A DNA stretch of 64,000 bases from NCBI GenBank assembly GCA_017853575.1, contig JAFMJI010000001.1, forward strand, positions 124,001-188,000, given 5' to 3'. This DNA is from Chitinophagaceae bacterium (GTDB taxonomy: Bacteria > Bacteroidota > Bacteroidia > Chitinophagales > Chitinophagaceae). The notes beneath the pieces are model-generated. The model was not told the DNA's origin. It saw only the letters and a list, made by a program, of their open reading frames with translations, and searched no databases. Below are positions 1 through 64,000 of this stretch, in pieces. Both the position numbers and the translations under genes were made by a program. Position 1 is the first letter of the stretch. Each line of letters starts with the position of its first letter.

Positions 1-369
1 GAAGCTGCAGTTGATTTACCTGATAATTACTTTGATGCACCAAAAGCTGCATATCAATCCAGAAGAGATTTGTTGGTAAAAAGATTGAACGCAATGCCAG
101 GAGTTTTTTGTCCAAACCCCGGTGGAGCATTCTACGTTGTTGCTAGACTCCCAATTGATGATGGTGATAAATTTTGTCAATGGATGTTGGAATCATTTTC
201 TTTCAATGGAAAAACAGTGATGATGGCACCTGCAAGCGGGTTTTACAATACCCCTGGATTAGGGAAAAACGAAGTGAGGATGGCCTATGTTATCAACAAT
301 GAAAATATTGATGCAGCCATGGATTGCCTGGAAGAAGCGTTAAAAGTTTATCCAGGAAGAGTTGTTTAG
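1..369 (+). CDS. Class I/II PLP aminotransferase, C-terminal part (gene starts outside window)
   Basis: The frame is open from the first base and ends in TAG at 367-369, so only the last 122 codons are present. The fragment carries the small C-terminal domain of aspartate-aminotransferase-like fold-type I enzymes: NPGGAFY at about codon 40, then GKTVMMAPASGFYN, then NEVRMAYVIN near codon 90, whose Arg is the family's substrate-carboxylate contact. These enzymes move an amino group between amino acids and 2-oxo acids in the cytoplasm. The PLP lysine lies upstream of the window, so the exact substrate (aspartate, aromatic or other) cannot be decided. Its 3' end overlaps that of the convergent EamA gene by four bases. 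Confidence 0.85.
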   Translation, partial: EAAVDLPDNYFDAPKAAYQSRRDLLVKRLNAMPGVFCPNPGGAFYVVARLPIDDGDKFCQWMLESFSFNGKTVMMAPASGFYNTPGLGKNEVRMAYVINNENIDAAMDCLEEALKVYPGRVV

Positions 370-1220
370 AATCGATTGATGATAAATACTCCACCAATAA
401 CGAGTACGGATCCTATCAAAGCATAGGTTTCGATACGCTCCCCCAAAATCAATACAGAAAGCATCATGGCAAAAATTGGGATGAGGTTATTGAACACGGA
501 AGTTTTAACTGCACCAATTTTACTAATCCCTTCATAATACCATACGAATCCCAATACCGTTCCACATATCCCAAGATATGCGATCGCAACCCAAACCATG
601 GGATTGACTTGTGTTGGAAAATTTTCAAATGGAGCACAAATTGCCAACAGACAAAAGCCCAAGAGTGTTGCCCATGTAGAAGCTTGTAATGGTGTTGTAG
701 TTTTCAATGCATCTCCTGCATAAAATGTGTACATCGCCCAACAGATTGGACATCCCAACATAAAAGCATCACCCCATGTAAATCCGGAAAGTAAATCATT
801 CAAGTTACCTCTGGATATTACAATCATCAATCCAAAAATGGATAAAATCATTCCAATGATTTTAATGGTATCAATTTTCTTTTTGTCTTTGATAGAGGTC
901 ATGATCATCACAAGCACTGGATTTAAAGAAACAATCAAAGCGCCGTGACTTGCTTCCACCAGTCTCAATCCATTGAAGAAAAAATAACTATAACCAAAAA
1001 TACCAGTGAGTCCAAGTATGAGCAATTGAAAAAACTGTTTGCGATTAATCTTAAATGGATTTTTTTCTTTCAATAAAACCATCGGTATCAAAAAAACCAA
1101 TGCAAATACATATCGAAAGGTAGCACCTGTGAATGATCCAAAAACCTGGGCAGCCATACGGGTTGCGATGAATGTTCCTCCCCACATCAATGCAACCAAA
1201 ATAAGTTTAATGTAAATCAC
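366..1220 (-). CDS. EamA/DMT-family transporter
   Basis: A 284-residue, very hydrophobic protein with about ten membrane segments arranged as two EamA repeats (roughly residues 5-135 and 148-282), the usual architecture and length of drug/metabolite transporters in the inner membrane. The repeat hallmarks are visible: an N-terminal ALMWGGTF, a mid-protein EASHGALIVSLNPVLV, and LGERIETYALIGSVLVIGG near the end. The substrate cannot be predicted; family members export amino acids, nucleosides or other metabolites. The start is GTG at 1218-1220, placed four bases after a TAACTTCG box, so the transcript may be nearly leaderless. It lies 30 bp downstream of the zinc alcohol dehydrogenase on the same strand. 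Confidence 0.85.
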   Translation of the reverse strand: MIYIKLILVALMWGGTFIATRMAAQVFGSFTGATFRYVFALVFLIPMVLLKEKNPFKINRKQFFQLLILGLTGIFGYSYFFFNGLRLVEASHGALIVSLNPVLVMIMTSIKDKKKIDTIKIIGMILSIFGLMIVISRGNLNDLLSGFTWGDAFMLGCPICWAMYTFYAGDALKTTTPLQASTWATLLGFCLLAICAPFENFPTQVNPMVWVAIAYLGICGTVLGFVWYYEGISKIGAVKTSVFNNLIPIFAMMLSVLILGERIETYALIGSVLVIGGVFIINRF

Positions 1221-1224
1221 GCCG

Positions 1225-1257
1225 CGAAGTTAACATATCTGTTCTTGAACTCAGCAA
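1225..1257 (-). promoter_or_regulatory. Promoter of the EamA gene (TTG-N22-TAACTTCG)
   Basis: On the minus strand a TTG (1255-1257) is followed after 22 bp by TAACTTCG (1225-1232), a one-base variant of the Bacteroidota -7 consensus TAnnTTTG. Only four bases (CGGC) separate the box from the GTG start. The TTG lies in the last codons of the upstream dehydrogenase gene. Confidence 0.5.
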
Positions 1258-2261
1258 GAGATCATTGCCTTGATCAAGCTGTCTTTCTCAGCATATAATG
1301 TTGGAAATTTTTCCACCAATTGGTCAAATTCGAACCTATGCGTGATCATTTCTTCGGGGTTGATTTTATTACCGAGCATTGATTCTTTTACAAATTCGAA
1401 GTCCGCATGCGTCGCATTCCTGCTGCTCATGAGCATTGCTTCTCGTTTGTGAAATTCAGGGTGGTTGACCTGGATATTACCTTGCTGCAATCCAACCAAC
1501 ACATACCTGCCGGCATGTGAAAGATAAGAAAGCGATTGATGAATGGATGTCAGATTTCCTGTTGCATCAAAAACAACTGAGGGCATATTCCCATTGGTTA
1601 GATCCTTTAATGCTGTGGGTGTATCATCAACCGCAGGATTAATACATTGTACAGCAGGAAAAGTTGAGCGACAAAATTTTAGTCGAAACAAATTTGTTTC
1701 TGCTACTATCACCTTGCATTCTATTAAAGAAAGGAAATACAAAAGTCCTATTCCAATCGGGCCAGCACCAATCACCAATACAAATTCATGAGGATTAATT
1801 TTTGCACGAGTAACAGCATGTGCACCAATAGCCAAAGGCTCAATGAGCGCAGTTTGATCCAATGACAATCCTTTTGCATGAACCAGCAATTCATCAGGCA
1901 CTGAAATAAATTCACTCATTCCTCCATCTTCATGAACACCTAATACACTCAGAGTTGAGCAACAATTTCTTTTACCTTGTTTACATGCAAAACATGTACC
2001 ACAGCTTTTATATGGAAGTATGGTTAAAAGATCTCCGCTTGAAAACCCCTCCGCTCCTCCTTCAACATATTCAGCTGCTAATTCATGTCCCAACACTCTA
2101 GGATAGGTAAAAAAAGGCTGTATCCCATTGTAGGCATGCAGGTCTGTTCCACAAACTCCAATTTGTCTTACACGAACAATGGAACACCCTGCTGTTGAAG
2201 CAGGATAATTCTTTTCTTCATATAATAACCGGCCAGGTTGGGAACAGACAAATGTTTTCAT
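1251..2261 (-). CDS. Zinc-dependent alcohol/polyol dehydrogenase (MDR family)
   Basis: A 336-residue medium-chain dehydrogenase. Catalytic zinc ligands are Cys37 (GVCGTDLHAYNG) and His59-Glu60 (GHE). The structural zinc site is complete, with Cys87, Cys90, Cys93 and Cys101. The Rossmann motif GAGPIG is at 165-170, and IEPLAIGAHAV near 140 is typical. It resembles the threonine dehydrogenase, galactitol-1-phosphate dehydrogenase and L-galactonate oxidoreductase subgroup, which oxidise a secondary alcohol of a sugar or amino acid with NAD(P). The real substrate is not evident and no sugar-catabolic genes are adjacent. The start ATG lies after a weak TATCTTCA box at about 2268-2275. It is divergent from the membrane acyltransferase gene at 2381. 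Confidence 0.88.
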   Translation of the reverse strand: MKTFVCSQPGRLLYEEKNYPASTAGCSIVRVRQIGVCGTDLHAYNGIQPFFTYPRVLGHELAAEYVEGGAEGFSSGDLLTILPYKSCGTCFACKQGKRNCCSTLSVLGVHEDGGMSEFISVPDELLVHAKGLSLDQTALIEPLAIGAHAVTRAKINPHEFVLVIGAGPIGIGLLYFLSLIECKVIVAETNLFRLKFCRSTFPAVQCINPAVDDTPTALKDLTNGNMPSVVFDATGNLTSIHQSLSYLSHAGRYVLVGLQQGNIQVNHPEFHKREAMLMSSRNATHADFEFVKESMLGNKINPEEMITHRFEFDQLVEKFPTLYAEKDSLIKAMISC

Positions 2262-2380
2262 GATTATGAAGATAAATCTATTAAAAACAATTCTATGTCT
2301 GTTGAAAGGTTTAAATTAGATATTACAGTCATTGATAGTATAAAGTAATTAACCAAAACCTTTAAATTAATTCTTTAAGT

Positions 2381-3493
2381 ATGTCAACAAAAATAGAACC
2401 AGAATTACTTGAAAAAAGGCTTGCATCACTTGATTTCATGCGAGGATTCATCATGGTTCTATTGGCATTGGAGTCGACCGGACTCTACAATGTGTTATTT
2501 GAAAATACGGCAGGCACCTCATTGGGAATGTTCTTCATTCAATTTCATCATCATCCCTGGAATGGACTGAGGTTCTGGGATCTCATCCAACCTGGGTTCA
2601 TGTTTATAGCTGGCACTGCTATGGCATATTCTGTAACAAGAATGAAGGAAAATGGTATTTCAAAAAATAACAGAACACGAAAGATTTTAAAACGATGTGG
2701 ATGGCTTTTCTTCTGGGGTGTATTGAATTATGCAGTAAGAAAAAATGGACTTTCATTTGAGCTGTGGAATGTGCTAACACAATTATCCTTTACCATACTA
2801 ATTGCCTACCTGATTTTTGAATGGAAGACAAGGAGTCAAATTATCTTCTCGCTGTTGTTGTTATTACTTACTGAAGTGCTGTATCGATACACAAATATTT
2901 CTGGATTTGATCAACCATTTACCGATCAAGAGAATTTTGGAAATTATGTCGATTTGATCTTGATGAATAAAATCAATGGTGGAGGATGGGTAGCCATTAA
3001 TTGCATACCCACTGCTGTTCATACCATTGCAGGGGCATTGGCTGGAAAATTGTTGATGAGCAATTCAGCAAGTAAAACAAAAACACTTATCTACTGGGGC
3101 ATTGGCACCCTAGTGGCTGGATACTTAATGGATATCACGTACATCACTCCTATTATTAAAAGAATAGCAACAAGTTCATTTACGTTGACTTCGCTTGGCT
3201 GGTGCTTGTTGTTTCTATCTGCAGATTACTATATCATCGATGTGAAAGACCGCAAGAAATATCTTTTCTTCTTTAAAGTAGTAGGTATGAACTCCATTTT
3301 TATCTACTTATTTTTTGAAATCGTAGGCGACAGATGGTTCAATGGATATATTGGCAATATCACAAACGGTTTGATGAACATGGCACATATTACTGGAATG
3401 ATTCAGTCCGTGATCACCTGCATCTGTATTTTCATGCTTGAATGGGGGATCTGTCTTTTCCTATACCGAAAGAAGATTTTTTTTAAGCTGTAA
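2381..3493 (+). CDS. HGSNAT/DUF5009-type membrane acyltransferase homologue
   Basis: A 370-residue polytopic membrane protein with roughly ten hydrophobic segments. It opens with RLASLDFMRGFIMVLLALE (residues 13-31), the signature start of the heparan-alpha-glucosaminide N-acetyltransferase/NagX-like family, followed by FHHHPWNGLRFWDLIQPGF near residue 60, where the conserved histidine and the W-D-L-I-Q-P-x-F core sit. Characterised relatives transfer an acetyl group from cytoplasmic acetyl-CoA across the membrane to a glucosamine; bacterial members are mostly uncharacterised. A role in acetylating a cell-envelope sugar is therefore inference. Its 3' end overlaps that of the convergent DUF4954 gene by 11 bp. 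The 119-bp gap upstream (2262-2380) shows no clear promoter. Confidence 0.8.
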   Translation: MSTKIEPELLEKRLASLDFMRGFIMVLLALESTGLYNVLFENTAGTSLGMFFIQFHHHPWNGLRFWDLIQPGFMFIAGTAMAYSVTRMKENGISKNNRTRKILKRCGWLFFWGVLNYAVRKNGLSFELWNVLTQLSFTILIAYLIFEWKTRSQIIFSLLLLLLTEVLYRYTNISGFDQPFTDQENFGNYVDLILMNKINGGGWVAINCIPTAVHTIAGALAGKLLMSNSASKTKTLIYWGIGTLVAGYLMDITYITPIIKRIATSSFTLTSLGWCLLFLSADYYIIDVKDRKKYLFFFKVVGMNSIFIYLFFEIVGDRWFNGYIGNITNGLMNMAHITGMIQSVITCICIFMLEWGICLFLYRKKIFFKL

Positions 3494-5690
3494 GCCGACC
3501 TAGAACTTTATCTATTTTGCTGATCAATTGTTTTCGTTCAGCTGACTTTTCTTTGATAAATGAATTTTCACTCAATTTTCCTAATACCTTTTCTTGTTCA
3601 AGATCGTTTTCATAAATCATTTTCCGAAAAGAATTATTCATATCTTTTTTCCTGGTTTGAACAATCCCATCATTTACCCTTTCATTGATTTCTTTAAATC
3701 TGTTCAGCAGTTCTACCAATTTATTTTCCGTAAAAGAGCGCTTTTTAATCCCTTCTAACTCCATGATGGAAGCAACAGCATGCGACAATACCTGTTCAGA
3801 ATAATTTGAAGCAACATCTGAATAAAATGAATGCAAGTTTTCCCAAGATTTAATTTTGCCGACATGGATTTTATGAAGCATTATCTTCATCTCACTTTCA
3901 GGCAATAGTTGACCGCCAAGATTTATCCAATTTTCTCTTTTTGAAAATACAGAAAAAGCATTGACCGATTCCACATTTGAAAAATCGTCGGAGGAAATCA
4001 TTTTTTCCAAAACATGTCCCATCACATAATAAACTATCATGTCTTTGAATGCGACATATGCTTTGCGTACTTTCAAAATAACAACATCGCGTTTACTGTT
4101 TTCAAATCCATCTGCAATAATTTTCAATTGATCAATCTGAGGATCATTTTTTTCAAGCAATTTTCTTCCAGTTTTTCTGCAAACTTCATCGTCGGGAATT
4201 TTCTGATCTTTTGAATGATAATAAGCTTTCCCAGTAAACAACGCTAACAAATTCAGCGCATCAAAAATTTCATTCACGCTATCAGGAGCCAAACTTTTAT
4301 ATTCGAATTTCAATTCCCGATCAATTCTTGCGTCTCTGTCTTTGTATTTCCACTCATTTCTCTGAAGTGCATAATAATTGTACTGAAACCAATATGCAGG
4401 AATAATCCTCAATTCATTTTCACTTGTATCATTTATCACCAAAGAAAAAGGAATTGGTATATTCAATTCAAATGGAAAGTCCCCTTTTGCCAGTAATGTA
4501 AAACTTGCAAATTTCGAATTATGCTTTAAGCTTACACATAATCCTGGCCAGAAACCCCTCCCAGCGATCAACTCCCCATCAGCACCTCTCGAATTATGAT
4601 TCGATCCAATTGTTGCACCAGCAGCCATGTTTGTTTGACCCATTAACAATGAAGCACAAAGAAATGAATTGTTATGATGTTGCTCATGAAAAGGATAAAT
4701 CAACGAGTTCAATACCTCGCAACACGAAATTGTTGCATTGTTTCCCAAATATGAATTAATCAACCTTGCACCATATTTTAATTGTGAATGTGATGCCATA
4801 AAAAACCTTACTGCTTTGACACCATAAAATATCCTGCAACCAACTCCAATAATACCGTTGACCAATTCACAACCTTCTCCAATTTGTGTAGATGCATCAG
4901 CATTGCTGTTAACAGTAACATTTTTAATTTTGTTTGCACCCTTGATGTATGCATCAGATCCAATTCTCACATCTTTGATCATTTTACAGTTTTTAATTAC
5001 TGTTCTATCACCAATGATTCCGTAGTGTCCCCTCTGTTGATCAAATTTTTTTTCTGTGAATGATTGAAAAGCTTCCATCAGCACCTCATCTTCTCTGAAT
5101 TTTGACCATAGATAAGCATCGGCAGTTAACATGCCATCAAAAGGCATGACCTTTCTTCCACCATTTTCATTACAGATTTCCATCCAAATTCTCGAACTTT
5201 CGGGTTCTCCCTGTTTTAAAATCCCATTCCCGAATTTCGCAGTTGGCGTTGTTGCCAATTCATTCACATTTGCAATGATCACTTCATTCCCAATGATATA
5301 ATGTGCGAGATAATTTACATTGTGAATACTCACGTTATCTCCCAGGTCGCAGCTAATAATTGTTGAACTGAACAAACCAACAGATAGACTGAGGTTTTTA
5401 AATTCAAGTGAGATCGGCTCCAATTTCCCAATCCTGACCAATCCAAAAAAACTACAATTTTTTACTAGTTGTGGATCAAACTGTTCTGAAACCAAGATAT
5501 TATTCCAATTATCAGAAGTATTGTTATTTCGGACAAGAATTTCTAGTTCAGCCGCTGTGAGACTTCTACATGTTGTATTGTCATTTAACTCATTCCTTAA
5601 AAAGTATTCATTCTTCCCTTTTGGCAAATACCCTTCTTCAATAAAGTCGTATCCAATTCGTTGCAAGGGGCGTTTCGTGATCTTGTTCAT
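3483..5690 (-). CDS. DUF4954 protein with left-handed beta-helix, linked to glmS
   Basis: A 735-residue cytoplasmic protein (no signal peptide or membrane segment). Residues about 75-400 are irregular hexapeptide repeats, with I, V or L every six residues (for example FGNGI, IGDRTVIKN, DVRIGSDAYIKG, NATISCCEV), as in left-handed beta-helix sugar acyltransferases and GlmU. A conserved-looking patch EQHHNNSF followed by MAAGATIGSNHNSRG and GRGFWPGLCVSLKHNS lies near residues 335-400. The rest is charged and helical. I recognise it as the Bacteroidota DUF4954 family, which has no established function. It starts 15 bp after glmS and is surely co-transcribed with it, suggesting a job in UDP-GlcNAc or amino-sugar metabolism. 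Confidence 0.8.
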   Translation of the reverse strand: MNKITKRPLQRIGYDFIEEGYLPKGKNEYFLRNELNDNTTCRSLTAAELEILVRNNNTSDNWNNILVSEQFDPQLVKNCSFFGLVRIGKLEPISLEFKNLSLSVGLFSSTIISCDLGDNVSIHNVNYLAHYIIGNEVIIANVNELATTPTAKFGNGILKQGEPESSRIWMEICNENGGRKVMPFDGMLTADAYLWSKFREDEVLMEAFQSFTEKKFDQQRGHYGIIGDRTVIKNCKMIKDVRIGSDAYIKGANKIKNVTVNSNADASTQIGEGCELVNGIIGVGCRIFYGVKAVRFFMASHSQLKYGARLINSYLGNNATISCCEVLNSLIYPFHEQHHNNSFLCASLLMGQTNMAAGATIGSNHNSRGADGELIAGRGFWPGLCVSLKHNSKFASFTLLAKGDFPFELNIPIPFSLVINDTSENELRIIPAYWFQYNYYALQRNEWKYKDRDARIDRELKFEYKSLAPDSVNEIFDALNLLALFTGKAYYHSKDQKIPDDEVCRKTGRKLLEKNDPQIDQLKIIADGFENSKRDVVILKVRKAYVAFKDMIVYYVMGHVLEKMISSDDFSNVESVNAFSVFSKRENWINLGGQLLPESEMKIMLHKIHVGKIKSWENLHSFYSDVASNYSEQVLSHAVASIMELEGIKKRSFTENKLVELLNRFKEINERVNDGIVQTRKKDMNNSFRKMIYENDLEQEKVLGKLSENSFIKEKSAERKQLISKIDKVLGRLTA

Positions 5691-5705
5691 AATAATTGAT
5701 TAAAA

Positions 5706-7541
5706 TTATTCTACAGTTACACTTTTAGCTAAATTTCTTGGACGATCAACATCAAGTCCGCGACTTACACCAATATAATATGACAGAAGTTGCAAAGGAA
5801 TTACATTGAGTATTGGCGCAATAATTTCATCTGCAGCAGGAACTGCAATAATATCTTTGGTGAAGGCCGCTAAAGTTTTATCACCTTCGGTTACAACAGC
5901 GATCAGTTTTCCTTTTCTTGCATTTATCTCTTGCATGTTGCTAACTACCTTCTCATGATAAGCATCTCTTGTTGCAACAAATAGAACAGGAAGGCTTTCA
6001 TCAACCAATGCAATGGGACCATGTTTCATTTCAGCTGCAGGATATCCTTCGGCATGTATATATGATATCTCTTTCAACTTTAATGCACCCTCCAAAGCAA
6101 CTGGAAAGTTATATCCTCTTCCCAAGTAAAGAAAACTATTCGCGTTGGCAGTTTTTGCAGCAATTGACTGAATAGATGAAACATCAGAAAGTATCTTTTC
6201 GACTTTTTCTGGTAGTGCATTCAGTTCATGTAAGAGTTCTACAAATCTATCATGTGAAACAGATTGTTTTTCTTTTGCAATTTTCAAGGCAATCATAGTT
6301 AGTACAACCAATTGTGCAGTAAATGCTTTTGTACTAGCCACTCCGATCTCAGGGCCTGCATGAGTATATGCCCCAGCATGAGAAACACGAGCAATAGATG
6401 ATCCCACTACATTCAGCACACCGAAGATCAAAGCACCTTGCTCCTTGGCTCTTTCGATTGCAACGAGGGTGTCTGCTGTTTCACCACTTTGGGAAATAGC
6501 AAAGATTACATCGCCCTTATTAACAATTGGATTTCTATACCTAAATTCTGAGGCATATTCAACTTCAACAGGGATACGGCACAACTCTTCTATAATATAT
6601 TCAGCAGCAAGTCCTGCATGCCAACTTGTTCCGCAAGCAATAATAATGATGCGGTTCGCATGCTTCAGCTTATCAATTTGTGATTCAACACCACCCATGA
6701 TAATATCTTCATGCGCTATATCCAATCTACCTCGCAAACAATCATAAATCGTTTTGGGTTGTTCATAAATTTCTTTCAACATAAAATGATCAAATCCGCC
6801 TTTTTCAATAGCAGACAATTCAAGATCCAATTGTTGAACAAAAGGAGTTATTTTTTCATTACCCAAATTTTTCAAAATCAGTTCATCACTCTTGATGATG
6901 GCAAGTTCATAGTCGTTGATATAAACTACTTCTTTGGTGTATTCAATGATGGGAGAAGCATCAGATGCAAGGAAGTGCTCTCCCTTTCCAATGCCTATGA
7001 CAAGTGGGCTCCCTTTTCTTGCGGCGATAAGTGTATCTGGATTCTCTTCATCCAACAAAACAATCACGTAAGCTCCGACCACTCTTTTCAAAGCAACACG
7101 AACCGCTTCTTCGAGAGAGCAACTGTTGTGAATCAGAATATCATCAATAAAGTTTACAAGAATTTCAGTATCTGTGTCACTATTAAATTTGTATCCCTTG
7201 CTAAGCAAGTCCTGCTTGATCGATGCGTAATTTTCAATGATACCATTGTGAATCATTGCAATTCTTCCGCTGTTTGACATATGTGGATGAGCATTTCTGT
7301 CGCTCGGTTCTCCATGCGTTGCCCATCTGGTATGCCCAATACCAATGGTGGATTTCAGTTCCTTACCCATGAGAAACTCTTCTAACTCAGCAACCTTGCC
7401 TTTCTTTTTATAAACTTTAATGGAATCATGAATCATGGCAACACCTGAGCTGTCGTAGCCTCTGTACTCTAAACGTTTAAGTCCCTTTAAAATGACTGGA
7501 TAGGCTTCCCTATGGCCAACATAAGCTAAAATACCGCACAT
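5706..7541 (-). CDS. glmS: Glutamine-fructose-6-phosphate transaminase (isomerizing)
   Basis: 611 residues, the standard GlmS length. It converts fructose-6-phosphate and glutamine to glucosamine-6-phosphate, the entry step to UDP-GlcNAc, peptidoglycan and LPS. The protein begins MCGILAYVGHREAYP, and Cys2 becomes the N-terminal nucleophile of the class II glutaminase domain (residues 1 to about 220; HTRWATHG and HNGIIENY visible). Two SIS sugar-isomerase domains follow (about 285-415 with CGTSWHAG and SQSGETADT; about 455-600 with LGRGYNFPVALEGALKLKE). The C-terminus RPRNLAKSVTVE carries the family's conserved end. It is first gene of an operon with DUF4954. No ribozyme-like leader is seen; the leader is only about 14 bases. 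Confidence 0.98.
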   Translation of the reverse strand: MCGILAYVGHREAYPVILKGLKRLEYRGYDSSGVAMIHDSIKVYKKKGKVAELEEFLMGKELKSTIGIGHTRWATHGEPSDRNAHPHMSNSGRIAMIHNGIIENYASIKQDLLSKGYKFNSDTDTEILVNFIDDILIHNSCSLEEAVRVALKRVVGAYVIVLLDEENPDTLIAARKGSPLVIGIGKGEHFLASDASPIIEYTKEVVYINDYELAIIKSDELILKNLGNEKITPFVQQLDLELSAIEKGGFDHFMLKEIYEQPKTIYDCLRGRLDIAHEDIIMGGVESQIDKLKHANRIIIIACGTSWHAGLAAEYIIEELCRIPVEVEYASEFRYRNPIVNKGDVIFAISQSGETADTLVAIERAKEQGALIFGVLNVVGSSIARVSHAGAYTHAGPEIGVASTKAFTAQLVVLTMIALKIAKEKQSVSHDRFVELLHELNALPEKVEKILSDVSSIQSIAAKTANANSFLYLGRGYNFPVALEGALKLKEISYIHAEGYPAAEMKHGPIALVDESLPVLFVATRDAYHEKVVSNMQEINARKGKLIAVVTEGDKTLAAFTKDIIAVPAADEIIAPILNVIPLQLLSYYIGVSRGLDVDRPRNLAKSVTVE

Positions 7542-7555
7542 ACTTAAATTTTCCG

Positions 7556-7588
7556 CAAAACTATCAATTGATCATCGAAAAGCATCAA
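7556..7588 (-). promoter_or_regulatory. Candidate glmS promoter (TTG-N22-TAGTTTTG)
   Basis: Minus-strand TTG at 7586-7588 and TAGTTTTG at 7556-7563 match the Bacteroidota -33/-7 pattern with a 22-bp spacer. The box lies 14 bp before the glmS ATG. A 10-bp palindrome, ATCAATTGAT (7563-7572), lies inside the spacer and could be an operator or chance. Confidence 0.45.
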
Positions 7589-7792
7589 TATTCATTGATA
7601 AAATGATTAATTTATCTTCATTTTAGAATAATTCATAATATAATTATTTAATTTTTTAATTAATGAATAGATATTAACTATTATTTTTAATTATTATCAA
7701 GACATTTAATTATACTTTTTATTAATAGTTCAAAGTGAATAAATAAAGAACAAGCAGACATCTAATAGTATATTTAGATATAAAAAGAGCAT
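7589..7792. other. AT-rich intergenic region without recognisable gene
   Basis: The 251-bp gap between the divergent glmS and carboxylesterase genes is the longest non-coding stretch here. It is extremely A+T-rich. TATATTTA at about 7768 lies some 20 bp before the esterase ATG and is one base off the -7 consensus, without a matching TTG. A short dyad (ATCAAT...ATTGAT) occurs near 7584-7600. I see no ORF, tRNA or riboswitch. Confidence 0.5.
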
Positions 7793-9328
7793 ATGAGAAG
7801 AGTCTTTCTTTTACTACTAGGATTAAATCTTTTGATTATAAGCACAATTGCTCAGACTCCCATAGCTGAAACCCAATTCGGAAAAGTATCTGGAATGCTT
7901 ACACCAGATGGAAAAATAAAAGTCTTCAAAGGAATTCCATTCGCTTCGCCTCCAGTTGGTGATTTGCGATGGAAAAGACCCATACCGCCAACACCATGGA
8001 AAGATGTCAAAGTATGTACCACATTCAGTGCGAGTCCGATGCAACCCAAACCTGCACCATTTTTTGTTTGGAGTGAGGAATATTTAATTCCAACCGAGCC
8101 CATCAGTGAAGATTGTTTGTATTTAAATGTTTGGACGAGCAATCAAGAAAATAAGAAAAAGAAGCCTGTTTTGGTATGGATTTATGGAGGAGGATTTTCA
8201 AGCGGCGGCAGTGCATGCCCTATTTATGACGGAGAGGCATTTGCAAGGGAGGATATAGTCTTTGTAAGCATCAACTACAGAGTAGGAATATTTGGATTTT
8301 ATGCTCACCATGAGATTGATAAAAACAATGATGGATTGGGATCAGGAAATTTTGGAATTCTTGATCAAATTGAAGCATTGAAATGGGTAAAGAAAAACAT
8401 TGCCAATTTTGGAGGTGACCCAGAAAATGTAACCATTGCAGGACAATCTGCAGGTTCAATGAGTGTAAACTGTTTGGTAGCAACACCATTGGCAAAAGGA
8501 TTATTCAATAAAGCCATTGCAGAAAGCGGTGCAAATTTTACCCGAGGAAATACCAGCAAAGATCAGGCAGTAGAGGCAAGTGATAAATATGCACTACTGT
8601 TTGGAAAATCTACTTTAGAAGAAATGAGAAAAATTCCTGCAGAGGAGTTATTGAAAAAAACTGCAGGAATCAGAGGGATTTATGTTGATCGCATTGTTTT
8701 GCCTGAACATGTGTTAGATATTTTCCTGAATAAGAATGAGAACAAAGTAACGTTGTTAACCGGATGGAACCAAGATGAAGGTATCTCTATGGGCAAACCC
8801 AAAGATGCTGCATCGTTCACAAATGAAATGAAAGTTCAATACAAAGCAAATGCTGAGAAGTTGTTGAACTTTTATCCAGGCAGGAGCGACCAAGAGGCCG
8901 CCGCATCTCAAAAAAACCTAGCGAGAGATATGACATTTGGAATGCAAAATTTCGCATGGAGCAACATAGCAGTTAAAAATGGTTCAAAAGTTTTTGTGTA
9001 CAGATTCAAGAAGTTGGTTCCGGAGGATAAAGTAGGAAGCAAGTACAGTGCCTTTCACACAGGTGAAGTTCCTTATGCATATAATAATTTAAAATTTGTA
9101 AACCGCCCATTTACCAATGCAGACCATGCTTTAGCAAAAACCATGTCGCAATACTGGATCAATTTCATCAAAACTGGTAACCCCAATGGCAATCAATTGC
9201 CCTCTTGGCCATTGTATACCAAGGAAGGTAAGAATATCATGATATTTGATGAAGTAACTAAATCGGGTAAATTAGAAGATGGTGATGCGTTGTTAAGTTT
9301 ACAAACTGCAGTGACAAAAAATAAATAG
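7793..9328 (+). CDS. Secreted type-B carboxylesterase
   Basis: 511 residues, alpha/beta-hydrolase of the carboxylesterase/cholinesterase type. An N-terminal signal peptide (MRRVFLLLLG then a hydrophobic run, likely cut after STIAQ near residue 21) sends it to the periplasm or outside. Family landmarks are present: the early FKGIPFASPPVGDLRW block, EDCLYLNVW, the oxyanion-hole GGGFSSGG, nucleophile motif GQSAGS with Ser near residue 219, an acidic partner in GWNQDEG near 328, and the catalytic His in FHTGEVPY near 421. Relatives cleave carboxylic esters; the natural substrate is unknown. The SGNH hydrolase gene follows after three bases, so two secreted hydrolases are made together. Confidence 0.93.
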   Translation: MRRVFLLLLGLNLLIISTIAQTPIAETQFGKVSGMLTPDGKIKVFKGIPFASPPVGDLRWKRPIPPTPWKDVKVCTTFSASPMQPKPAPFFVWSEEYLIPTEPISEDCLYLNVWTSNQENKKKKPVLVWIYGGGFSSGGSACPIYDGEAFAREDIVFVSINYRVGIFGFYAHHEIDKNNDGLGSGNFGILDQIEALKWVKKNIANFGGDPENVTIAGQSAGSMSVNCLVATPLAKGLFNKAIAESGANFTRGNTSKDQAVEASDKYALLFGKSTLEEMRKIPAEELLKKTAGIRGIYVDRIVLPEHVLDIFLNKNENKVTLLTGWNQDEGISMGKPKDAASFTNEMKVQYKANAEKLLNFYPGRSDQEAAASQKNLARDMTFGMQNFAWSNIAVKNGSKVFVYRFKKLVPEDKVGSKYSAFHTGEVPYAYNNLKFVNRPFTNADHALAKTMSQYWINFIKTGNPNGNQLPSWPLYTKEGKNIMIFDEVTKSGKLEDGDALLSLQTAVTKNK

Positions 9329-9331
9329 AAG

Positions 9332-10003
9332 ATGAACAAAATAAAATTCGTATTCAATCTCTTGTTGCTCTTATGTATCAGCAACGCAATATATTCACAA
9401 GCAACAAATGCTTTTCAAACTGACATCAATGCCTTCAAGAAGATAGATAGCCTTCAACCGCCTCCAAAAAATCCGATTTTATTTGTGGGCAGTTCATCCT
9501 TTACAAGATGGAAAAGCATCAACAATGATTTACCTGGATATCCAATTATTAACAGAGGTTTCGGCGGATCTTCATTACCTGATGTTATTCAATACGCTCA
9601 AGAGACCATCTTCAAATACCATCCCAAGCAAATCTATATTTATTGTGGCGAGAATGATTTGGCCATGAATGCAGCAATCACGCCTGAAAATGTATTGGAA
9701 CGATATCAGACTTTACATTCCATGATTCGAAAAGAATTGGGAAAGAAGATTCCGATAGTTTTCATCTCACTCAAACCCTCCATTGCACGGTGGAAGTTGG
9801 AATCAAAATATATTGAGACCAATCAATTGATAAAAACCTTTCTGGCAAAAGACAAGCATGCGCGTTACTTAGATGTTCATGCCGCCATGCTAGATGAACA
9901 CCAGGAAGTTTTAAAAGATATATTTGTTGAAGATAATTTACACATGAACGCAAAAGGCTATGCGATTTGGATAAAGGTCATAGCACCGACACTTTTAAAA
10001 TAA
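9332..10003 (+). CDS. Secreted SGNH/GDSL-type hydrolase
   Basis: 223 residues with a signal peptide (MNKIKFVFNLLLLLCISNA, likely cut near YSQ). The four SGNH blocks are intact: Ser in FVGSSSFTRW near residue 53, Gly in NRGFGGSSLPD near 80, Asn in YCGENDLA near 107, and Asp/His in DNLHMNAKGY near 201-204. These enzymes are esterases, lipases or carbohydrate deacetylases; the short form resembles acyl-esterase/deacetylase members of Bacteroidota. It follows the carboxylesterase by three bases and is followed by a strong hairpin terminator, so the pair forms a two-gene operon. Substrate cannot be assigned. Confidence 0.9.
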   Translation: MNKIKFVFNLLLLLCISNAIYSQATNAFQTDINAFKKIDSLQPPPKNPILFVGSSSFTRWKSINNDLPGYPIINRGFGGSSLPDVIQYAQETIFKYHPKQIYIYCGENDLAMNAAITPENVLERYQTLHSMIRKELGKKIPIVFISLKPSIARWKLESKYIETNQLIKTFLAKDKHARYLDVHAAMLDEHQEVLKDIFVEDNLHMNAKGYAIWIKVIAPTLLK

Positions 10004-10005
10004 GA

Positions 10006-10036
10006 ACGGTCAAACCTAAGTTTGACCGTATCAATT
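10006..10036. terminator. Bidirectional intrinsic terminator
   Basis: A perfect 10-bp stem (10006-10015 with 10020-10029) closes a 4-base loop. On the plus strand it is followed by ATCAATTTTAT and terminates the SGNH hydrolase operon. On the minus strand it is followed by TCTTATTTT and would end the tRNA-Glu transcript. Confidence 0.8.
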
Positions 10037-10041
10037 TTATG

Positions 10042-10113
10042 TAGCCCGTAGGGGAATCGAACCCCTCATTCCTCCGTGAAAGGGAGGCGTCTTAACCGAT
10101 TGACCAACGGGCC
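10042..10113 (-). tRNA. tRNA-Glu (anticodon TTC)
   Basis: A 72-base cloverleaf on the minus strand. The acceptor stem GGCCCGT pairs with ACGGGCT (one G-U pair) with discriminator A. The anticodon arm CCTCC-CTTTCAC-GGAGG shows anticodon TTC, reading GAA/GAG. The T arm is AGGGG-TTCGATT-CCCCT. CCA is not encoded. It stands alone, with its own promoter upstream and a hairpin terminator directly downstream. Confidence 0.97.
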
Positions 10114-10129
10114 GTCATCAAAAGGAACG

Positions 10130-10160
10130 CAAAGGTAAGTTCTTGCAGAAATATGGCCAA
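10130..10160 (-). promoter_or_regulatory. Promoter of tRNA-Glu (TTG-N20-TACCTTTG)
   Basis: Minus-strand TTG (10158-10160), 20-bp spacer, TACCTTTG (10130-10137): a full Bacteroidota -33/-7 match. The box ends 16 bp before the mature tRNA 5' end, leaving a short 5' leader for RNase P. Confidence 0.75.
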
Positions 10161-10217
10161 AAAAACTGGAATAGTTCTTAACTTCGCACCACTTTTTTGA
10201 CAATAAAGCAATCAATT

Positions 10218-11231
10218 ATGAGTACAGTTAAAGTAGCCATCAATGGATTCGGAAGAATCGGTCGCCTTGCCTATCGCCAGATCTATAATATGAAGGGTAT
10301 CGATGTAGTAGCCATCAACGACCTTACCAGTCCAAAGGTATTGGCTCATCTCTTAAAATATGATACTGCTCAAGGCCGTTTTGAACAGGAAGTAACTGCC
10401 ACTGATAACTCGATCATCGTAAACGGACACGAAGTAAAAATTTATGCTCAAAAAGACCCTTCACAAATTCCATGGGGAGCCCATCAAGTTGATGTAGTAC
10501 TTGAGTGTACTGGATTCTTCACAGACAAAGACAAAGCTGCTGCCCACTTGACTGCAGGTGCAAGAAAAGTGGTGATTTCTGCTCCAGCAACAGGAGATTT
10601 GAAAACCATCGTATTCAACACCAACCACGATATTTTGGATGGATCTGAAACCATCATCAGTTGCGCATCTTGTACCACCAATTGCCTTGCTCCAATGGCG
10701 AAGGTTTTGGAAGATAAATTCGGTATCGCAACAGGTTTGATGACAACTGTTCACGCTTACACAAACGATCAAAATACCCAAGACGCACCTCATCCAAAAG
10801 GTGATCTTCGCAGAGCACGTGCCGCAGCTCAAAACATCGTTCCGAACAGCACCGGTGCTGCAAAAGCAATTGGACTAGTACTTCCTTCATTGAAAGGGAA
10901 ATTGGACGGTACCGCTCAGCGTGTTCCAACTTTGACTGGATCATTAACTGAACTGACTGTCATCCTCAACAAAAAAACTTCTGCTGAAGAAATCAATGCT
11001 GCCATGAAAGCTGCTGCCAACGAGAGCTATGGCTACACTGAAGACGAAATTGTTTCTGGTGATGTGATCGGAATCAGCTACGGATCATTGTTCGATGCTA
11101 CACAAACCAAAGTACAAACTGTTGGAGACCATCAATTGGTGAGAACAGTTAGTTGGTACGACAATGAAATGAGCTATGTAAGTCAGCTCGTACGCACTGT
11201 GAAATATTTTGCACAGCTGATTTCTAAGTAA
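10218..11231 (+). CDS. gap: Glyceraldehyde-3-phosphate dehydrogenase, type I
   Basis: 337 residues from ATG 10218 ([20 protein letters not shown]). An in-frame TTG seven codons upstream is not needed, because the conserved N-terminus starts right at the ATG. It catalyses the NAD-dependent oxidation and phosphorylation of glyceraldehyde-3-phosphate in glycolysis and its reversal. The dinucleotide motif NGFGRIGR, the catalytic-cysteine block [12 protein letters not shown] (near residue 152), HAYTNDQ, and WYDNEMSY near the C-terminus are intact. A TAACTTCG box at 10179-10186 may be its -7 element. A strong terminator follows, separating it from pgk, the next enzyme of the pathway, though the two genes are only 60 bp apart. 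Confidence 0.98.
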
Positions 11232-11246
11232 CCTAATTCAACATAC

Positions 11247-11280
11247 AAACCCGGCAAATCATTTGCCGGGTTTCTTTTTA
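11247..11280 (+). terminator. Intrinsic terminator after gap
   Basis: Inverted repeat AAACCCGGCAAAT (11247-11259) and ATTTGCCGGGTTT (11261-11273), followed by a T-rich tail. It would form a GC-rich stem with a loop of a few bases. It lies between gap and pgk, so pgk either reads through or has its own promoter. Confidence 0.85.
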
Positions 11281-11291
11281 AAATAAACTCT

Positions 11292-12491
11292 ATGTATATA
11301 TTCAGCAAGACAAATTTTGGAGGAAAGAAAGCGTTGGTGAGAGTGGACTTCAACGTACCGCTTGATGAACAATTCAATGTAACCGACGACACCAGAATGC
11401 GTGCTGCTTTGCCCACTATCCATAAAATTTTGAAAGATGGTGGAAGTGTGATTTTGATGAGTCATCTTGGTAGACCAAAAGATGGTCCAACAAATAAATA
11501 TTCATTGAAACACTTGGTCAATCATCTACAGCAATTGGTTGGAAAAGAGTATCCAGTATCATTTGCAGATGATTGCATTGGATCAACTGCTGAAAAAGCA
11601 GCAAGTGATTTAAAAGCAGGCGAAGTACTCTTGCTTGAAAATCTTCGTTTTTATAAAGAAGAAGAAAAAGGTGATATGGGCTTTGCAGAAAAACTGCACA
11701 AGCTGGGCGATGTTTATGTGAACGATGCATTCGGAACTGCGCACCGCGCACATGCGTCTACCGCAATCATCGCTGACTTTTTCGATTCAGATAAAAAAAT
11801 GTTCGGTCTCTTGATGGAAGGTGAAGTGAGCAGTGCAGAGAAAGTGCTTCTAAAATCAGACAAGCCCTTCACAGCCATCATTGGCGGGGCAAAGGTTTCA
11901 GACAAAATCCTCATCATCGAAAACTTATTAAACAAAGCAACCGATATCATCATTGGTGGCGGAATGGCATATACATTTTGGAAGGCACAAGGAAAACAAA
12001 TAGGCAACTCATTGTGCGAAGAGGACCGCCTAATGCTTGCAGCTGAACTGCTCGAAAAAGCAAAAGCAAAAGGAGTAAATATTCATTTGCCCATGGACAG
12101 TACCATTGCTGATAAGTTTTCCAATGATGCTACTACCATCAATTGCGAAAGCTATGGAATCCCTTCAGGATGGATGGGACTCGATATTGGTGAAAAAGCA
12201 AGAGTAGATTTTAGAAAGGTAATCTTAAGCAGCAAAACCATTTTGTGGAACGGCCCAATGGGTGTTTTCGAAATGAATAAATTTCAAGCGGGCACCAAAG
12301 CCATTGCTGAAGCAGTTGCCGAGGCAACTGAAAAAGGAGCTTTCTCCCTTGTGGGGGGCGGCGACAGTGTGGCCGCTGTAAACCAATTTGGCTTTAATGA
12401 AAAAGTAAGCTACGTCTCTACTGGTGGTGGCGCCATGCTGGAATTTTTTGAAGGAAAAGTACTTCCAGGGATAGCTGCCATCAAAAATTAA
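11292..12491 (+). CDS. pgk: Phosphoglycerate kinase
   Basis: 399 residues, normal PGK length. It transfers phosphate between 1,3-bisphosphoglycerate and ADP, the first ATP-yielding step of glycolysis. Visible signatures are [14 protein letters not shown] (residues 12-25), the substrate loop [59 protein letters not shown] and the C-terminal nucleotide loop GGGDSVAA with STGGGAMLE. The start ATG is 11 bp after the gap terminator. No clear TAnnTTTG box lies in between, so read-through or a promoter inside gap is likely. Confidence 0.98.
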
Positions 12492-12518
12492 CCGTTCATC
12501 ACATTGAAAAAAGGTTAA

Positions 12519-12538
12519 CAAAAGCTTGATGGCTTTTG
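12519..12538 (+). terminator. Weak hairpin after pgk
   Basis: CAAAAGC (12519-12525) and GCTTTTG (12532-12538) can form a 7-bp stem with a 6-base loop but without a clean T-run. A second dyad, GGCATA-TCTT-TATGCC (12538-12553), follows and contains TATCTTTA, a near match to the -7 box that could serve lemA. Either role is uncertain. Confidence 0.3.
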
Positions 12539-12569
12539 GCATATCTTTATGCCCTTAATTTAAACTACT

Positions 12570-13166
12570 ATGAGCACACGTAACATTGTTCTGATTAGCA
12601 TCGTTGCATTTATTCTTCTTTTGGGAGGATGCGGTTGCAGTGGTTATAACGGACTTGTACAAAAAGATCAAAATGTAAAATCAAAATGGGCGAATGTTGA
12701 AAGTGATTACCAGAGAAGGTCTGACCTTATCCCTAATTTGGTGAACACCGTAAAAGGCGCAGCCAATTTTGAACAAGAAACCATTACACAGGTGATTGAA
12801 GCAAGATCTAAAGCAACGCAAACAACTGTAAATGCAAATGATCTTTCACCAGATAAAATTGCTGCCTTTCAGAAAGCACAAGGCCAGTTGAGTGGAGCAA
12901 TTGGAAGGCTATTGGTAAGCGTTGAAAGATATCCTGAGCTTAAAGCAACAGAAGCTTTCCGCGATCTTCAAGCACAACTGGAAGGAACAGAAAACAGAAT
13001 CAAAGTATCCAGAAATGATTTTAATGCTGCTGTACAGGATTATAACACCAGCGTGAAAAAATTTCCAATGGTTTTGTTCAGCGGAATGTTTGGATTCACT
13101 GAAAAAGGATATTTCACAGCAGAAGCTGGTGCTGAGAAAGCCCCAACTGTTGATTTCAATAAATAA
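12570..13166 (+). CDS. lemA: LemA family protein (predicted lipoprotein)
   Basis: 198 residues. An N-terminal hydrophobic segment ends in LLLGGCGCSGYN, so Cys21 could be lipidated. The helical LemA domain follows: YNGLVQKDQNVKSKWANVE, then YQRRSDLIPNLVNTVKG, and the C-terminal NDFNAAVQDYNTSVKKFP. LemA proteins are widespread and membrane-anchored with an outward-facing helical bundle; their biochemical role is not settled. It is followed after three bases by two TPM-domain genes, a combination common in bacteria, which suggests the three work together at the envelope. That functional link is inference from synteny. Confidence 0.92.
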   Translation: MSTRNIVLISIVAFILLLGGCGCSGYNGLVQKDQNVKSKWANVESDYQRRSDLIPNLVNTVKGAANFEQETITQVIEARSKATQTTVNANDLSPDKIAAFQKAQGQLSGAIGRLLVSVERYPELKATEAFRDLQAQLEGTENRIKVSRNDFNAAVQDYNTSVKKFPMVLFSGMFGFTEKGYFTAEAGAEKAPTVDFNK

Positions 13167-13169
13167 ATT

Positions 13170-13634
13170 TTGAATATTCTATCCATTTTAACAGGAAAGA
13201 AAAAAACATTTTTCTCCAAAGAAGATGAAGAAAGGATGGTGCAAGCCATCCGTTTTGCTGAAATGCAAACCAGTGGGGAAATCAAGCTCTTTGTTGAGAG
13301 CCACTGCTCATTTCTAAATCCTATTGATAGGGCCAAGGAACTTTTTGCGGAATTGAACATGACTGCAACGAAAGACAGAAATGCAGTACTGCTTTATTTT
13401 GCTATGAAGGACCGACAAATGGCTATTTGGGGAGATGAAGGCATTCACCAAAAACTAGGACAAGCTTTTTGGAACAACAAGGTTGCAACCATACTAGAAG
13501 ATTTTAAAAAAGAAAACTTCACAGAAGGAATTTGCAAAATGATTGCTGATGTAGGAGATGCATTGAAAACCAATTTCCCATACACATCTGAAGATAAAAA
13601 TGAACTGGAAGATAACATTGTATTTGGAAAATGA
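13170..13634 (+). CDS. TPM-domain protein (short, no signal peptide)
   Basis: 154 residues from a TTG start at 13170, three bases after the lemA stop; no ATG lies early enough to keep the domain whole. The TPM fold spans about residues 15-140, with SEDEERM-like opening helix, TSGEIKLFVE, DRNAVLLYFAMKDRQMAIWGDEGIHQKLG and FTEGICKMIADVGDALK. TPM domains occur in the Arabidopsis thylakoid phosphatase TLP18.3 and in Psb32, and bacterial members are mostly uncharacterised. Unlike its downstream partner it lacks a signal peptide and membrane anchor, so it should stay in the cytoplasm or bind a membrane partner such as LemA. It overlaps the next gene by four bases. Confidence 0.82.
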   Translation: MNILSILTGKKKTFFSKEDEERMVQAIRFAEMQTSGEIKLFVESHCSFLNPIDRAKELFAELNMTATKDRNAVLLYFAMKDRQMAIWGDEGIHQKLGQAFWNNKVATILEDFKKENFTEGICKMIADVGDALKTNFPYTSEDKNELEDNIVFGK

Positions 13635-14398
13635 TCAAACAGCTTCTAACGATATTAGTATTTGTACTTGCAGCACCTTGTTTTTCGCAAATTGAAAAAG
13701 AGTTACCTGCTCGCCCGAATCCACCAAAATTGGTTGTCGATTATACCAATACATTGAGTCCTGATCAAATCAATGCACTCGAACAAAAACTTGTAATATT
13801 CGATGATTCAACATCTAGTCAGATTTCAATTGTTATCATTGAAACCACTGGAGATAGGGACATTTCAGATTTTGCATTTGCGTTGGGAAGAGCATGGGGA
13901 ATTGGTAACAAAGAGTTCAACAATGGTATTCTTTTGCTTGTGGCAAAAAATGATAGAAAAGTATTTATTGCTACCGGATATGGACTTGAAGGAGCATTAC
14001 CTGATGCGTTGGCGAAAGAAATTATCTCCAATGAGATCAAACCCAACTTCAAGGAAAACGATTTTTATCGTGGATTGGATGAAGGAACAGATGCAATCAT
14101 GCAAGCCATTCAAGGTGAGTATAAAGCACCTGATGGATATCATAAAAGAGATGAAAAAGGTGTTCCTGGAATTATCATTGTCATCATCGTAATCATAATA
14201 ATATCCATCATAAGAAGAGGTGGAGGCGGTGGTGGATATTATAACGGAGGCGGATATCGCCGAGGTAGCGGTATGTGGTTCTTCCCAGGGGCTGGAGGAT
14301 TTGGAGGAGGCTTTGGTGGTGGAAGCAGCAGTGGAGGCGGCTTTGGCGGCTTTGGTGGTGGAAGCTTTGGCGGCGGTGGTGCTGGAGGAGATTGGTAA
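13631..14398 (+). CDS. YgcG-type TPM-domain membrane protein with Gly-rich tail
   Basis: 255 residues. A signal peptide (about residues 1-19, ending near CFSQ) is followed by a TPM domain (about 33-155; VVDYTNTLSPDQINALEQKL, ISIVIIETTGDRDI, GNKEFNNGILLLVAKNDRKV, ATGYGLEGALPDA). A membrane segment of mostly Ile and Val (about 178-193) comes next, then a C-terminal tail made almost only of Gly, Ser and Phe. This is the standard YgcG layout, with the TPM domain outside the membrane. It is translationally coupled (ATGA) to the short TPM gene and is third in the lemA operon. Several overlapping reading frames in the Gly-rich tail are artefacts of its GGN repeats. Confidence 0.9.
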   Translation: MIKQLLTILVFVLAAPCFSQIEKELPARPNPPKLVVDYTNTLSPDQINALEQKLVIFDDSTSSQISIVIIETTGDRDISDFAFALGRAWGIGNKEFNNGILLLVAKNDRKVFIATGYGLEGALPDALAKEIISNEIKPNFKENDFYRGLDEGTDAIMQAIQGEYKAPDGYHKRDEKGVPGIIIVIIVIIIISIIRRGGGGGGYYNGGGYRRGSGMWFFPGAGGFGGGFGGGSSSGGGFGGFGGGSFGGGGAGGDW

Positions 14399-14481
14399 AA
14401 TACATAGGGACGAGGAGGCCTCCATGCAGGGACAGGGGACGAGGGAAATACAGTTGACTGTTGACAGTTAACTGTCAACTC
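14399..14481. repeat. Purine-rich element with 7-base repeats and 20-bp palindrome
   Basis: Between the convergent TPM and MBL-nuclease genes lies a purine-rich stretch with two GGGAC-type units (14407 and 14438), followed by four 7-base units GTTGACT-GTTGACA-GTTAACT-GTCAACT (14453-14480). The last 20 bases (14460-14479) are a perfect palindrome able to form a hairpin. There is no T-run, so it is not a typical terminator. A related element is at 20074-20184. Confidence 0.75.
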
Positions 14482-15885
14482 CTAACCGAGGCCCATTTCT
14501 TGGTGCATTTCAGGAATTTCTACATCGGTAAATCCTTTTCTCAATAATCTTTCTCTGAAATCAATTTGTACTGGGTATTCTCCATGTACCAAAAATACTT
14601 TTCTTACCGTTCTTGGATCCTGACAAGACAAAAACTGAGAAAGATCTTCATAATCACCATGTGCACTCATACTTCTGATGCTCCCAATCTCAGCATGGAT
14701 TTCATGTTGCACTCCATAAATACTAACTTCTTTTTTTCCGCTTTGCAATCGTGCCCCGAGTGAATGAGGTTCGCAATATCCAACCATCAAGATTGTATTT
14801 CGTGAGTTTTCAATATTGTTGCTGATATGATGTTTTACTCTACCTGCATCAGCCATCCCACTGGCAGAAATGATGACACAAGGCTCATTTCTAAAATTGA
14901 GAAGCTTCGACTCATCAACTGTTTTCACATATTGCAACCCAGCAAACCTGAATGGATCTTCATCTTTTTCCAAGACTTTTCTGATGCGTGCATTAAAATA
15001 TTGCGGATATTTTTTTACGATTTCAGTTGCTTCCACACTCAAAGGACTATCAACAAAATAATCCAGTTCAGGCAATCGTCGTTCCAGCTCCAATTGATTC
15101 AATGCATAGAGCAATTCCTGAGTTCTTCCTACACTGAATGCCGGAATGATAAGCTTGCCTTTTTTCTGTATGCAGGTTTTTTCAATCCATTGCAAAAGCT
15201 GATCAGGAGTGGGCTGATGTAAATCGTGCAATGAGTTTCCATAAGTTGACTCAATAATAATGATGTCAGATTGTGGGAATACCTCAGGTGATTTCAAAAT
15301 CACATCACGGTATCTGCCAACATCACCACTAAACGTGAGCATATGTTGTTTTCCATTTTCATTGATTCGCAAATGAACTGCGGCACTTCCGATGATATGT
15401 CCAGCGTCTGTGTACAATAGATCAATGCCTTCTTCTATTGTAAACCAATCACCATATTCAACTACTTTAAAATGCTCTACTGCTGCTTCTGCTTCTTCGG
15501 TTGTATACAAGGGTTTCAACAGTGGGAGTCCTGCTGCCTTTCTTTTCTTATTATGATACTTAATATCGTCTTCTTGAATGCGTGCAGAGTCGACCAGCAA
15601 AACTGCAGTAAGCTCTCTTGTTGCAGGAGTACAAAATATTTTTCCTTTGAAACCTTCACTTACCAATTTAGGAATCAGTCCGCTGTGATCTATATGTGCA
15701 TGAGATAAAACCAAGTAATCAATAGTTGTTGGATCAAATCCAAAATGCCGGTTCAATGCATCGGTTTCTTTCCCCATCCCCTGAAACATCCCACAATCAA
15801 GCAAAATATTTTTACCACTTTTTAATGTAACCAAATGTTTTGATCCTGTTACCGTTCTTGCCGCACCATGAAAAGCAATTTTCAT
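14482..15885 (-). CDS. MBL-fold beta-CASP RNA-processing-type nuclease
   Basis: 467 residues. The metallo-beta-lactamase zinc site is intact (SHAHIDH, with His62, His64, Asp66 and His67; later zinc ligands in GHIIGSAAVHL and FSGDVGR). The beta-CASP insert is recognised by FSVGRTQELLYAL and by SASGMADAGRVKHH, and the C-terminal RMMBL part by MSAHGDYEDL and VFLVHGE. This matches the bacterial relatives of CPSF73/Ysh1 that cut RNA in the cytoplasm; the precise RNA target is unknown. It is downstream of DUF4442 with a 6-bp gap, so the two are probably co-transcribed. It is not RNase J, which is longer and has a different C-terminal domain. Confidence 0.9.
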   Translation of the reverse strand: MKIAFHGAARTVTGSKHLVTLKSGKNILLDCGMFQGMGKETDALNRHFGFDPTTIDYLVLSHAHIDHSGLIPKLVSEGFKGKIFCTPATRELTAVLLVDSARIQEDDIKYHNKKRKAAGLPLLKPLYTTEEAEAAVEHFKVVEYGDWFTIEEGIDLLYTDAGHIIGSAAVHLRINENGKQHMLTFSGDVGRYRDVILKSPEVFPQSDIIIIESTYGNSLHDLHQPTPDQLLQWIEKTCIQKKGKLIIPAFSVGRTQELLYALNQLELERRLPELDYFVDSPLSVEATEIVKKYPQYFNARIRKVLEKDEDPFRFAGLQYVKTVDESKLLNFRNEPCVIISASGMADAGRVKHHISNNIENSRNTILMVGYCEPHSLGARLQSGKKEVSIYGVQHEIHAEIGSIRSMSAHGDYEDLSQFLSCQDPRTVRKVFLVHGEYPVQIDFRERLLRKGFTDVEIPEMHQEMGLG

Positions 15886-15891
15886 TTCGAA

Positions 15892-16374
15892 TTATTTTGA
15901 GGTTTCCTTGAAAGTCCATGTAATATTAAATTCCGCCACACATCTATCTTGCTCATCATACCCCTTTGATGTTGTTTCACAGATGATTCCTTCTTTGGTT
16001 GAAACAGCTTTTTCGATTGCATCAAAAATTTTGCCACCATCATGACATTCAAATCGAATTTTTCCTACCGCTTTTTTATGAAAGGATGCCTGCATATTGA
16101 GCACCAGCATTGAAATACGTGGACGCCTATGTTGGGTATGGGTCAATGCAAGAATACCCGAACTCATTTCAGCGGCCATTCCTAAACAAGCAAAATAAAT
16201 TGATTTAAAAGGGTTTTTTGAAAACCAAGAATACTTGATCGTTACAACAGCAGAAGACGTTGAAAGAGATTGAACCCGAAGTCCAGAAAAAAAAGCGGCT
16301 GGCAACGAATTCATTAAATAAAGCCTAAACCAAAGGCTACTGCCTAGCTTTTTAATAAGTGCTGCTTGTTCCAT
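15892..16374 (-). CDS. DUF4442 hotdog-fold protein
   Basis: 160 residues, soluble. Length and pattern match DUF4442, a hotdog-fold family related to acyl-CoA thioesterases: an N-terminal SSLWFRLYLMNSLPAAFFSG, a central helix CLGMAAEMSSGILAL, and beta strands such as VLNMQASFHKKAVGKIRFEC and CVAEFNITWTFKE. The central helix with Glu is where hotdog thioesterases carry their acidic catalytic residue, but activity has not been shown for this group as far as I know. It is followed by the beta-CASP nuclease after six bases. The 59-bp gap upstream shows no clear promoter. Confidence 0.75.
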   Translation of the reverse strand: MEQAALIKKLGSSLWFRLYLMNSLPAAFFSGLRVQSLSTSSAVVTIKYSWFSKNPFKSIYFACLGMAAEMSSGILALTHTQHRRPRISMLVLNMQASFHKKAVGKIRFECHDGGKIFDAIEKAVSTKEGIICETTSKGYDEQDRCVAEFNITWTFKETSK

Positions 16375-16433
16375 ATCCTAATCTACGATAGAATCAGAGG
16401 ATATGTAAAGTAAATGACAAAAAGATTTTTGAA

Positions 16434-17045
16434 TTATTGTACTTTGATCTTAAACATGGATTCATCACCCAGAAATCCTTCCAGTTCATCCCCAACCGAG
16501 CACTCTCCTACTCCTTTGGGAGTACCTGTGAAAATCACGTCACCGATATTAAGTGAGAAATAATTGGAAACATGTGCAATGATTTGATCAAAGCTGTGAA
16601 TCATATCGCGGGTATTTCCGGATTGAACTATTTCACCATTTTTCTTCATGGAGAAGACAATATTTTTGCGATCTAAATCCGCAGAGATATTATTCCATTT
16701 TCCCAAAACAGCTGAATTGTCCCATGCCTTTGCCTTTTCCCATGGAAGCCCCTTTTTCTTCAATTCGCTTTGTACATCTCTTGCTGTAAAATCAATTCCA
16801 ACAGAGATGGCATCATAATATTGTTGAGCAGTTGCTTCACTGATATATTTGCCGTTTTTTGAAATGTGCAGTACTACTTCACATTCATAATGCAATTCAT
16901 TTGTAAAAGCAGGATAATAAAAAGGCATATTGGTTTGCAACAAGGCTGATTTTGGTTTCATGAAGATGACTGGTTCTTCAGGCACTTCATTTCCAAGTTC
17001 TTTGGCATGTTCAACATAGTTTCTTCCTATACAAATGAATTTCAT
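16434..17045 (-). CDS. Fumarylacetoacetate hydrolase-fold protein
   Basis: 203 residues, the short FAH-fold form. The metal-binding ExE is in NELHYECEVVL (about residues 49-59), and the C-terminal half has VGIDFTARDVQSELKKKG, KAWDNSA and DVIFTGTPKGVG, all typical of the FAHD1/YcgM group. Family members are acylpyruvases, oxaloacetate decarboxylases or hydratases acting on 2-oxo acids; oxaloacetate decarboxylation or tautomerisation is a fair guess, not a demonstration. The start ATG follows the pth stop by nine bases, placing it last in an rplY-pth-FAH cluster, where its metabolic role has no obvious link to translation. Confidence 0.88.
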   Translation of the reverse strand: MKFICIGRNYVEHAKELGNEVPEEPVIFMKPKSALLQTNMPFYYPAFTNELHYECEVVLHISKNGKYISEATAQQYYDAISVGIDFTARDVQSELKKKGLPWEKAKAWDNSAVLGKWNNISADLDRKNIVFSMKKNGEIVQSGNTRDMIHSFDQIIAHVSNYFSLNIGDVIFTGTPKGVGECSVGDELEGFLGDESMFKIKVQ

Positions 17046-17054
17046 GATATTAAT

Positions 17055-17627
17055 TTATAGTTCAAATTTATTAACAGATTCCATTGTTTTATCGATTCCC
17101 AAAAAAACAAAATCCTCAATGGCTTGTGCCGACCTTTCAATTTTTTTCAAAACGATTTCTTCCTGTTCTTTGTGCCATCTACCCAGCACATATTCCACCT
17201 GCATTCCTTTTGGAAAATCATTTCCAATCCCAAATCTCAAACGTGGATATTGAATAGTTGCAAGTGATTCTTGAATACTCTTTAATCCATTGTGTCCGCC
17301 ATCGCTGCCAGCAGGTTTCATTTTTATTTTATTGATAGGAACTGCAAGTTCATCAACCAAGACCAGCAAGTTGCTGATTTCAATTTTTTCTTTGTCGAGC
17401 CAATATTTCACAGCCCTGCCACTTAGGTTCATAAAGGTTGTTGGCTTGATGCAGATAATTTTTCTCCCTTTGATGGAAACAGTTGCAACTGAAGCCAGTC
17501 TGTCAGATGAAAAGCTCACTTTGTGTTTGCTCACAAAATAATCAAGGATGTCGAAACCAATATTATGACGCGTATGTGTGTATTCATCACCTATATTGCC
17601 CAATCCAACAACGAGAAATTTATTCAT
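17055..17627 (-). CDS. pth: Peptidyl-tRNA hydrolase
   Basis: 190 residues. Pth releases peptides from peptidyl-tRNAs dropped by ribosomes. Signatures are KFLVVGLGNIGDEYTHTRHNIGFD (the Asn and His of this block are catalytic), KPTTFMNLSGRAV, LVLVDELAVP with the catalytic Asp, and GGHNGLKSI followed by RLRFGIGND. The conserved N-terminus fixes the ATG at 17625-17627. That ATG comes one base after the T-run of an intrinsic terminator, so the usual ribosome-binding region lies inside a terminator hairpin. The pairing with rplY upstream is common among bacteria. FAH-fold gene follows by nine bases. Confidence 0.97.
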   Translation of the reverse strand: MNKFLVVGLGNIGDEYTHTRHNIGFDILDYFVSKHKVSFSSDRLASVATVSIKGRKIICIKPTTFMNLSGRAVKYWLDKEKIEISNLLVLVDELAVPINKIKMKPAGSDGGHNGLKSIQESLATIQYPRLRFGIGNDFPKGMQVEYVLGRWHKEQEEIVLKKIERSAQAIEDFVFLGIDKTMESVNKFEL

Positions 17628-17658
17628 GAAAAAAGCCCCATGATTAACTCATGGGGCC
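17628..17658 (-). terminator. Intrinsic terminator between rplY and pth, touching the pth start
   Basis: Minus strand: GCCCCATGA and TCATGGGGC (17635-17643, 17649-17657) form a 9-bp stem with a 5-base loop, immediately followed by six Ts and then C-ATG of pth. No -7 box is seen between the hairpin and pth, so pth expression may rely on read-through. Confidence 0.85.
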
Positions 17659-17679
17659 ATAAAGATAAAACCTTTGAAT

Positions 17680-18312
17680 TTATTTCTTCGCAGCAGCAGC
17701 GGCTGGAGCGGCAGCGGCGGCAGGAGCAGCAGCAGCAGGTGTAGGTGCAGCGGCTTCCTCTTGTTTCAGCTGACGTGTCAATGTTACTGATGCGATAGGA
17801 ATTCTTGGAGAATTCAGGATCTCATAGTTTTCAGTTGCGATGTCTTGAACACGAATATTGCCATTCAATTCAAGATTTGAAATATCAACTTCAATATTCT
17901 CTCTGAGGAATTTAGGAAGTGTTTTCACCTTAACTGACTTGAGTCTGATTTCAAGTTTACCACCGGCTTTTACGCCAGCAGCAGTACCGGTAAACTTAAG
18001 AGGGATGGTTGCATTTACTTTCTTGCCTTCAACCAATTCAAGCAAATCAACATGCGCCAGAATATCTGACACTTTATCAAGTTGAAGATCCTTCAAAATG
18101 CAAGTGTAAGATTTGCCTCCAACTTTAACTTCTATCAATTGGAAGTCTGGTGTGTAGATGAAAGGCTTCAGATCAAGAGCTTTTGCATAAAAGTTCACCT
18201 CTTGTGCACCCCCATAAATTACACCAGGTACCAAGCCTTGAGAGCGCAACTGGCGGGTGGCTGTTTTACCAGTTTCGGTCCTCAATTGTCCTTCGATTGT
18301 AATCGTTTTCAT
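17680..18312 (-). CDS. rplY: 50S ribosomal protein L25/general stress protein Ctc
   Basis: 210 residues, the long CTC-type L25 that binds 5S rRNA. The N-terminal L25 domain is seen in LRTETGKTATRQLRSQGLVPGVIYGG and in SYTCILKDLQLDKVSDILAHVDLLEL; the beta-rich TL5/CTC domain follows (about residues 95-185, ending with SPRIPIASVTLTR). The last 30 residues are Glu then an Ala/Pro-only tail ending in Lys-Lys, typical of Bacteroidota L25 proteins and presumably unstructured. It is 33 bp downstream of prs, with no promoter box between, so the two are probably transcribed together. Confidence 0.96.
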   Translation of the reverse strand: MKTITIEGQLRTETGKTATRQLRSQGLVPGVIYGGAQEVNFYAKALDLKPFIYTPDFQLIEVKVGGKSYTCILKDLQLDKVSDILAHVDLLELVEGKKVNATIPLKFTGTAAGVKAGGKLEIRLKSVKVKTLPKFLRENIEVDISNLELNGNIRVQDIATENYEILNSPRIPIASVTLTRQLKQEEAAAPTPAAAAPAAAAAPAAAAAKK

Positions 18313-18345
18313 TGTATTGTGTTTAAAAATTGACTTCTTTTCGGT

Positions 18346-19305
18346 CTATTTATTCTTCAGTTGTGAGTGAATAAAAAGACTTGTAATGCTTTGGTTTTCG
18401 TAAGCATTTTTGATGGCAGATGCGAAAAGGTTGGCAACACTCAGTATTTTGATTTTTGAAGAAATGTTTTTTACGGGAATTGTATCCGTAACCACCAATT
18501 CTTCCAAAACACTGTTTTCGATGTTTTCGTAAGCGTTACCGCTCAACACCGGGTGTGTACAAAGTGCTCGAACACTTCTTGCGCCTTTTTCCTTCAAGAG
18601 TTTTGCGGCTTTGGTGAGGGTACCTGCAGTATCGCAGATATCATCAATCAATACCACATCTCTGTTTTCCACATCACCTATTACCACCATGCTTGCTATT
18701 TCATTGGCCCTTTTTCTGTGCTTGTCACAGATGACCATTTCGACGTTAAAATAACTTGCCATTTCACGGATCCTGTTCGCACTTCCCACGTCGGGGGCCG
18801 CAAAGGTAAGGTTTTCCAGCTGAAGATTGGTGATATAAGGGATAAAAATGGCAGAGCTATCCAGGTGGTCTACGGGGATGTCAAAATAGCCCTGGATCTG
18901 GGGTGCATGGAGATCCATGGTGATCACCCTGTCGGCTCCAGCAGCAGTCAGAAGGTTTGCAACCAGTTTGGAACCGATGGCAACCCTGGGCTTGTCTTTT
19001 CTATCCTGGCGGGCATATCCAAAATATGGCAAAACTGCTATGATCTTGTAGGCAGAGGCGCGTTTGGCAGCGTCGATCATCAACAACAATTCCAGTAGAT
19101 TATCTCCCGGGGCAAACGTGCTTTGCACGAGGAAAACATAATCACCTCTGATACTTTCGAGGTAAACCGGTTGAATTTCGCCGTCACTAAACCGTTGAAT
19201 ATTGATTTTGCCTGGAGTGCCATTTACAGACTCGGCAATTTTTGCGGCAAGGTATTCAGAGCTTGTTCCGGAGAAAACTTTACAGGAGGGGCCAACGCGT
19301 TGCAT
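18346..19305 (-). CDS. prs: Ribose-phosphate diphosphokinase
   Basis: 319 residues from ATG 19303-19305. A longer reading frame extends 53 codons upstream, but that extension is unlike PRPP synthetases and runs into the radC 5' region, so it is not used. The enzyme makes PRPP for purine, pyrimidine, NAD, His and Trp synthesis. Visible are FSDGEIQPVYLESIRG, the KxxxxxLPYFGYARQDRK region, the pyrophosphate and ribose loops including TMDLHAPQIQGYFDIPVDHL, and the PRPP-binding VVLIDDICDTAGTLTKAA. A TATCTTCG box (19323-19330) lies 17 bp upstream of the ATG. Confidence 0.98.
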   Translation of the reverse strand: MQRVGPSCKVFSGTSSEYLAAKIAESVNGTPGKINIQRFSDGEIQPVYLESIRGDYVFLVQSTFAPGDNLLELLLMIDAAKRASAYKIIAVLPYFGYARQDRKDKPRVAIGSKLVANLLTAAGADRVITMDLHAPQIQGYFDIPVDHLDSSAIFIPYITNLQLENLTFAAPDVGSANRIREMASYFNVEMVICDKHRKRANEIASMVVIGDVENRDVVLIDDICDTAGTLTKAAKLLKEKGARSVRALCTHPVLSGNAYENIENSVLEELVVTDTIPVKNISSKIKILSVANLFASAIKNAYENQSITSLFIHSQLKNK

Positions 19306-19322
19306 AAAAATGAATTGAATGA

Positions 19323-19330
19323 CGAAGATA
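19323..19330 (-). promoter_or_regulatory. Candidate -7 box of prs (TATCTTCG)
   Basis: Minus-strand TATCTTCG, the TTCG variant seen at several other genes here, 17 bp before the prs ATG. No matching TTG at the expected distance. Confidence 0.35.
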
Positions 19331-19386
19331 ACGAAACTAAGTACCCCTTGGGGGCATAAACTCACCTGAAAATCAAATGTGAAAAA

Positions 19387-20073
19387 ATGAGGTTGAAAAA
19401 GTTGAAAGATTGGGCAATAGAAGACATGCCTAGGGAAAAAATGAGATTGAAGTCTGCCAATCATCTCACGGATGTTGAGCTTCTGGCTATCTTGATTCAG
19501 CAGGGAAACAGGGAATCTTCAGCGATCGATTTGGCGAATGAATTGATGACCAAGTGCAATCATAAATTATCAACCTTGGCAAGACTTTCCATCAAAGAGA
19601 TGATGAAAACAAAAGGAATTGGCATTGCAAAAGCTACCATCCTGCAGGCTGCCATGGAAATCGGAAAAAGGAGAATGGGAACAGAGGTGATGACAACAGA
19701 TGTGATCAAGGACAGCAAAATGGTTGCAACATTTTTACGCACCAAATTGATGGACCTTCCCCATGAAGTTTTTGCAGTCGTTTTTTTAAACCGTGCCAAC
19801 AGAATCAAACATTTTGAAATCATCAGTTCAGGAGGGATGACAGGAACAGTTGCAGATCCGAGAATTATTTTGAAAAAGGCATTGGAAGAAGAAGCTGTCA
19901 GCATCATCCTGAGTCACAATCATCCTTCAGGAAATTTAAGACCATCAAAAGCAGATCAGGACCTGACAGAAAAAATCAAGCATGCAGCAAAATACTTCGA
20001 CATACACGTGTTGGATCATATCATTGTTAGCAATGAAGGGTATTACAGTTTTGCGGATGAGGGAGTAATATGA
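19387..20073 (+). CDS. radC: RadC/JAB-domain protein
   Basis: 228 residues. The N-terminal helical part (about 1-95) contains LTDVELLAILIQQG and KGIGIAKATILQAAMEIGKR, a helix-hairpin-helix-like segment. The C-terminal MPN/JAB domain (about 100-225) has the JAMM metal motif SHNHPSGNLRPSKADQDLT, with two His and an Asp. RadC was named for DNA repair, but its actual activity is unresolved; the metal site suggests a hydrolase. It is a full-length family member, divergent from prs by 81 bp, and followed by the repeat element at 20074. Confidence 0.95.
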   Translation: MRLKKLKDWAIEDMPREKMRLKSANHLTDVELLAILIQQGNRESSAIDLANELMTKCNHKLSTLARLSIKEMMKTKGIGIAKATILQAAMEIGKRRMGTEVMTTDVIKDSKMVATFLRTKLMDLPHEVFAVVFLNRANRIKHFEIISSGGMTGTVADPRIILKKALEEEAVSIILSHNHPSGNLRPSKADQDLTEKIKHAAKYFDIHVLDHIIVSNEGYYSFADEGVI

Positions 20074-20191
20074 GGGACGAGGGAGAAGGGGTGAGGGACA
20101 AGGTAAAAAGTTGTAAGTTGTAAGTTGTAAGTTTGTAAACGATTAGAGTTGAATCTACAACTTACAACCTATAACTTATAACTAAATTCAC
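20074..20191. repeat. Purine-rich element with 7-base repeats forming a long hairpin
   Basis: After the radC stop come GGGACGAGGGA (20074) and GAGGGACAAGG (20093), then AGTTGTA three times in tandem (20109-20129) and AGTTTGTA (20130-20137). An 18-base loop follows, then TACAACT-TACAACC-TATAACT-TATAACT (20156-20183), the imperfect reverse complement. The two arms could pair over about 28 bases, 13 of them perfect. The layout repeats that of 14399-14481. It lies between the co-oriented radC and pepP genes. Confidence 0.8.
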
Positions 20192-21493
20192 ATGCATTCC
20201 GCAAATATCAATCCGCAAATATTCATCGACAACAGAAAAAGATTTGTTGCCCAGATGGAAAAAAACAGCATTGCGATATTTAACAGCAATGATGAAATTC
20301 CAAGCAATGGAGATGCCCTTTATCCTTTCAAACAGAATACAGACTTGTTTTGGTTAACTGGTATCCGTCAGGAAGACAGCATGCTGATTTTATTTCCAGA
20401 CAATCCTGATAAAAAATACCGAGAGGTGCTGGTGTTGGTAAGACCCAATGAGTTGAAGGAAAAATGGGATGGGAAAAGACATCGTGCACATGAGGCAACT
20501 GCATTGTCCGGCATTTCAACCATCATCTGGTTGGATGTATTGGATGGTCTACTTCAACCAATGATCCATCTTGCAGATACCATCTATCTCAATACAAATG
20601 AAAATGACAGAAAAGCAAATCTCTTGGCGGTAAGAGATTACCGTTTTGCGCAAGAAATGCAAGCAAGATATCCACTGCATCAATATAAAAGATCTGCAAA
20701 GATCATGCGAGAGTTGCGTGCCATCAAATCGCCTCTTGAAGTGGCAGTGCTTCAAAAAGCAATGGACATCACAGATCACACTTTTCGCAGATTATTGAAA
20801 TTTATGAAACCCGGCGTTTGGGAAAATCACATTGAAGCAGAGATCTACCATGACTTCATGATGCAGGGATCTGCGGGTCCGGCGTATTCCTCTATCATTG
20901 CAAGTGGCGACAGAGCAAGAACGCTGCATTACATCGCCAATAACCAAGAATGCAAAGATGGCGAGTTGGTATTGATGGACTTTGGTGCAGAGTATGGAGG
21001 TTATTGTGCAGATTTAACAAGAACTGTTCCTGTAAATGGTAAATTTACCAGAAGACAGAAAACAGTTTACAATGCATGTTTGCATTTACACAATTACGCC
21101 AAGAGCTTGCTGAAACCTGGTATCAATATCTTAAAATACCATGAGATGGTTGGTGATGAGGCAACCAAGATTTTTCAAAAAATTGGTTTGCTGAAAAAAA
21201 CAGATATCAAAAATGAGTCACCCGACAACCGTGCATATAGAAAATACCTGTATCATGGCATTTCACATCATCTTGGAATTGATGTGCACGATTTGGGAAC
21301 TAAGACAGAACCTTTGAAACCAGGGATGGTACTTACCGTTGAACCAGGTATTTATATCGAAGAAGAAAAAATGGGTGTTCGCATTGAAAACAATGTTTGG
21401 ATAACCAAAAATGGAAACAAAGATTTAATGGCGAATATTCCCATTGAAGCAGATGATATTGAACGTCTCATGAAATCAAGTGCTGCAAAATGA
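20192..21493 (+). CDS. pepP: Xaa-Pro aminopeptidase (aminopeptidase P)
   Basis: 433 residues, full length for bacterial PepP. The N-terminal creatinase-like domain (about 1-170; NSNDEIPSNGDALYPFKQNTD, FWLTGI) is followed by the pita-bread metallopeptidase domain (about 180-425). All five dinuclear metal ligands are visible: Asp in LMDFGAEYGGYCADLTRT (two Asp), His in YHGISHHLGIDVHD, Glu in LTVEPGIYIEE and Glu in VRIENN. It removes an N-terminal residue that precedes proline, in the cytoplasm. Its stop overlaps the pssA start (ATGA), so pepP, pssA and purS form one operon. Confidence 0.96.
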   Translation: MHSANINPQIFIDNRKRFVAQMEKNSIAIFNSNDEIPSNGDALYPFKQNTDLFWLTGIRQEDSMLILFPDNPDKKYREVLVLVRPNELKEKWDGKRHRAHEATALSGISTIIWLDVLDGLLQPMIHLADTIYLNTNENDRKANLLAVRDYRFAQEMQARYPLHQYKRSAKIMRELRAIKSPLEVAVLQKAMDITDHTFRRLLKFMKPGVWENHIEAEIYHDFMMQGSAGPAYSSIIASGDRARTLHYIANNQECKDGELVLMDFGAEYGGYCADLTRTVPVNGKFTRRQKTVYNACLHLHNYAKSLLKPGINILKYHEMVGDEATKIFQKIGLLKKTDIKNESPDNRAYRKYLYHGISHHLGIDVHDLGTKTEPLKPGMVLTVEPGIYIEEEKMGVRIENNVWITKNGNKDLMANIPIEADDIERLMKSSAAK

Positions 21494-22251
21494 AACAGCT
21501 AGCAAATTTCATCACCCTGCTCAATCTCGTATTTGGTTGTATTGCAGTTGTATTTACACTTCAAACAGGAGAAACCATTGTAAACCTGGAAAGCGGAGAA
21601 TGGAAAATTTATTTTCCTGAAAAAATTACATGGGCAGCAATCTGTTTGTTTTTTGCTGCGGTAGTTGATTTTTTTGACGGGTTCGTTGCACGCCTGTTTA
21701 AAGCAGATTCTGAAATGGGGAAACAACTTGATTCACTTGCTGATGTTGTTTCGTTTGGTGTTGCCCCAGGTTCCATGATGTATCAGTTGCTCAGAATTGC
21801 AATCGCAGCAGAACCATCCGGCATGGAAAAATCAAGTTTGCTTTTTATACCTGCTTTGTTAATTCCTTTGGCAGCAGCATGGAGACTCGGTAGATTTAAT
21901 ATGGATACATCAAAAAGAAATCATTTTCTTGGATTACCGGCACCGGCAGCAGGACTCTTCATTGCTTGCTTACCAATGGTAGCGTTCTATAACATCATGG
22001 ACATGCAGCAATTGTTGGTAAACAAATGGGTGCTTTACCTGATCAGTATTGTGATTTCATTTTTGATGGTATCAAAAATTCCATTGATCAATTTGAAATT
22101 TAAATCATACGGCTGGAAAGAGAACAAATCAAGATATCTTTTGATCATTGCTTCAATCACTTCAATGCTACTCCTGGGTTGGCTTTCAGGCTTCATCATT
22201 CTCTTCAGTTATATTCTAGTATCTTTGCTTTTTAAAAAAGAGCTATCATGA
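21490..22251 (+). CDS. pssA: CDP-diacylglycerol-serine O-phosphatidyltransferase
   Basis: 253 residues, several membrane segments. The CDP-alcohol phosphatidyltransferase motif DG(x)2AR(x)8G(x)3D(x)3D is complete at about residues 57-83: DFFDGFVARLF, then GKQLDSLADVVSFG. The N-terminus (MKQLANFITLLNLVFGC) is typical of the PssA subgroup, which makes phosphatidylserine, the precursor of phosphatidylethanolamine, at the inner membrane. Overlaps by four bases with both pepP upstream and purS downstream indicate translational coupling. The choice of serine as acceptor rests on overall similarity to PssA rather than on a single residue. Confidence 0.93.
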   Translation: MKQLANFITLLNLVFGCIAVVFTLQTGETIVNLESGEWKIYFPEKITWAAICLFFAAVVDFFDGFVARLFKADSEMGKQLDSLADVVSFGVAPGSMMYQLLRIAIAAEPSGMEKSSLLFIPALLIPLAAAWRLGRFNMDTSKRNHFLGLPAPAAGLFIACLPMVAFYNIMDMQQLLVNKWVLYLISIVISFLMVSKIPLINLKFKSYGWKENKSRYLLIIASITSMLLLGWLSGFIILFSYILVSLLFKKELS

Positions 22252-22496
22252 ATTTTACAGTTGCCATCAATGTAATGCCTTTGAAAGATTTACTCGACCC
22301 ACAGGGGAAGGCTGTATTAGGTGGATTGCAAAACCTCGGATTGAAATCTGTACAAGATGTAAGAATTGGTAAAAGAATCACGCTTCAAGTGGAGGCAGCC
22401 AATGAGCAAGAAGCAAAAAAAATAGCAGAAGAAGCAGCAACCAAGTTGTTGGCAAATCAGGTAATGGAACATTTCGAAATAAGTATACTTCAATAG
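22248..22496 (+). CDS. purS: Phosphoribosylformylglycinamidine synthase subunit PurS
   Basis: 82 residues, the usual PurS size. It is the small dimeric subunit that joins the small PurL and PurQ in the fourth step of purine synthesis. The pattern is clear: VAINVMPLKDLLDPQGKAVLGGLQNLG (residues 4-30), then SVQDVRIGKRITLQV and a helix rich in Ala and Glu ending LLANQVMEHFEI. It overlaps pssA by four bases, and no other purine gene is near. Its presence implies that this organism uses the three-subunit PurSQL enzyme rather than only the fused large PurL. Confidence 0.92.
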   Translation: MNFTVAINVMPLKDLLDPQGKAVLGGLQNLGLKSVQDVRIGKRITLQVEAANEQEAKKIAEEAATKLLANQVMEHFEISILQ

Positions 22497-22523
22497 TAGT
22501 TAGCAGTTTCACAACTACAGCAG

Positions 22524-23198
22524 ATGTTATATATTGTACCAACCCCCATCGGCAATTTGGGCGACATGACCTTCAGGGCAGTTGCTGTTTTAAAGGAGGT
22601 TGATCTCATACTTGCAGAAGACACAAGAACTTCGGGTGTTTTATTAAAACACTATGAAATAAGCAAGCCACTTCAGTCTTATCATCAACACAATGAGCAC
22701 CAAGTAACTGAAAGACTTGTTCAGCAAATGATTGGTGGCGCGAAGATGGCTTTACTCACGGATGCAGGTACGCCAGGGATTTCAGATCCAGCTTTTTTTA
22801 TTATCCGTGCATCCATACAACACAATATCAGGGTTGAATGCCTGCCTGGAGCAACAGCATTGATTCCGGCATTGGTAAATAGCGGACTGCCCACCGACAG
22901 TTTTTGTTTTGAAGGTTTTCTGCCACTCAAAAAAGGCAGACATACCATGCTCACAACGTTGGCTGAAGAAAACAGAACCATCGTGCTTTATGAATCTCCT
23001 ATGCGTTTACTGAAAACCTTGAAACAACTTATGGAATATTTTGGTGAGGAGAGACAATGCGCTGTTTCGAGAGAGCTCACCAAAAAGTTTGAAGAAAATG
23101 CAAGAGGTAGTTTAAAGGAAGTATACGATCATTTTGAAAAAAAAGGGGTGAAAGGTGAAATTGTAATCGTAATTGCTGGAAAAAATTACAAAGCTTGA
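22524..23198 (+). CDS. rsmI: 16S rRNA (cytidine-1402 2'-O)-methyltransferase
   Basis: 224 residues. RsmI methylates the ribose of C1402 in the decoding centre of 16S rRNA using S-adenosylmethionine. Recognised by LYIVPTPIGNLGDMTFRAV (residues 2-20), DLILAEDTRTSGVLLKHY, the glycine loop ALLTDAGTPGISDPA, CLPGATALIPALVNSGLP, and FEGFLPLKKGR. It is shorter than the E. coli protein by about 60 C-terminal residues, which is common in this phylum. It starts 27 bp after purS with no clear promoter box and probably belongs to the same transcript. Its stop is immediately next to that of the convergent nucleotidyltransferase. Confidence 0.95.
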   Translation: MLYIVPTPIGNLGDMTFRAVAVLKEVDLILAEDTRTSGVLLKHYEISKPLQSYHQHNEHQVTERLVQQMIGGAKMALLTDAGTPGISDPAFFIIRASIQHNIRVECLPGATALIPALVNSGLPTDSFCFEGFLPLKKGRHTMLTTLAEENRTIVLYESPMRLLKTLKQLMEYFGEERQCAVSRELTKKFEENARGSLKEVYDHFEKKGVKGEIVIVIAGKNYKA

Positions 23199-23939
23199 TC
23201 ACTCGAAAATTTCCTCTGCCTTAATTAATGAGTCTGGCTTCCCAACGTCCAACACCAGATCACCAGAGTGATCATATGCGATGACCAACTCTTCTTTGGC
23301 AATCTTCAAATAAACATCAATCATTGAAAATATTCCATCAGCAGGCATGTATTTAAAGATATTGGGATGAATCACATGAATTCCAGAGAAAGAAAATGGT
23401 CTCACATCATCCACTACTCCATGAACCCATTTCACTTCCCCCGAATGATTGTTTTTCCATCCAACGAGTTTCATTTCATCATCAAACAACAATTGCCTAG
23501 AGCTCTCCCTATCGGTCATAGCCAATGTTGCAAGTGGTTTGATTTTTTGATGATACTCAAACATCCCAATAAGATCCAGGTTCGTCAGAATATCAACATT
23601 CATTACTATAAATGGAGGCCCATCTTGATTTAAGTATTTTGATGCATACGCCAGTCCGCCGCCCGTTTCAAACGGACCATCTGCTTCATAAGAAATTGCG
23701 ATATCCCATTCAGGTCTTTGAATCTTTTTTAATTCAGCATCAATCTGATCTGCAAAATGATGCGTATTGATTACGAAATCTACAATACCAAATCCGTTTA
23801 AATATTCTAAATTTCTCTCCAATAAACTTTTACCATTTACTCGAGCAAGTGCTTTTGGATGATGATCTGTGAAAGGCTTGAGCCTGGTTCCTAACCCAGC
23901 GGCAAAGATCATTGCTTTACAATCTTTAATAGGGCTCAT
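23199..23939 (-). CDS. MurU-like sugar-1-phosphate nucleotidyltransferase
   Basis: 246 residues, single GT-A-like nucleotidyltransferase domain. The signature loop AMIFAAGLGTRLKPFTDHHP is at residues 9-28 with the phosphate-contacting Lys at 29; FETGGGLAYASKYL and IVMNVDILTN (metal-binding Asp) follow. The length and motif spacing match MurU, the MurNAc-1-phosphate uridylyltransferase of the anhydro-MurNAc recycling route, better than the longer hexose pyrophosphorylases. It overlaps by 14 bp the end of the AmgK-like kinase gene, and in known systems AmgK feeds MurU, so the pair probably turns MurNAc or a related amino sugar into UDP-MurNAc. The sugar specificity is inferred from this pairing. 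Confidence 0.8.
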   Translation of the reverse strand: MSPIKDCKAMIFAAGLGTRLKPFTDHHPKALARVNGKSLLERNLEYLNGFGIVDFVINTHHFADQIDAELKKIQRPEWDIAISYEADGPFETGGGLAYASKYLNQDGPPFIVMNVDILTNLDLIGMFEYHQKIKPLATLAMTDRESSRQLLFDDEMKLVGWKNNHSGEVKWVHGVVDDVRPFSFSGIHVIHPNIFKYMPADGIFSMIDVYLKIAKEELVIAYDHSGDLVLDVGKPDSLIKAEEIFE

Positions 23940-25383
23940 TGATCCAATTTTTTGATTCCTGTTCTATATGGCGAACAACGGTATTGACCTTATACTTATC
24001 CCTTAAATGCTCGGCCAACTTATCCGCGGCAAATACACTGCGGTGTTGACCGCCTGTACATCCAAAGCTGATGGTCAATCCCTCAAAACTTCTTTTGATA
24101 TAATCTTCTATAGAGATATCAATCATGCCAAAAACATGTTGCAAAAACGAAGACATATTTGTTTTGTGCATCAAAAACTCTTGAACAGGCTTGTCTCTTC
24201 CAGTGAGTGTTTTGTATTCATCCAAACGTCCCGGATTCAAAATACCCCTGCAATCAAAAACATATCCTCCACCATTTCCAAATTGATCTTCAGGAATTCC
24301 TTTTCGGTAGGAAAAACTATTTATATGAACTGTAAGTTTACAATCAGGACCAGCAACAACTGTTGCAAATTTTTCCAAGACTTCATCAGCAACGATGGCA
24401 TTCAGCACTTTCTGAAGAGCTGGTAATCTGATTGGTAAATGTTTGTTTTCCAAAAACCATTTAAGATTGTTCAATGCAAACGGAATACTTGCTATAAAAT
24501 GTGGTTTTCGTTCGAACAATCCTCTGAAACCATAGGCACCCAGCGTTTGCAGCATTCTAATCAAAACAAATCCATCATAATTTGCCATAAAATCTTGCTT
24601 TCGCAATGTTCCCTCCAGCAATTCATTGGCATGATCAAAATAGTAGTTCACCAACTCATCTCTCCATTCATATGGCATTTGAGCTCTGGCCTGCCATAAC
24701 AATGATGCAATATCATATTGCAGTGCACCTTGCATGCCCCCTTGGTAATCAATGAACCAAATTTTTTCATCTTTGATCATTACGTTTCTGCTCTGGCAAT
24801 CTCGGTGCATGAAAAATTGGTTTTCCTCTTGCATGAGATAACTGCTGAGCATTTCAAAATCATTCAACAACAAATTTTTATCATATGGCAAATCCAATGC
24901 TCTTACGAAGTAGTATAAAAAATAAAGGAGATCAGAATAAATGGCCTGTTTGTCGAATGACCTGGTTGCTATACAATTGTTGTAGTCAATGTTTTTTCCT
25001 CCAACAATTTGCAATTGTGCGAGAGACCTACATGTTTTTTGAAAAAGAGATTTTACATTTTCAGAAAACCCTTCCTTTTGCATAATGTCAAAAAGGGATA
25101 GATCCCCCAGATCAGACTGCACATAAAATTGTTGTTGGGGATCTACGAATTCAATGCTAGGCACAGAAAGACCTTGATCAGTAAAATGTTTTGTAAATGA
25201 AACAAAGGCATTGTTTTCTGGAATATTGGCTGGATTGTACGTCAAAATATAAGATGCTGGCCCTTTGGTCAACCTGAAGTACTGGCGATTGCTTCCAGCC
25301 TGTTTCAGGGATTGAATTTCAACATTCCCCTTGCCATCCCATTTTTTTACAGCTTCTGTGATTTTGTCAAATGCGTTGTGCAT
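23926..25383 (-). CDS. AmgK-like sugar kinase fused to RapZ C-terminal domain
   Basis: 485 residues in two parts. Residues 1 to about 330 are an aminoglycoside-phosphotransferase-like kinase: nucleotide loop AGSNRQYFRL (29-38), catalytic HRDCQSRN (193-200) and metal-binding IDYQGGMQG (211-219), the same form as in the MurNAc/GlcNAc 1-kinase AmgK. Residues 349-475 match the C-terminal domain of RapZ: SFSYRKGIP, FDCRGILNPG, TGRDKPVQEFL and ISFGCTGGQHRS. The N-terminal P-loop kinase half of RapZ is absent. In E. coli the RapZ C-terminal domain senses glucosamine-6-phosphate and binds small RNA and RNase E. Here it could let amino-sugar levels control the kinase, which is inference. The start ATG lies four bases after TAACTTTG. 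Confidence 0.85.
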   Translation of the reverse strand: MHNAFDKITEAVKKWDGKGNVEIQSLKQAGSNRQYFRLTKGPASYILTYNPANIPENNAFVSFTKHFTDQGLSVPSIEFVDPQQQFYVQSDLGDLSLFDIMQKEGFSENVKSLFQKTCRSLAQLQIVGGKNIDYNNCIATRSFDKQAIYSDLLYFLYYFVRALDLPYDKNLLLNDFEMLSSYLMQEENQFFMHRDCQSRNVMIKDEKIWFIDYQGGMQGALQYDIASLLWQARAQMPYEWRDELVNYYFDHANELLEGTLRKQDFMANYDGFVLIRMLQTLGAYGFRGLFERKPHFIASIPFALNNLKWFLENKHLPIRLPALQKVLNAIVADEVLEKFATVVAGPDCKLTVHINSFSYRKGIPEDQFGNGGGYVFDCRGILNPGRLDEYKTLTGRDKPVQEFLMHKTNMSSFLQHVFGMIDISIEDYIKRSFEGLTISFGCTGGQHRSVFAADKLAEHLRDKYKVNTVVRHIEQESKNWINEPY

Positions 25384-25387
25384 ATTG

Positions 25388-25395
25388 CAAAGTTA
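25388..25395 (-). promoter_or_regulatory. -7 box TAACTTTG, four bases before the kinase-RapZ start
   Basis: Minus-strand TAACTTTG then CAAT then ATG (25381-25383). If transcription starts about where TAnnTTTG promoters normally start, the mRNA begins at or next to the ATG. No TTG at the usual -33 distance. Confidence 0.5.
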
Positions 25396-25425
25396 TTCTT
25401 TATTCATAAAAGAATCGGAGGGTTG

Positions 25426-25433
25426 TATCTTTG
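25426..25433 (+). promoter_or_regulatory. -7 box TATCTTTG, four bases before the trmH-like start
   Basis: Plus-strand TATCTTTG then ACAA then ATG (25438). It faces the divergent box at 25388-25395; the two promoters share a 54-bp gap. No TTG at the usual -33 distance. A second in-frame ATG at 25453 is an alternative start. Confidence 0.5.
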
Positions 25434-25437
25434 ACAA

Positions 25438-25974
25438 ATGCAGAAGAAGGAAATGGACGAATTGGGCCGATTGAGCAAAACCGCGTATCAGCATGCGAGT
25501 AAAATGCCCATTGCATTGATCCTGGAAAATGTGAGAAGCATGCACAATGTGGGAAGTGTTTTTAGAACATCAGACGCATTTCTGGTTAATAAAATATACC
25601 TGTGTGGTTATACTCCAAGACCCCCTCACAGAGATATTCAAAAAACTGCACTTGGAGCCACTGATACAGTTGCTTGGGAAGGATTTGAAAATATTGAAAG
25701 ATGTATTCAAGAATTAAAAAATGATGGATATAAAATATTTGCAGTAGAGCAGGTACATGGTAGTATTTCCCTGGACAATTTTATACTTGAATCAAAAGAA
25801 CCCATTGCATTGATATTTGGGAATGAAGCCCAGGGAGTAGATGCAAATACCATAAAATTATGCGACGGCTCCATTGAAATTCCTCAATTTGGAAGCAAGC
25901 ATTCCTTCAACATCAGTGTTTCTGCAGGAATTGTTTTGTGGGAAATTTATAAACAAATGAAGCAGCTTAGATGA
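25438..25974 (+). CDS. TrmH/SpoU-family RNA 2'-O-methyltransferase
   Basis: 178 residues, one SPOUT domain and no large N-terminal extension. The three SpoU motifs are present: ALILENVRSMHNVGSVFRTSDAF (motif 1, with the Asn and Arg used for RNA and catalysis, split around residue 30), PIALIFGNEAQGVDA (motif 2, the SAM-knot Glu) and IPQFGSKHSFNISVSAGIVLWE (motif 3). Members 2'-O-methylate tRNA or rRNA; the target here is unknown. Either the ATG at 25438 or the one at 25453 may be used; both keep the domain. It is first in a tightly packed trmH-ubiA-ruvX operon, overlapping ubiA by four bases. Confidence 0.9.
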   Translation: MQKKEMDELGRLSKTAYQHASKMPIALILENVRSMHNVGSVFRTSDAFLVNKIYLCGYTPRPPHRDIQKTALGATDTVAWEGFENIERCIQELKNDGYKIFAVEQVHGSISLDNFILESKEPIALIFGNEAQGVDANTIKLCDGSIEIPQFGSKHSFNISVSAGIVLWEIYKQMKQLR

Positions 25975-26879
25975 AAAAAATTGCGCAATATCTTTCACTG
26001 GTTAAATTTTCACATACCATTTTTGCAATGCCTTTTGCCATTGTTGGTTTCTTTATTGGTGTAATGCAAGTGCAGAAAAGTGAAATAAATTTATCTGGCA
26101 TAGAAAAAGTAATTGCATACTTCAGCAGTCAGTGGATGATTTTTCTTTACATCATCCTATGTATGATTTTTGCAAGAAGTGCAGCCATGGCATTTAATCG
26201 TTATCTCGATAGAGAATTTGATGCAAAAAATCCGCGCACAGCCATCCGTGAAATTCCAAAAGGTATTATTAGTCCTGCCAGCGCTCTTCGATTTACAATC
26301 ATAAATTCTATTCTCTTCATGGGAAGTGCCTGGATGATCAATAAGATTTGCTTTTTACTCTCCCCGATCGCATTGCTTGTCATTTTAGGATACAGCTATA
26401 CAAAAAGATTCACTGCACTTTGTCACATTATCCTCGGACTCGGACTCTCGTTGGCGCCAGTTGGGGCTTTTATTGCTGTGACAGAGCAGGTAAATATTTC
26501 AATAGTGCTGTTATCATCAGCGGTGATTGGATGGGTTAGCGGATTTGATATCATATACGCACTTCAAGATGATGCATTCGATGCTTCACAAGGCCTTTAC
26601 TCCATTCCAAGTTTTCTTGGAAGGAGAAATGCACTGCTTTTTTCAAGAATATTGCACTCGATAACTGGACTTCTTTTGGCAGTATTGGCTTATACTTATG
26701 GATTTCATTGGATCTATGCAATTGGATATATTATTTATATTTCAATGCTTGTTTATCAACAAAGCATTGTAAAAGAAAATGATTTGAGTAGAGTCAACAT
26801 TGCATTCATGACGGCAAATGGAATTGCAAGCATCTTTTTTGCAGTTTTTACTATTACTGATTTGATTTATTTTGGATAG
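25971..26879 (+). CDS. mqnP: UbiA-family prenyltransferase, probably MqnP of menaquinone synthesis
   Basis: 302 residues, about eight to nine membrane segments. The first Asp-rich, Mg-diphosphate motif is MAFNRYLDREFDAKNPRTA (Asn and two Asp, near residues 75-93), and the second is YALQDDAFDASQGLYSIP near 198. The length and the KFSHTIFAMPFA start fit the 4-hydroxybenzoate-prenyltransferase-like group that bacteria with the futalosine pathway use to prenylate 1,4-dihydroxy-6-naphthoate. Since this window also has mqnB and mqnD, and Bacteroidota respire with menaquinone, MqnP is the likely role; a 4-hydroxybenzoate substrate is unlikely. The ruvX ATG follows its stop codon with no gap. Confidence 0.85.
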   Translation: MKKIAQYLSLVKFSHTIFAMPFAIVGFFIGVMQVQKSEINLSGIEKVIAYFSSQWMIFLYIILCMIFARSAAMAFNRYLDREFDAKNPRTAIREIPKGIISPASALRFTIINSILFMGSAWMINKICFLLSPIALLVILGYSYTKRFTALCHIILGLGLSLAPVGAFIAVTEQVNISIVLLSSAVIGWVSGFDIIYALQDDAFDASQGLYSIPSFLGRRNALLFSRILHSITGLLLAVLAYTYGFHWIYAIGYIIYISMLVYQQSIVKENDLSRVNIAFMTANGIASIFFAVFTITDLIYFG

Positions 26880-27296
26880 ATGGGAAGAATCTTAGCACTA
26901 GACTACGGAATGAAAAGAACTGGAATTGCAGTTACAGATCCATTGAAAATTATTGCAAATGGATTAATTACCATTGAAACAGAAAAGCTCTTTGATTTTT
27001 TAAAAGATTATTCAAACAAAGAATCAATTGAAAAAATTATAATTGGAAACCCGCTCAATTTAGATGGGAGCCCAACTGATGCTACACCTGCAGTTCATCA
27101 TTGCATCCGCAGACTCAGAAATACTTTCCCAACCTTGCCTATCATTTCGGTTGACGAAAGATACAGTTCAAAAATGGCCTCGAATGCGATGTTGGAAATG
27201 GGTATGAAAAAAAAGGACAGAAGAGAAAAATCTAATATCGATTTGATTGCTGCTACTATGTTGTTACAAGATTACTTAGGGAACAACATTTTATAA
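26880..27296 (+). CDS. ruvX: Putative Holliday-junction resolvase RuvX/YqgF
   Basis: 138 residues, RNase-H-like fold. The first acidic strand ILALDYGMKRTGIAVTDP (residues 4-21), the second IIGNPLNLDGSPTDA, VDERYSSKMASNAM with the conserved Asp-Glu-Arg, and a final KSNIDLIAATMLLQDYL with the last Asp are all there. YqgF proteins have been linked to processing of the 16S rRNA 5' end (pre-16S nuclease) and proposed as Holliday-junction resolvases; the first is the better-supported role. It is last of the trmH-ubiA-ruvX operon, and its 3' end overlaps that of the convergent def gene by 25 bp. Confidence 0.93.
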   Translation: MGRILALDYGMKRTGIAVTDPLKIIANGLITIETEKLFDFLKDYSNKESIEKIIIGNPLNLDGSPTDATPAVHHCIRRLRNTFPTLPIISVDERYSSKMASNAMLEMGMKKKDRREKSNIDLIAATMLLQDYLGNNIL

Positions 27297-27850
27297 CCTG
27301 GCTTCACCCTTCCGGCGCTGATATCATCAAGTTTTTTCTTTAGCAATTTTCTTTTAATCAATGAGATTCGATCAATGAAAAGTTTTCCATCTATGTGATC
27401 ATACTCATGTTGTATCACCCGTGCATTAAGCCCCCGGTAGGTTTCCGTTTTTTGAACAAAGTGTTCATCGCAGTACGACAAAGTGATGATGTTTTCTCTT
27501 GTAACTTCTTCTCTGAAGCCAGGCAAACTCAAACAACCTTCATCACAGCTCCACTCATGTCCGCTTCGTTCAGTGATATGCGCATTGATGAAAACTTTTT
27601 TCATTCCTTGCTCACCCTCAAATTGGTCTTTTTCATCCTCATCACTGTTGTTATATACTTGCTCTGTATCAATTACAAAAAGTCGAATGGACTTATTGAT
27701 TTGTGGAGCAGCGAGTCCCATGCCATGAGAATTGTACATGGTTTCCCACATATCAGCAATCAATACATCAAGATTGGGATAATCCTGGGTGATATCATCG
27801 CATACCTGTCGTAGTACAGGATGTCCATATGCAACTACGGGAAGAATCAT
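27272..27850 (-). CDS. def: Peptide deformylase
   Basis: 192 residues. It removes the formyl group from the initiator methionine of new proteins. The three motifs are GMGLAAPQI (G-x-G-x-A-A-x-Q), EGCLSLPG (metal-binding Cys) and QHEYDHIDGKLFIDR (HExxH, two metal-binding His). The N-terminus MILPVVAYGHPVLRQ matches the family directly, so the ATG at 27848-27850 is firm. That matters because a TATCTTTG box ends just four bases upstream, predicting a leaderless mRNA. It is downstream of the glucan phosphorylase gene on the same strand but has its own promoter box. Confidence 0.97.
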   Translation of the reverse strand: MILPVVAYGHPVLRQVCDDITQDYPNLDVLIADMWETMYNSHGMGLAAPQINKSIRLFVIDTEQVYNNSDEDEKDQFEGEQGMKKVFINAHITERSGHEWSCDEGCLSLPGFREEVTRENIITLSYCDEHFVQKTETYRGLNARVIQHEYDHIDGKLFIDRISLIKRKLLKKKLDDISAGRVKPGYKMLFPK

Positions 27851-27854
27851 ACTG

Positions 27855-27862
27855 CAAAGATA
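27855..27862 (-). promoter_or_regulatory. -7 box TATCTTTG, four bases before the def start
   Basis: Minus-strand TATCTTTG then CAGT then ATG. The box lies 8 bp after the stop codon of the upstream phosphorylase gene. The def N-terminus is conserved, so the start codon cannot easily be moved downstream. Confidence 0.55.
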
Positions 27863-27870
27863 CTGAAGAT

Positions 27871-29532
27871 CTATCCGTTGTAGAGAAGGTCGTAGTATTC
27901 AGTTGCCATTCTGTTAGAATCGAATCTGAACCGCACATCCTTCATGCCATTCTGAACCACTTGGCGCCATGTATGAGGTGCGTCATAATAAAGCGGCAAA
28001 ACTTCTTCCTGCAAAATTCTATATAGTTCATTCATGTCATAATCATCTTGATCATGTACATGCATGCTTTCGTAATCTTTTGGAGGAACTACAAATCCAT
28101 TATTTCCGTGATTGATGAATTCGACGATCCATCCATCATTGGTAGAAACATTGACTGCTCCATTCATGGCAGCCGTCATACCACTTGTTCCGGATGCTTC
28201 TCTTGGAACGCGGGGATTGTTCAACCATACATCTGCAGCTTGTTTCAGACGTTTACTTAAGCCGAGTTCATATCCTGTGCATACAGCCATGTTCTTATGA
28301 CTTTTGCTGAGATGCACAAGGTGATTGAATTCTGTGATGGCAGGATAATCCACAGGGTATGGTTTGCCAGCCCAAACAATTTGAACTGGATATTTTGAAT
28401 TGGAAAGAAGTGCTTCAAATCTTTCTCTGTCGCGGGTCAGCAGGTCTGCGCGCTTATACCCTGCAAATCTTCTTGCCCAAACAATGGTAAATACATCAGG
28501 ATCTAGCAATTTTCCAGTTTGATCTGCCACCAGATCGAAGGCTCTTTTTTTCAAGTATCTTTTTCTGTCAATAAACTTCTCGTCACTTTGCTCGTCCATT
28601 GCAAAATATAATTGCTTATCAGCCCAGTATCTCCAGTTTTGTGAATTAGTGATATGGATAATTGGACAAACATCATCATACTTGCCCCACATCTTTCTGC
28701 TCACATGACCGTGGAGTTCCGAAACAGCATTTGACAGTCTTGCAAATCTGAGTGCAGCGAGCGAGTGATTGAATTGATCGTCATCTGTTCCGGTGATCTC
28801 TCTCACCTTAGAAAGAGGCATTCCGCAGAAATAAGACATTTTTTCACAGAGGTATATATCGTGTTTTTCATTACCTGCTTCCTCAGGAGTATGTGTTGTA
28901 AATACCAATTGACGTTTCAATGCATCTAGGTCACCGCCATTTTTATTCAGCAGATAAAATGCGGATGAAATAGCATGTGCTTCATTTAAGTGGTACACAT
29001 CAGGTTTATATCCAAGCTCATCAATCAATTTTGCACCACCTACACCCAACAAGATAAACTGGGCAACTTTTGTTGCAACATTTGCATCATATAAACGATG
29101 GGTGATGGTTTGAGAAACATAGTCATTCTCAGGAAGATCAGTGCTCAATAAGAACAGTGGAGCCGATTTGAAAGTTTCTGGATTCAAGTAAAAAGCCTTG
29201 ACCCAAACAGGTGCATCATGGATCATAATTTGAAACTTGATGCCTGTATCTTCTAAAAAATTGTAAATCTTCTCATTCCATTGAACTTGCAACGTTTGAT
29301 CTTGGTTGCGTGCTTGATCATAGTATCCGTATTTCCATAGTATTCCTACACCAATGAGATGCTGACGCAATTCGTATGCACTTCTCAAATGGGATCCAGA
29401 TAAAAATCCCAATCCTCCACTATATATCTTCAAGGGCTGATGTACTGCAAACTCCATGGAGAAATATGCTACTCGCTTCGAAAACCTCGCGTCAATTGAA
29501 TATGGCAGTGAGTAGTTTTTGAAAATGGACAT
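27871..29532 (-). CDS. glgP: Alpha-glucan (glycogen/maltodextrin) phosphorylase, short GT35 type
   Basis: 553 residues from ATG 29530-29532 (MSIFKNYSLPYSIDARFSKRV); a frame extending 25 codons upstream is not conserved. This is the short form of GT35 phosphorylases, which release glucose-1-phosphate from alpha-1,4-glucans using pyridoxal phosphate. Visible are VAYFSMEFAVHQPLKIYSGG, HLNEAHAISSAFYLL, FTTHTPEEAGNEKHD, VWARRFAGYKRADLL with a substrate Arg/Lys, and EASGTSGMTAAMNGAVN near residue 470, the conserved cofactor and phosphate region. No other glycogen genes are close. It is divergent from the lipoprotein gene at 29685. Confidence 0.93.
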   Translation of the reverse strand: MSIFKNYSLPYSIDARFSKRVAYFSMEFAVHQPLKIYSGGLGFLSGSHLRSAYELRQHLIGVGILWKYGYYDQARNQDQTLQVQWNEKIYNFLEDTGIKFQIMIHDAPVWVKAFYLNPETFKSAPLFLLSTDLPENDYVSQTITHRLYDANVATKVAQFILLGVGGAKLIDELGYKPDVYHLNEAHAISSAFYLLNKNGGDLDALKRQLVFTTHTPEEAGNEKHDIYLCEKMSYFCGMPLSKVREITGTDDDQFNHSLAALRFARLSNAVSELHGHVSRKMWGKYDDVCPIIHITNSQNWRYWADKQLYFAMDEQSDEKFIDRKRYLKKRAFDLVADQTGKLLDPDVFTIVWARRFAGYKRADLLTRDRERFEALLSNSKYPVQIVWAGKPYPVDYPAITEFNHLVHLSKSHKNMAVCTGYELGLSKRLKQAADVWLNNPRVPREASGTSGMTAAMNGAVNVSTNDGWIVEFINHGNNGFVVPPKDYESMHVHDQDDYDMNELYRILQEEVLPLYYDAPHTWRQVVQNGMKDVRFRFDSNRMATEYYDLLYNG

Positions 29533-29662
29533 GATCCTGTGTTTGATGAGGGCGCAATATAACCTCAAAAAGGCAATGCATGAAATTAATATGTATTTTT
29601 TACACAATGTGTGGAGAACTTTGCTTTCAGAAGGTTACCTCCATGTATTTGCGGAAAAAAAC

Positions 29663-29670
29663 TACATTTG
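29663..29670 (+). promoter_or_regulatory. Candidate -7 box (TACATTTG) of the lipoprotein gene
   Basis: Plus-strand TACATTTG ends 14 bp before the lipoprotein ATG at 29685. No TTG at a suitable distance upstream. Confidence 0.4.
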
Positions 29671-29684
29671 ACCAACCCTTTAAC

Positions 29685-30632
29685 ATGAAAAAAATAATTG
29701 CCTTTTTGCTATTGCTGACAGCGATGATTTCTTGCAATAAAAAGGCCAAAGATATCAACCAAGATGAGGGTGTCGTGGTAAGTGACTTTATACAATCATT
29801 CAACGTAGTTGAATTACCTGTTCAATTCAAGGCAGAATATTTTGATAAAAAAGAATCAGACAGTAATTATATAAAGCCTGCTGTTGTTTCAAAGTTTGTA
29901 CCTGACAGTATTTTTAAAAATGAATTAGGAAAATTAAAAGATGTAAAATTCTATCGCAAAGGAAGATTCACTGCAGAGGAAACAGAAGAAAAATATCTTT
30001 TCTTAACTGTACAAAAGAAAGAAAAGCGATTTGCATATATTCTATGTTTCGATAAAAATGAAATTTTCAAAACAGGAATGTTGCTGAGCGAGAAGAGCAT
30101 GAATCCAACTATAACCTACGAGGGAACATTGGATAAGCGACTCACCATTGTAAAATTAAAGAACAGCAATATCGGAACTGGCAAAGCATATTACAACAAG
30201 AGTGTTTATGTTTATAATACCGAAGGAGTTTTCACGTTGATTTTAACTGAGAGCAATGAGCCAGTTGTTGAAACTGAAGTATACAATCCCATTGACACCC
30301 TACCAATGACAGGGCCCTGGAGTGGAAACTATGTGCAAGACAAGAAAAATTTTATTTCAGTCAGAGATGGTGGCAAACCAGGAAAGCTTTTATTTTTTAT
30401 CAATGTTGATAAATATGGAAAATCTTGCACTGGCAGTCTCCGTGGAGATATGTCGCAAGTAAAACCAAAAGTTTTTCAGTACAATAAAGCAGACGACCAC
30501 TGTGTATTGGAATTTACTTTCAGCAGCAGTGGATTAAAAGTAAAAGAATTGGAAGCATGCGGAAACCACAGATCAGTGCGATGCAGCTTTGACGGAAGTT
30601 TTTCCAAGCAAAAAAAGAAAAGTAAAAAATAA
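29685..30632 (+). CDS. Uncharacterised predicted lipoprotein
   Basis: 315 residues from ATG 29685. An upstream in-frame start would add 35 codons before the signal peptide and cross the promoter box. The N-terminus MKKIIAFLLLLTAMISC is a lipoprotein signal with Cys17 as the likely lipidated residue, so the protein should sit on the inner or outer membrane. The rest is mixed alpha/beta with KFYRKGRFTAEETEEKYLFL, a central region around residues 100-200, and a C-terminal part with GPWSGNYVQDKKNFISV and SLRGDMSQVKP that looks like a beta-barrel lipocalin-like fold. The tail is Lys-rich. I do not recognise a family and assign no function. Confidence 0.8.
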   Translation: MKKIIAFLLLLTAMISCNKKAKDINQDEGVVVSDFIQSFNVVELPVQFKAEYFDKKESDSNYIKPAVVSKFVPDSIFKNELGKLKDVKFYRKGRFTAEETEEKYLFLTVQKKEKRFAYILCFDKNEIFKTGMLLSEKSMNPTITYEGTLDKRLTIVKLKNSNIGTGKAYYNKSVYVYNTEGVFTLILTESNEPVVETEVYNPIDTLPMTGPWSGNYVQDKKNFISVRDGGKPGKLLFFINVDKYGKSCTGSLRGDMSQVKPKVFQYNKADDHCVLEFTFSSSGLKVKELEACGNHRSVRCSFDGSFSKQKKKSKK

Positions 30633-30633
30633 A

Positions 30634-31842
30634 TCACAGGATCTGTCCTTGCAGTAAATCTTCCAATGTTTCTCTTCGGCGAATTAATTTCAGCTGACCT
30701 TTATTCACCAGTACTTCTGCTGGCCTTGCTCTTGAATTAAATCGACTGCTCATTTCAAATCCGTAAGCTCCAGCGTTGTTAAACAACAAAATATCGCCAG
30801 GATTCACTTCATGTAATTCTCTGTCCCATGCGAATGTATCGGTTTCACAAATATTTCCAACAACATTGTATGTTTTCACAGGACCTTTCGGATTGCTGAT
30901 GTTGGTGATGATATGATAGGCATCATAAAACATAGGTCGGATTAAATGATTGAACCCGCTGTCGACTCCAACAAAATTTCTTGTTGGATTTTCTTTTATA
31001 ACATTTGCTTTGGTGAGAAAATAACCTGCCTCACTTACTAAAAATTTTCCCGGCTCAAACCAAATTTGAAATGTCTTATTGGTCGAAGCTTTGAACGCAT
31101 CAAGCATTTCAGCAAGCTTCGCGCCCAGTTCTTCAACATTGGAACCTTTTTCATCTGGCTTGTATGGAACCTTGAAGCCACCACCCAAGTCTATCACAGA
31201 AAGATCATCAAACTGTTTACTTAATTCAAGCATGAGTTGAAGTCCGTTGATAAATACCTCCAAGTCCTTTATCTCACTACCGGTGTGCAGGTGCAACCCC
31301 TTAATTACAACACCAGTTTGTTTTTTGATATCGAGTATTTGGCTGACTTGATTAATAGAAACACCAAATTTTGAATCAACATGCCCAGTGGAGATTTTTA
31401 TATTCCCACCAGCCATGATATGAGGATTGATGCGAACTACAACGGGATATGAATTCCCATATATATTACCGAACTGTTGTAAAATGTCAAGATTATCAAT
31501 ATTGATGTTTACTTTCAGATCCACTGCTTCTTTGTAATCATCAATTGAAACACTGTTTGGGGTAAAAATAATTTTATTAGACTGAAATCCGGCTTTGAGT
31601 GCAAATTGCACTTCATTTAAACTCACACAATCGATTCCGGATCCAAGTTGCTGGAGTATTCTTAAGACATTGATGTTGCTGAGTGCCTTGCAAGCATAAA
31701 ATATTTTTACATCAGATTTTCTGAATGCATGCGACAGCTTTGAGTATTGAAAATGAATACGTTCTTCATCGTATACATACAATGGAGTAGAAAATTCATT
31801 CGCGGCTTTAAGTAAAATTTCGTTTGAGAGTGTTGGAGCCAT
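30634..31842 (-). CDS. lysA: Diaminopimelate decarboxylase
   Basis: 402 residues, fold-type III PLP enzyme catalysing the last step of lysine synthesis. The cofactor lysine is in FYACKALSNINVLR (near residue 48); the glycine-rich phosphate loop is DLGGGF, HLHTGSEI follows the conserved HVGS-like position (here H-T-G-S), and the C-terminal catalytic Cys block is GNICETDTFAWDRELHEVNPGD with NNAGAYGFEMSSRFN. The variations HTGS and ICET are within family limits. It starts 20 bp after the scpB stop, so scpB and lysA are probably co-transcribed. Confidence 0.95.
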   Translation of the reverse strand: MAPTLSNEILLKAANEFSTPLYVYDEERIHFQYSKLSHAFRKSDVKIFYACKALSNINVLRILQQLGSGIDCVSLNEVQFALKAGFQSNKIIFTPNSVSIDDYKEAVDLKVNINIDNLDILQQFGNIYGNSYPVVVRINPHIMAGGNIKISTGHVDSKFGVSINQVSQILDIKKQTGVVIKGLHLHTGSEIKDLEVFINGLQLMLELSKQFDDLSVIDLGGGFKVPYKPDEKGSNVEELGAKLAEMLDAFKASTNKTFQIWFEPGKFLVSEAGYFLTKANVIKENPTRNFVGVDSGFNHLIRPMFYDAYHIITNISNPKGPVKTYNVVGNICETDTFAWDRELHEVNPGDILLFNNAGAYGFEMSSRFNSRARPAEVLVNKGQLKLIRRRETLEDLLQGQIL

Positions 31843-31862
31843 GTGTAGGTTTGAATTTAAAG

Positions 31863-32540
31863 CTATGCTCCTTCAATATTCTCTCCTTGTGCATTCTCAT
31901 CTTCCTGTGACATTTCCCCAGTAGCTTGACCCTCTATCTCACCTTCCATTTCAAAATGTTCTGCATTGACCAATGTTGGTAAAACGATTTGATCTGCAAG
32001 CACTTCACTGATCTTCGGCAGTTCTTCTGCTGTATTGATTCCGAAATAGTCCATGAAGTGTCGAGATGTTGCGTAAATCAGGGGTTTGCCAACCATTTGC
32101 TCATTTCTTCCGGAGATGATGATCAATTCTTTTTCCAACAGCTTTTGGATAGAATAATCACAGTTTACGCCTCTGATCGCCTCAATTTCAGATTTGGTGA
32201 TTGGTTGTTTGTATGCAATGATGGCAAGTGTTTCTAATGCAGCCGTAGACAATCTCTTTAAGAATTTATCACCATTCAGTTGTGCAATGGTAGTATGAAA
32301 TTCTTTTTTTGTGAGGAATTGCCATCCGCCACCACTTTGCCTTAATTCAAAGGGATAGAATGAAGAGTTATATTTTTCATTGATTCCATCAATACATGTT
32401 TCTACCTGATCCAAGGTTACTTTATCATCCATGAATCCGAATGCATTGTTGATCAATTCGATGATTTCTACCGCAGTCAACGGTTTTTCACTCGCAAAAA
32501 TCAGTGCCTCTACATGATTGATAAGATTGGCTATTTCCAT
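31863..32540 (-). CDS. scpB: Segregation and condensation protein ScpB
   Basis: 225 residues. Two winged-helix domains in tandem cover about residues 1-165: INHVEALIFASEKPLTAVEI, GWQFLTKKEF, then ALETLAIIAYKQPITKSEIEAIRGVNCDYSIQKLLEKELI, the most conserved ScpB block. The C-terminal 35 residues are acidic and Gln-rich, as is common. ScpB binds ScpA and the SMC heads in the condensin-like complex that organises the chromosome; scpA is not in the window. It sits between atpG (62 bp upstream) and lysA (20 bp downstream). TACATTTA, one base off the -7 consensus, lies in the gap to atpG and may give it separate transcription. Confidence 0.94.
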   Translation of the reverse strand: MEIANLINHVEALIFASEKPLTAVEIIELINNAFGFMDDKVTLDQVETCIDGINEKYNSSFYPFELRQSGGGWQFLTKKEFHTTIAQLNGDKFLKRLSTAALETLAIIAYKQPITKSEIEAIRGVNCDYSIQKLLEKELIIISGRNEQMVGKPLIYATSRHFMDYFGINTAEELPKISEVLADQIVLPTLVNAEHFEMEGEIEGQATGEMSQEDENAQGENIEGA

Positions 32541-32602
32541 TCGATATTAAAAGCTTTTTTAACCCTTTCAGGGTGGTAAATGTAAGGGAATATCACGAGA
32601 TC

Positions 32603-33490
32603 TTAACCTTGTAAAGCAGCAGCACCACTCACGATTTCAGTGAGCTCCGTTGTGATGGCAGCCTGCCTTGCACGGTTGTAAGAAATCTTCAGGGTCTTGA
32701 GCAATTCATTTGCATTTTCTGATGCTTTGTCCATAGCTGTCATACGCGCACCATGCTCTGATGCATTTCCATCAAGTACTGCTTTATAAAGTTGTGTATT
32801 CAAAATTTTTGGCATCAACTCTGCAATCAGAATTTCCTTAGCGGGTTCAAAAATAAAATCTGCTTTCTGAGTCTTTTCGCCGTTTGCATTTTCCTGTTTA
32901 GGGATAGGGAGGAAAGGCTCAGAAACGAATCGCTGTGTTGCAGCATTTTTAAACTCACTGTACACAATTTCAACTGCATCAAATTCTTTGTTTGCGAACG
33001 CTTTGATGGCTTCCTGTGCACAAGCTTGAACACCATCAAATGAAAGCTGAAGGAAAATATCTCTAAAATGTGTATCAACCTTGTATCCTCTTTTCTGGAA
33101 AAACTCTGCGCCTTTTTTACCAATCGCCCAGATGGAGAGGTTTCCATTGCGATGCACTTCACTGTATCGCTCTTGTATAGTTGATAAGGCCGTCTTCTGA
33201 ATATTCGCATTGTATGCACCGCACAAACCACGATCACTTGTGATAACGATCAACAAAACTTTTTTAACAGCTCTAACTTCCGCCAGCGCAATGTTTGCTG
33301 AGCTATCAACGTTGCTAACAATATTGCTGAGCATTTCCTGGAGCTTTTTTGCATAGGGACGCATTTGAATAATAGCGTCCTGTGCACGCCTAAGTTTGGC
33401 TGCACTTACCATTTTCATTGCCTTCGTAATCTGCTGTGTTGATTGGACAGATTTTATCCTGTTCCTAACTTCCTTCAATTGGCCTGCCAT
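32603..33490 (-). CDS. atpG: ATP synthase F1 subunit gamma
   Basis: 295 residues. The rotor stalk subunit of F1F0 ATP synthase. The N-terminal helix LKEVRNRIKSVQSTQQITKAMKMVSAAKLRRAQ (residues 5-37, quoted here in overlapping pieces of the family block), the central SDRGLCGAYNANI and the C-terminal helix SEHGARMTAMDKASENANELL with YNRARQAAITTELTEIVSGAAAL are textbook. No other atp gene is in the window: upstream are GNAT, a trans-sulfuration enzyme and fabH, downstream scpB. Gamma is thus separated from the alpha and beta genes it is usually next to. It has its own TAACTTTG box. Confidence 0.97.
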   Translation of the reverse strand: MAGQLKEVRNRIKSVQSTQQITKAMKMVSAAKLRRAQDAIIQMRPYAKKLQEMLSNIVSNVDSSANIALAEVRAVKKVLLIVITSDRGLCGAYNANIQKTALSTIQERYSEVHRNGNLSIWAIGKKGAEFFQKRGYKVDTHFRDIFLQLSFDGVQACAQEAIKAFANKEFDAVEIVYSEFKNAATQRFVSEPFLPIPKQENANGEKTQKADFIFEPAKEILIAELMPKILNTQLYKAVLDGNASEHGARMTAMDKASENANELLKTLKISYNRARQAAITTELTEIVSGAAALQG

Positions 33491-33509
33491 GGGGCTAAAA
33501 ATTTGAGCG

Positions 33510-33517
33510 CAAAGTTA
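33510..33517 (-). promoter_or_regulatory. Candidate -7 box of atpG (TAACTTTG)
   Basis: Minus-strand TAACTTTG, 19 bp before the atpG ATG, inside the 44-bp gap after the GNAT gene. No TTG at the expected -33 position. Confidence 0.45.
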
Positions 33518-33534
33518 AGTAAATACGACCGAAA

Positions 33535-33993
33535 TCAGTTCAGATCGAGGATAACATTTACCCACTCAGGGTCGAATTGTGCATTGTATTTTTTGTAAAA
33601 CCGGATCGCAGGCTCATTCCATTCCAAAACCTGCCAGGTTATTCGTTTGAATCGCTTTTCCTTGGCCTCTTCTATCAGTTTGTCCATCAACATCTTACCA
33701 ATCCCCTTGCCCCTATATTCAGCAGTGACGATGATGTCTTCCAGGTACATTACCTGACCCTTCCATGTGCTGTACCGAATATAATAAAGTGCAAAGCCCA
33801 CCACTGGCTTTCCATCCAGCTTTTCGTCCTCTACAACAAAAGCCCACCAAACAGGAAAAGGACCGAATCCGGATGCCTCAAAATGTGCAGGATCAACTGT
33901 TACTTCCTGGGGAGCTTTTTCGTAATCTGCCAACTCTTGAATAAGTTTCAGCATGGCAGGTATATCTCTTTTTTCTGCTTTCCTTAAGATCAT
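33535..33993 (-). CDS. GNAT-family N-acetyltransferase
   Basis: 152 residues, one GNAT fold. Acetyl-CoA binding is seen in VTAEYRGKGIGKMLMDKLIEEA (the R-G-x-G-I-G loop near residues 94-99), preceded by the strand MYLEDIIV; the end is WNEPAIRFYKKYNAQFDPEWV. The N-terminus ILRKAEKRDIPAMLKLIQELADYEK and the overall length match the diamine/spermidine acetyltransferase-like (SAT) group, though the acceptor is not certain. Its ATG overlaps the stop of the trans-sulfuration enzyme (ATGA), so it follows fabH and that enzyme in one operon. Confidence 0.9.
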   Translation of the reverse strand: MILRKAEKRDIPAMLKLIQELADYEKAPQEVTVDPAHFEASGFGPFPVWWAFVVEDEKLDGKPVVGFALYYIRYSTWKGQVMYLEDIIVTAEYRGKGIGKMLMDKLIEEAKEKRFKRITWQVLEWNEPAIRFYKKYNAQFDPEWVNVILDLN

Positions 33994-35213
33994 CGCAGGG
34001 CTTGTTCAAAGTCGTTCAAAATATCATCCCTATTTTCAATTCCAACACTAAGTCTGATCAATCCATCGGTTATTCCATATTCAAGTCTGTTTTCTTTTGG
34101 TATACTTGAATGCGACATGGATGCTGGGTGAGAGAGCAAGGTGTCACATGTGCCCAAGGAAACTGTTCTTGTACACATCTGTAACTTGTTCATGAATTTT
34201 ACTCCTGCTTCAAATCCACCTTTTAGCTCAAAACTCATCATGGCACCAGGATGAGTCATTTGTTTTTGAGAAACAAGAAAATCCGGATGTGATGAGAGTC
34301 CGTTATAATTTACCTGTTGAATGGCAGGATGTGCCGCCAGAAAATTTGCAACGCTCATAGCATTCTCACAATGACTTTGCATCCTCAATTCCAATGTTTT
34401 CATTCCATTGATCAACAAAAATGCTTCAAAAGCATTGCTGTTTCCACCCAACAAGCGGTGTGTTTTGGTGGCCCTTGTTCTCATGAATTCAAGATCTGTT
34501 CCAATCAAAACTCCGCCAATGGCAGTACCATGACCATTTAGAAATTTTGTTGTGCTATGAAGCACGAAATCAATTCCGTGTTTGAATGGTTGTTGTAAAT
34601 ATGGAGTTGCAAATGTGTTGTCACAAGCAGTTATTTTTCCATATTTTTTCGCAAGCTCAGACAATGTTTGTAAATCAACACACTGAAGTGTAGGATTGGC
34701 GGGGGTTTCGAGATAAATCAACTTGATTGCATTATCTTCTTTTAGGTATTTTTCTGCCAATTGAATATCTCTGAGATCTACAATAATGGAGGACAACTCC
34801 AATGGCTCCAACAATGATTTCATGTAATCTTGTGTGCCACTGTAAAGAGAATAATGTGTAAGAATTTTATCCCCCTTTTTTAAAGTTGCCAACAAAAGAG
34901 AACTGATGGCTGCCATACCAGAGGCATGTAAGATTGCTTTTGCTTCAAGCGGACTGCCATTTTTTTGCAATCCAAAGGTTTCCATCGCAGCAATTTTTTC
35001 TTCTGCTTCATTCATTGTTGGATTACCCCATCTTGAGTAGATATATCCTTTTTCTTGTCCGGAAAATCTTCTGCTACCCTGTTCAGCTTCATCATATACA
35101 TAAGTAGATGATGCATAAATGGGTGTAAGGTGCGCATACATGGGATCAGGATGTTGGCCAGCATGAATTGCGAGAGAGCTGAAACCTTTGTAAACTTTAT
35201 TATTTCCAGACAT
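33990..35213 (-). CDS. Cys/Met-metabolism PLP enzyme (cystathionine gamma-synthase/methionine gamma-lyase family)
   Basis: 407 residues. Fold-type I trans-sulfuration enzyme. Recognised by PIYASSTYVYD, YSRWGNPTMNEAEEKIAAME (the Arg and Tyr that contact the neighbouring subunit's phosphate), the cofactor lysine in LHSTTKFLNGHGTAIGGVL (Lys near residue 218), ETPANPTLQCVDL, DNTFATPYLQQP, and LIRLSVGIENRDDILNDFEQAL at the end. These motifs do not separate cystathionine gamma-synthase, cystathionine lyases, O-acetylhomoserine sulfhydrylase and methionine gamma-lyase, so only a family-level call is made. It starts five bases after the fabH stop and is coupled to GNAT. Confidence 0.9.
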   Translation of the reverse strand: MSGNNKVYKGFSSLAIHAGQHPDPMYAHLTPIYASSTYVYDEAEQGSRRFSGQEKGYIYSRWGNPTMNEAEEKIAAMETFGLQKNGSPLEAKAILHASGMAAISSLLLATLKKGDKILTHYSLYSGTQDYMKSLLEPLELSSIIVDLRDIQLAEKYLKEDNAIKLIYLETPANPTLQCVDLQTLSELAKKYGKITACDNTFATPYLQQPFKHGIDFVLHSTTKFLNGHGTAIGGVLIGTDLEFMRTRATKTHRLLGGNSNAFEAFLLINGMKTLELRMQSHCENAMSVANFLAAHPAIQQVNYNGLSSHPDFLVSQKQMTHPGAMMSFELKGGFEAGVKFMNKLQMCTRTVSLGTCDTLLSHPASMSHSSIPKENRLEYGITDGLIRLSVGIENRDDILNDFEQALR

Positions 35214-35218
35214 GATGA

Positions 35219-36211
35219 TTAATTAATAAACCATTTTACCCAAGTTGCTCCCCAAGTGAAACCACCTCCAAATGCAGCCAGTACAATGTTATCTCCTTTT
35301 TTCAATTTTGATTGAAAATCCCATAAACAAAGTGGAATGGTTGCAGCGGTTGTATTTCCATAGCGTTGGATGTTCAACATAACTTTTTCATCTGAGAGCC
35401 CCATCCTTCTGGCGGTTGCATCTATGATACGCTTATTTGCCTGATGAGGCACAAGCCAGGCAATGTCTTCAGACTTCAAATGATTTTTTTCCATGAGTTC
35501 ATAGCTCACATCAGCCATTCCGGTGACGGCAAATTTGAACACCGGCTGACCATCCTGATAAATAAAATGTTCCTTTCTGGCAACCGTTTCTGCAGATGGA
35601 GGATTGAGTGAACCGCCTGCTTTCATATGCAAATATTTTCCTCCACTTCCATCGCTCTTCAAGATGCTGTCCAGAACACCAAACCCTTCGGTATTGGGTT
35701 CAAGCAAAACTGCTCCTGCCCCATCACCAAATAGAATGCAGGTGGTTCGATCAGTATAATCAACAATTGAGCTCATTTTATCGGCTCCAACAACTACCAC
35801 TTTTTTATAACGGCCACTTTCAATCAAAGAAGCCCCTGTTGTAAGCGCATAAAGAAACCCAGAGCATGCAGCTAGAATATCAAAACCCCATGCATTTTTG
35901 ATTCCCAGTTTATCACAACTCACATTGGCTGTATTAGGGAAAAGCATATCTGGAGTAACTGTTGCAACAATTAAACATTCAATCTCGTTGGGATCGATAC
36001 CGCGCTTTGCACAAAGATCTCTTACCGCTGGAACCACAAGATCTGAAGTAGCCTTTCCCTCACCTCTCAAAATATGCCTTTCGACAATTCCCGTGCGGGT
36101 TCTGATCCATTCATCATTTGTTTCTACCATTTTTTCCAGATCTTCATTGGTAAGCAGGTCTTCTGGCACATATCCACCAACAGAAGTGATTGCAGCAGTG
36201 ATTTTTTGCAT
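35219..36211 (-). CDS. fabH: Beta-ketoacyl-ACP synthase III
   Basis: 330 residues from ATG 36209-36211 ([18 protein letters not shown]). A GTG 18 bp upstream is in frame but overlaps the promoter box, so it is rejected. FabH condenses acetyl-CoA with malonyl-ACP to start fatty-acid synthesis. The catalytic Cys is in [12 protein letters not shown] (near residue 113), His in [12 protein letters not shown] and Asn in [26 protein letters not shown] is the usual N-terminal CoA-binding block. It heads an operon with the trans-sulfuration enzyme and GNAT and is divergent from ruvA. fabD (55 kb) and fabI (right edge) lie elsewhere in the window. Confidence 0.97.
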
Positions 36212-36228
36212 ATGATTCAATTGGACCA

Positions 36229-36236
36229 CAAATGTA
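36229..36236 (-). promoter_or_regulatory. -7 box of fabH (TACATTTG)
   Basis: Minus-strand TACATTTG, 17 bp before the ATG at 36211. The alternative GTG start would begin on the last base of this box, which is why the ATG is preferred. Confidence 0.5.
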
Positions 36237-36256
36237 ACTATTTTGACGGGTGTTCT

Positions 36257-36264
36257 TATCTTCG
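36257..36264 (+). promoter_or_regulatory. Candidate -7 box of ruvA (TATCTTCG)
   Basis: Plus-strand TATCTTCG, 19 bp before the ruvA ATG, in the 72-bp gap shared with the divergent fabH promoter. Confidence 0.4.
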
Positions 36265-36283
36265 TTACGTATAATAAAACCTC

Positions 36284-36865
36284 ATGATTGCCAGTTTGAC
36301 AGGAACCTATATTTTAAAGACTCCATCCTATGTTCATATGGATGTGCATGGTGTTGGTTATGAGGTACAAATAAGCCTAAACACATTTGCAAAAATTCAG
36401 GATGCACAGCAAGGTACATTGATGACAATTTTGCAAATAAAAGAAGACAGCCATACACTTTTTGGTTTTGCAGATACCACTGAGAAAATACTATTTCAAC
36501 AACTGATCAATGTTAATGGAGTTGGTGCATCAACAGCAAGGATGATGCTCTCCGCCATGCAGCCACATGAGCTGAGCAATGCCATTGCCTCAGGCAATAC
36601 AGGAGCATTGGAAAAGATAAAAGGAATAGGAAGAAAATCAGCCGAGCGAATCATCTTGGAACTGCGTGATAAAATTGTAAAATCAGGTATGGCTCAACCA
36701 TCTCAAGGTTTTGCTCAGCACGGCATCAAGGACGAAGCACTGCAAGCCTTGATCGCACTGGGAATTCCAAGAGCCGCTGCAGAATCAGCCATTAAAAAAT
36801 CATCATTCAATTCCACTGAAGATACCCTTGAATCTCTCATCAAAAAATCCCTTCAACTTATTTGA
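36284..36865 (+). CDS. ruvA: Holliday-junction DNA helicase subunit RuvA
   Basis: 193 residues. RuvA binds four-way junctions as a tetramer and loads RuvB. Domain I is an OB-fold (residues 1-63: [32 protein letters not shown]). Domain II has two helix-hairpin-helix motifs, [19 protein letters not shown] and [31 protein letters not shown]. Domain III (about 145-193) is the three-helix RuvB-binding part ending [17 protein letters not shown]. All are intact. sprA starts 34 bp downstream on the same strand; ruvA-sprA adjacency is known in Bacteroidota. Confidence 0.97.
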
Positions 36866-36899
36866 TTAGAACTCTACCCAACCAAAGCAGAAGGAAATA

Positions 36900-39800
36900 T
36901 TGAAAAGGTTATCCCATAAGATAACATGTCTGGTGGTCCTCCTCATGTGTGTTGCCTTCGTGCGCGCAGATGGAAAAGGTTTGCACGCTCAAATTAAAAC
37001 GCCTCGCGATTCTGTTCCATTTAATGACTCTTTGCTATACCCGCTACAAGACAGAAGAAGTGATAAGATTTCAATCTCGAAAAAAAATCCATTTGATTTA
37101 AAAGATCCTTCGAACATCAAAGACTCTTTGATATATGATTATAAAACGAAAGAGTATTACATCATTGAAAAAATTGGAAACCGTTATTTTAGAAAACCAA
37201 CTTCGTTGACCTTCGATGAATATCTCAGAATCCAATCAAGAAAAGCTGAGAGAGATTATTTTCAAAAGAGATCAAACACCATCAGCCTCTTAAACAGAAA
37301 GCTTGTCAAGCCACGATTGAACATGGGTGAAGAATTGTTCAACCGACTTTTTGGAACAGGTGTAGTAGATATTCGTCCACAGGGCGAAGTAAACATCACG
37401 ACAGGCTATCAGGGTCAGAACATTAAAAATCCCACACTACCTGAAAGAGCTAGAAGAAATGGAGGGTTGGATTTTGACATGGCGGCCAATTTAAATGTGT
37501 TGGGAAATATTGGAGACAAGATGAAATTTCCCATCAGCTACAATACCCTCTCTACATTTGATTTTGAAAATAAATTAAAACTCGATTATACCGGAGGCGC
37601 TGAAGATGTATTCAAAAAAGTAGAAGTTGGAAACACTTCTTTTGCAACCAAGGGAAGTTTGATTCCAGGTGCACAACAATTGTTTGGAATCAAAACACAA
37701 ATGCAATTTGGAAAATTGTGGCTGACCACTGTATTTGCAAGTCAACGTTCACAACGCCAATCAACTGCTTTCAAAGGAGGGTCAACTTCCATGCCATTTG
37801 AAATCAAAGCAGATGAATACGAAGAGAACCGTCACTTTTTATTGGCGCAACATTTCAGAAGAGAGTTTAACAAAGGGATGAAGAATCTTCCTATTGTGAA
37901 CTCACAAGTTCAATTGCTTCGTTTGGAGGTATGGGTAACCAACAGATATGGAACAACCACCAATGCGAGGGATGTAGTTGGACTGATGGACCTGGGAGAA
38001 GATAAACCTTATCAACAACCCCCGATCATCAATGCCCGTCCGGGTACAACCTACCCTTCAAATCAATCCAATGATCTTTACAGCAAAATCACCAGCAGTC
38101 CAAACAGCCGCAATCCTGCACAGGTAGTGAATTTCATGAACTCCATCGGATTACAGCCTATCAGAGATTTCGAAAAAACCTTTGCAAGAAAATTGGATTC
38201 ATCTCAATATTACTTCAACAGACAGTTGGGATTTATTTCATTGAATGTCACATTACAACCTGATGAAGTATTGGGAGTAGCTTATCAATACACTGTCAAT
38301 GGAAAAGTATTTCAGGTTGGTGAATTCGCACAGGATGTTCCAGTTGATTCAACCAGTGGTGTTTCAAAAATTCTTTTTCTAAAATTATTGAAAGCAACTT
38401 CACAAAGAACATCATTGCCGATTTGGGATTTGATGATGAAGAATGTTTATGCAGTAGGATCAGGACAACTAGAGCGACAGGATTTTCAATTTAATGTCTT
38501 ATATCAAGAACCAGGCGGTGGAGAGAAAAGATATATTACTGAAGGAGATCAGGCAGGCGTGCCCTTGATCACACTGTTAAATCTGGATCGACTTAACAAC
38601 CAGAATGATCCACAACCCGATGGTGTTTTTGATTATGTGGAAGGCTTTACTGTAAACTCCTATCAGAGCCGGGTAATGTTTCCAGTCTTGGAGCCATTCG
38701 GGCATGATTTGGACTTTGCGTTTACAGATAAAACGTTGAGAGAAAAATACCTGTTCTATCCTTTGTATGATACAATCAAAGCAATTGCGCAAACCTATGC
38801 AAACCTGAATAGGTTCATCATGAAAGGAAGCTCAAAATCGTCCGGTGGATCTTCTGGAGAAATTTCTTTGAATGCATTTAATATTCCACAAGGATCGGTT
38901 ACGGTAACATCTGGTGGACAAAAACTTACTGAGAATGTTGACTATACTATTGATTATCTCTCAGGAACACTGCGCATCATAAACAGTTCCATCAAACAAT
39001 CGGGTGTTCCAGTGAATGTTCAATTTGAAAACAATGCAACTTTCGGAGTACAGCAAAGAACATATACTGGATTGAGATGGGATTATCTTTTTAGCGATAA
39101 ATTCTCCATTGGTGGCAATATGGTGAGATTGGGAGAACGTCCATTCTTTACCAAAATGGAATACGGGTCAGATCCAATCAAAAACAGTATGGCAGGTGTA
39201 GACATGTCATACAACAGCGAAGTTCCAAGGCTGAGCAAATGGCTGAGCAAGCTTCCATTTTACGAAGCATCTGGTACATCCAGCATCAATGCATCTGCAG
39301 AGGTGGCACAATTAAAACCAGGTCATGCTCCACAAATAGGAAAAGGCGGTAGCGGATTGGTTTACTTAGATGATTTTGAGGGAACAAAATCAAGTATTGA
39401 TTTACGCTTTCCAATAATTGGATGGACATTGGCTTCAACACCTGCAGGTGCAAAAGACCGATTTGGCAATACCATGTTTCCGGAAGCTACTGCATTTGAT
39501 AACATCGATTATGGAAAGAACAGAGCAAAGCTAGCCTGGTATAACATTGAACCTATCCTTCAAGAAAAAAGAAACCTTAGCAATCCGTTGAGAAGCGATG
39601 TTGAACAACTCTCAGATCCCAGGGTAAGAAGTGTTGGTCAGCAGGAAATTTTTCCTAGAAGAACTCCTGACTTCGGACAAAGCCAGTTGGTTACATTCGA
39701 CATGGCATATTATCCCAAGGAAAGAGGGCCATATAATTATGATGCAGCCAACATTGAAAGCAATGGTGCACTTAAAAACCCCAACAAAAGATGGGGTGGA

Positions 39801-42800
39801 ATTATGCGCAGTGTTGATCAAACAGATTTTGAAACCGCAAACATTGAGTTTATTGATTTTTGGGTACTTGATCCTTTCATAAAAAATACCAACCCTGCAG
39901 GAGGATCTATGTATATCAACCTGGGTAATATTTCTGAGGATATTTTAAAAGACTCCAGAAGATTTTATGAAAATGGATTACCAACACCCACCATACCATC
40001 AAGTGTTGCAACCTCCAATTGGGGAAAGGTTCCATTGAATCCAACACAAATCACCACAGGTTTCAGCAACGAACCCAATGATCGCCCATATCAAGATGTT
40101 GGACTTGATGGTTTGACAGATTCAGCAGAGCTTGTGAAAAGAAAAGAATATTTAAATGACTTAGCAACCCGTTTGGGCGTTGGATCCAATGCATACAAGC
40201 AGGCGTCATCAGATCCATCATCGGATAATTTCAAATATTACAGGGATGCAAGCTATGATCAAGAAGAAGCGGGAATTTTAAAGAGATACAAAAACTTCAA
40301 CAACCCTCAAGGAAATTCGCCTGTTGCAAAAGCAGGTGATGCGTTTGCCTCTGCATTCACATTATATCCAGATGGAGAGGATTTAAACAGAGACAACACA
40401 TTGAATGAAGCAGAAGAATATTTTCAATATAGAATTGACTTAAAGCCATCCGGTGATCCAGTCATGCAGGTTGGAAAAAATTTTATTGCAGATAAGAAAG
40501 TGGTAAATGTAACATTGTCTGATGGTACCAAACAAGACCAGGTTTGGTATCAATTCAGGGTTCCCATCAATGCATATACCAGCAAGGTTGGAGAAATTCC
40601 GGATTTTAAATCGATCCGTTTTATAAGAATGTTTCTAACCGATTTTTCCGATTCAGTTGTATTGCGATTTGCAAAGTTGGAATTGGTAAGAAATAACTGG
40701 AGAAGCTTTGCATATGAACTAGATACAACAGGAACATATATACCAATCAACAAATCAGGTGAGAATACTTTCTTCAATGTTACAGCGGTGAATATTGAAG
40801 AGAATGACAAGAGAGATCCTATTCCATACAGAACACCTCCAGGTATTGAACGGGTCCAAACGTTGAGCAATGGAGGAATCAACATCCTACAAAATGAACA
40901 AGCACTCAGCATGACCGTTTTGAATTTGGAAGAAGGCAGAAGCAGAGCGGTGTTCAAAGGATTTAATCACGACCTAAGACAATACAAGACCATCTCCATG
41001 TTTTATCATGCAGAAAGTTTAAAACAATATGCAAAAATCAATGATGGTGAATTGTATGCAGTTATACGACTTGGTACTGATTACATTAACCACTATTATG
41101 AAATTAAATACCCACTTAAAACAACTCCATTTGGAACATCAGACGAGAAGGTAATTTGGCCAAGTGAAAATGAATTAAACTTTGATTTACAAACGTTGGT
41201 AGATTTAAAAAATGAAAGAAACCTCAAAACAAACAATGCAACTGCTATTTACCGAAAGACCATCAACGGTAAAATTTTCTCCATTTTCGGAAATCCGAAT
41301 CTTGCAGAGATAAAAGGAATCCTCGCAGGCGTTGAAAATCCTAAAAATATAAGTGGCGGAAGACCGTTGAATGCTGAAGTGTGGATCAACGAACTCAGGC
41401 TTTCCGGAATCAATGAAAACAGTGCATGGGCGGCTGTTGGGCAAATGAACATTCAGTTGGCGGATCTTGGATCAGTATCAGTTTCTGCCAACATGCATAC
41501 AGTAGGATTTGGACAATTGGAGCAAAGAGTGAACGAGCGTTTTAGAAATGATTTAAAACAATATGATTTATCGGCAAATCTTCAATTGGGAAAATTATTG
41601 CCGAAGCAATTGGGCTTGGAAATTCCTTTCTTTTTGAATCTTTCAGAAATAGTCAGCTCACCGCAATACGATCCATACGACAGAGATATTCTACTCAAAG
41701 ACAAACTTTCTCTATACAGAAATAAAAGAGACTCCATTACTGCAGATGCAGTTGATTATACAGGTATAAAAACCATCAACTTTACCAATGTAAGGTTTGC
41801 ACAGAGGCAAGACAAAAAAATACATCTGTGGAGCTTATCAAACTTTGATTTTAGTTATTCATTGACACAAACACAACAACACAATCCACTTACCGAAAAC
41901 AATGAAGTAGCAAAGACACAGGGAGGCCTTGGATATAATTTTAATAAACAACCCAAATACATTGAGCCATTTAAAAAGCTTATACCCATTCAAAGCAAAT
42001 GGGTTGACTTTATCAAAAATGTAAACTTCAATTTGATGCCTTCGTTGCTGGGTTTCAGAATTGATACCAGAAGACAATTTGGTGCCATCAGACCTCGCAA
42101 TGTTGGAGGAGGTAAATATAAAATACCTGAAACCTATGATAAATATTTTGTAGTTGACAGAAATTATAATTTGAGGTGGGACCTCACAAAATCATTGAAT
42201 TTCGATTTTCGCGCTACAAACAATTCACGAGTTGATGAACCATTTGGCAGAATCGATACCAAAGCAAAACAAGATTCAATCCTTAGAAATTTTTTAAAGG
42301 GGGGAAGGAACACACTATACAGTCACAATGCAGATTTAACATATAATGTTCCAACCAGCAGTTTTCCGTTACTGGATTGGACCACGCTTAATGTGGCATA
42401 CCGCACTACGTATAATTGGGTCGGAGCTTCAAGGTTGGCAATCAATTTAGGAAATACATTACAGAACAGCAATCAAGCTGGAGCAACCGCAGAATTGAAT
42501 TTCACACAACTCTACAACAAAGTAAGATTTTTAAGAGCCATAGATGGAAGTGGTGCAGCGCCTGCACCGAAACAGCCTAAAGCATCAAGCAAGAAAAAGA
42601 AAACCGAGAAAAAAGATAAAGACGGAAACATTATTGAAGAAAAAGAAAAGCAGGCAAAGGAACAAAAACAGAAAAAAGAAATCATACTAACGGGTGCAGA
42701 AAAAACAATTCTCAGAATCATAACAGCATTGAAAAGAATTGGTGCATCATATAATGAAGGGGGTACAACATTCCTTCCAGGATATAAGGACAGCACACAA

Positions 42801-44138
42801 GCATTAGGACAAAATTGGAAAAGTCTTTCTCCTGGAATTGATTTCATTGCAGGAAAACAACCCAATCAGGCATGGTTACAATCGGTTGCCAAGAAAGGAC
42901 TGATAACCAGTGACCCTATGTTAAACAACTTATTCCTTCAAAACTATGACCAGAAGTTTAATCTAACAGCTCAATTAGAACCCTTCAAAGATTTTATGGT
43001 AGATGTGAACGTGGATAGAACGTTGAATAAAAATTATTCAACACTTTTCAAAGACACTGCGAACACAGGACAATTTTCTGCATTGAATCCATATTCAGGA
43101 GGTGGATTTAGCATAAGTTATATTTCATTCCAAACACTGTTTGGAAAATTTGATCCAAATGCCATCAGTCAAACATTTAAAACATTTGAAGAAAACAGGC
43201 TTGCATTATCCAAGAGATTGGGTGAAAAGAATCCATACAGTAAAGTGCAAGGAGCTGACGGATTTTACAAAGGATATGGCAGGTATGCGCAGGATGTACT
43301 TGTTCCTTCATTTATAGCAGCATATACAAAGCAAGATCCCAATAGCATTTCATTGCTCAATACAGGTGAATCCGGATCTGTAAAAACAAATCCATTCAAA
43401 GGATATATGCCAAAACCAAACTGGAGAGTGACTTACAATGGATTGAGCAAGATTCCTGGAATAGAAAATATTTTAAGCAACTTCACTTTAAGCCATGCGT
43501 ATAATTCAACCTTGAGCATGAACAGCTTTAATTCAGCGTTGCTATTCCAGGATACATTGTTGTATGGATTTCCTTCATTTGTAGATACATTAACAGGCAA
43601 CTTCATTCCATATTTTTTGGTTCCGAATCTATTGATCTCAGAACAATTTGCACCATTGATTGGAATTGATTTCAGCACACCTAGTCAGATTTCCGGAAGG
43701 TTTGAATATAAAAAATCGAGACAGCTCAGTTTAAGCCTGGCAGATTTTCAACTGAGCGAAGTGCATTCAACTGAGATCACATTTGGCATGCGGTGGAGAA
43801 AGAGAGGAGTTAATCTTCCATTTAACTTGAATTTTGGAAACAAAGAACAAACCCAGAAACAGGGAAGTACTCAAGCTGGAAGCGATATTACATTTGCGCT
43901 TGATTTCAGCATCCGAGATGATATGAATTCAAACTCAAGACTAGATCAACAGAATGCATACGCTACAGGTGGTCAAAAAGTAGTTAGCATTCGACCAACG
44001 ATTGACTATGTTTTGAATAATCGCATCAACCTTCAATTGTACTTTGATCAAAGAAGGGTGAGTCCTTATATTTCTAACTCTGCGCCATCAGTAAATACAA
44101 GAGGCGGATTACAAATCAGGATCTCACTTGCGCAATAA
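36900..44138 (+). CDS. sprA: SprA, type IX secretion system outer-membrane translocon
   Basis: 2412 residues, the giant 36-strand barrel through which type IX cargo crosses the outer membrane and which gliding Bacteroidota need for surface adhesin export. It starts at TTG 36900, preceded by AGAAGGAAATA; the following MKRLSHKITCLVVLLMCVAF is a good signal peptide, whereas the first ATG (codon 16) would cut it. Family landmarks include GVVDIRPQGEVNITTGYQG, SFATKGSLIPGAQQLFGIKTQ, LVYLDDFEGTKSSIDLR, AEVWINELRLSG and, at the end, GGLQIRISLAQ. A Lys/Glu-rich, charged segment (about 1890-1922) interrupts the barrel region. Partners such as PorV or the plug protein are not in this window. The 3' end overlaps that of the SDR gene by 15 bp. 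Confidence 0.97.
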   Translation: MKRLSHKITCLVVLLMCVAFVRADGKGLHAQIKTPRDSVPFNDSLLYPLQDRRSDKISISKKNPFDLKDPSNIKDSLIYDYKTKEYYIIEKIGNRYFRKPTSLTFDEYLRIQSRKAERDYFQKRSNTISLLNRKLVKPRLNMGEELFNRLFGTGVVDIRPQGEVNITTGYQGQNIKNPTLPERARRNGGLDFDMAANLNVLGNIGDKMKFPISYNTLSTFDFENKLKLDYTGGAEDVFKKVEVGNTSFATKGSLIPGAQQLFGIKTQMQFGKLWLTTVFASQRSQRQSTAFKGGSTSMPFEIKADEYEENRHFLLAQHFRREFNKGMKNLPIVNSQVQLLRLEVWVTNRYGTTTNARDVVGLMDLGEDKPYQQPPIINARPGTTYPSNQSNDLYSKITSSPNSRNPAQVVNFMNSIGLQPIRDFEKTFARKLDSSQYYFNRQLGFISLNVTLQPDEVLGVAYQYTVNGKVFQVGEFAQDVPVDSTSGVSKILFLKLLKATSQRTSLPIWDLMMKNVYAVGSGQLERQDFQFNVLYQEPGGGEKRYITEGDQAGVPLITLLNLDRLNNQNDPQPDGVFDYVEGFTVNSYQSRVMFPVLEPFGHDLDFAFTDKTLREKYLFYPLYDTIKAIAQTYANLNRFIMKGSSKSSGGSSGEISLNAFNIPQGSVTVTSGGQKLTENVDYTIDYLSGTLRIINSSIKQSGVPVNVQFENNATFGVQQRTYTGLRWDYLFSDKFSIGGNMVRLGERPFFTKMEYGSDPIKNSMAGVDMSYNSEVPRLSKWLSKLPFYEASGTSSINASAEVAQLKPGHAPQIGKGGSGLVYLDDFEGTKSSIDLRFPIIGWTLASTPAGAKDRFGNTMFPEATAFDNIDYGKNRAKLAWYNIEPILQEKRNLSNPLRSDVEQLSDPRVRSVGQQEIFPRRTPDFGQSQLVTFDMAYYPKERGPYNYDAANIESNGALKNPNKRWGGIMRSVDQTDFETANIEFIDFWVLDPFIKNTNPAGGSMYINLGNISEDILKDSRRFYENGLPTPTIPSSVATSNWGKVPLNPTQITTGFSNEPNDRPYQDVGLDGLTDSAELVKRKEYLNDLATRLGVGSNAYKQASSDPSSDNFKYYRDASYDQEEAGILKRYKNFNNPQGNSPVAKAGDAFASAFTLYPDGEDLNRDNTLNEAEEYFQYRIDLKPSGDPVMQVGKNFIADKKVVNVTLSDGTKQDQVWYQFRVPINAYTSKVGEIPDFKSIRFIRMFLTDFSDSVVLRFAKLELVRNNWRSFAYELDTTGTYIPINKSGENTFFNVTAVNIEENDKRDPIPYRTPPGIERVQTLSNGGINILQNEQALSMTVLNLEEGRSRAVFKGFNHDLRQYKTISMFYHAESLKQYAKINDGELYAVIRLGTDYINHYYEIKYPLKTTPFGTSDEKVIWPSENELNFDLQTLVDLKNERNLKTNNATAIYRKTINGKIFSIFGNPNLAEIKGILAGVENPKNISGGRPLNAEVWINELRLSGINENSAWAAVGQMNIQLADLGSVSVSANMHTVGFGQLEQRVNERFRNDLKQYDLSANLQLGKLLPKQLGLEIPFFLNLSEIVSSPQYDPYDRDILLKDKLSLYRNKRDSITADAVDYTGIKTINFTNVRFAQRQDKKIHLWSLSNFDFSYSLTQTQQHNPLTENNEVAKTQGGLGYNFNKQPKYIEPFKKLIPIQSKWVDFIKNVNFNLMPSLLGFRIDTRRQFGAIRPRNVGGGKYKIPETYDKYFVVDRNYNLRWDLTKSLNFDFRATNNSRVDEPFGRIDTKAKQDSILRNFLKGGRNTLYSHNADLTYNVPTSSFPLLDWTTLNVAYRTTYNWVGASRLAINLGNTLQNSNQAGATAELNFTQLYNKVRFLRAIDGSGAAPAPKQPKASSKKKKTEKKDKDGNIIEEKEKQAKEQKQKKEIILTGAEKTILRIITALKRIGASYNEGGTTFLPGYKDSTQALGQNWKSLSPGIDFIAGKQPNQAWLQSVAKKGLITSDPMLNNLFLQNYDQKFNLTAQLEPFKDFMVDVNVDRTLNKNYSTLFKDTANTGQFSALNPYSGGGFSISYISFQTLFGKFDPNAISQTFKTFEENRLALSKRLGEKNPYSKVQGADGFYKGYGRYAQDVLVPSFIAAYTKQDPNSISLLNTGESGSVKTNPFKGYMPKPNWRVTYNGLSKIPGIENILSNFTLSHAYNSTLSMNSFNSALLFQDTLLYGFPSFVDTLTGNFIPYFLVPNLLISEQFAPLIGIDFSTPSQISGRFEYKKSRQLSLSLADFQLSEVHSTEITFGMRWRKRGVNLPFNLNFGNKEQTQKQGSTQAGSDITFALDFSIRDDMNSNSRLDQQNAYATGGQKVVSIRPTIDYVLNNRINLQLYFDQRRVSPYISNSAPSVNTRGGLQIRISLAQ

Positions 44139-44879
44139 GTAAAATGAATTCGCCTGCGAAGTGCAAGTCATGACCAGACTGTTTATGCATACATGTTCAG
44201 GAAGACTGGCACAGTAAAAAGCGGTATCGGCAACATCTTCAGCTTTTAATGGCTGATATCCATCGTATACAGTTTTGGCAGTCGCCTCATCCCCTTTGAA
44301 ACGAACAATTGAAAATTCTGTTTCGGCAGCACCGGGATGTATCGCAGTTACTTTAATTTGATGACGCAACATATCGATCCTCATGGCCTGGCTGATGGCT
44401 TCCACAGAAGTTTTTGTTGCACAATAGACATTCCCTTTTTCATAAACTTCTTTACCGGCTGTAGATCCAATATTTATTATATGCCCTTTGCCATTTTTGA
44501 TGAAATATGGGAGGACTGCTTTTGATACATATAACAGACCTTTCAAATTTGTATCAATCATGGTTTCCCAATCATCCAAGCTGGCTTCATCAAAATAATC
44601 TCTTCCCAATGCCAATCCTGCGTTATTCACCAGTATATCTAAATCATTTAAGTTCGGATCAGCAGATAGTACTGAAAAAACCTCATCACGGTTTTGAACA
44701 TCAAAAACCTTTACAGATACATCCACCTTATAGCTTTTTGTTATCTCATCGGACAATTCTTTTAACCGATCTGCTCTTCTTCCGGTAATCACAAGATTCC
44801 ATCCATCTTTTGCAAATCGATATGCCATCGCTTTACCGAAACCCGAACTTGCTCCTGTGATTAAAATTTTCTTGCTCAT
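44124..44879 (-). CDS. Short-chain dehydrogenase/reductase (YdfG-like)
   Basis: 251 residues, classical SDR. The cofactor loop TGASSGFGKAMAYRFAKDG is at residues 8-26, with Arg residues in ITGRRADRLKEL pointing to NADP. NNAG is at about 87, the catalytic Ser in INIGSTAGKEVYEKGN and the YxxxK in YCATKTSVEA. Overall it resembles the 3-hydroxy acid/serine dehydrogenase YdfG group; the substrate is not certain. It is last in a guaB-DUF4105-SDR run, six bases after DUF4105, and convergent with sprA. Confidence 0.9.
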   Translation of the reverse strand: MSKKILITGASSGFGKAMAYRFAKDGWNLVITGRRADRLKELSDEITKSYKVDVSVKVFDVQNRDEVFSVLSADPNLNDLDILVNNAGLALGRDYFDEASLDDWETMIDTNLKGLLYVSKAVLPYFIKNGKGHIINIGSTAGKEVYEKGNVYCATKTSVEAISQAMRIDMLRHQIKVTAIHPGAAETEFSIVRFKGDEATAKTVYDGYQPLKAEDVADTAFYCASLPEHVCINSLVMTCTSQANSFYLLRK

Positions 44880-44885
44880 ATAAAA

Positions 44886-46046
44886 TTATTTTTTTGACAA
44901 TATCCAATATCTATAAGACATCAACAGCATGAGTGGATACAATGCCATGTTGATCATACCTAGAAAAGACAATGATACAGCAATTAAAATCAGAATCATC
45001 AAACTCCAGATTTTAAAAAACTGCTGCATCCATTTTTTTACTGCATTTAGTCTGAAAGAGAAAAAAATGTTCAATGGGAAAGCCCATATAAGATTTATAT
45101 TCTTGGAAAAACTTTCATGATCTGTTCCAAGCCACATGAATAGAAGAAATATTCCCAGTAAGCCTGTGCTGATGAATAGAATTCTATCTGCCAATGACCC
45201 AAGTGTAGTATTTTTTATAAATCCAAATGAAGGGATGAGAAGCAAAAAACTCAAGAGACTTATAATAAATAATGGGGTTACAAAAAATGATGATTGGAGT
45301 GGAATTGACTGCATATCCTTTACCTGAATAATTTTATCAGACTCTAATTTAACGTTGTCAACTGTAGCTGAGGATATCCCTTTCATCAAAAAATCAGGAA
45401 GAAACATAGATTCCATGTTGTCCATAGGCATGTCGGCACCAATTCCAAGTAGCAGGTCTATTCCTAGAGCTGTCCATTTCATCTCGGCCCTGTTCAAATA
45501 ATAATGGAGGTGATCTCTGAATGTTTGTCCTGACTCTACAATCATGGGGACCTCAACAATTGAATTTTCTTCTTTCTGGAAAATAATATCTCTCAACCTG
45601 GTTGTACAGTTATCATATAAAAAATCGTACTTATAGTACCGATTTTCTTCGCGAATGTTTTCAAACAGGAAAGATTGTATTTTTTTCTTTTTTATAGGAG
45701 ACAAATGAAGAACTTGTTCAACGACTCCCCTTTTAAAATACTGATATTCAAAAATGAAATCTGGGTAACTCACCTGACTAACAAAATACATCAGTTTACC
45801 ACGAACGAATTTTGTATAAAAATCAGGATCATTGAAATCAAATGTTCCATAATTGTAAACAATATCGGTACCTGCTGCTGAATCAACAACCCTCAATGCA
45901 CTGTGACCAAATACTGAATAGAGTTCTGCACCAGGTGTGCATGTAAGCAAGCTGATTCGAATTGCGCTGCTATCGGTTTCTGCTTTTGTAAAACCAAGCT
46001 GTAATAAAAAGTAAACTGTGAAACAAGCTGCAAAAAGCTTTTTCAT
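44886..46046 (-). CDS. DUF4105 (Lnb-type) membrane-anchored protein
   Basis: 386 residues from ATG 46044-46046 (MKKLFAACFTVYFLLQLGF, signal peptide to about residue 20); a TTG three codons upstream is less likely. The periplasmic N-terminal domain is DUF4105: ISLLTCTPGAELYSVFGHSALRV, YNYGTFDF, GKLMYFVSQ and YKYDFLYDNCTTRLRDII, with a Cys-His-type pattern (Cys in DNCTTR, His in FGHSALRV) like a papain/NlpC-type hydrolase. The C-terminal third has four to five membrane segments (from about residue 255). The activity is unestablished; a thiol hydrolase is suggested by the motif only. It starts nine bases after guaB. Confidence 0.82.
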   Translation of the reverse strand: MKKLFAACFTVYFLLQLGFTKAETDSSAIRISLLTCTPGAELYSVFGHSALRVVDSAAGTDIVYNYGTFDFNDPDFYTKFVRGKLMYFVSQVSYPDFIFEYQYFKRGVVEQVLHLSPIKKKKIQSFLFENIREENRYYKYDFLYDNCTTRLRDIIFQKEENSIVEVPMIVESGQTFRDHLHYYLNRAEMKWTALGIDLLLGIGADMPMDNMESMFLPDFLMKGISSATVDNVKLESDKIIQVKDMQSIPLQSSFFVTPLFIISLLSFLLLIPSFGFIKNTTLGSLADRILFISTGLLGIFLLFMWLGTDHESFSKNINLIWAFPLNIFFSFRLNAVKKWMQQFFKIWSLMILILIAVSLSFLGMINMALYPLMLLMSYRYWILSKK

Positions 46047-46055
46047 GTACGTCAA

Positions 46056-47531
46056 TTATCGGCTGTAATTAGGCGCCTCTTTGGTGATAGCAACATCATG
46101 TGCATGACTTTCTTTGATACCGGCATTGGTTATCCTGATGAACTGTGCAGCTTGCAAAGCCTTGATATCTTTTGCTCCACAATAACCCATTCCAGCTCGG
46201 AGTCCGCCTACAAACTGTGTTACCACTTCACTTAAGTTCCCCTTAAACGGAACCCTTCCTTCAATTCCTTCAGGAACCAATTTTTTAATGCCATCTTCCA
46301 CATCTTGGAAATACCTGTCACTGCTACCCAGTTGCATAGCGCCGATAGACCCCATACCGCGGTATTGCTTAAATTTTCTTCCTTCATAAATAATGGTTTC
46401 CCCAGGACTCTCTTCTACTCCAGCAAATATGCTGCCCATCATCACGGTTGATGCACCCGCAGCCAATGCTTTCACCATATCGCCTGTATATCTTATTCCA
46501 CCATCTGCAATTACCGGAATGTTTAATTTTTTCAGGGCAGAGGACGCCTCCATTATTGCAGTGATTTGAGGAACGCCTGCACCTGCAACAATTCTTGTTG
46601 TACAAATAGAACCAGGACCTATTCCGACTTTTACACCATCAGCACCTGCTTCAGCCAATGCTTTGGCGCCTGATGCTGTTGCCACATTTCCTGCAATAAT
46701 TCTTATCCCCTTAAAGTTTTTTCTGATCAATTTCAAAGAATCAATGACACCTTTTGTATGACCATGTGCACTATCCAAACAAACAACATCAACACCAATG
46801 TGCTGCAATGCCGCTGTCCTGTCAAGCATATCTTTTGTAATTCCAAGTGCTGCACCAACACGTAATCTTCCCAACTCATCTTTGGCCGCATTTGGGAAAC
46901 TGTGCAATTGAAGAATATCTCGATAAGTAATCAGCCCCATAAGCTGACCATTTTTCTTTACAACGGGTAGTTTTTCAATTTTATAATTCTGAAGAATTTT
47001 TTCGGCTTTTCTAAGGTCAGTACCCTCTGGAGCAGTAACCAGGTTTTCACTGGTCATGACTTCCTTTACTTTTCTTTTTCGATTTGTTTCAAACCTCAAA
47101 TCACGGTTGGTTAGAATGCCCACCAATTTATTGGATTTGTCCACAATAGGAATCCCACCGATTTTATTCTCCCTCATCAATCTTAATGCGTCTTCAATAA
47201 TTGCATCTTCATGCAACGTCACTGGATCGATGATCATACCACTTTCGCTTCTCTTTACTTTGCGAACCTGCTCTACTTGTTGCTCTACGGACATGTTTTT
47301 ATGAAGGATGCCTATTCCACCTTCGCGAGCAAGGGCAATAGCAAGGTTGGCTTCCGTAACCGTATCCATGGCTGCTGAAAGCATAGGAATGTTCAAGACG
47401 ATGTCTCTTGTTAATCGGGAGGATGTATTTACCTCTCTGGGTAATACTTCTGAATGTGCTGGAACCAGCAAAACATCATCGAAGGTCAGGCCTTCACCGA
47501 AAAATTTAGGGGATTGACTTCTTGTTGCCAT
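46056..47531 (-). CDS. guaB: IMP dehydrogenase
   Basis: 491 residues from ATG 47529-47531; an open frame continues 17 codons upstream but is not conserved. It oxidises IMP to XMP, the committed step to GTP. The barrel begins [19 protein letters not shown]. Two CBS domains are inserted (about 98-215; [23 protein letters not shown] and [21 protein letters not shown]), the usual adenine-nucleotide sensor. The catalytic Cys is in [20 protein letters not shown] (near 306), followed by the flap [10 protein letters not shown]. It heads an operon with DUF4105 and SDR. Confidence 0.98.
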
Positions 47532-47534
47532 ATG

Positions 47535-47542
47535 CGAAGGTA
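47535..47542 (-). promoter_or_regulatory. -7 box TACCTTCG, three bases before the guaB start
   Basis: Minus-strand TACCTTCG then CAT then ATG, in the 31-bp gap after the dprA stop. One of the near-leaderless arrangements of this window, with the TTCG variant. Confidence 0.4.
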
Positions 47543-47562
47543 TGAAAAAATACAAATTCCAA

Positions 47563-48672
47563 TTACCTGTACATGGAGGCATAAAATTTACCTGGCAAAG
47601 CCCTTACCAAGCCCTTCATTTCCAATGATAACAAATGGCAGGAAGCCTGACTAGGTTTTAACCCAGCGATTGAAGATATCTGATCAATTGAAAGTGGATC
47701 ATTTTTAGACAATTGCTCGAGAATTAACTTCTCTTCAATATTCAACTCCGGGAAAATTACAGACTGAAATATGGTTGATTTTTTAGGCTTACTCTCCCAA
47801 TTCATGAACCGTAAAAAATCCTTCCCGTTGTTGATCAATTGAGCCCGTTGGGTTTTTATCAGCTCATTACATCCTATACTCTGTGTATCGATCGATCTTC
47901 CCGAAAATGCAAATACATCTTTATTGTATGCATTGGCCATATTTGCAGTGATAAGACTACCTCCTTTTTCTCCACTTTCAATGACGATGATTGCATCTGC
48001 AATTCCTGAAACGATTCTATTTCTCAAGGGAAAATTTTGTTTATCGGGCTTTGTTTTACTCATAAACTCAGTGATAAGTCCTCCGTGTTGAAGCATTTCA
48101 ACAGCAAGACCTCTGTTTGCCTGAGGATATATCTGATCCAACCCATGTCCAAGTACACCAATTGTTGCCAGATCTTTTTTCAATGCTTCTTTATGAACAA
48201 TGGTGTCAATTCCATATGCGAGTCCACTTACCACCAATACATCCAATTGCTGAAGATCGTTGATCAATTCAACCACCGTTTCTTTTCCATAAGCAGTTGG
48301 AGATCTGGTTCCTATTACACTAACAATTTTTGAATGGTTGACATCAACAGATCCTTTATAGTAAAGTACATGTGGTGCATCTTGAAAATGTTGCATTTTC
48401 TGAGGATACTCATCAGAGCCTTTCACTAAAACCTTGATACCATTTTTTTGGATGAAGTTTAATTCTTTTTCAACTCTTACTTGTTGATCACAACTCTTAA
48501 TGGCATTTGCTCTGATAGAACCAATGCCATTCAAAGACTCGAGCTCTCGTCTTTTTGCTTTGAAAATTGTTTGGGGGTCTTGGAAATGTTCCAGTAAAAT
48601 TGAAATATGAACGTCACCAACTTGAGGAACAAGACTTAACAATAAATGATGATAAAGCTGATTTTCGTCCAT
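47563..48672 (-). CDS. dprA: DNA-processing protein DprA/Smf
   Basis: 369 residues. DprA loads RecA on incoming single-stranded DNA in natural transformation. An N-terminal helical/HhH part (about 1-75; [12 protein letters not shown]) precedes the Rossmann domain, with [67 protein letters not shown] (the FPxRNR block) and [19 protein letters not shown]-terminal winged helix (about 305-365; [21 protein letters not shown]) completes the long form. Its presence suggests possible transformation competence, but dprA also occurs in many species not known to be competent. It lies between guaB and the OmpA gene on the same strand. Confidence 0.96.
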
Positions 48673-48751
48673 ACAGAAATGAATCGAAAATAATTTTAGT
48701 CATATCATTTGAAATGGGTGAAACACAGCAAGGACAAAGTTTTAAATCTTA

Positions 48752-50395
48752 TCAATTTGATAAAATCAACATTTCTGTTCTGCGATTTTTCGCCCTACCT
48801 TCCTCCGTCAAATTATCGCCTATGGGTTGAGTCGACCCAAAACCTTTGTAATCGAGTCGATTTTCAGCAATTCCATTTTGTTTAAAATAATCAACAACTG
48901 ACTTTGCCCTCATGGTTGATAACTGCAGGTTTGCATCTTCTTTCCCAATATTATCCGTATGGCCATTGATTTGAATGCGAATGGAAGGATTTGATGTTAG
49001 AAAAGTTATAACCGCATTCAGGGATTCAAATGAAGATGGCTCTAAATTCCATTTGGCCGTTTTAAATAAGATATCTTTTAAGACGATGGCCTCGGTTTTT
49101 TTTATCGGAAAAGCCTGCACTTCAGTAGGTAAACTAAATTCATAGATATCCATTCCTCCTTCACCCCCAAAACGATCACTCGAAAAATACGCGATTTTTC
49201 CTGCTGCATTTACAACGAGCCCAGATTCGTTATCGATCGTATTTATAGGAAAGCCGAGATTTACTGGTGTATGAAAGTTATTTCCAATTTTTTTGGAAAC
49301 ATAAATATCGGATCCACCAATGGATTTCCAACCATTTGAAGTAAAATAAAGGGTTGTATTATCAAAGTGAATAAAAGGAAACATTTCATCTCCTGAAGTA
49401 TTGATGGATGGACCAAGATTTTGAGGAGCCCCCCAATCTCCTTTATCATTTAAATATGCAACATAGATATCCATCCCTCCATATCCACCCGGACGATTTG
49501 AAGAAAAATAAATGGATGATTTATCGGGAGACAAGCATGGCGCGGATTCCCAGTATTCAGTATTTACTGGAGTTCCCATATTTTTTCGTTCACTCCATGT
49601 GCCATTTATATTTTCTGCAATATAAATGTCACAACTTCCAAATCCTTCAGGGTAATTACACCCTGTAAATACCATCCACTTGCCATCGGGTGATATTTTT
49701 TGCCCCCCTTCATTGAAAGCAGTGTTGATCTTTCCTTCTAAGGGCCTTGCTACCTGCCAATTGCTTTGAAATTTGATAGATCCAAAGAAATCTTCATTTT
49801 GCCCATTACCAATTCTTCTTGTAATGATCATCATGCTATCTGAAGATGAAATAGAAGGAAAATATTCGGATGCAGTTGAATTGATATTGGAACCAAGATT
49901 TTTAATACTTAAATTGTTGCTGATATTTTTTTGAGATGCCGCTTTGGCAAATTGAATGCCTGATTTGTAATACTCATAATTTTTGCTATCAATCTGACTT
50001 CTACGAAAAGATTTTTCTAATTGTTCAATGGCCTGATCAAAATGGCCACATCCAAGTTCTGCTTTGATGAGTGTAGTCAGTACTTGTTTAATGAGAGAAG
50101 AATCAACTTCGAGAATTTTTTTGATCCACATGGTGGCGGAAGCATAATCTTTTGATTGGAATTTCAAATCAGCCATTGTTCTTATAGCCTGGATATTAGA
50201 AGAGTTATACCTCAAAGATGCTACCAGCAGAGACTCAGCAGCAGCCACATCTCCACCTTCTTCTAATATTTTTAATCCTGAAGCAAATAGTTGATCAGAT
50301 TTTTTTAAATTTTTCTTTGAAATTTTTTCTTGTGAATAGCCTATTAACCCAAATAGTAGCAACACTGCAACCATGAATGTTCTGCAGAAAATCAT
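48752..50395 (-). CDS. PorE-like OmpA-family protein with TPR and PD40 propeller
   Basis: 547 residues. A signal peptide (about 1-21, ending GYSQ) is followed by TPR-like helices (about 25-165), a WD40-like PD40 beta-propeller (about 180-430; repeats such as KISPDGKWMVFTG, CLSPDKSSIYFSSNRPGG, GKIAYFSSDRFGGEGG) and a C-terminal OmpA peptidoglycan-binding domain (about 435-547; INGHTDNIGKEDANLQLS, KGFGSTQP, EEGRAKNRRTEM). This order is that of PorE, the peptidoglycan-anchoring component of the type IX secretion system, but without the carboxypeptidase-regulatory-like domain between propeller and OmpA. It is coupled to queE (ATGA) in a folD-queE-ompA operon. Membership of the secretion system is inference. 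Confidence 0.85.
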   Translation of the reverse strand: MIFCRTFMVAVLLLFGLIGYSQEKISKKNLKKSDQLFASGLKILEEGGDVAAAESLLVASLRYNSSNIQAIRTMADLKFQSKDYASATMWIKKILEVDSSLIKQVLTTLIKAELGCGHFDQAIEQLEKSFRRSQIDSKNYEYYKSGIQFAKAASQKNISNNLSIKNLGSNINSTASEYFPSISSSDSMMIITRRIGNGQNEDFFGSIKFQSNWQVARPLEGKINTAFNEGGQKISPDGKWMVFTGCNYPEGFGSCDIYIAENINGTWSERKNMGTPVNTEYWESAPCLSPDKSSIYFSSNRPGGYGGMDIYVAYLNDKGDWGAPQNLGPSINTSGDEMFPFIHFDNTTLYFTSNGWKSIGGSDIYVSKKIGNNFHTPVNLGFPINTIDNESGLVVNAAGKIAYFSSDRFGGEGGMDIYEFSLPTEVQAFPIKKTEAIVLKDILFKTAKWNLEPSSFESLNAVITFLTSNPSIRIQINGHTDNIGKEDANLQLSTMRAKSVVDYFKQNGIAENRLDYKGFGSTQPIGDNLTEEGRAKNRRTEMLILSN

Positions 50396-51006
50396 GGGAT
50401 ATTCAAAAATTTATGTGTTTGAAGAGATAAAATCCATTGTGGATGTTGCTTGATATACTCAATGATGAGTGGATTCATTTCTATTGACTTGCTCCATTCT
50501 GGTTGCAAATAGAGGAGGCAGTTTTCATTCACCTGATGAGCATATTTTTCAGCCCAATCAAAATCAGACTTGTTATAAATGATTACTTTAAGTTCATCGG
50601 CCATTTTCAGCGTTCCTTCTAATGGCGCTTTAAATTTTTTTGGAGAAAAGGTAACCCAATCCCATGAACCTGAAATATTATGAGCACCGGACGTTTCAAC
50701 ATGGGTACGAATCTTATGATCATGTAATATTTTGGTCAAATCAGTGAGGTCATGCATAAAAGGTTCACCACCAGTGATCACTGCGATTTTAGCACCAGAA
50801 TCAAGTACATTTTTTAATAATATATCTATATCAAACAATGGATGTTTGCTCATGTCCCAACTTTCCTTCACATCGCACCAAACACATCCTACATCACATC
50901 CACCCAAGCGAATGAAGTAAGCTGCATGTCCGGTGAACCTTCCCTCACCTTGCAAGGTGAGAAACTGTTCCATCACTGGAAGTTGTATGTCAGTCTGGGT
51001 GATCAT
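50392..51006 (-). CDS. queE: 7-carboxy-7-deazaguanine synthase
   Basis: 204 residues from ATG 51004-51006, which overlaps the folD stop as ATGA; a frame running seven codons further upstream lies inside folD. This radical-SAM enzyme turns 6-carboxytetrahydropterin into 7-carboxy-7-deazaguanine, the ring of queuosine. The substrate-side [20 protein letters not shown] and the cluster motif with Cys37, Cys41 and Cys44 (C-x3-C-x2-C) are intact; [10 protein letters not shown] and VETSGAHN follow. QueC and QueF are not in the window; PTPS-type genes lie at 56.7-57.5 kb. It is coupled to folD upstream and to the OmpA gene downstream. Confidence 0.95.
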
Positions 51007-51884
51007 GCAAGGTCTTTGGCTAGACATGCCTTAAATGTATTCATCATCAACGCAGCGATTGTCATCGGACCTACGCCGCCAGGGACAGGAGTAATATAGC
51101 TACACTTGGGGGATACCGCTTGAAAATCAACATCACCTTTGATGGTAAATCCAGATTTTTTTGTTGAATCTTCTATCCGGGTGATACCAACATCAACAAC
51201 TACTGAACCAGGCTTTACCATATCAGCCTTCAAAAACTCAGGTTTACCCAAAGCAGCAATAATGATATCAGCTTGTAAACAGATCTCTTTTAAATTAGGA
51301 GTGTGTGAATGACATACAGTAACTGTGCAATTACCTGGATATTCATTTTTACTCAACATGATGCTGATGGGTCTTCCAACGATATTGCTTCTTCCAATTA
51401 CAACTGCATGCTTGCCTTTGGTTTCAATTTTATAGTGCTCCAGCAACAGCAGTATTCCATAGGGTGTTGCAGGATAAAAAGTTGGTAATCCCTGAACCAT
51501 TCTACCAACACTTTCAGGATGAAAGCCATCCACATCTTTTGATGGAAAAATTGTTTCAATAATTTTCTCTTCGGATATATGTTTAGGAAGCGGCAACTGA
51601 ACAAGAATTCCATCAACATCAAAATCTTCATTTAACTCATTCAATTTATTAAGCAGTTGCGACTCGGATATATCTTCGCTAAGACGAATCAAAGTGGATT
51701 TAAATCCAATTTCAGAACATGATTTTACTTTAGATGCAACATAGGTTTCACTTGCGCCATTATTTCCAATCAAGACTGCTGCTAAATGAGGAATTTTTTT
51801 TCCATTCTTAGCCCTTTGTTCAGTTTCTTTCTTGAGCTTTTCTTTGACTGCCTGAGCAACCAGTTTGCCATCTAATATTTCCAT
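51003..51884 (-). CDS. folD: Methylenetetrahydrofolate dehydrogenase/cyclohydrolase
   Basis: 293 residues. The bifunctional FolD interconverts 5,10-methylene-, methenyl- and 10-formyl-tetrahydrofolate. It starts [17 protein letters not shown], the family's own N-terminus, with the catalytic Tyr and Lys in [15 protein letters not shown], then [29 protein letters not shown], the cofactor loop [12 protein letters not shown] and [16 protein letters not shown]. The conserved N-terminus fixes the ATG, which stands only four bases after a TACCTTTG box preceded by TTG at 20 bp. It heads a folD-queE-ompA operon and is divergent from the outer-membrane gene at 51971. Confidence 0.98.
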
Positions 51885-51888
51885 TGTG

Positions 51889-51919
51889 CAAAGGTACGCT
51901 GGTGAAAAATGACACCCAA
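51889..51919 (-). promoter_or_regulatory. Promoter of folD (TTG-N20-TACCTTTG), four bases before the start
   Basis: Minus-strand TTG (51917-51919), 20 bp, TACCTTTG (51889-51896), then CACA and ATG. Same spacer length as the tRNA-Glu promoter. This is the best-supported near-leaderless promoter of the window because both promoter elements and the start codon are firm. Confidence 0.7.
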
Positions 51920-51970
51920 ATATGATGTTTTCTACAATTTATTATTTGGCATGATAATCACCTTTACAGC

Positions 51971-52768
51971 ATGAAGATGTGGATTTTGTGGATGGTGTTT
52001 CCGATAAAAGCTTTTTGTCAATCTAATTGGGACCAAGTTTTACAACCCTCAAACATTTTACAATATAAACGCTCAAATTCAGACCCATTTTCAACTTCCC
52101 AATGTTATAGTAGCCTTGCATTTATTGACACAAGTGCAATTGGTATTTCAATTGAAAATAAATATTCAATCAAGGATCTTTCAAAATTGAACATCAGCAG
52201 CCAGTTTAACACCAAGAATGGAGGTTGGGGTATGCATTTCAATTTTATCGGCAACAATGTGTTTAATGGAGGATCTATTGCTACCGCATATGGCATACAA
52301 ATATCGAAGACGTTTGGGCTAGGTTTTGGTGCAAGGTTTCAAAGAGAAAATATCAGAGGATTCTCTCCCTTGTATATAATGATGCCACAGTTAGGTATCA
52401 TATATTTTTTTTCAAAAAAAATGAGTGTGGGATTTCAAGTCAAAAAATTCTTTCGCCCAACAAACAAATCCCAATCTTGGTATAAGGAGGTCGTTTCTAT
52501 CAATACAGGAATAGGAATACAGATAGATGAGAATTTTTATATAGCAATGGAGGTATTAAATCAACTCAGAAATAGATCCAGCATGAATATGTATGCTGAA
52601 TGGATGCCTACAGTATTGATTAAATCTTATTTACTGTACCAACAAACGAGTGGAGAATTGATCGGTGGAATGCAAATTAAAATCAATAAACTCAATGTAG
52701 GAATGGGAATATCTAGTCACAGTTACCTAGGAAGCTCAGGTTTTTTGACGATGTATCATGTTCTGTAA
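51971..52768 (+). CDS. Small outer-membrane beta-barrel protein, partner of the HhH barrel gene
   Basis: 265 residues with a signal peptide (about 1-16, ending KAFCQS). The mature part is made of alternating hydrophobic strands with aromatic ends (for example AIGISIENKYSI, GWGMHFNFIGNN, FGLGFGARFQREN, GIIYFFSKKMSVGFQVKKFF), as in 8-12-strand outer-membrane barrels. It broadly resembles the PorP/SprF and PorV-like membrane proteins of Bacteroidota, but I cannot assign it to one of them. It overlaps the next gene by 11 bp, so the two are made together. No -7 box was found upstream. Confidence 0.65.
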   Translation: MKMWILWMVFPIKAFCQSNWDQVLQPSNILQYKRSNSDPFSTSQCYSSLAFIDTSAIGISIENKYSIKDLSKLNISSQFNTKNGGWGMHFNFIGNNVFNGGSIATAYGIQISKTFGLGFGARFQRENIRGFSPLYIMMPQLGIIYFFSKKMSVGFQVKKFFRPTNKSQSWYKEVVSINTGIGIQIDENFYIAMEVLNQLRNRSSMNMYAEWMPTVLIKSYLLYQQTSGELIGGMQIKINKLNVGMGISSHSYLGSSGFLTMYHVL

Positions 52769-54746
52769 AATCAAATACTTTATTGCAATTGCAGTATGCA
52801 TATTTTCAAGCCATGTGGTGTATTCACAGGAAATTGAAGAAACCAATCGAATGATTGAACAAGCTGATATTGTACAAGACGACCAAGATCTAACAAAGAT
52901 GATTGGCATTGATCGTAGTGTAAAAGTGGATATCAATATAATTTCCAGGGAGGAGATGATGAAACATCAATTTCTGAATATAAAGCAAGTAGAATCATTT
53001 TTTGAATACAAAAAAACTTATGGAAAAATAATCTCAATGTTTGAATTACAGGCGATTCCGTTGTGGAATGCGGATATCATCAAAAAACTAATGAACATTT
53101 ATTCAGTAAATACATATCCGGCAGGCGATAAAATAGTCTTAGAGCAAAGAGAGAGCGGATTTCAGCAAGTTGTAATGAGGATAGGAAGATCTGGAAGCAG
53201 CGGTGGTTCATTTGATGTATTTCAGAAAGGCTTGAAAGAAACTATGATTTATAGAAATGCGAAATACAACAATCTCTATGCTGGATACTCTGCTGAAAAA
53301 GATATTGGAGAAAAAAATATTTTTGATTTTAATAGTTTTTTTATCCAAAAAGAGAGGTTTTGGATTTTCAAGAAAATAATTCTTGGAGATTATTTGATAA
53401 GCATGGGACAGGGACTTGTTCATTGGAATGGATATGAATTTGGAAAAAATTCTCATGTATTAAGTATTCTCCGTCAAGCTCAACTTATAAAACCACATAC
53501 GGGAACAGAAGAGAATAGATTTTTCAGAGGAGCTGCAATTGAACTAGAAAAAAAGCAACGATCTCTAATACTATTTATAAGCAGAAAAAAAATTGATGCA
53601 AATATTATTCTGGATAGTGCTTCTCAAAAAAAATGGGCATCATCACTCCTGCTATCAGGGTTACACAGAAATGAAAATGAATTAGCAGACAAGCATTCGC
53701 TGGTTCTCATGAGCAGTGGTGTGAGCCTAAAGCAAGATTTTAAAACCGGGCATGTATCATTAAACAGCATCACCCATTTTACAGACATTCCGATCCAAAA
53801 GCGAAATCTACCCTACAATACATATAGCCTGAATGGTAATCATTGGTTCAATTTGAGTAGTGATTTTATTTTTTCGGTTAAAAATGGAACCATTTTTGGG
53901 GAACTTGGCATTGATAAAAAGAAATCAACCGGGGCAATACTGGGTTATTTAAAAAGTCTCAACAGATATACTGATATCGGTATTCAATGGAGAAATATCT
54001 CATCATCTTACAATTCATTTTCATCAAACATTATTGGCCATCAGTCTTCGGCAAATAATGAAAAAGGCATTTACATGGGTATCAATATGAAAATTGACAG
54101 CAAATCAAGCATCGAAATGTTTGTTGACAAATACAAACACCCCTTTCCTGTATACACCACTGATGGACCACAAAGAGGCATCATATCTTCATTGACATTT
54201 ACGTATAAACCATCTAAAAAAGTTGAATTATATGCAAGGATAACTGAAAAAAAAAGCAATCAAAATGAAAATAATGGAGATGTAAAAACTCATAATCTGT
54301 ATATAAATACAACTTATCAAACAAGGCTTCATGGGAGTTTTCACGTTAATGAGGCTGTAGAACTTCGTATCAGAAATGAGACTTTTTCCAAAAGGGGTGA
54401 ACAATATAAAAATCTTTTCGGGTGGCTAAACTATATAGAGTTCATTTTACATCCAGTATTACAACCTTATAGCATTAGCTTCAGATCCAGCTTTTACAAC
54501 ACCGATGGTTATGAGTCGTCCATATATGCAATGGAAAGAGATCTTCCACATTATTATTCAATGAATTCATTTTTTGGTCGGGGAACCTCAAGTTATATTT
54601 TGTTTCAATATTCCATCAATCAAAAAATCAGCTTTTCTGGAAAATGGATGATTGATAAAAAATGCTATGATTCAAACAGGCCTATTAGTGACTTTTTTAT
54701 TACGGTTAATAGTTCCTGGCGAACACAATTGACTATAAAATTCTAA
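52758..54746 (+). CDS. ComEA-type helix-hairpin-helix domain fused to an outer-membrane beta-barrel
   Basis: 662 residues. A signal peptide (about 1-23, ending VVYSQ) is followed by an acidic linker and a helix-hairpin-helix region at 57-115 (VDINIISREEMMKHQFLN then FFEYKKTYGKIISMFELQ), with the spacing of ComEA-type DNA-binding HhH domains. From about residue 130 to the end the protein is a long series of amphipathic beta strands with aromatic girdle residues and a final SSWRTQLTIKF, typical of an outer-membrane barrel. The HhH would face the periplasm. DNA uptake is a possible role but not shown; the HhH may also bind protein. It is co-expressed with the small barrel gene upstream. Confidence 0.75.
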   Translation: MFCKIKYFIAIAVCIFSSHVVYSQEIEETNRMIEQADIVQDDQDLTKMIGIDRSVKVDINIISREEMMKHQFLNIKQVESFFEYKKTYGKIISMFELQAIPLWNADIIKKLMNIYSVNTYPAGDKIVLEQRESGFQQVVMRIGRSGSSGGSFDVFQKGLKETMIYRNAKYNNLYAGYSAEKDIGEKNIFDFNSFFIQKERFWIFKKIILGDYLISMGQGLVHWNGYEFGKNSHVLSILRQAQLIKPHTGTEENRFFRGAAIELEKKQRSLILFISRKKIDANIILDSASQKKWASSLLLSGLHRNENELADKHSLVLMSSGVSLKQDFKTGHVSLNSITHFTDIPIQKRNLPYNTYSLNGNHWFNLSSDFIFSVKNGTIFGELGIDKKKSTGAILGYLKSLNRYTDIGIQWRNISSSYNSFSSNIIGHQSSANNEKGIYMGINMKIDSKSSIEMFVDKYKHPFPVYTTDGPQRGIISSLTFTYKPSKKVELYARITEKKSNQNENNGDVKTHNLYINTTYQTRLHGSFHVNEAVELRIRNETFSKRGEQYKNLFGWLNYIEFILHPVLQPYSISFRSSFYNTDGYESSIYAMERDLPHYYSMNSFFGRGTSSYILFQYSINQKISFSGKWMIDKKCYDSNRPISDFFITVNSSWRTQLTIKF

Positions 54747-54756
54747 TGTATATTTG
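54729..54756 (+). promoter_or_regulatory. Promoter of the DUF3467 gene (TTG-N17-TATATTTG)
   Basis: Plus-strand TTG (54729-54731), 17 bp, TATATTTG (54749-54756), 17 bp before the ATG. The TTG lies in the last codons of the barrel gene. Confidence 0.55.
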
Positions 54757-54773
54757 TCTTTCAACTTTTCATT

Positions 54774-55085
54774 ATGAGCGAACAACAGGCACCCAATCAG
54801 CTTAACATAGAAATTTCTGAGGAAATGGCGGAGGGAGAATATGCGAATCTTGCAATCATCACCCACAGCCATGCTGAATTTGTAGTTGATTTTGTAAATG
54901 TCATGCCAGGCACCCCTAAAAGTCGTGTGAAATCAAGAATCATACTTACTCCACAACACGCAAAGAGGTTGATGAATGCATTACAGGACAATGTAGACAA
55001 ATTTGAATTAGCGCACGGAACGATTAAAGATTTCGAGGAAGTTCAAATACCATTCCAATACGGAGGTCCTGCAGCACAGGCATAA
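54774..55085 (+). CDS. DUF3467 small protein
   Basis: 103 residues, soluble. It matches the DUF3467 family in length and sequence: LNIEISEEMAEGEYANLAIITHSHAEFVVDFVNVMPGTP (in the first half), KSRVKSRIILTPQHAKRLMNAL, and an acidic C-terminal helix with KFELAHGTIKDFEE. It resembles a small beta-sandwich and a helix; the family has no established function. The gene has its own full promoter and stands alone, its stop codon directly against that of the convergent fabD. A housekeeping role is suggested only by how widely Bacteroidota carry it. Confidence 0.85.
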   Translation: MSEQQAPNQLNIEISEEMAEGEYANLAIITHSHAEFVVDFVNVMPGTPKSRVKSRIILTPQHAKRLMNALQDNVDKFELAHGTIKDFEEVQIPFQYGGPAAQA

Positions 55086-55976
55086 TCAACTAAACGATTC
55101 TACCTGAACAGTTTTATTGATTTTACTGATGAGTCCTTGTAAAACTTTTCCTGGACCCACTTCGGTGAATTTTGTAGCACCATCTTTGATCATCGCTTCG
55201 ATCGATTGAGTCCAACGAACAGGCCCTGTCAATTGCTCAATCAAGTTTTGTTTGATTTGATCCGGCTCAATAACAGCCTTTGCGACAACGTTTTGGTAAA
55301 CCGGGCAAACAGGACGATGAAAAGTTGTCTTTTGAATTGCCGCCTCCAATTCTTCCTTTGCGGGCTCCATCAAAGGAGAATGAAAGGCACCACCAACAGG
55401 CAGTTTTAATGCTCTTTTGGCACCGGCGGCTTTCATGCGCTCACAAGCAATGTCTATTCCGGTATTGGTACCACTTATAACGAGCTGCCCAGGACAGTTG
55501 TAATTAGCAGGCACAACCAATTCTCCAGTTTCTTGAAGAATTGCATTACATATTTCTTCTGCCTTCTCCTCAGGCAAAGCGAGAATAGCAGCCATGGATG
55601 ATGGATTCGCTTCACATGCTTTCTGCATGGCCATGGCGCGAATGCTAACAAGGTTCAATGCATCTTCGAAAGTAAGTGTGCCATTAACCACCAAAGAAGA
55701 GAACTCACCTAAAGAATGTCCGGCAACCATGTGAGGCGTTGCATTCTCCAACATTTTATAGGCAATAACAGAGTGTAAAAAAATGGCGGGTTGGGTGACT
55801 TTTGTTTGCTTCAAATCTTCTTCAGAACCATTGAACATCAGATCGGAAATCTTGAAACCGAGAATTTCATTTGCTTGTTCAAAAAACCTTCTTGCAAAAG
55901 CATTGGAATCGAAATGCTCCTTACCCATGCCTGGAAATTGGGAGCCTTGGCCAGGGAAAACGTATGCGTGTATCAT
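55086..55976 (-). CDS. fabD: Malonyl-CoA:ACP transacylase
   Basis: 296 residues. FabD loads malonate onto acyl-carrier protein. The N-terminal YVFPGQGSQFPGMG gives the oxyanion hole Gln, the nucleophile Ser is in VAGHSLGEFSSLV (near residue 93), the malonate-binding Arg in VSIRAMAMQKA, and the catalytic His in GGAFHSPLMEPA (near 203). Full length. It stands away from fabH and fabI. The 69-bp gap to folE on its upstream side shows TAACTTGC, which is a poor promoter match. Confidence 0.96.
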   Translation of the reverse strand: MIHAYVFPGQGSQFPGMGKEHFDSNAFARRFFEQANEILGFKISDLMFNGSEEDLKQTKVTQPAIFLHSVIAYKMLENATPHMVAGHSLGEFSSLVVNGTLTFEDALNLVSIRAMAMQKACEANPSSMAAILALPEEKAEEICNAILQETGELVVPANYNCPGQLVISGTNTGIDIACERMKAAGAKRALKLPVGGAFHSPLMEPAKEELEAAIQKTTFHRPVCPVYQNVVAKAVIEPDQIKQNLIEQLTGPVRWTQSIEAMIKDGATKFTEVGPGKVLQGLISKINKTVQVESFS

Positions 55977-56045
55977 TTATTGGATTAGGGACGCAAGTTA
56001 CAAAAAAGGGGGTAGAGCATCAAAAGGATCAGAAAGTGCTGATTA

Positions 56046-56642
56046 TCAATGTAACTTAGAACCAATCAATCTGATAAATTCACTTCTTGTTTCATTCTTT
56101 TGAAACTGTCCACAGAATGCAGAAGTAGTTGTTACTGAGTTTTGTTTTTGTACACCTCTCATCATCATACACAAATGAGATGCTTCAATAACTACAGCCA
56201 CTCCATGGGGTTGAAGTGCTTCTTGAATTACATTCAAAATTTGAGAAGTCAATCTTTCTTGAACCTGCAATCTTCTGCTGAATGCATCGACCACTCTTGC
56301 GATTTTGCTTAGGCCTGTTATAACACCGTTTGGTATGTATGCAACGTGTGCTTTACCATAGAATGGAAGCATATGATGTTCACAAAGGCTGTAAAGCTCA
56401 ATGTCTTTCACAAGAACCATTTCATTTACATCTTCATGAAATTTTGCGGAATCCAGTATTGCTTTCGCATCAATTTGGTATCCTTGCGTCAGGTATTGCA
56501 TAGACTTTGCCACTCTTTCAGGAGTCTTTAATAAACCTTCTCTGTTTGGATCTTCACCCAACAGCTCGATCGACTCTCTATAATTCTCGATTAAACCTGA
56601 TGTGATCTTGTCTTCAAACTGCTCAACCTTGATATATGCCAT
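56046..56642 (-). CDS. folE: GTP cyclohydrolase I
   Basis: 198 residues, type IA. It opens the guanine ring of GTP to form 7,8-dihydroneopterin triphosphate for folate, biopterin and deazaguanine products. Zinc ligands Cys and His in [20 protein letters not shown] (near residues 84-90) and Cys in [16 protein letters not shown] are present, with [23 protein letters not shown] between. It lies 18 bp downstream of two tandem PTPS-type genes on the same strand, so one transcript probably makes the enzyme and the next enzymes that use its product. Confidence 0.97.
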
Positions 56643-56660
56643 TGCCTTCTGATTATGGGT

Positions 56661-57077
56661 TTATATTGTGGGGTACTCTACGAAATTACGCGGAGTTTCA
56701 TATAAACGTATTTGAAGAAGGAATTGTTCGCTCAAAAGAGGCCTTAAAATATTAAATATGACAATAGCAATGTTTTCAGCGGTTGGATTTAGCTCTTTGA
56801 ATTCTGGTACATCCAAATTGAGGTTCCTATGGTCAAATTTGGATATAATATGCTCATTAACAAGGGTTGAGAGCAATTTTGTATCAATGACGTAACCTGT
56901 TTTAGGATCTACTTCACCGATCACTTTGACTATCAATTCATAGTTATGGCCATGGTAATTGGGCAAATTGCATTTCCCAAAAAGACGATCATTTTCTTCT
57001 GCACTCAACGAAGGATTGTGCAATCGATGGGCTGCATTGAAGTGTTCTTTTCTATATACCGCAACCTTATTCGCCAT
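56661..57077 (-). CDS. 6-pyruvoyl-tetrahydropterin synthase-like protein (copy 1)
   Basis: 138 residues from ATG 57075-57077. COG0720 T-fold. Zinc His17, His42 and His44 (FNAAHRL; YHGHNYE), catalytic Cys36 and the Asp-His pair in FDHRNLNLDVP are intact, as is the Glu in RLYETPRNFVEY. The spacing Cys-x5-His-Gly-His (GKCNLPNYHGH) is that of eukaryotic PTPS (PTPS-II), which makes 6-pyruvoyl-tetrahydropterin, and differs from the Cys-x3-HGH of E. coli QueD. It overlaps copy 2 by 11 bp. It could act in a biopterin-like route or, if broad in specificity, in queuosine synthesis with queE; sequence alone cannot decide. Confidence 0.88.
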   Translation of the reverse strand: MANKVAVYRKEHFNAAHRLHNPSLSAEENDRLFGKCNLPNYHGHNYELIVKVIGEVDPKTGYVIDTKLLSTLVNEHIISKFDHRNLNLDVPEFKELNPTAENIAIVIFNILRPLLSEQFLLQIRLYETPRNFVEYPTI

Positions 57078-57483
57078 AATATTCAACGAAAATTCTAGGT
57101 GTTTCCACCAGTTTGATACAATGTAAACTTACGCCATTTGGAATATGGGGCAGCAATTGATTCCAGATTCCATCGACTAAATTTTCAATGGAACAGAGCC
57201 GCCCTGCCATAAAAGGTACATCTAAATTCAAATTGCGATGATCCAAGAGATCAACCACATATTCTTTGATGATGGAACTCAATTCTTTGGCATCAACGAT
57301 AAATCCCGTATCTGGATTGGGCTGACCTTTTACAGTTACATACAACTCAAAGTTATGACCATGCCAATTTTCATTTGCGCATTTACCAAATACCTCTTCA
57401 TTTTTCTCCCGGGTCCATGAAGGATTATAAAGTTTATGGGCAGCGTTAAAGTGTTCTTTTCTTGTTAAATAAAATATTGCCAT
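57067..57483 (-). CDS. 6-pyruvoyl-tetrahydropterin synthase-like protein (copy 2)
   Basis: 138 residues from ATG 57481-57483; the frame open for 44 codons upstream is not conserved and lies in the mqnB 5' region. Like its neighbour it has zinc His16, His41 and His43, Cys35 and the Cys-x5-HGH form (GKCANENWHGH), LDHRNLNLDVP and VETPRIFVEYYGE. It differs where copy 1 has NPTAEN: here LCSIEN, a change at the pterin-recognition loop, so the two copies may take different substrates. First gene of the run PTPS2-PTPS1-folE. Confidence 0.88.
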   Translation of the reverse strand: MAIFYLTRKEHFNAAHKLYNPSWTREKNEEVFGKCANENWHGHNFELYVTVKGQPNPDTGFIVDAKELSSIIKEYVVDLLDHRNLNLDVPFMAGRLCSIENLVDGIWNQLLPHIPNGVSLHCIKLVETPRIFVEYYGE

Positions 57484-57497
57484 AAATAACAGGGATG

Positions 57498-57505
57498 CAA
57501 AGTTA
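57498..57505 (-). promoter_or_regulatory. -7 box of the PTPS-folE operon (TAACTTTG)
   Basis: Minus-strand TAACTTTG, 14 bp before the PTPS copy 2 ATG. It faces the mqnB box only 12 bp away. No TTG at the expected -33 distance. Confidence 0.45.
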
Positions 57506-57517
57506 ACCTGAATTGCT

Positions 57518-57525
57518 GAACTTTG
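57518..57525 (+). promoter_or_regulatory. Possible -7 box of mqnB (GAACTTTG), four bases before the start
   Basis: Plus-strand GAACTTTG then CGAA then ATG at 57530. One base off the TAnnTTTG consensus at the first position, but at the same four-base distance as in five other genes. Confidence 0.35.
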
Positions 57526-57529
57526 CGAA

Positions 57530-58168
57530 ATGAAAATACTTGTTGTTGCCGCGACCTCTTTGGAGTTGGATTTTATCAGCGACATCCAAATATCAGAAAA
57601 AAACCAAGTCATCAAAAAGGTCTTGGGTGTAGGGCAGGTACCAACTACTTACCATTTGCTGAATCATATTGAAAGTCTAACTCCTGATCTGATCGTTCAA
57701 ATTGGAATTGCTGGTTCATTTGTAAATGATTGCGCCCTTGGAGAAGTTTTTGCAATAGGGGAAGAATATATGGCAGACATGGGCGTTGTAGAAAAAGGTA
57801 CTTTCCAATCCATATTTGATTTGAAATTCATGGATGAAAATCAAATTCCATTTACAAACAGGAAATTGATAAATCCTCATCATCACTTATTCCAAAAAAC
57901 CAATCTTAAAAAAGTTTCTGCCATCACAGTAAACGAAGTATCAACCTCACCTGAAAGAATAAGTTATTATCAACATCAATTCAATCCTGTACTTGAATCT
58001 ATGGAAGGTGCAGCGTTTCATTATTGCTGCATTATGAAGAATATTCCATTCATTCAAATTAGAGGTGTATCCAATTATGTGGGTGAAAGAAACAAGAGCA
58101 AGTGGCGGATTGAAGCATCCCTTGAAGCGGTTGCGAAATCAACACAAGAATTCATTTCAAATATTTAA
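57530..58168 (+). CDS. mqnB: Futalosine hydrolase
   Basis: 212 residues, nucleoside-phosphorylase fold. MqnB releases hypoxanthine from futalosine, the second step of the futalosine route to menaquinone. Visible are ILVVAATSLELDFI (start), VLGVGQVPTTYHL, the catalytic-fold VQIGIAGSF, ESMEGAAFHYCCI with the Glu that binds the ribose, and GVSNYVGERNKSKWRI with the purine-binding Asn and active-site acid region. It is followed after six bases by mqnD, the fourth step, giving a firm pathway context. It is divergent from the PTPS-folE operon by 46 bp. Confidence 0.93.
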   Translation: MKILVVAATSLELDFISDIQISEKNQVIKKVLGVGQVPTTYHLLNHIESLTPDLIVQIGIAGSFVNDCALGEVFAIGEEYMADMGVVEKGTFQSIFDLKFMDENQIPFTNRKLINPHHHLFQKTNLKKVSAITVNEVSTSPERISYYQHQFNPVLESMEGAAFHYCCIMKNIPFIQIRGVSNYVGERNKSKWRIEASLEAVAKSTQEFISNI

Positions 58169-58174
58169 ATTTTT

Positions 58175-59014
58175 ATGAAACTGAGTATTGGTATATCTCC
58201 TTGTCCAAATGACACTTTCATTTTTGATGCCATGTTGCATGGCAAAATAGATACAGAGGGACTTAGCTTTGATCTGAGGTTGGAAGATGTTGAAACTTTA
58301 AACAGGTTGGCTATAACAGGAGTTCTCGATATAACAAAAGTCAGCTATGGTGCACTACCCAGACTCTTTCCCCATTATCGCGTATTGGATGCCGGTGGTG
58401 CATTGGGCAAAGGCGTAGGGCCACTTTTCATTTCAAAAAAATTTCAACATTTATCAGAATTAGATCCCACAAATTGCACCATTGTTCTACCAGGATCATA
58501 CACAACTGCGCATTTGCTTTTTCATCTTGCACATCCCGAATTCACATCAAAAAATTTTCTTCCATTTGATCAAATTGAAGATGCAGTCATGAATGGAATG
58601 GGTGATGCGGGAATCATCATTCATGAAAACAGGTTTACTTATGCAGAGAAAGGTTTGAACAAACTGGAGGATTTAGGCGATATCTGGGAGAGCAATACAG
58701 GCTTGCCAATTCCTTTAGGAGGAATCATTGCAAAAAGGCATTTCGATCTAGAACTTCTCAGAAAAATAAATAGGGTCATTAAAAGAAGTCTTGAATTTGC
58801 ATTTAAAAACAAATCATCGTTATCAGAATTTGTGAGAGAAAATGCACAAACCATGAAGCAAGAAGTGATGCTTCAGCACATAGACTTATATGTGAATGAA
58901 TTTTCGCTTGGACTGGGCTCAAATGGGAGAGCAGCTGTCTGGAAATTATTAGAACTTTCTTCTGCACTGCATCCTGTTCCTCAAAACAGTAATTTCGAGG
59001 TATTTGTAGACTGA
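58175..59014 (+). CDS. mqnD: 1,4-dihydroxy-6-naphthoate synthase
   Basis: 279 residues. It cleaves cyclic dehypoxanthine futalosine to 1,4-dihydroxy-6-naphthoate. It looks like a periplasmic-binding-protein fold with no signal peptide: LSIGISPCPNDTFIFDAMLHG (residues 3-23), then DVETLNRLAITGVLDITKVSYGAL, the GGALGKGVGPL loop, LPGSYTTAHLL and GDAGIIIHENRFTY. The catalytic His-type and Asp residues lie in these blocks. It forms a two-gene operon with mqnB. mqnA, mqnC and mqnE are not in the window; the UbiA-type gene at 25971 probably carries out the next step. Confidence 0.95.
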   Translation: MKLSIGISPCPNDTFIFDAMLHGKIDTEGLSFDLRLEDVETLNRLAITGVLDITKVSYGALPRLFPHYRVLDAGGALGKGVGPLFISKKFQHLSELDPTNCTIVLPGSYTTAHLLFHLAHPEFTSKNFLPFDQIEDAVMNGMGDAGIIIHENRFTYAEKGLNKLEDLGDIWESNTGLPIPLGGIIAKRHFDLELLRKINRVIKRSLEFAFKNKSSLSEFVRENAQTMKQEVMLQHIDLYVNEFSLGLGSNGRAAVWKLLELSSALHPVPQNSNFEVFVD

Positions 59015-59650
59015 TTAAAACAACCCATAAAGTTGTGCATCGATTTTGGCGATGATCTTACCAAGGTCTTCTTCGTTTTCAGCAAACTTGTTTTCATCAA
59101 CATTGATTACCAACAATGGCCCTTCTTTGTATCCATCAATCCATTTGTTGTAAAACTCATTAAGACGCTTCAAATAATCAAGGCGGATATTTTCTTCATA
59201 CTCCCTACCTCGCTTCTGAATTTGTCCTACCAGTGTCGGAACAGAAGCCTGAAGATAGACCATCAAATCTGGTGGTTTCACCATCTGACGTAAGTTCTGA
59301 AAGAAATCAAAATAATTATCAAAATCTCTTTTGCTCATCAATCCCATTTCATGGAGATTGGGAGCAAAGATGTATGCGTCTTCATAAATGGTTCTGTCTT
59401 GAATAACCGTCTCTGTTCCTTTGCTGATTTCAATCAATTGATTCAGTCGGCTGTTCAAAAAATAAATCTGAAGATTAAAACTCCATCTTGGCATGTCTTC
59501 ATAGAAGTCATATAAATATGGATTCTGATCTACATCTTCAAATTGAGGTATCCATCTGTAATGTTTGCTGAGCAATTCGGTGAGCGTTGTTTTTCCAGCA
59601 CCAATATTTCCTGCAATTGCAACGTGTTTTGGTTTCTTAGCTTTGGCCAT
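59015..59650 (-). CDS. Deoxynucleoside kinase
   Basis: 211 residues, dNK/dGK/dAK family. The P-loop is GNIGAGKTTLTELLSKHY (residues 14-31). The acidic catalytic motif is QFEDVDQNPYLYDFYEDMPRW with substrate-contacting Gln in FNLQIYFLNSRL, the ERS-like motif is IQDRTIYEDAYIFA, and the lid has QIQKRGREYE with Arg. It phosphorylates deoxynucleosides to monophosphates for DNA synthesis by salvage; base preference cannot be read from the sequence. The 105-bp gap to trpS upstream on the same strand contains no TAnnTTTG box. Confidence 0.93.
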   Translation of the reverse strand: MAKAKKPKHVAIAGNIGAGKTTLTELLSKHYRWIPQFEDVDQNPYLYDFYEDMPRWSFNLQIYFLNSRLNQLIEISKGTETVIQDRTIYEDAYIFAPNLHEMGLMSKRDFDNYFDFFQNLRQMVKPPDLMVYLQASVPTLVGQIQKRGREYEENIRLDYLKRLNEFYNKWIDGYKEGPLLVINVDENKFAENEEDLGKIIAKIDAQLYGLF

Positions 59651-59755
59651 AAGTAACTTATTCTAACCCTTTTTGTACGGCGTTCAAAGTACATATTCAT
59701 TTTCAAATACCAAGAATTGACTGTACTTTTTTTTAAATATGTGGATATCATTTGA

Positions 59756-60757
59756 TCAATAGGAAAGGCCCATAGCCTCTCGAACCAATTTCATGGTTGC
59801 GGATGCACTGTTGTTTGCCTTCTCGGCACCCTTTTCCATGATTTCCTTCAAATATTTTTCATTGGTTCTGATGCTCTCTGCTTTCTCCCGTATTGGTGAA
59901 ATAAAATTTACCATGTCTTCTGCCAACTGTTTTTTCATATCGCCGTATCGGATAGAGCATTCATTAAATGAGTTTTCAAAATGTTGTATCGTTTCATTTG
60001 AACTAACCAGTCGCATGAGTTGAAACATATTTTCAATGTAATCAGGTTTGATGCTATTGGGTTCAGTTGGCCCACTATCGGTTTTTGCTTTCATGACTTT
60101 TTTTCTGATCATTTCATTAGAATCAGCCAGATACAAAGTTGCAAGTTGGTTTTCACTCTTGCTCATTTTTCCAGTTCCATCCAAACTGGGCACTTTTACC
60201 AAGTCAGCACCGAAATTGTATGCCATTGGTTCGGGGAAAACTTCTCCGTACCGATGGTTGAACCTGTTTACAAAATTTCTTGCCATTTCCAAATGCTGCT
60301 CTTGGTCTTTTCCAACGGGCACCCAAGTTGCACGATGTAAAATAATATCCGCTGTTTGCAGTACTGGATATGTCAACAAACCTGCATTGATGTTATCAGG
60401 TTGAAGTCTTGCTTTTTCTTTAAATGTGGTCGTTTTTTCAAGCTCACCCAAATAAGCGAGCATATTTAAGTAGAGATACAATTCTGAGGTTTCCCTAACA
60501 TGACTTTGGCAATAAAGAGCAGCTTTATCAGGATCGATTCCACAGGCAATGTTTTCTGCCAGCACCCTGTGTACATTACTTTTCAATTCTTTGGTATCAG
60601 GATGTGTAGTAAGTGCATGCAGATCCGCCACCATGAAGAAACATGTGTATTCTTCTTGAAGTTTTACATAATTCCTCATGGCCCCGAAATAATTGCCTAA
60701 ATGCAAAAAACCGGTAGGCCTGATTCCACTCATTACAATTGCATTCTGTGTGCTCAT
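59756..60757 (-). CDS. trpS: Tryptophanyl-tRNA synthetase
   Basis: 333 residues from ATG 60755-60757 (MSTQNAIVMSGIRPTG); the frame open 24 codons further upstream is not conserved. Class Ic synthetase charging tRNA-Trp. The HIGH-equivalent is GFLHLGNYFGA (residues 16-26), the KMSKS loop is GTGKMSKSE (near 195), and VPVGKDQEQHLEMARNF lies between. A second ATG at codon 9 would still keep the HIGH motif. A TATCTTTG box ends four bases before the first ATG. Confidence 0.97.
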   Translation of the reverse strand: MSTQNAIVMSGIRPTGFLHLGNYFGAMRNYVKLQEEYTCFFMVADLHALTTHPDTKELKSNVHRVLAENIACGIDPDKAALYCQSHVRETSELYLYLNMLAYLGELEKTTTFKEKARLQPDNINAGLLTYPVLQTADIILHRATWVPVGKDQEQHLEMARNFVNRFNHRYGEVFPEPMAYNFGADLVKVPSLDGTGKMSKSENQLATLYLADSNEMIRKKVMKAKTDSGPTEPNSIKPDYIENMFQLMRLVSSNETIQHFENSFNECSIRYGDMKKQLAEDMVNFISPIREKAESIRTNEKYLKEIMEKGAEKANNSASATMKLVREAMGLSY

Positions 60758-60761
60758 GCCG

Positions 60762-60769
60762 CAAAGATA
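60762..60769 (-). promoter_or_regulatory. -7 box TATCTTTG, four bases before the trpS start
   Basis: Minus-strand TATCTTTG then CGGC then ATG. If the second ATG (codon 9) were used, the leader would be about 28 bases, so trpS is a weaker case for leaderless translation than def or folD. Confidence 0.5.
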
Positions 60770-60858
60770 GCAATTGTGCGTTTTGATCGGAGATCCAAAT
60801 ACCCTTTCCCTATTGATACCGCTCATCAAATATTAAGCACCCATGCTGTGATATTCAG

Positions 60859-60866
60859 TAATTTTG
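60859..60866 (+). promoter_or_regulatory. Candidate -7 box of gatC (TAATTTTG)
   Basis: Plus-strand TAATTTTG, 17 bp before the gatC ATG at 60884, in the 126-bp gap divergent from trpS. No TTG at the expected distance. Confidence 0.4.
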
Positions 60867-60883
60867 CAACATATACATACGGG

Positions 60884-61174
60884 ATGAAACTCGATGCACA
60901 AACAACACAAAAGCTGGCAGAACTTTCTAAACTTGAATTCAATGAAGAAGAGTTGAAAGGCATTCAAAATGACCTTGAACAAATGATTGCATTCGTTGAA
61001 AAACTCAATGAAATAAATACTGATGGGGTTCAACCGCTTACCCATATCAGTGAAGACGAAAATCAACTCAGAGAAGATCTGGTAAAAGATTCAATAGACA
61101 TAACAACAGCATTGAAAAATGCGCCTGCTGCAAAGGATAGATTTTTTACAGTCCCCAAAGTCATAAAAAAATAA
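60884..61174 (+). CDS. gatC: Asp-tRNA(Asn)/Glu-tRNA(Gln) amidotransferase subunit C
   Basis: 96 residues from ATG 60884; an open frame reaching 61 codons upstream crosses the promoter and is not conserved. GatC stabilises the GatCAB amidotransferase that makes Gln-tRNA(Gln) or Asn-tRNA(Asn). The family pattern is complete: [40 protein letters not shown] and [11 protein letters not shown] at the end. gatA and gatB are not adjacent. The ABC ATPase starts three bases after its stop, so the two are co-transcribed. Confidence 0.94.
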
Positions 61175-61176
61175 AC

Positions 61177-61881
61177 ATGGCGAACGAAGTAATCAAGCTG
61201 GAAGAAATTCAGAAGAGCTATTTTATGGGCAAGCATGAACTGCAAGTGCTCAAGGGGATCACACTTGATATACTTCGAAATGAATATGTTGCCTTGATGG
61301 GACCTTCTGGATCGGGCAAAAGCACATTGATGAATATCTTGGGTTGTCTGGATTCCCCTACCTCAGGCAAATATATTTTGAATGGACATGATGTGAGTAC
61401 CATGCACGATAATGAATTGGCGGGTATCAGGAACAAGGAAATAGGATTTGTTTTTCAACAATTCAATCTTTTGCCAAGACTCAGTGCGCTTGAAAATGTT
61501 GCGTTGCCATTGGTGTACGCAGGGATTCCCAAAAAAGTCAGAAATGAAATGGCAGAGGAAGTTTTAAGAAAGGTTGATTTGGCAGACAGGAGTCACCATA
61601 AACCCAATGAACTTTCAGGCGGACAATGTCAGCGGGTTGCAATTGCAAGAGCATTGGTAAATAACCCCTCCATTATTTTAGCAGATGAACCAACAGGAAA
61701 TCTTGATACAAAGACTTCTTATGAGATCATGAGCATCTTTTCAAAAATTCACTCAGAAGGAAACACGGTGGTATTGGTTACCCATGAGGAAGACATCTCA
61801 AACTATGCCAAAAGAGTGATTCGTTTAAGAGATGGACTCATAGAAAGTGATAAAAGAAAACAAACCGCAGAACTTGTGTAA
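61177..61881 (+). CDS. MacB/LolD-type ABC transporter ATPase
   Basis: 234 residues. Walker A is GPSGSGKST (near residue 43), the Q-loop [19 protein letters not shown], the signature [15 protein letters not shown], Walker [13 protein letters not shown] and the switch His in LVTHEED. The LNRLS-type [13 protein letters not shown] and [10 protein letters not shown] features place it in the MacB/LolD/FtsE-like group that powers membrane or periplasmic complexes rather than substrate import. No permease gene is adjacent; it follows gatC by two bases. Its partner must lie elsewhere on the chromosome. Confidence 0.93.
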
Positions 61882-61923
61882 AAAAAAATCACCCTTTTGC
61901 GAACAAAACATTCACAATCACAT

Positions 61924-61946
61924 TATGTTTGAAAGCAATTGTGATT
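61924..61946 (+). promoter_or_regulatory. Candidate PduO promoter box (TATGTTTG) inside an inverted repeat
   Basis: TATGTTTG (61924-61931) is flanked by AATCACA (61916-61922) and TGTGATT (61940-61946), the latter touching the ATG at 61947. A TTG lies 24 bp upstream, slightly long. The dyad could be an operator; a 7-bp inverted repeat can also arise by chance. Confidence 0.35.
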
Positions 61947-62507
61947 ATGGCGGCAAGAATTTACACTAAAACAGGAGATAGGGGAACAACTTCATTGATC
62001 GGAGGTACAAAAGTGCTCAAATCTCACGAAAGAATTGAGGCATATGGAACCATTGATGAATTAAACGCATACATCGGACTTTGCAGGGACTTGGTTGACC
62101 AACCTTCATTGAAATCAGTTCTCAAAGAAATTCAAGATAGACTATTTACAATAGGATCTTCATTGGCATGCGACCCTGAAAAAGAAGCCAAACTAAGAAT
62201 ACCAGATCTTAAAGAAAGCGATGTACTTTTTCTTGAAAATGAAATGGATACATTAGATGAATCACTCCCCGTGCTTCAATATTTTATTCTACCAGGTGGT
62301 CATCCAACAGTTTCAAACATTCATATCGCAAGATGTGTTTGTAGAAGATCTGAAAGATTGATTGTGAAATTGATACATCCTGATGAGGAACACGACAACC
62401 TTATTATCAAATACATCAATCGATTAAGTGATTACTTATTCGTGTTGGGAAGATATGTGGGAGTTCAATTAGGGGTAGAAGAACAACAGTGGCATCCACG
62501 TGTTTAG
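61947..62507 (+). CDS. Cob(I)alamin adenosyltransferase, PduO type
   Basis: 186 residues from ATG 61947; a TTG six codons upstream is inside the promoter box. It transfers the adenosyl group of ATP to cob(I)alamin to make coenzyme B12. Visible are RIYTKTGDRGTTSLIGG (ATP-binding, residues 4-20), RIEAYGTIDELNAYIGL and the C-terminal ARCVCRRSERLIVKL with the Arg residues that contact ATP. This is the trimeric PduO/MMAB type. No B12-dependent enzyme or cobalamin riboswitch is seen nearby. Its stop is adjacent to that of the convergent ABC ATPase. Confidence 0.94.
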   Translation: MAARIYTKTGDRGTTSLIGGTKVLKSHERIEAYGTIDELNAYIGLCRDLVDQPSLKSVLKEIQDRLFTIGSSLACDPEKEAKLRIPDLKESDVLFLENEMDTLDESLPVLQYFILPGGHPTVSNIHIARCVCRRSERLIVKLIHPDEEHDNLIIKYINRLSDYLFVLGRYVGVQLGVEEQQWHPRV

Positions 62508-63161
62508 TTAGGCTTCCCAGCGTCCATCTTTTAAATGAAGAATTCTATTGCTCATTCCTGCCAATTCTTCATTGTGCGTTACAATCACAAACGTTTGATT
62601 CAATTCATCTCTTAATTGCTGAAACAATTGATGAAGAGAGCGGGCATTGGTAGAATCTAAATTTCCAGTTGGCTCATCTGCAAAAACAATTCCAGGTTGA
62701 TTGATCAATGCACGTGCTACTGCCACTCTTTGCTGTTCACCACCTGATAATTGATGAGGTTTTGAAGTCAGTTTATCGGCCAGGCTCAACCTCGCCAATA
62801 ATTCAGCAGCTCTTTTTTCAACAACTTTATTGGATTCGCCAGAAATCCATGCTGGAATAGAAACATTTTCCAGCGCGGTGAATTCTGGTAACAAATGATG
62901 AAACTGGAATACGAAACCTATTCTTCTGTTTCTAAAATCTGCTAATTTTTTACTGCTGAAAGTATGCAGATGCTCACCCTCAAAATTGAGCTCTCCGCCA
63001 TCAGCTTTTTCCAAAGTTCCCAGAATATGCAAAAGAGTAGTTTTACCAGCACCGGAAGAACCTACTATACTTACAATCTCTCCTTGTTTTATATCTACGT
63101 CAATACCTCTCAGTACCGGCAAGGCTCCATAAGACTTTACAATGTCTTTTGCACTCAGCAT
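62508..63161 (-). CDS. lolD: LolD-type ABC transporter ATPase
   Basis: 217 residues. Walker A GSSGAGKTTL (near residue 35), Q-loop GFVFQFHHLLPEFTALENV, signature LSGGEQQRVAVARAL, Walker [13 protein letters not shown] and switch VIVTHNEEL are complete. The FQFHHLLPEFTALENV form is characteristic of LolD, which powers release of outer-membrane lipoproteins from the inner membrane with LolC/LolE. The permease is not adjacent. It is 45 kb from sprA and 600 bp from another ATPase of the same broad group, on the other strand. Upstream TAACTTTA is one base off the -7 consensus. Confidence 0.88.
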   Translation of the reverse strand: MLSAKDIVKSYGALPVLRGIDVDIKQGEIVSIVGSSGAGKTTLLHILGTLEKADGGELNFEGEHLHTFSSKKLADFRNRRIGFVFQFHHLLPEFTALENVSIPAWISGESNKVVEKRAAELLARLSLADKLTSKPHQLSGGEQQRVAVARALINQPGIVFADEPTGNLDSTNARSLHQLFQQLRDELNQTFVIVTHNEELAGMSNRILHLKDGRWEA

Positions 63162-63221
63162 GATCGAATAAATTCTTATAAAGTTATGTGCATTGCACTG
63201 ATTTTTGTTGAAATTTTAAGA

Positions 63222-63252
63222 TTTGGATATATCAAATTAACCGTTACATTTG
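63222..63252 (+). promoter_or_regulatory. Promoter of the DUF2795 gene (TTTG-N19-TACATTTG)
   Basis: Plus-strand TTTG (63222-63225), 19 bp, TACATTTG (63245-63252): a perfect match to the Bacteroidota consensus, 21 bp before the ATG at 63274. Confidence 0.75.
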
Positions 63253-63273
63253 CCGAAATTTAAAGAAGCGCGT

Positions 63274-63495
63274 ATGTTCTGGACACTTGAATTGGCCTCT
63301 TATTTGGAAGATGCCCCTTGGCCTGCAACAAAGGATGAGTTGATTGATTACAGCATCCGCAGTGGCGCACCCATTGAAGTAATTGAAAATCTTCAAGAGC
63401 TAGAAGATGAAGGAGATATTTACGAAGGAATCGATGATATCTGGCCAGACTACCCAAGCCAGGAAGATTTCTTCTTCAACGAAGATGAATACTAA
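63274..63495 (+). CDS. DUF2795 small protein
   Basis: 73 residues from ATG 63274. An in-frame TTG at 63250 is within the promoter's -7 box and is rejected. The sequence MFWTLELASYLEDAPWPATKDELIDYSIRSG (quoted in part of the N-terminal half) and VIENLQELEDEGDIYEGIDDIWPDY match DUF2795, a small acidic helix-rich family; the arrangement resembles a tiny winged helix, but function is unknown. It has a perfect promoter and a strong terminator, so it is an independent, probably well-expressed gene. Confidence 0.85.
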   Translation: MFWTLELASYLEDAPWPATKDELIDYSIRSGAPIEVIENLQELEDEGDIYEGIDDIWPDYPSQEDFFFNEDEY

Positions 63496-63497
63496 AC

Positions 63498-63528
63498 AAA
63501 AGACCACATAGGTGGTCTTTTTTATTTC
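63498..63528. terminator. Bidirectional terminator between DUF2795 and SemiSWEET
   Basis: AAAAGACCAC (63498-63507) pairs with GTGGTCTTTT (63512-63521) around a 4-base loop, followed by a T-run on the plus strand and by T-rich sequence on the minus strand. It ends the DUF2795 transcript and overlaps the end of the minus-strand SemiSWEET gene region. Confidence 0.85.
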
Positions 63529-63779
63529 TTGAATGTAAGTTTAAAATACAACATCAACAGCGAAAGTGACATAATCACTGCATTCGCAAGAATCATTGGA
63601 AAATCATTTCTAACAATTCCATAAACAAGCCATATGGTTACATTGGTGATCAGTATTAGAATCATCCAAATGGATAGATCACCAACAGACTTCGATTTCC
63701 AAGCTTTATAAACCTGCGGAACAAATGTCAATGAACCGGAAAGCACGCCTACCAATCCTAAGTAATCGATCCATTGCAT
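63522..63779 (-). CDS. SemiSWEET-type sugar transporter (PQ-loop)
   Basis: 85 residues from ATG 63777-63779; a TTG ten codons upstream lies inside fabI. One triple-helix bundle with three membrane segments. The PQ motif is in LTFVPQVYKAWKSKSVGDLS (near residues 18-37) and the conserved Asn in ILITNVTIWLVYGI. SemiSWEETs dimerise to form a sugar facilitator in the inner membrane; substrate is not clear. It starts 10 bp after the fabI stop, so it is probably read from the same transcript. Confidence 0.88.
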   Translation of the reverse strand: MQWIDYLGLVGVLSGSLTFVPQVYKAWKSKSVGDLSIWMILILITNVTIWLVYGIVRNDFPMILANAVIMSLSLLMLYFKLTFKK

Positions 63780-63789
63780 AAATTGATTT

Positions 63790-64000
63790 TTATTTTTCCA
63801 TTTGCTCAATCACAGCGTTGGTAACACCTGTGTAAGAAAAACCTCCATCATGAAAGAGGTTTTGCATAGTAACCATCTTGGTCATATCTGAAAACATGGT
63901 CACACAATAATTAGCACAATCCTCTGCAGATGCATTGCCCAGTGGACTCATCTTTTCTGCATAAGAGATAAATCCGTCGAATCCCTTTACACCACTTCCA
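63790..64000 (-). CDS. fabI: Enoyl-ACP reductase FabI, C-terminal part (gene starts outside window)
   Basis: The frame runs from the right edge to TAA at 63790-63792, giving the last 69 codons. The fragment reads GSGVKGFDGFISYAEKMSPL, then GNASAEDCANYCVTMFSD, then VTMQNLFHDGGFSYTGV and a short tail, the typical C-terminus of FabI enoyl-ACP reductases (SDR fold). It reduces enoyl-ACP in the last step of fatty-acid elongation. The catalytic Tyr and Lys lie outside the window. SemiSWEET follows 10 bp later. Confidence 0.88.
   Translation of the reverse strand, partial: GSGVKGFDGFISYAEKMSPLGNASAEDCANYCVTMFSDMTKMVTMQNLFHDGGFSYTGVTNAVIEQMEK

Follow-up and report, generated by a model that had tools for sequence, protein, structure and literature searches.

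A small set of housekeeping genes in this Bacteroidota genome carries the promoter box TAnnTTTG exactly four bases before the start codon, and these genes are very probably transcribed from promoters of the sigma-ABfr type whose first transcribed base is the A of the AUG – an arrangement that would produce leaderless mRNAs, with ribosomes binding the 5'-terminal AUG directly. A sequence-only reading had predicted such transcripts. The prediction draws support from a peak at four in the distance between box and predicted start, from the published distance between box and transcription start, and from the conserved N-termini of folD and def.

Boxes and start codons in the window

Throughout, the window is the whole 64-kb stretch of DNA that was analysed, and spacing is the number of bases between the 3' end of a box and the start codon. 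The features are listed below; gene names at the three variant boxes are those of the sequence-only reading.

25388..25395, minus strand: -7 box TAACTTTG, spacing 4 to the ATG at 25381-25383 of the kinase-RapZ gene 23926-25383; read in the sequence
25426..25433, plus strand: -7 box TATCTTTG, spacing 4 to the ATG at 25438 of the TrmH/RlmB-type methyltransferase gene (trmH) 25438-25974; read in the sequence
27855..27862, minus strand: -7 box TATCTTTG, spacing 4 to def 27272-27850; read in the sequence
51889..51896, minus strand: -7 box TACCTTTG, spacing 4 to folD 51003-51884; read in the sequence
60762..60769, minus strand: -7 box TATCTTTG, spacing 4 to trpS 59756-60757; read in the sequence
47535..47542, minus strand: variant box TACCTTCG, spacing 3 to the guaB ATG at 47529-47531
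57518..57525, plus strand: one-mismatch box GAACTTTG, spacing 4 to the ATG of mqnB 57530-58168
1225..1232, minus strand: variant box TAACTTCG, spacing 4 to the GTG of EamA 366-1220
51917..51920, minus strand: TTTG at a -33-like position, 20 bases upstream of the folD box
7556..7563, minus strand: comparison leadered box TAGTTTTG, 14 bases 5' of the gene 5706-7541, which we take to be glmS

Re-reading the sequence bore out all five perfect boxes, each with four bases and then ATG, which thus present the -7 element expected of sigma-ABfr promoters. The three variants are also as claimed, with TAACTTCG four bases before GTG, GAACTTTG four bases before ATG and TACCTTCG three bases before ATG. The EamA variant stands in part: its box does lie at spacing 4, but it is a weak instance because GTG shows no excess at that spacing (raw counts in four whole contigs, 3 at spacing 4 and 1-11 at other spacings).

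TAnnTTTG is rarer in the window than chance would have it (48 matches on both strands, 72.9 expected); since the box is not over-represented, the signal lies in its position. It stands at spacing 4 before 5 of the 61 predicted gene starts, against 0.11 expected from background (Poisson 1e-7), so that the shared distance is, as had been argued, hard to put down to chance. A sixth spacing-4 match, at 14583-14597 on the minus strand, falls within a predicted gene. The window is richer in abutting boxes than the four contigs taken whole (5/61 against 9/655, Fisher p 0.004).

Two of the boxes, 25388-25395 (minus strand) and 25426-25433 (plus strand), face outward within 25381-25440, with 30 bp between them and the two start codons 54 bp apart. 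At this distance simultaneous binding of two polymerases would hardly be possible. Each of the 15 relatives that yielded both the kinase and the trmH gene retains the two boxes. Elsewhere in the window, 36900-44138 encodes a 2412-residue protein, almost all of which matches the T9SS translocon Sov/SprA.

The distance between box and start across the genome

The genome that holds the window comprises 2.3 Mb in 40 contigs. The pattern TANNTTTGNNNNATG occurs in it 63 times, against 29 for the control, which is the same pattern read backwards. Twenty-one of the 63 matches precede a gene predicted in large stretches and a further 14 precede an ORF of at least 100 amino acids, counted without a gene-caller check; the remaining 28 are at about the level of the backward control.

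For a gene-anchored count we used a codon-usage gene caller that is blind to the box and predicted 954 genes in 1.15 Mb. The main statistics come from four contigs used in full (655 genes), whose hit counts had been listed before the choice was made. Among these 655 genes the boxes at spacings 0-12 number 0, 1, 0, 2, 9, 1, 3, 1, 2, 2, 1, 2 and 1, and those at spacings 13-20 number 3, 3, 7, 4, 2, 9, 0 and 6. The sequence-only reading had staked its case on such a histogram not being flat, and it is not: an isolated peak stands at spacing 4 (9 of 655, neighbours 0-3), against a total of 16 at the eleven positions 1-3 and 5-12 (mean 1.45; Poisson p 2e-5). The reversed motif has no match at spacings 0-6 of the same genes. 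Spacings 5-12 lie near background, and a second, broad group occupies spacings 13-20, with spacing 18 (9 boxes) as tall as spacing 4.

In the full set of 954 genes spacing 4 has 21 boxes, and spacings 3 and 5 have 3 and 4; these counts lean upward because most of the first stretches were picked with TANNTTTGNNNNATG matches in view. The leadered promoters of the same upward-leaning set prefer spacing 18 (14/954) and leave spacing 19 almost empty (1/954); there may be a favoured leader length of about 14 nt.

The peak at spacing 4 appears only after anchoring to predicted starts. When any ATG is counted in the four whole contigs there is no peak at spacing 4 (15; neighbours 13 and 18); the conspicuous values are 28 at spacing 15 and 32 at spacing 18. 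The absence of a peak from this count speaks against a strong effect, with ATGs inside genes being much more numerous than starts. We estimate that the genome holds about 35 perfect-box genes of the spacing-4 class, nearly 2% of its genes.

Start codons

The claim that the conserved N-termini of def and folD leave no room for a later start is well founded: in the NCBIfam alignments residue 1 of FolD falls on the first model position and residue 2 of Def on the second, and neither has another Met within its first 30 residues, which makes a later start very unlikely. PheT, NAD kinase, GcvT and UvrB align to their family models from residue 1-3, and the MnmG family model begins at residue 5. For folD, def and mnmG, family models and the spacing in relatives together place the abutting promoter at the true conserved start.

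The cases of trmH and trpS rest on weaker arguments because each has a later in-frame ATG. In trmH this lies at codon 6, at spacing 19, and a start there would leave a leader of 15 nt. The lysine codons 3-4 of trmH vary synonymously across relatives, and the distant relatives L079, L081 and L082 have the same aligned start position and lack the codon-6 Met. In TrpS the later Met is residue 9; the stretch just before it, mostly AIV, stays the same while its codons change synonymously. The start codon is ATG in all 26 spacing-4 genes, a count to be read with the gene caller's preference for ATG.

Conservation in relatives

The spacing is widely kept among close relatives. Our genus-level sample comprises 31 genomes, the present one included, with one genome counted twice at each of the def and mnmG loci. 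In this sample, and again with the present genome included, spacing 4 is found in 28 of 29 usable loci for folD (TTCG allowed; the exception, L220, reads TACCTTTA at the box position), in 24 of 29 for def and in 20 of 24 for mnmG. The spacers themselves differ, with 21 distinct ones in 26 distinct rows for folD, 12 in 17 for def and 14 in 18 for mnmG. The trpS spacing has drifted: it is 4 in 17 of 29 usable loci and 5-8 in the other 12. Nine of the 29 folD matches, all within L205-L218, have one TGA in the aligned frame (query 1-292), perhaps a natural stop near the C-terminus.

The closest named TrmH matches are Bacteroidota, Parafilimonas and Chitinophagales records at 77-79% identity, with several Chitinophagaceae next; we take the genome itself to be one of the Chitinophagaceae. 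Among 25 relatives tried, 22 were usable for trmH, and 18 of these have spacing 4; the box is absent from the other four. For the divergent kinase, 10 of the 25 loci tried gave no match; the other 15 relatives were usable and all have the box upstream, at spacing 4 in four, 6 in two and 7 in nine. Both comparisons cover 25 of 30 loci, the five others (L084-L088) being distant matches of 25-44% identity. As for leadered controls, the 20 usable genus-level loci of glmS either have the box at varying spacings of 14-40 or lack it, and typA has spacing 18 in 16 of 26. Since leadered typA also keeps its distance, a fixed spacing is by itself no proof of leaderlessness.

At the level of the order, only 3 of the 28 usable mnmG loci (our own counted) show spacing 4: the spacing-4 state persists among close species but changes from family to family. 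Four different pheS genes have spacing 4 among 28 usable rows (own included, one gene entered twice).

Across 40 genomes, our own included, TANNTTTGNNNNATG exceeds its backward control in 39; the sole exception is G031, where the control (106) exceeds the motif (62). For counts over the phylum we took a strict box, TAYCTTTG, and set spacing 4 against spacing 5. The counts are 21 against 2 in our own genome, 105 against 63 in seven genomes of the same family, 87 against 56 in five of the same order and 514 against 298 in 36 of the same class. In 149 phylum genomes outside that class we found no overall excess (634 against 641). Single families there go either way: f38 (8 genomes) has 84 strict boxes at spacing 4 (control 10) and 40 at spacing 5, and f31 (43 genomes) shows the reverse, with 64 at spacing 4 and 139 at spacing 5.

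Promoter sequence

C directly follows the box in 17 of 26 spacing-4 promoters and in 39 of 70 whose spacing is 13-20, whereas among ATG starts in general 179 of 917 have C at -4; because this C is frequent in both groups, they look like one class of promoter. At base -1, C is found in 14 of the 26 spacing-4 promoters against 272 of 917 ATG starts (p 0.009). A pyrimidine occupies this position in 18 of 18 distinct rows for mnmG, 15 of 17 for def and 17 of 26 for folD, compared with about 62% of all ATG starts, a bias that is in line with a putative YA initiator.

TTTG at the -33-like position of folD is present in most relatives, as judged by eye. A general -33 (TTTG) signal was sought in the 26 spacing-4 promoters and not found; in F. 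johnsoniae the -33 element is likewise weak, according to the available portion of a set of reports (PMC6847099, PMC9723704, PMC7366714).

Probable leaderless transcripts and competing explanations

The link from box to transcript comes from mapped promoters of flavobacteria. The available text of the same set of reports gives 4-5 nt between box and mapped transcription start in F. johnsoniae, with the box ending at -5, and places the box at -12 to -5 in the mapped promoters of F. psychrophilum (PMC6847099, PMC9723704, PMC7366714). With the box end at -5, a spacing of 4 would put +1 on the A of the AUG. We therefore envisage a promoter of the type used by the Bacteroidota primary sigma factor (sigma-ABfr), with a -7 TAnnTTTG often followed by C, so placed that the mRNA would have no leader and its 5'-terminal AUG would be the site of ribosome binding; most of the other box-proximal promoters would yield leaders some 9-16 nt long, and lengths of 1-8 nt would be scarce. 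Boxes, spacing, the two-peaked distances, the conservation of spacing beside variable spacers and the conserved N-termini are there to be read in the DNA and its predicted proteins, and from them we infer the transcription start and the mode of translation.

The same boxes would drive ordinary leadered mRNAs if the true starts lay further downstream. Seven of the 26 spacing-4 genes do have an in-frame ATG within codons 2-12 (150 of 919 among ATG genes), and starts at trmH codon 6 or TrpS Met9 would give leaders of the usual kind. We nonetheless consider this explanation improbable, given the alignment of FolD, Def, PheT, NAD kinase, GcvT and UvrB to their models from residue 1-3 and the conservation, with synonymous changes, of the residues before TrpS Met9; moreover, later starts would not leave unrelated genes with a single, isolated spacing of 4. 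Still less credible is that the box is a translation signal, Kozak-like or contacting the ribosome, with transcription beginning further upstream. Bacteroidota naturally do without a Shine-Dalgarno sequence, and F. johnsoniae is described as tuning initiation through bases near the AUG, but the determinant reported there is an A at -3, quite unlike TAnnTTTG, and in two flavobacteria promoter mapping has shown the octamer to be the -7 element (available text of PMC6847099, PMC9723704, PMC7366714). The octamer, often with the same next C, also occurs 13-20 bases 5' of other genes.

Coincidence, or selection by the reader of chance boxes beside starts, we regard as the least plausible account and as having almost no chance of being right. 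The richness of the window relative to whole contigs and the lack of an any-ATG excess at 4 are what might be expected of it, but it does not accommodate the gene-anchored peak with no reversed-motif counterpart in the same 655 genes, nor the spacing conserved in relatives at folD, def, mnmG and trmH.

Relation to known leaderless systems

Leaderless mRNAs from TAnnTTTG promoters are already known in Bacteroidota, and the present set is a probable, well-conserved further instance, in which the exactness of the spacing and its conservation are exceptionally plain. As far as the available portions of the reports go (PMC6847099, PMC9723704, PMC7366714), in F. psychrophilum the leaderless share is 5.5% of mRNAs for 890 CDSs, in B. 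thetaiotaomicron about 3.7% of 5' UTRs are shorter than 10 nt, and in F. johnsoniae leaders exceed 10 nt in 87% of transcripts with a probable promoter. The Flavobacterium and Bacteroides cases belong to the same phylum and share the -7 element TAnnTTTG; they derive from RNA data, whereas ours are predicted from sequence. Those portions describe no exact spacing class, two-peaked distribution or cross-species conservation of individual leaderless genes. The present analysis adds a sharp rule at the level of sequence, distances that form two peaks and conservation across species, and in literature searched by title and the start of the abstract we found no report of a spacing-4 leaderless class in Chitinophagaceae.

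In Deinococcus-Thermus, too, a promoter element (the -10 region) abuts the ORF and leads to a leaderless mRNA, but the consensus is another one and, in the part of the report available, about 30% of ORFs are concerned, against the nearly 2% of genes estimated here (PMC12340547). The TA-led genes of Zheng et al. 2011 (PMC3160421) were likewise predicted from genomes by a promoter box near the start. That study, in its available text, looked for Pribnow-like boxes, and of 37 Bacteroidetes/Chlorobi genomes it reports 1 with leaderless genes, possibly an underestimate; it also describes leaderless genes as less likely among translation genes, whereas several translation genes are found here.

The arrangement matters for how ribosomes of Bacteroidota select start codons without a Shine-Dalgarno sequence. 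A conserved leaderless class that can be predicted from sequence, beside one whose leaders measure about 9-16 nt, would let two modes of initiation be compared cleanly within the same cell, and TAnnTTTG-N4-ATG 5' of a coding frame is a simple hint for start-codon correction in Bacteroidota.

Genes with abutting promoters

The spacing-4 sequences number 40, made up of 26 genes and 14 ORFs. We compared 36 of them with NCBIfam, and at 1e-10 four of the 36 had no match. The families recognised are FolD, TrpS, peptide deformylase, phosphoglycerate mutase, HisS, GltX, PyrH, MiaB, KdsC, PheT, PheS, NAD kinase, UppS, KdsA, TruB, TsaD, MnmG, UvrB and GcvT. Matches below family cut-offs were to a TrmH/RlmB-type methyltransferase, a GpsA-type dehydrogenase, a CtaA-type heme A synthase and an RlmI-like methyltransferase. 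HisS, PheS, PyrH and NAD kinase carry the TTCG variant of the box.

Translation supply appears prominent among these genes, an observation made post hoc; the leadered starts, too, include genes that we recognised by eye and take to be SerS, ArgS, MetG, TypA and Frr. That the spacing-4 genes form a selected regulon and are more than minimal promoters, with the lack of a leader serving to sense starvation or the supply of initiator tRNA, seems to us doubtful; the idea derives from a review that, in its available part, describes strong enhancement of leaderless translation by fMet-tRNA and its possible activation by (p)ppGpp. The members named under it are TrpS, GltX, HisS, PheS and PheT; the tRNA modifiers MiaB, TruB, TsaD and MnmG; the rRNA/tRNA methyltransferases; and, for the formyl-methionine route, FolD, GcvT, Def and Fmt.

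Fmt (methionyl-tRNA formyltransferase; L007:14868-15806, minus strand) has TAATTTTG at spacing 3 to its ATG. The formyl/one-carbon route is thus marked by near-abutting promoters, at spacing 4 for FolD, Def and GcvT and at spacing 3 for Fmt.
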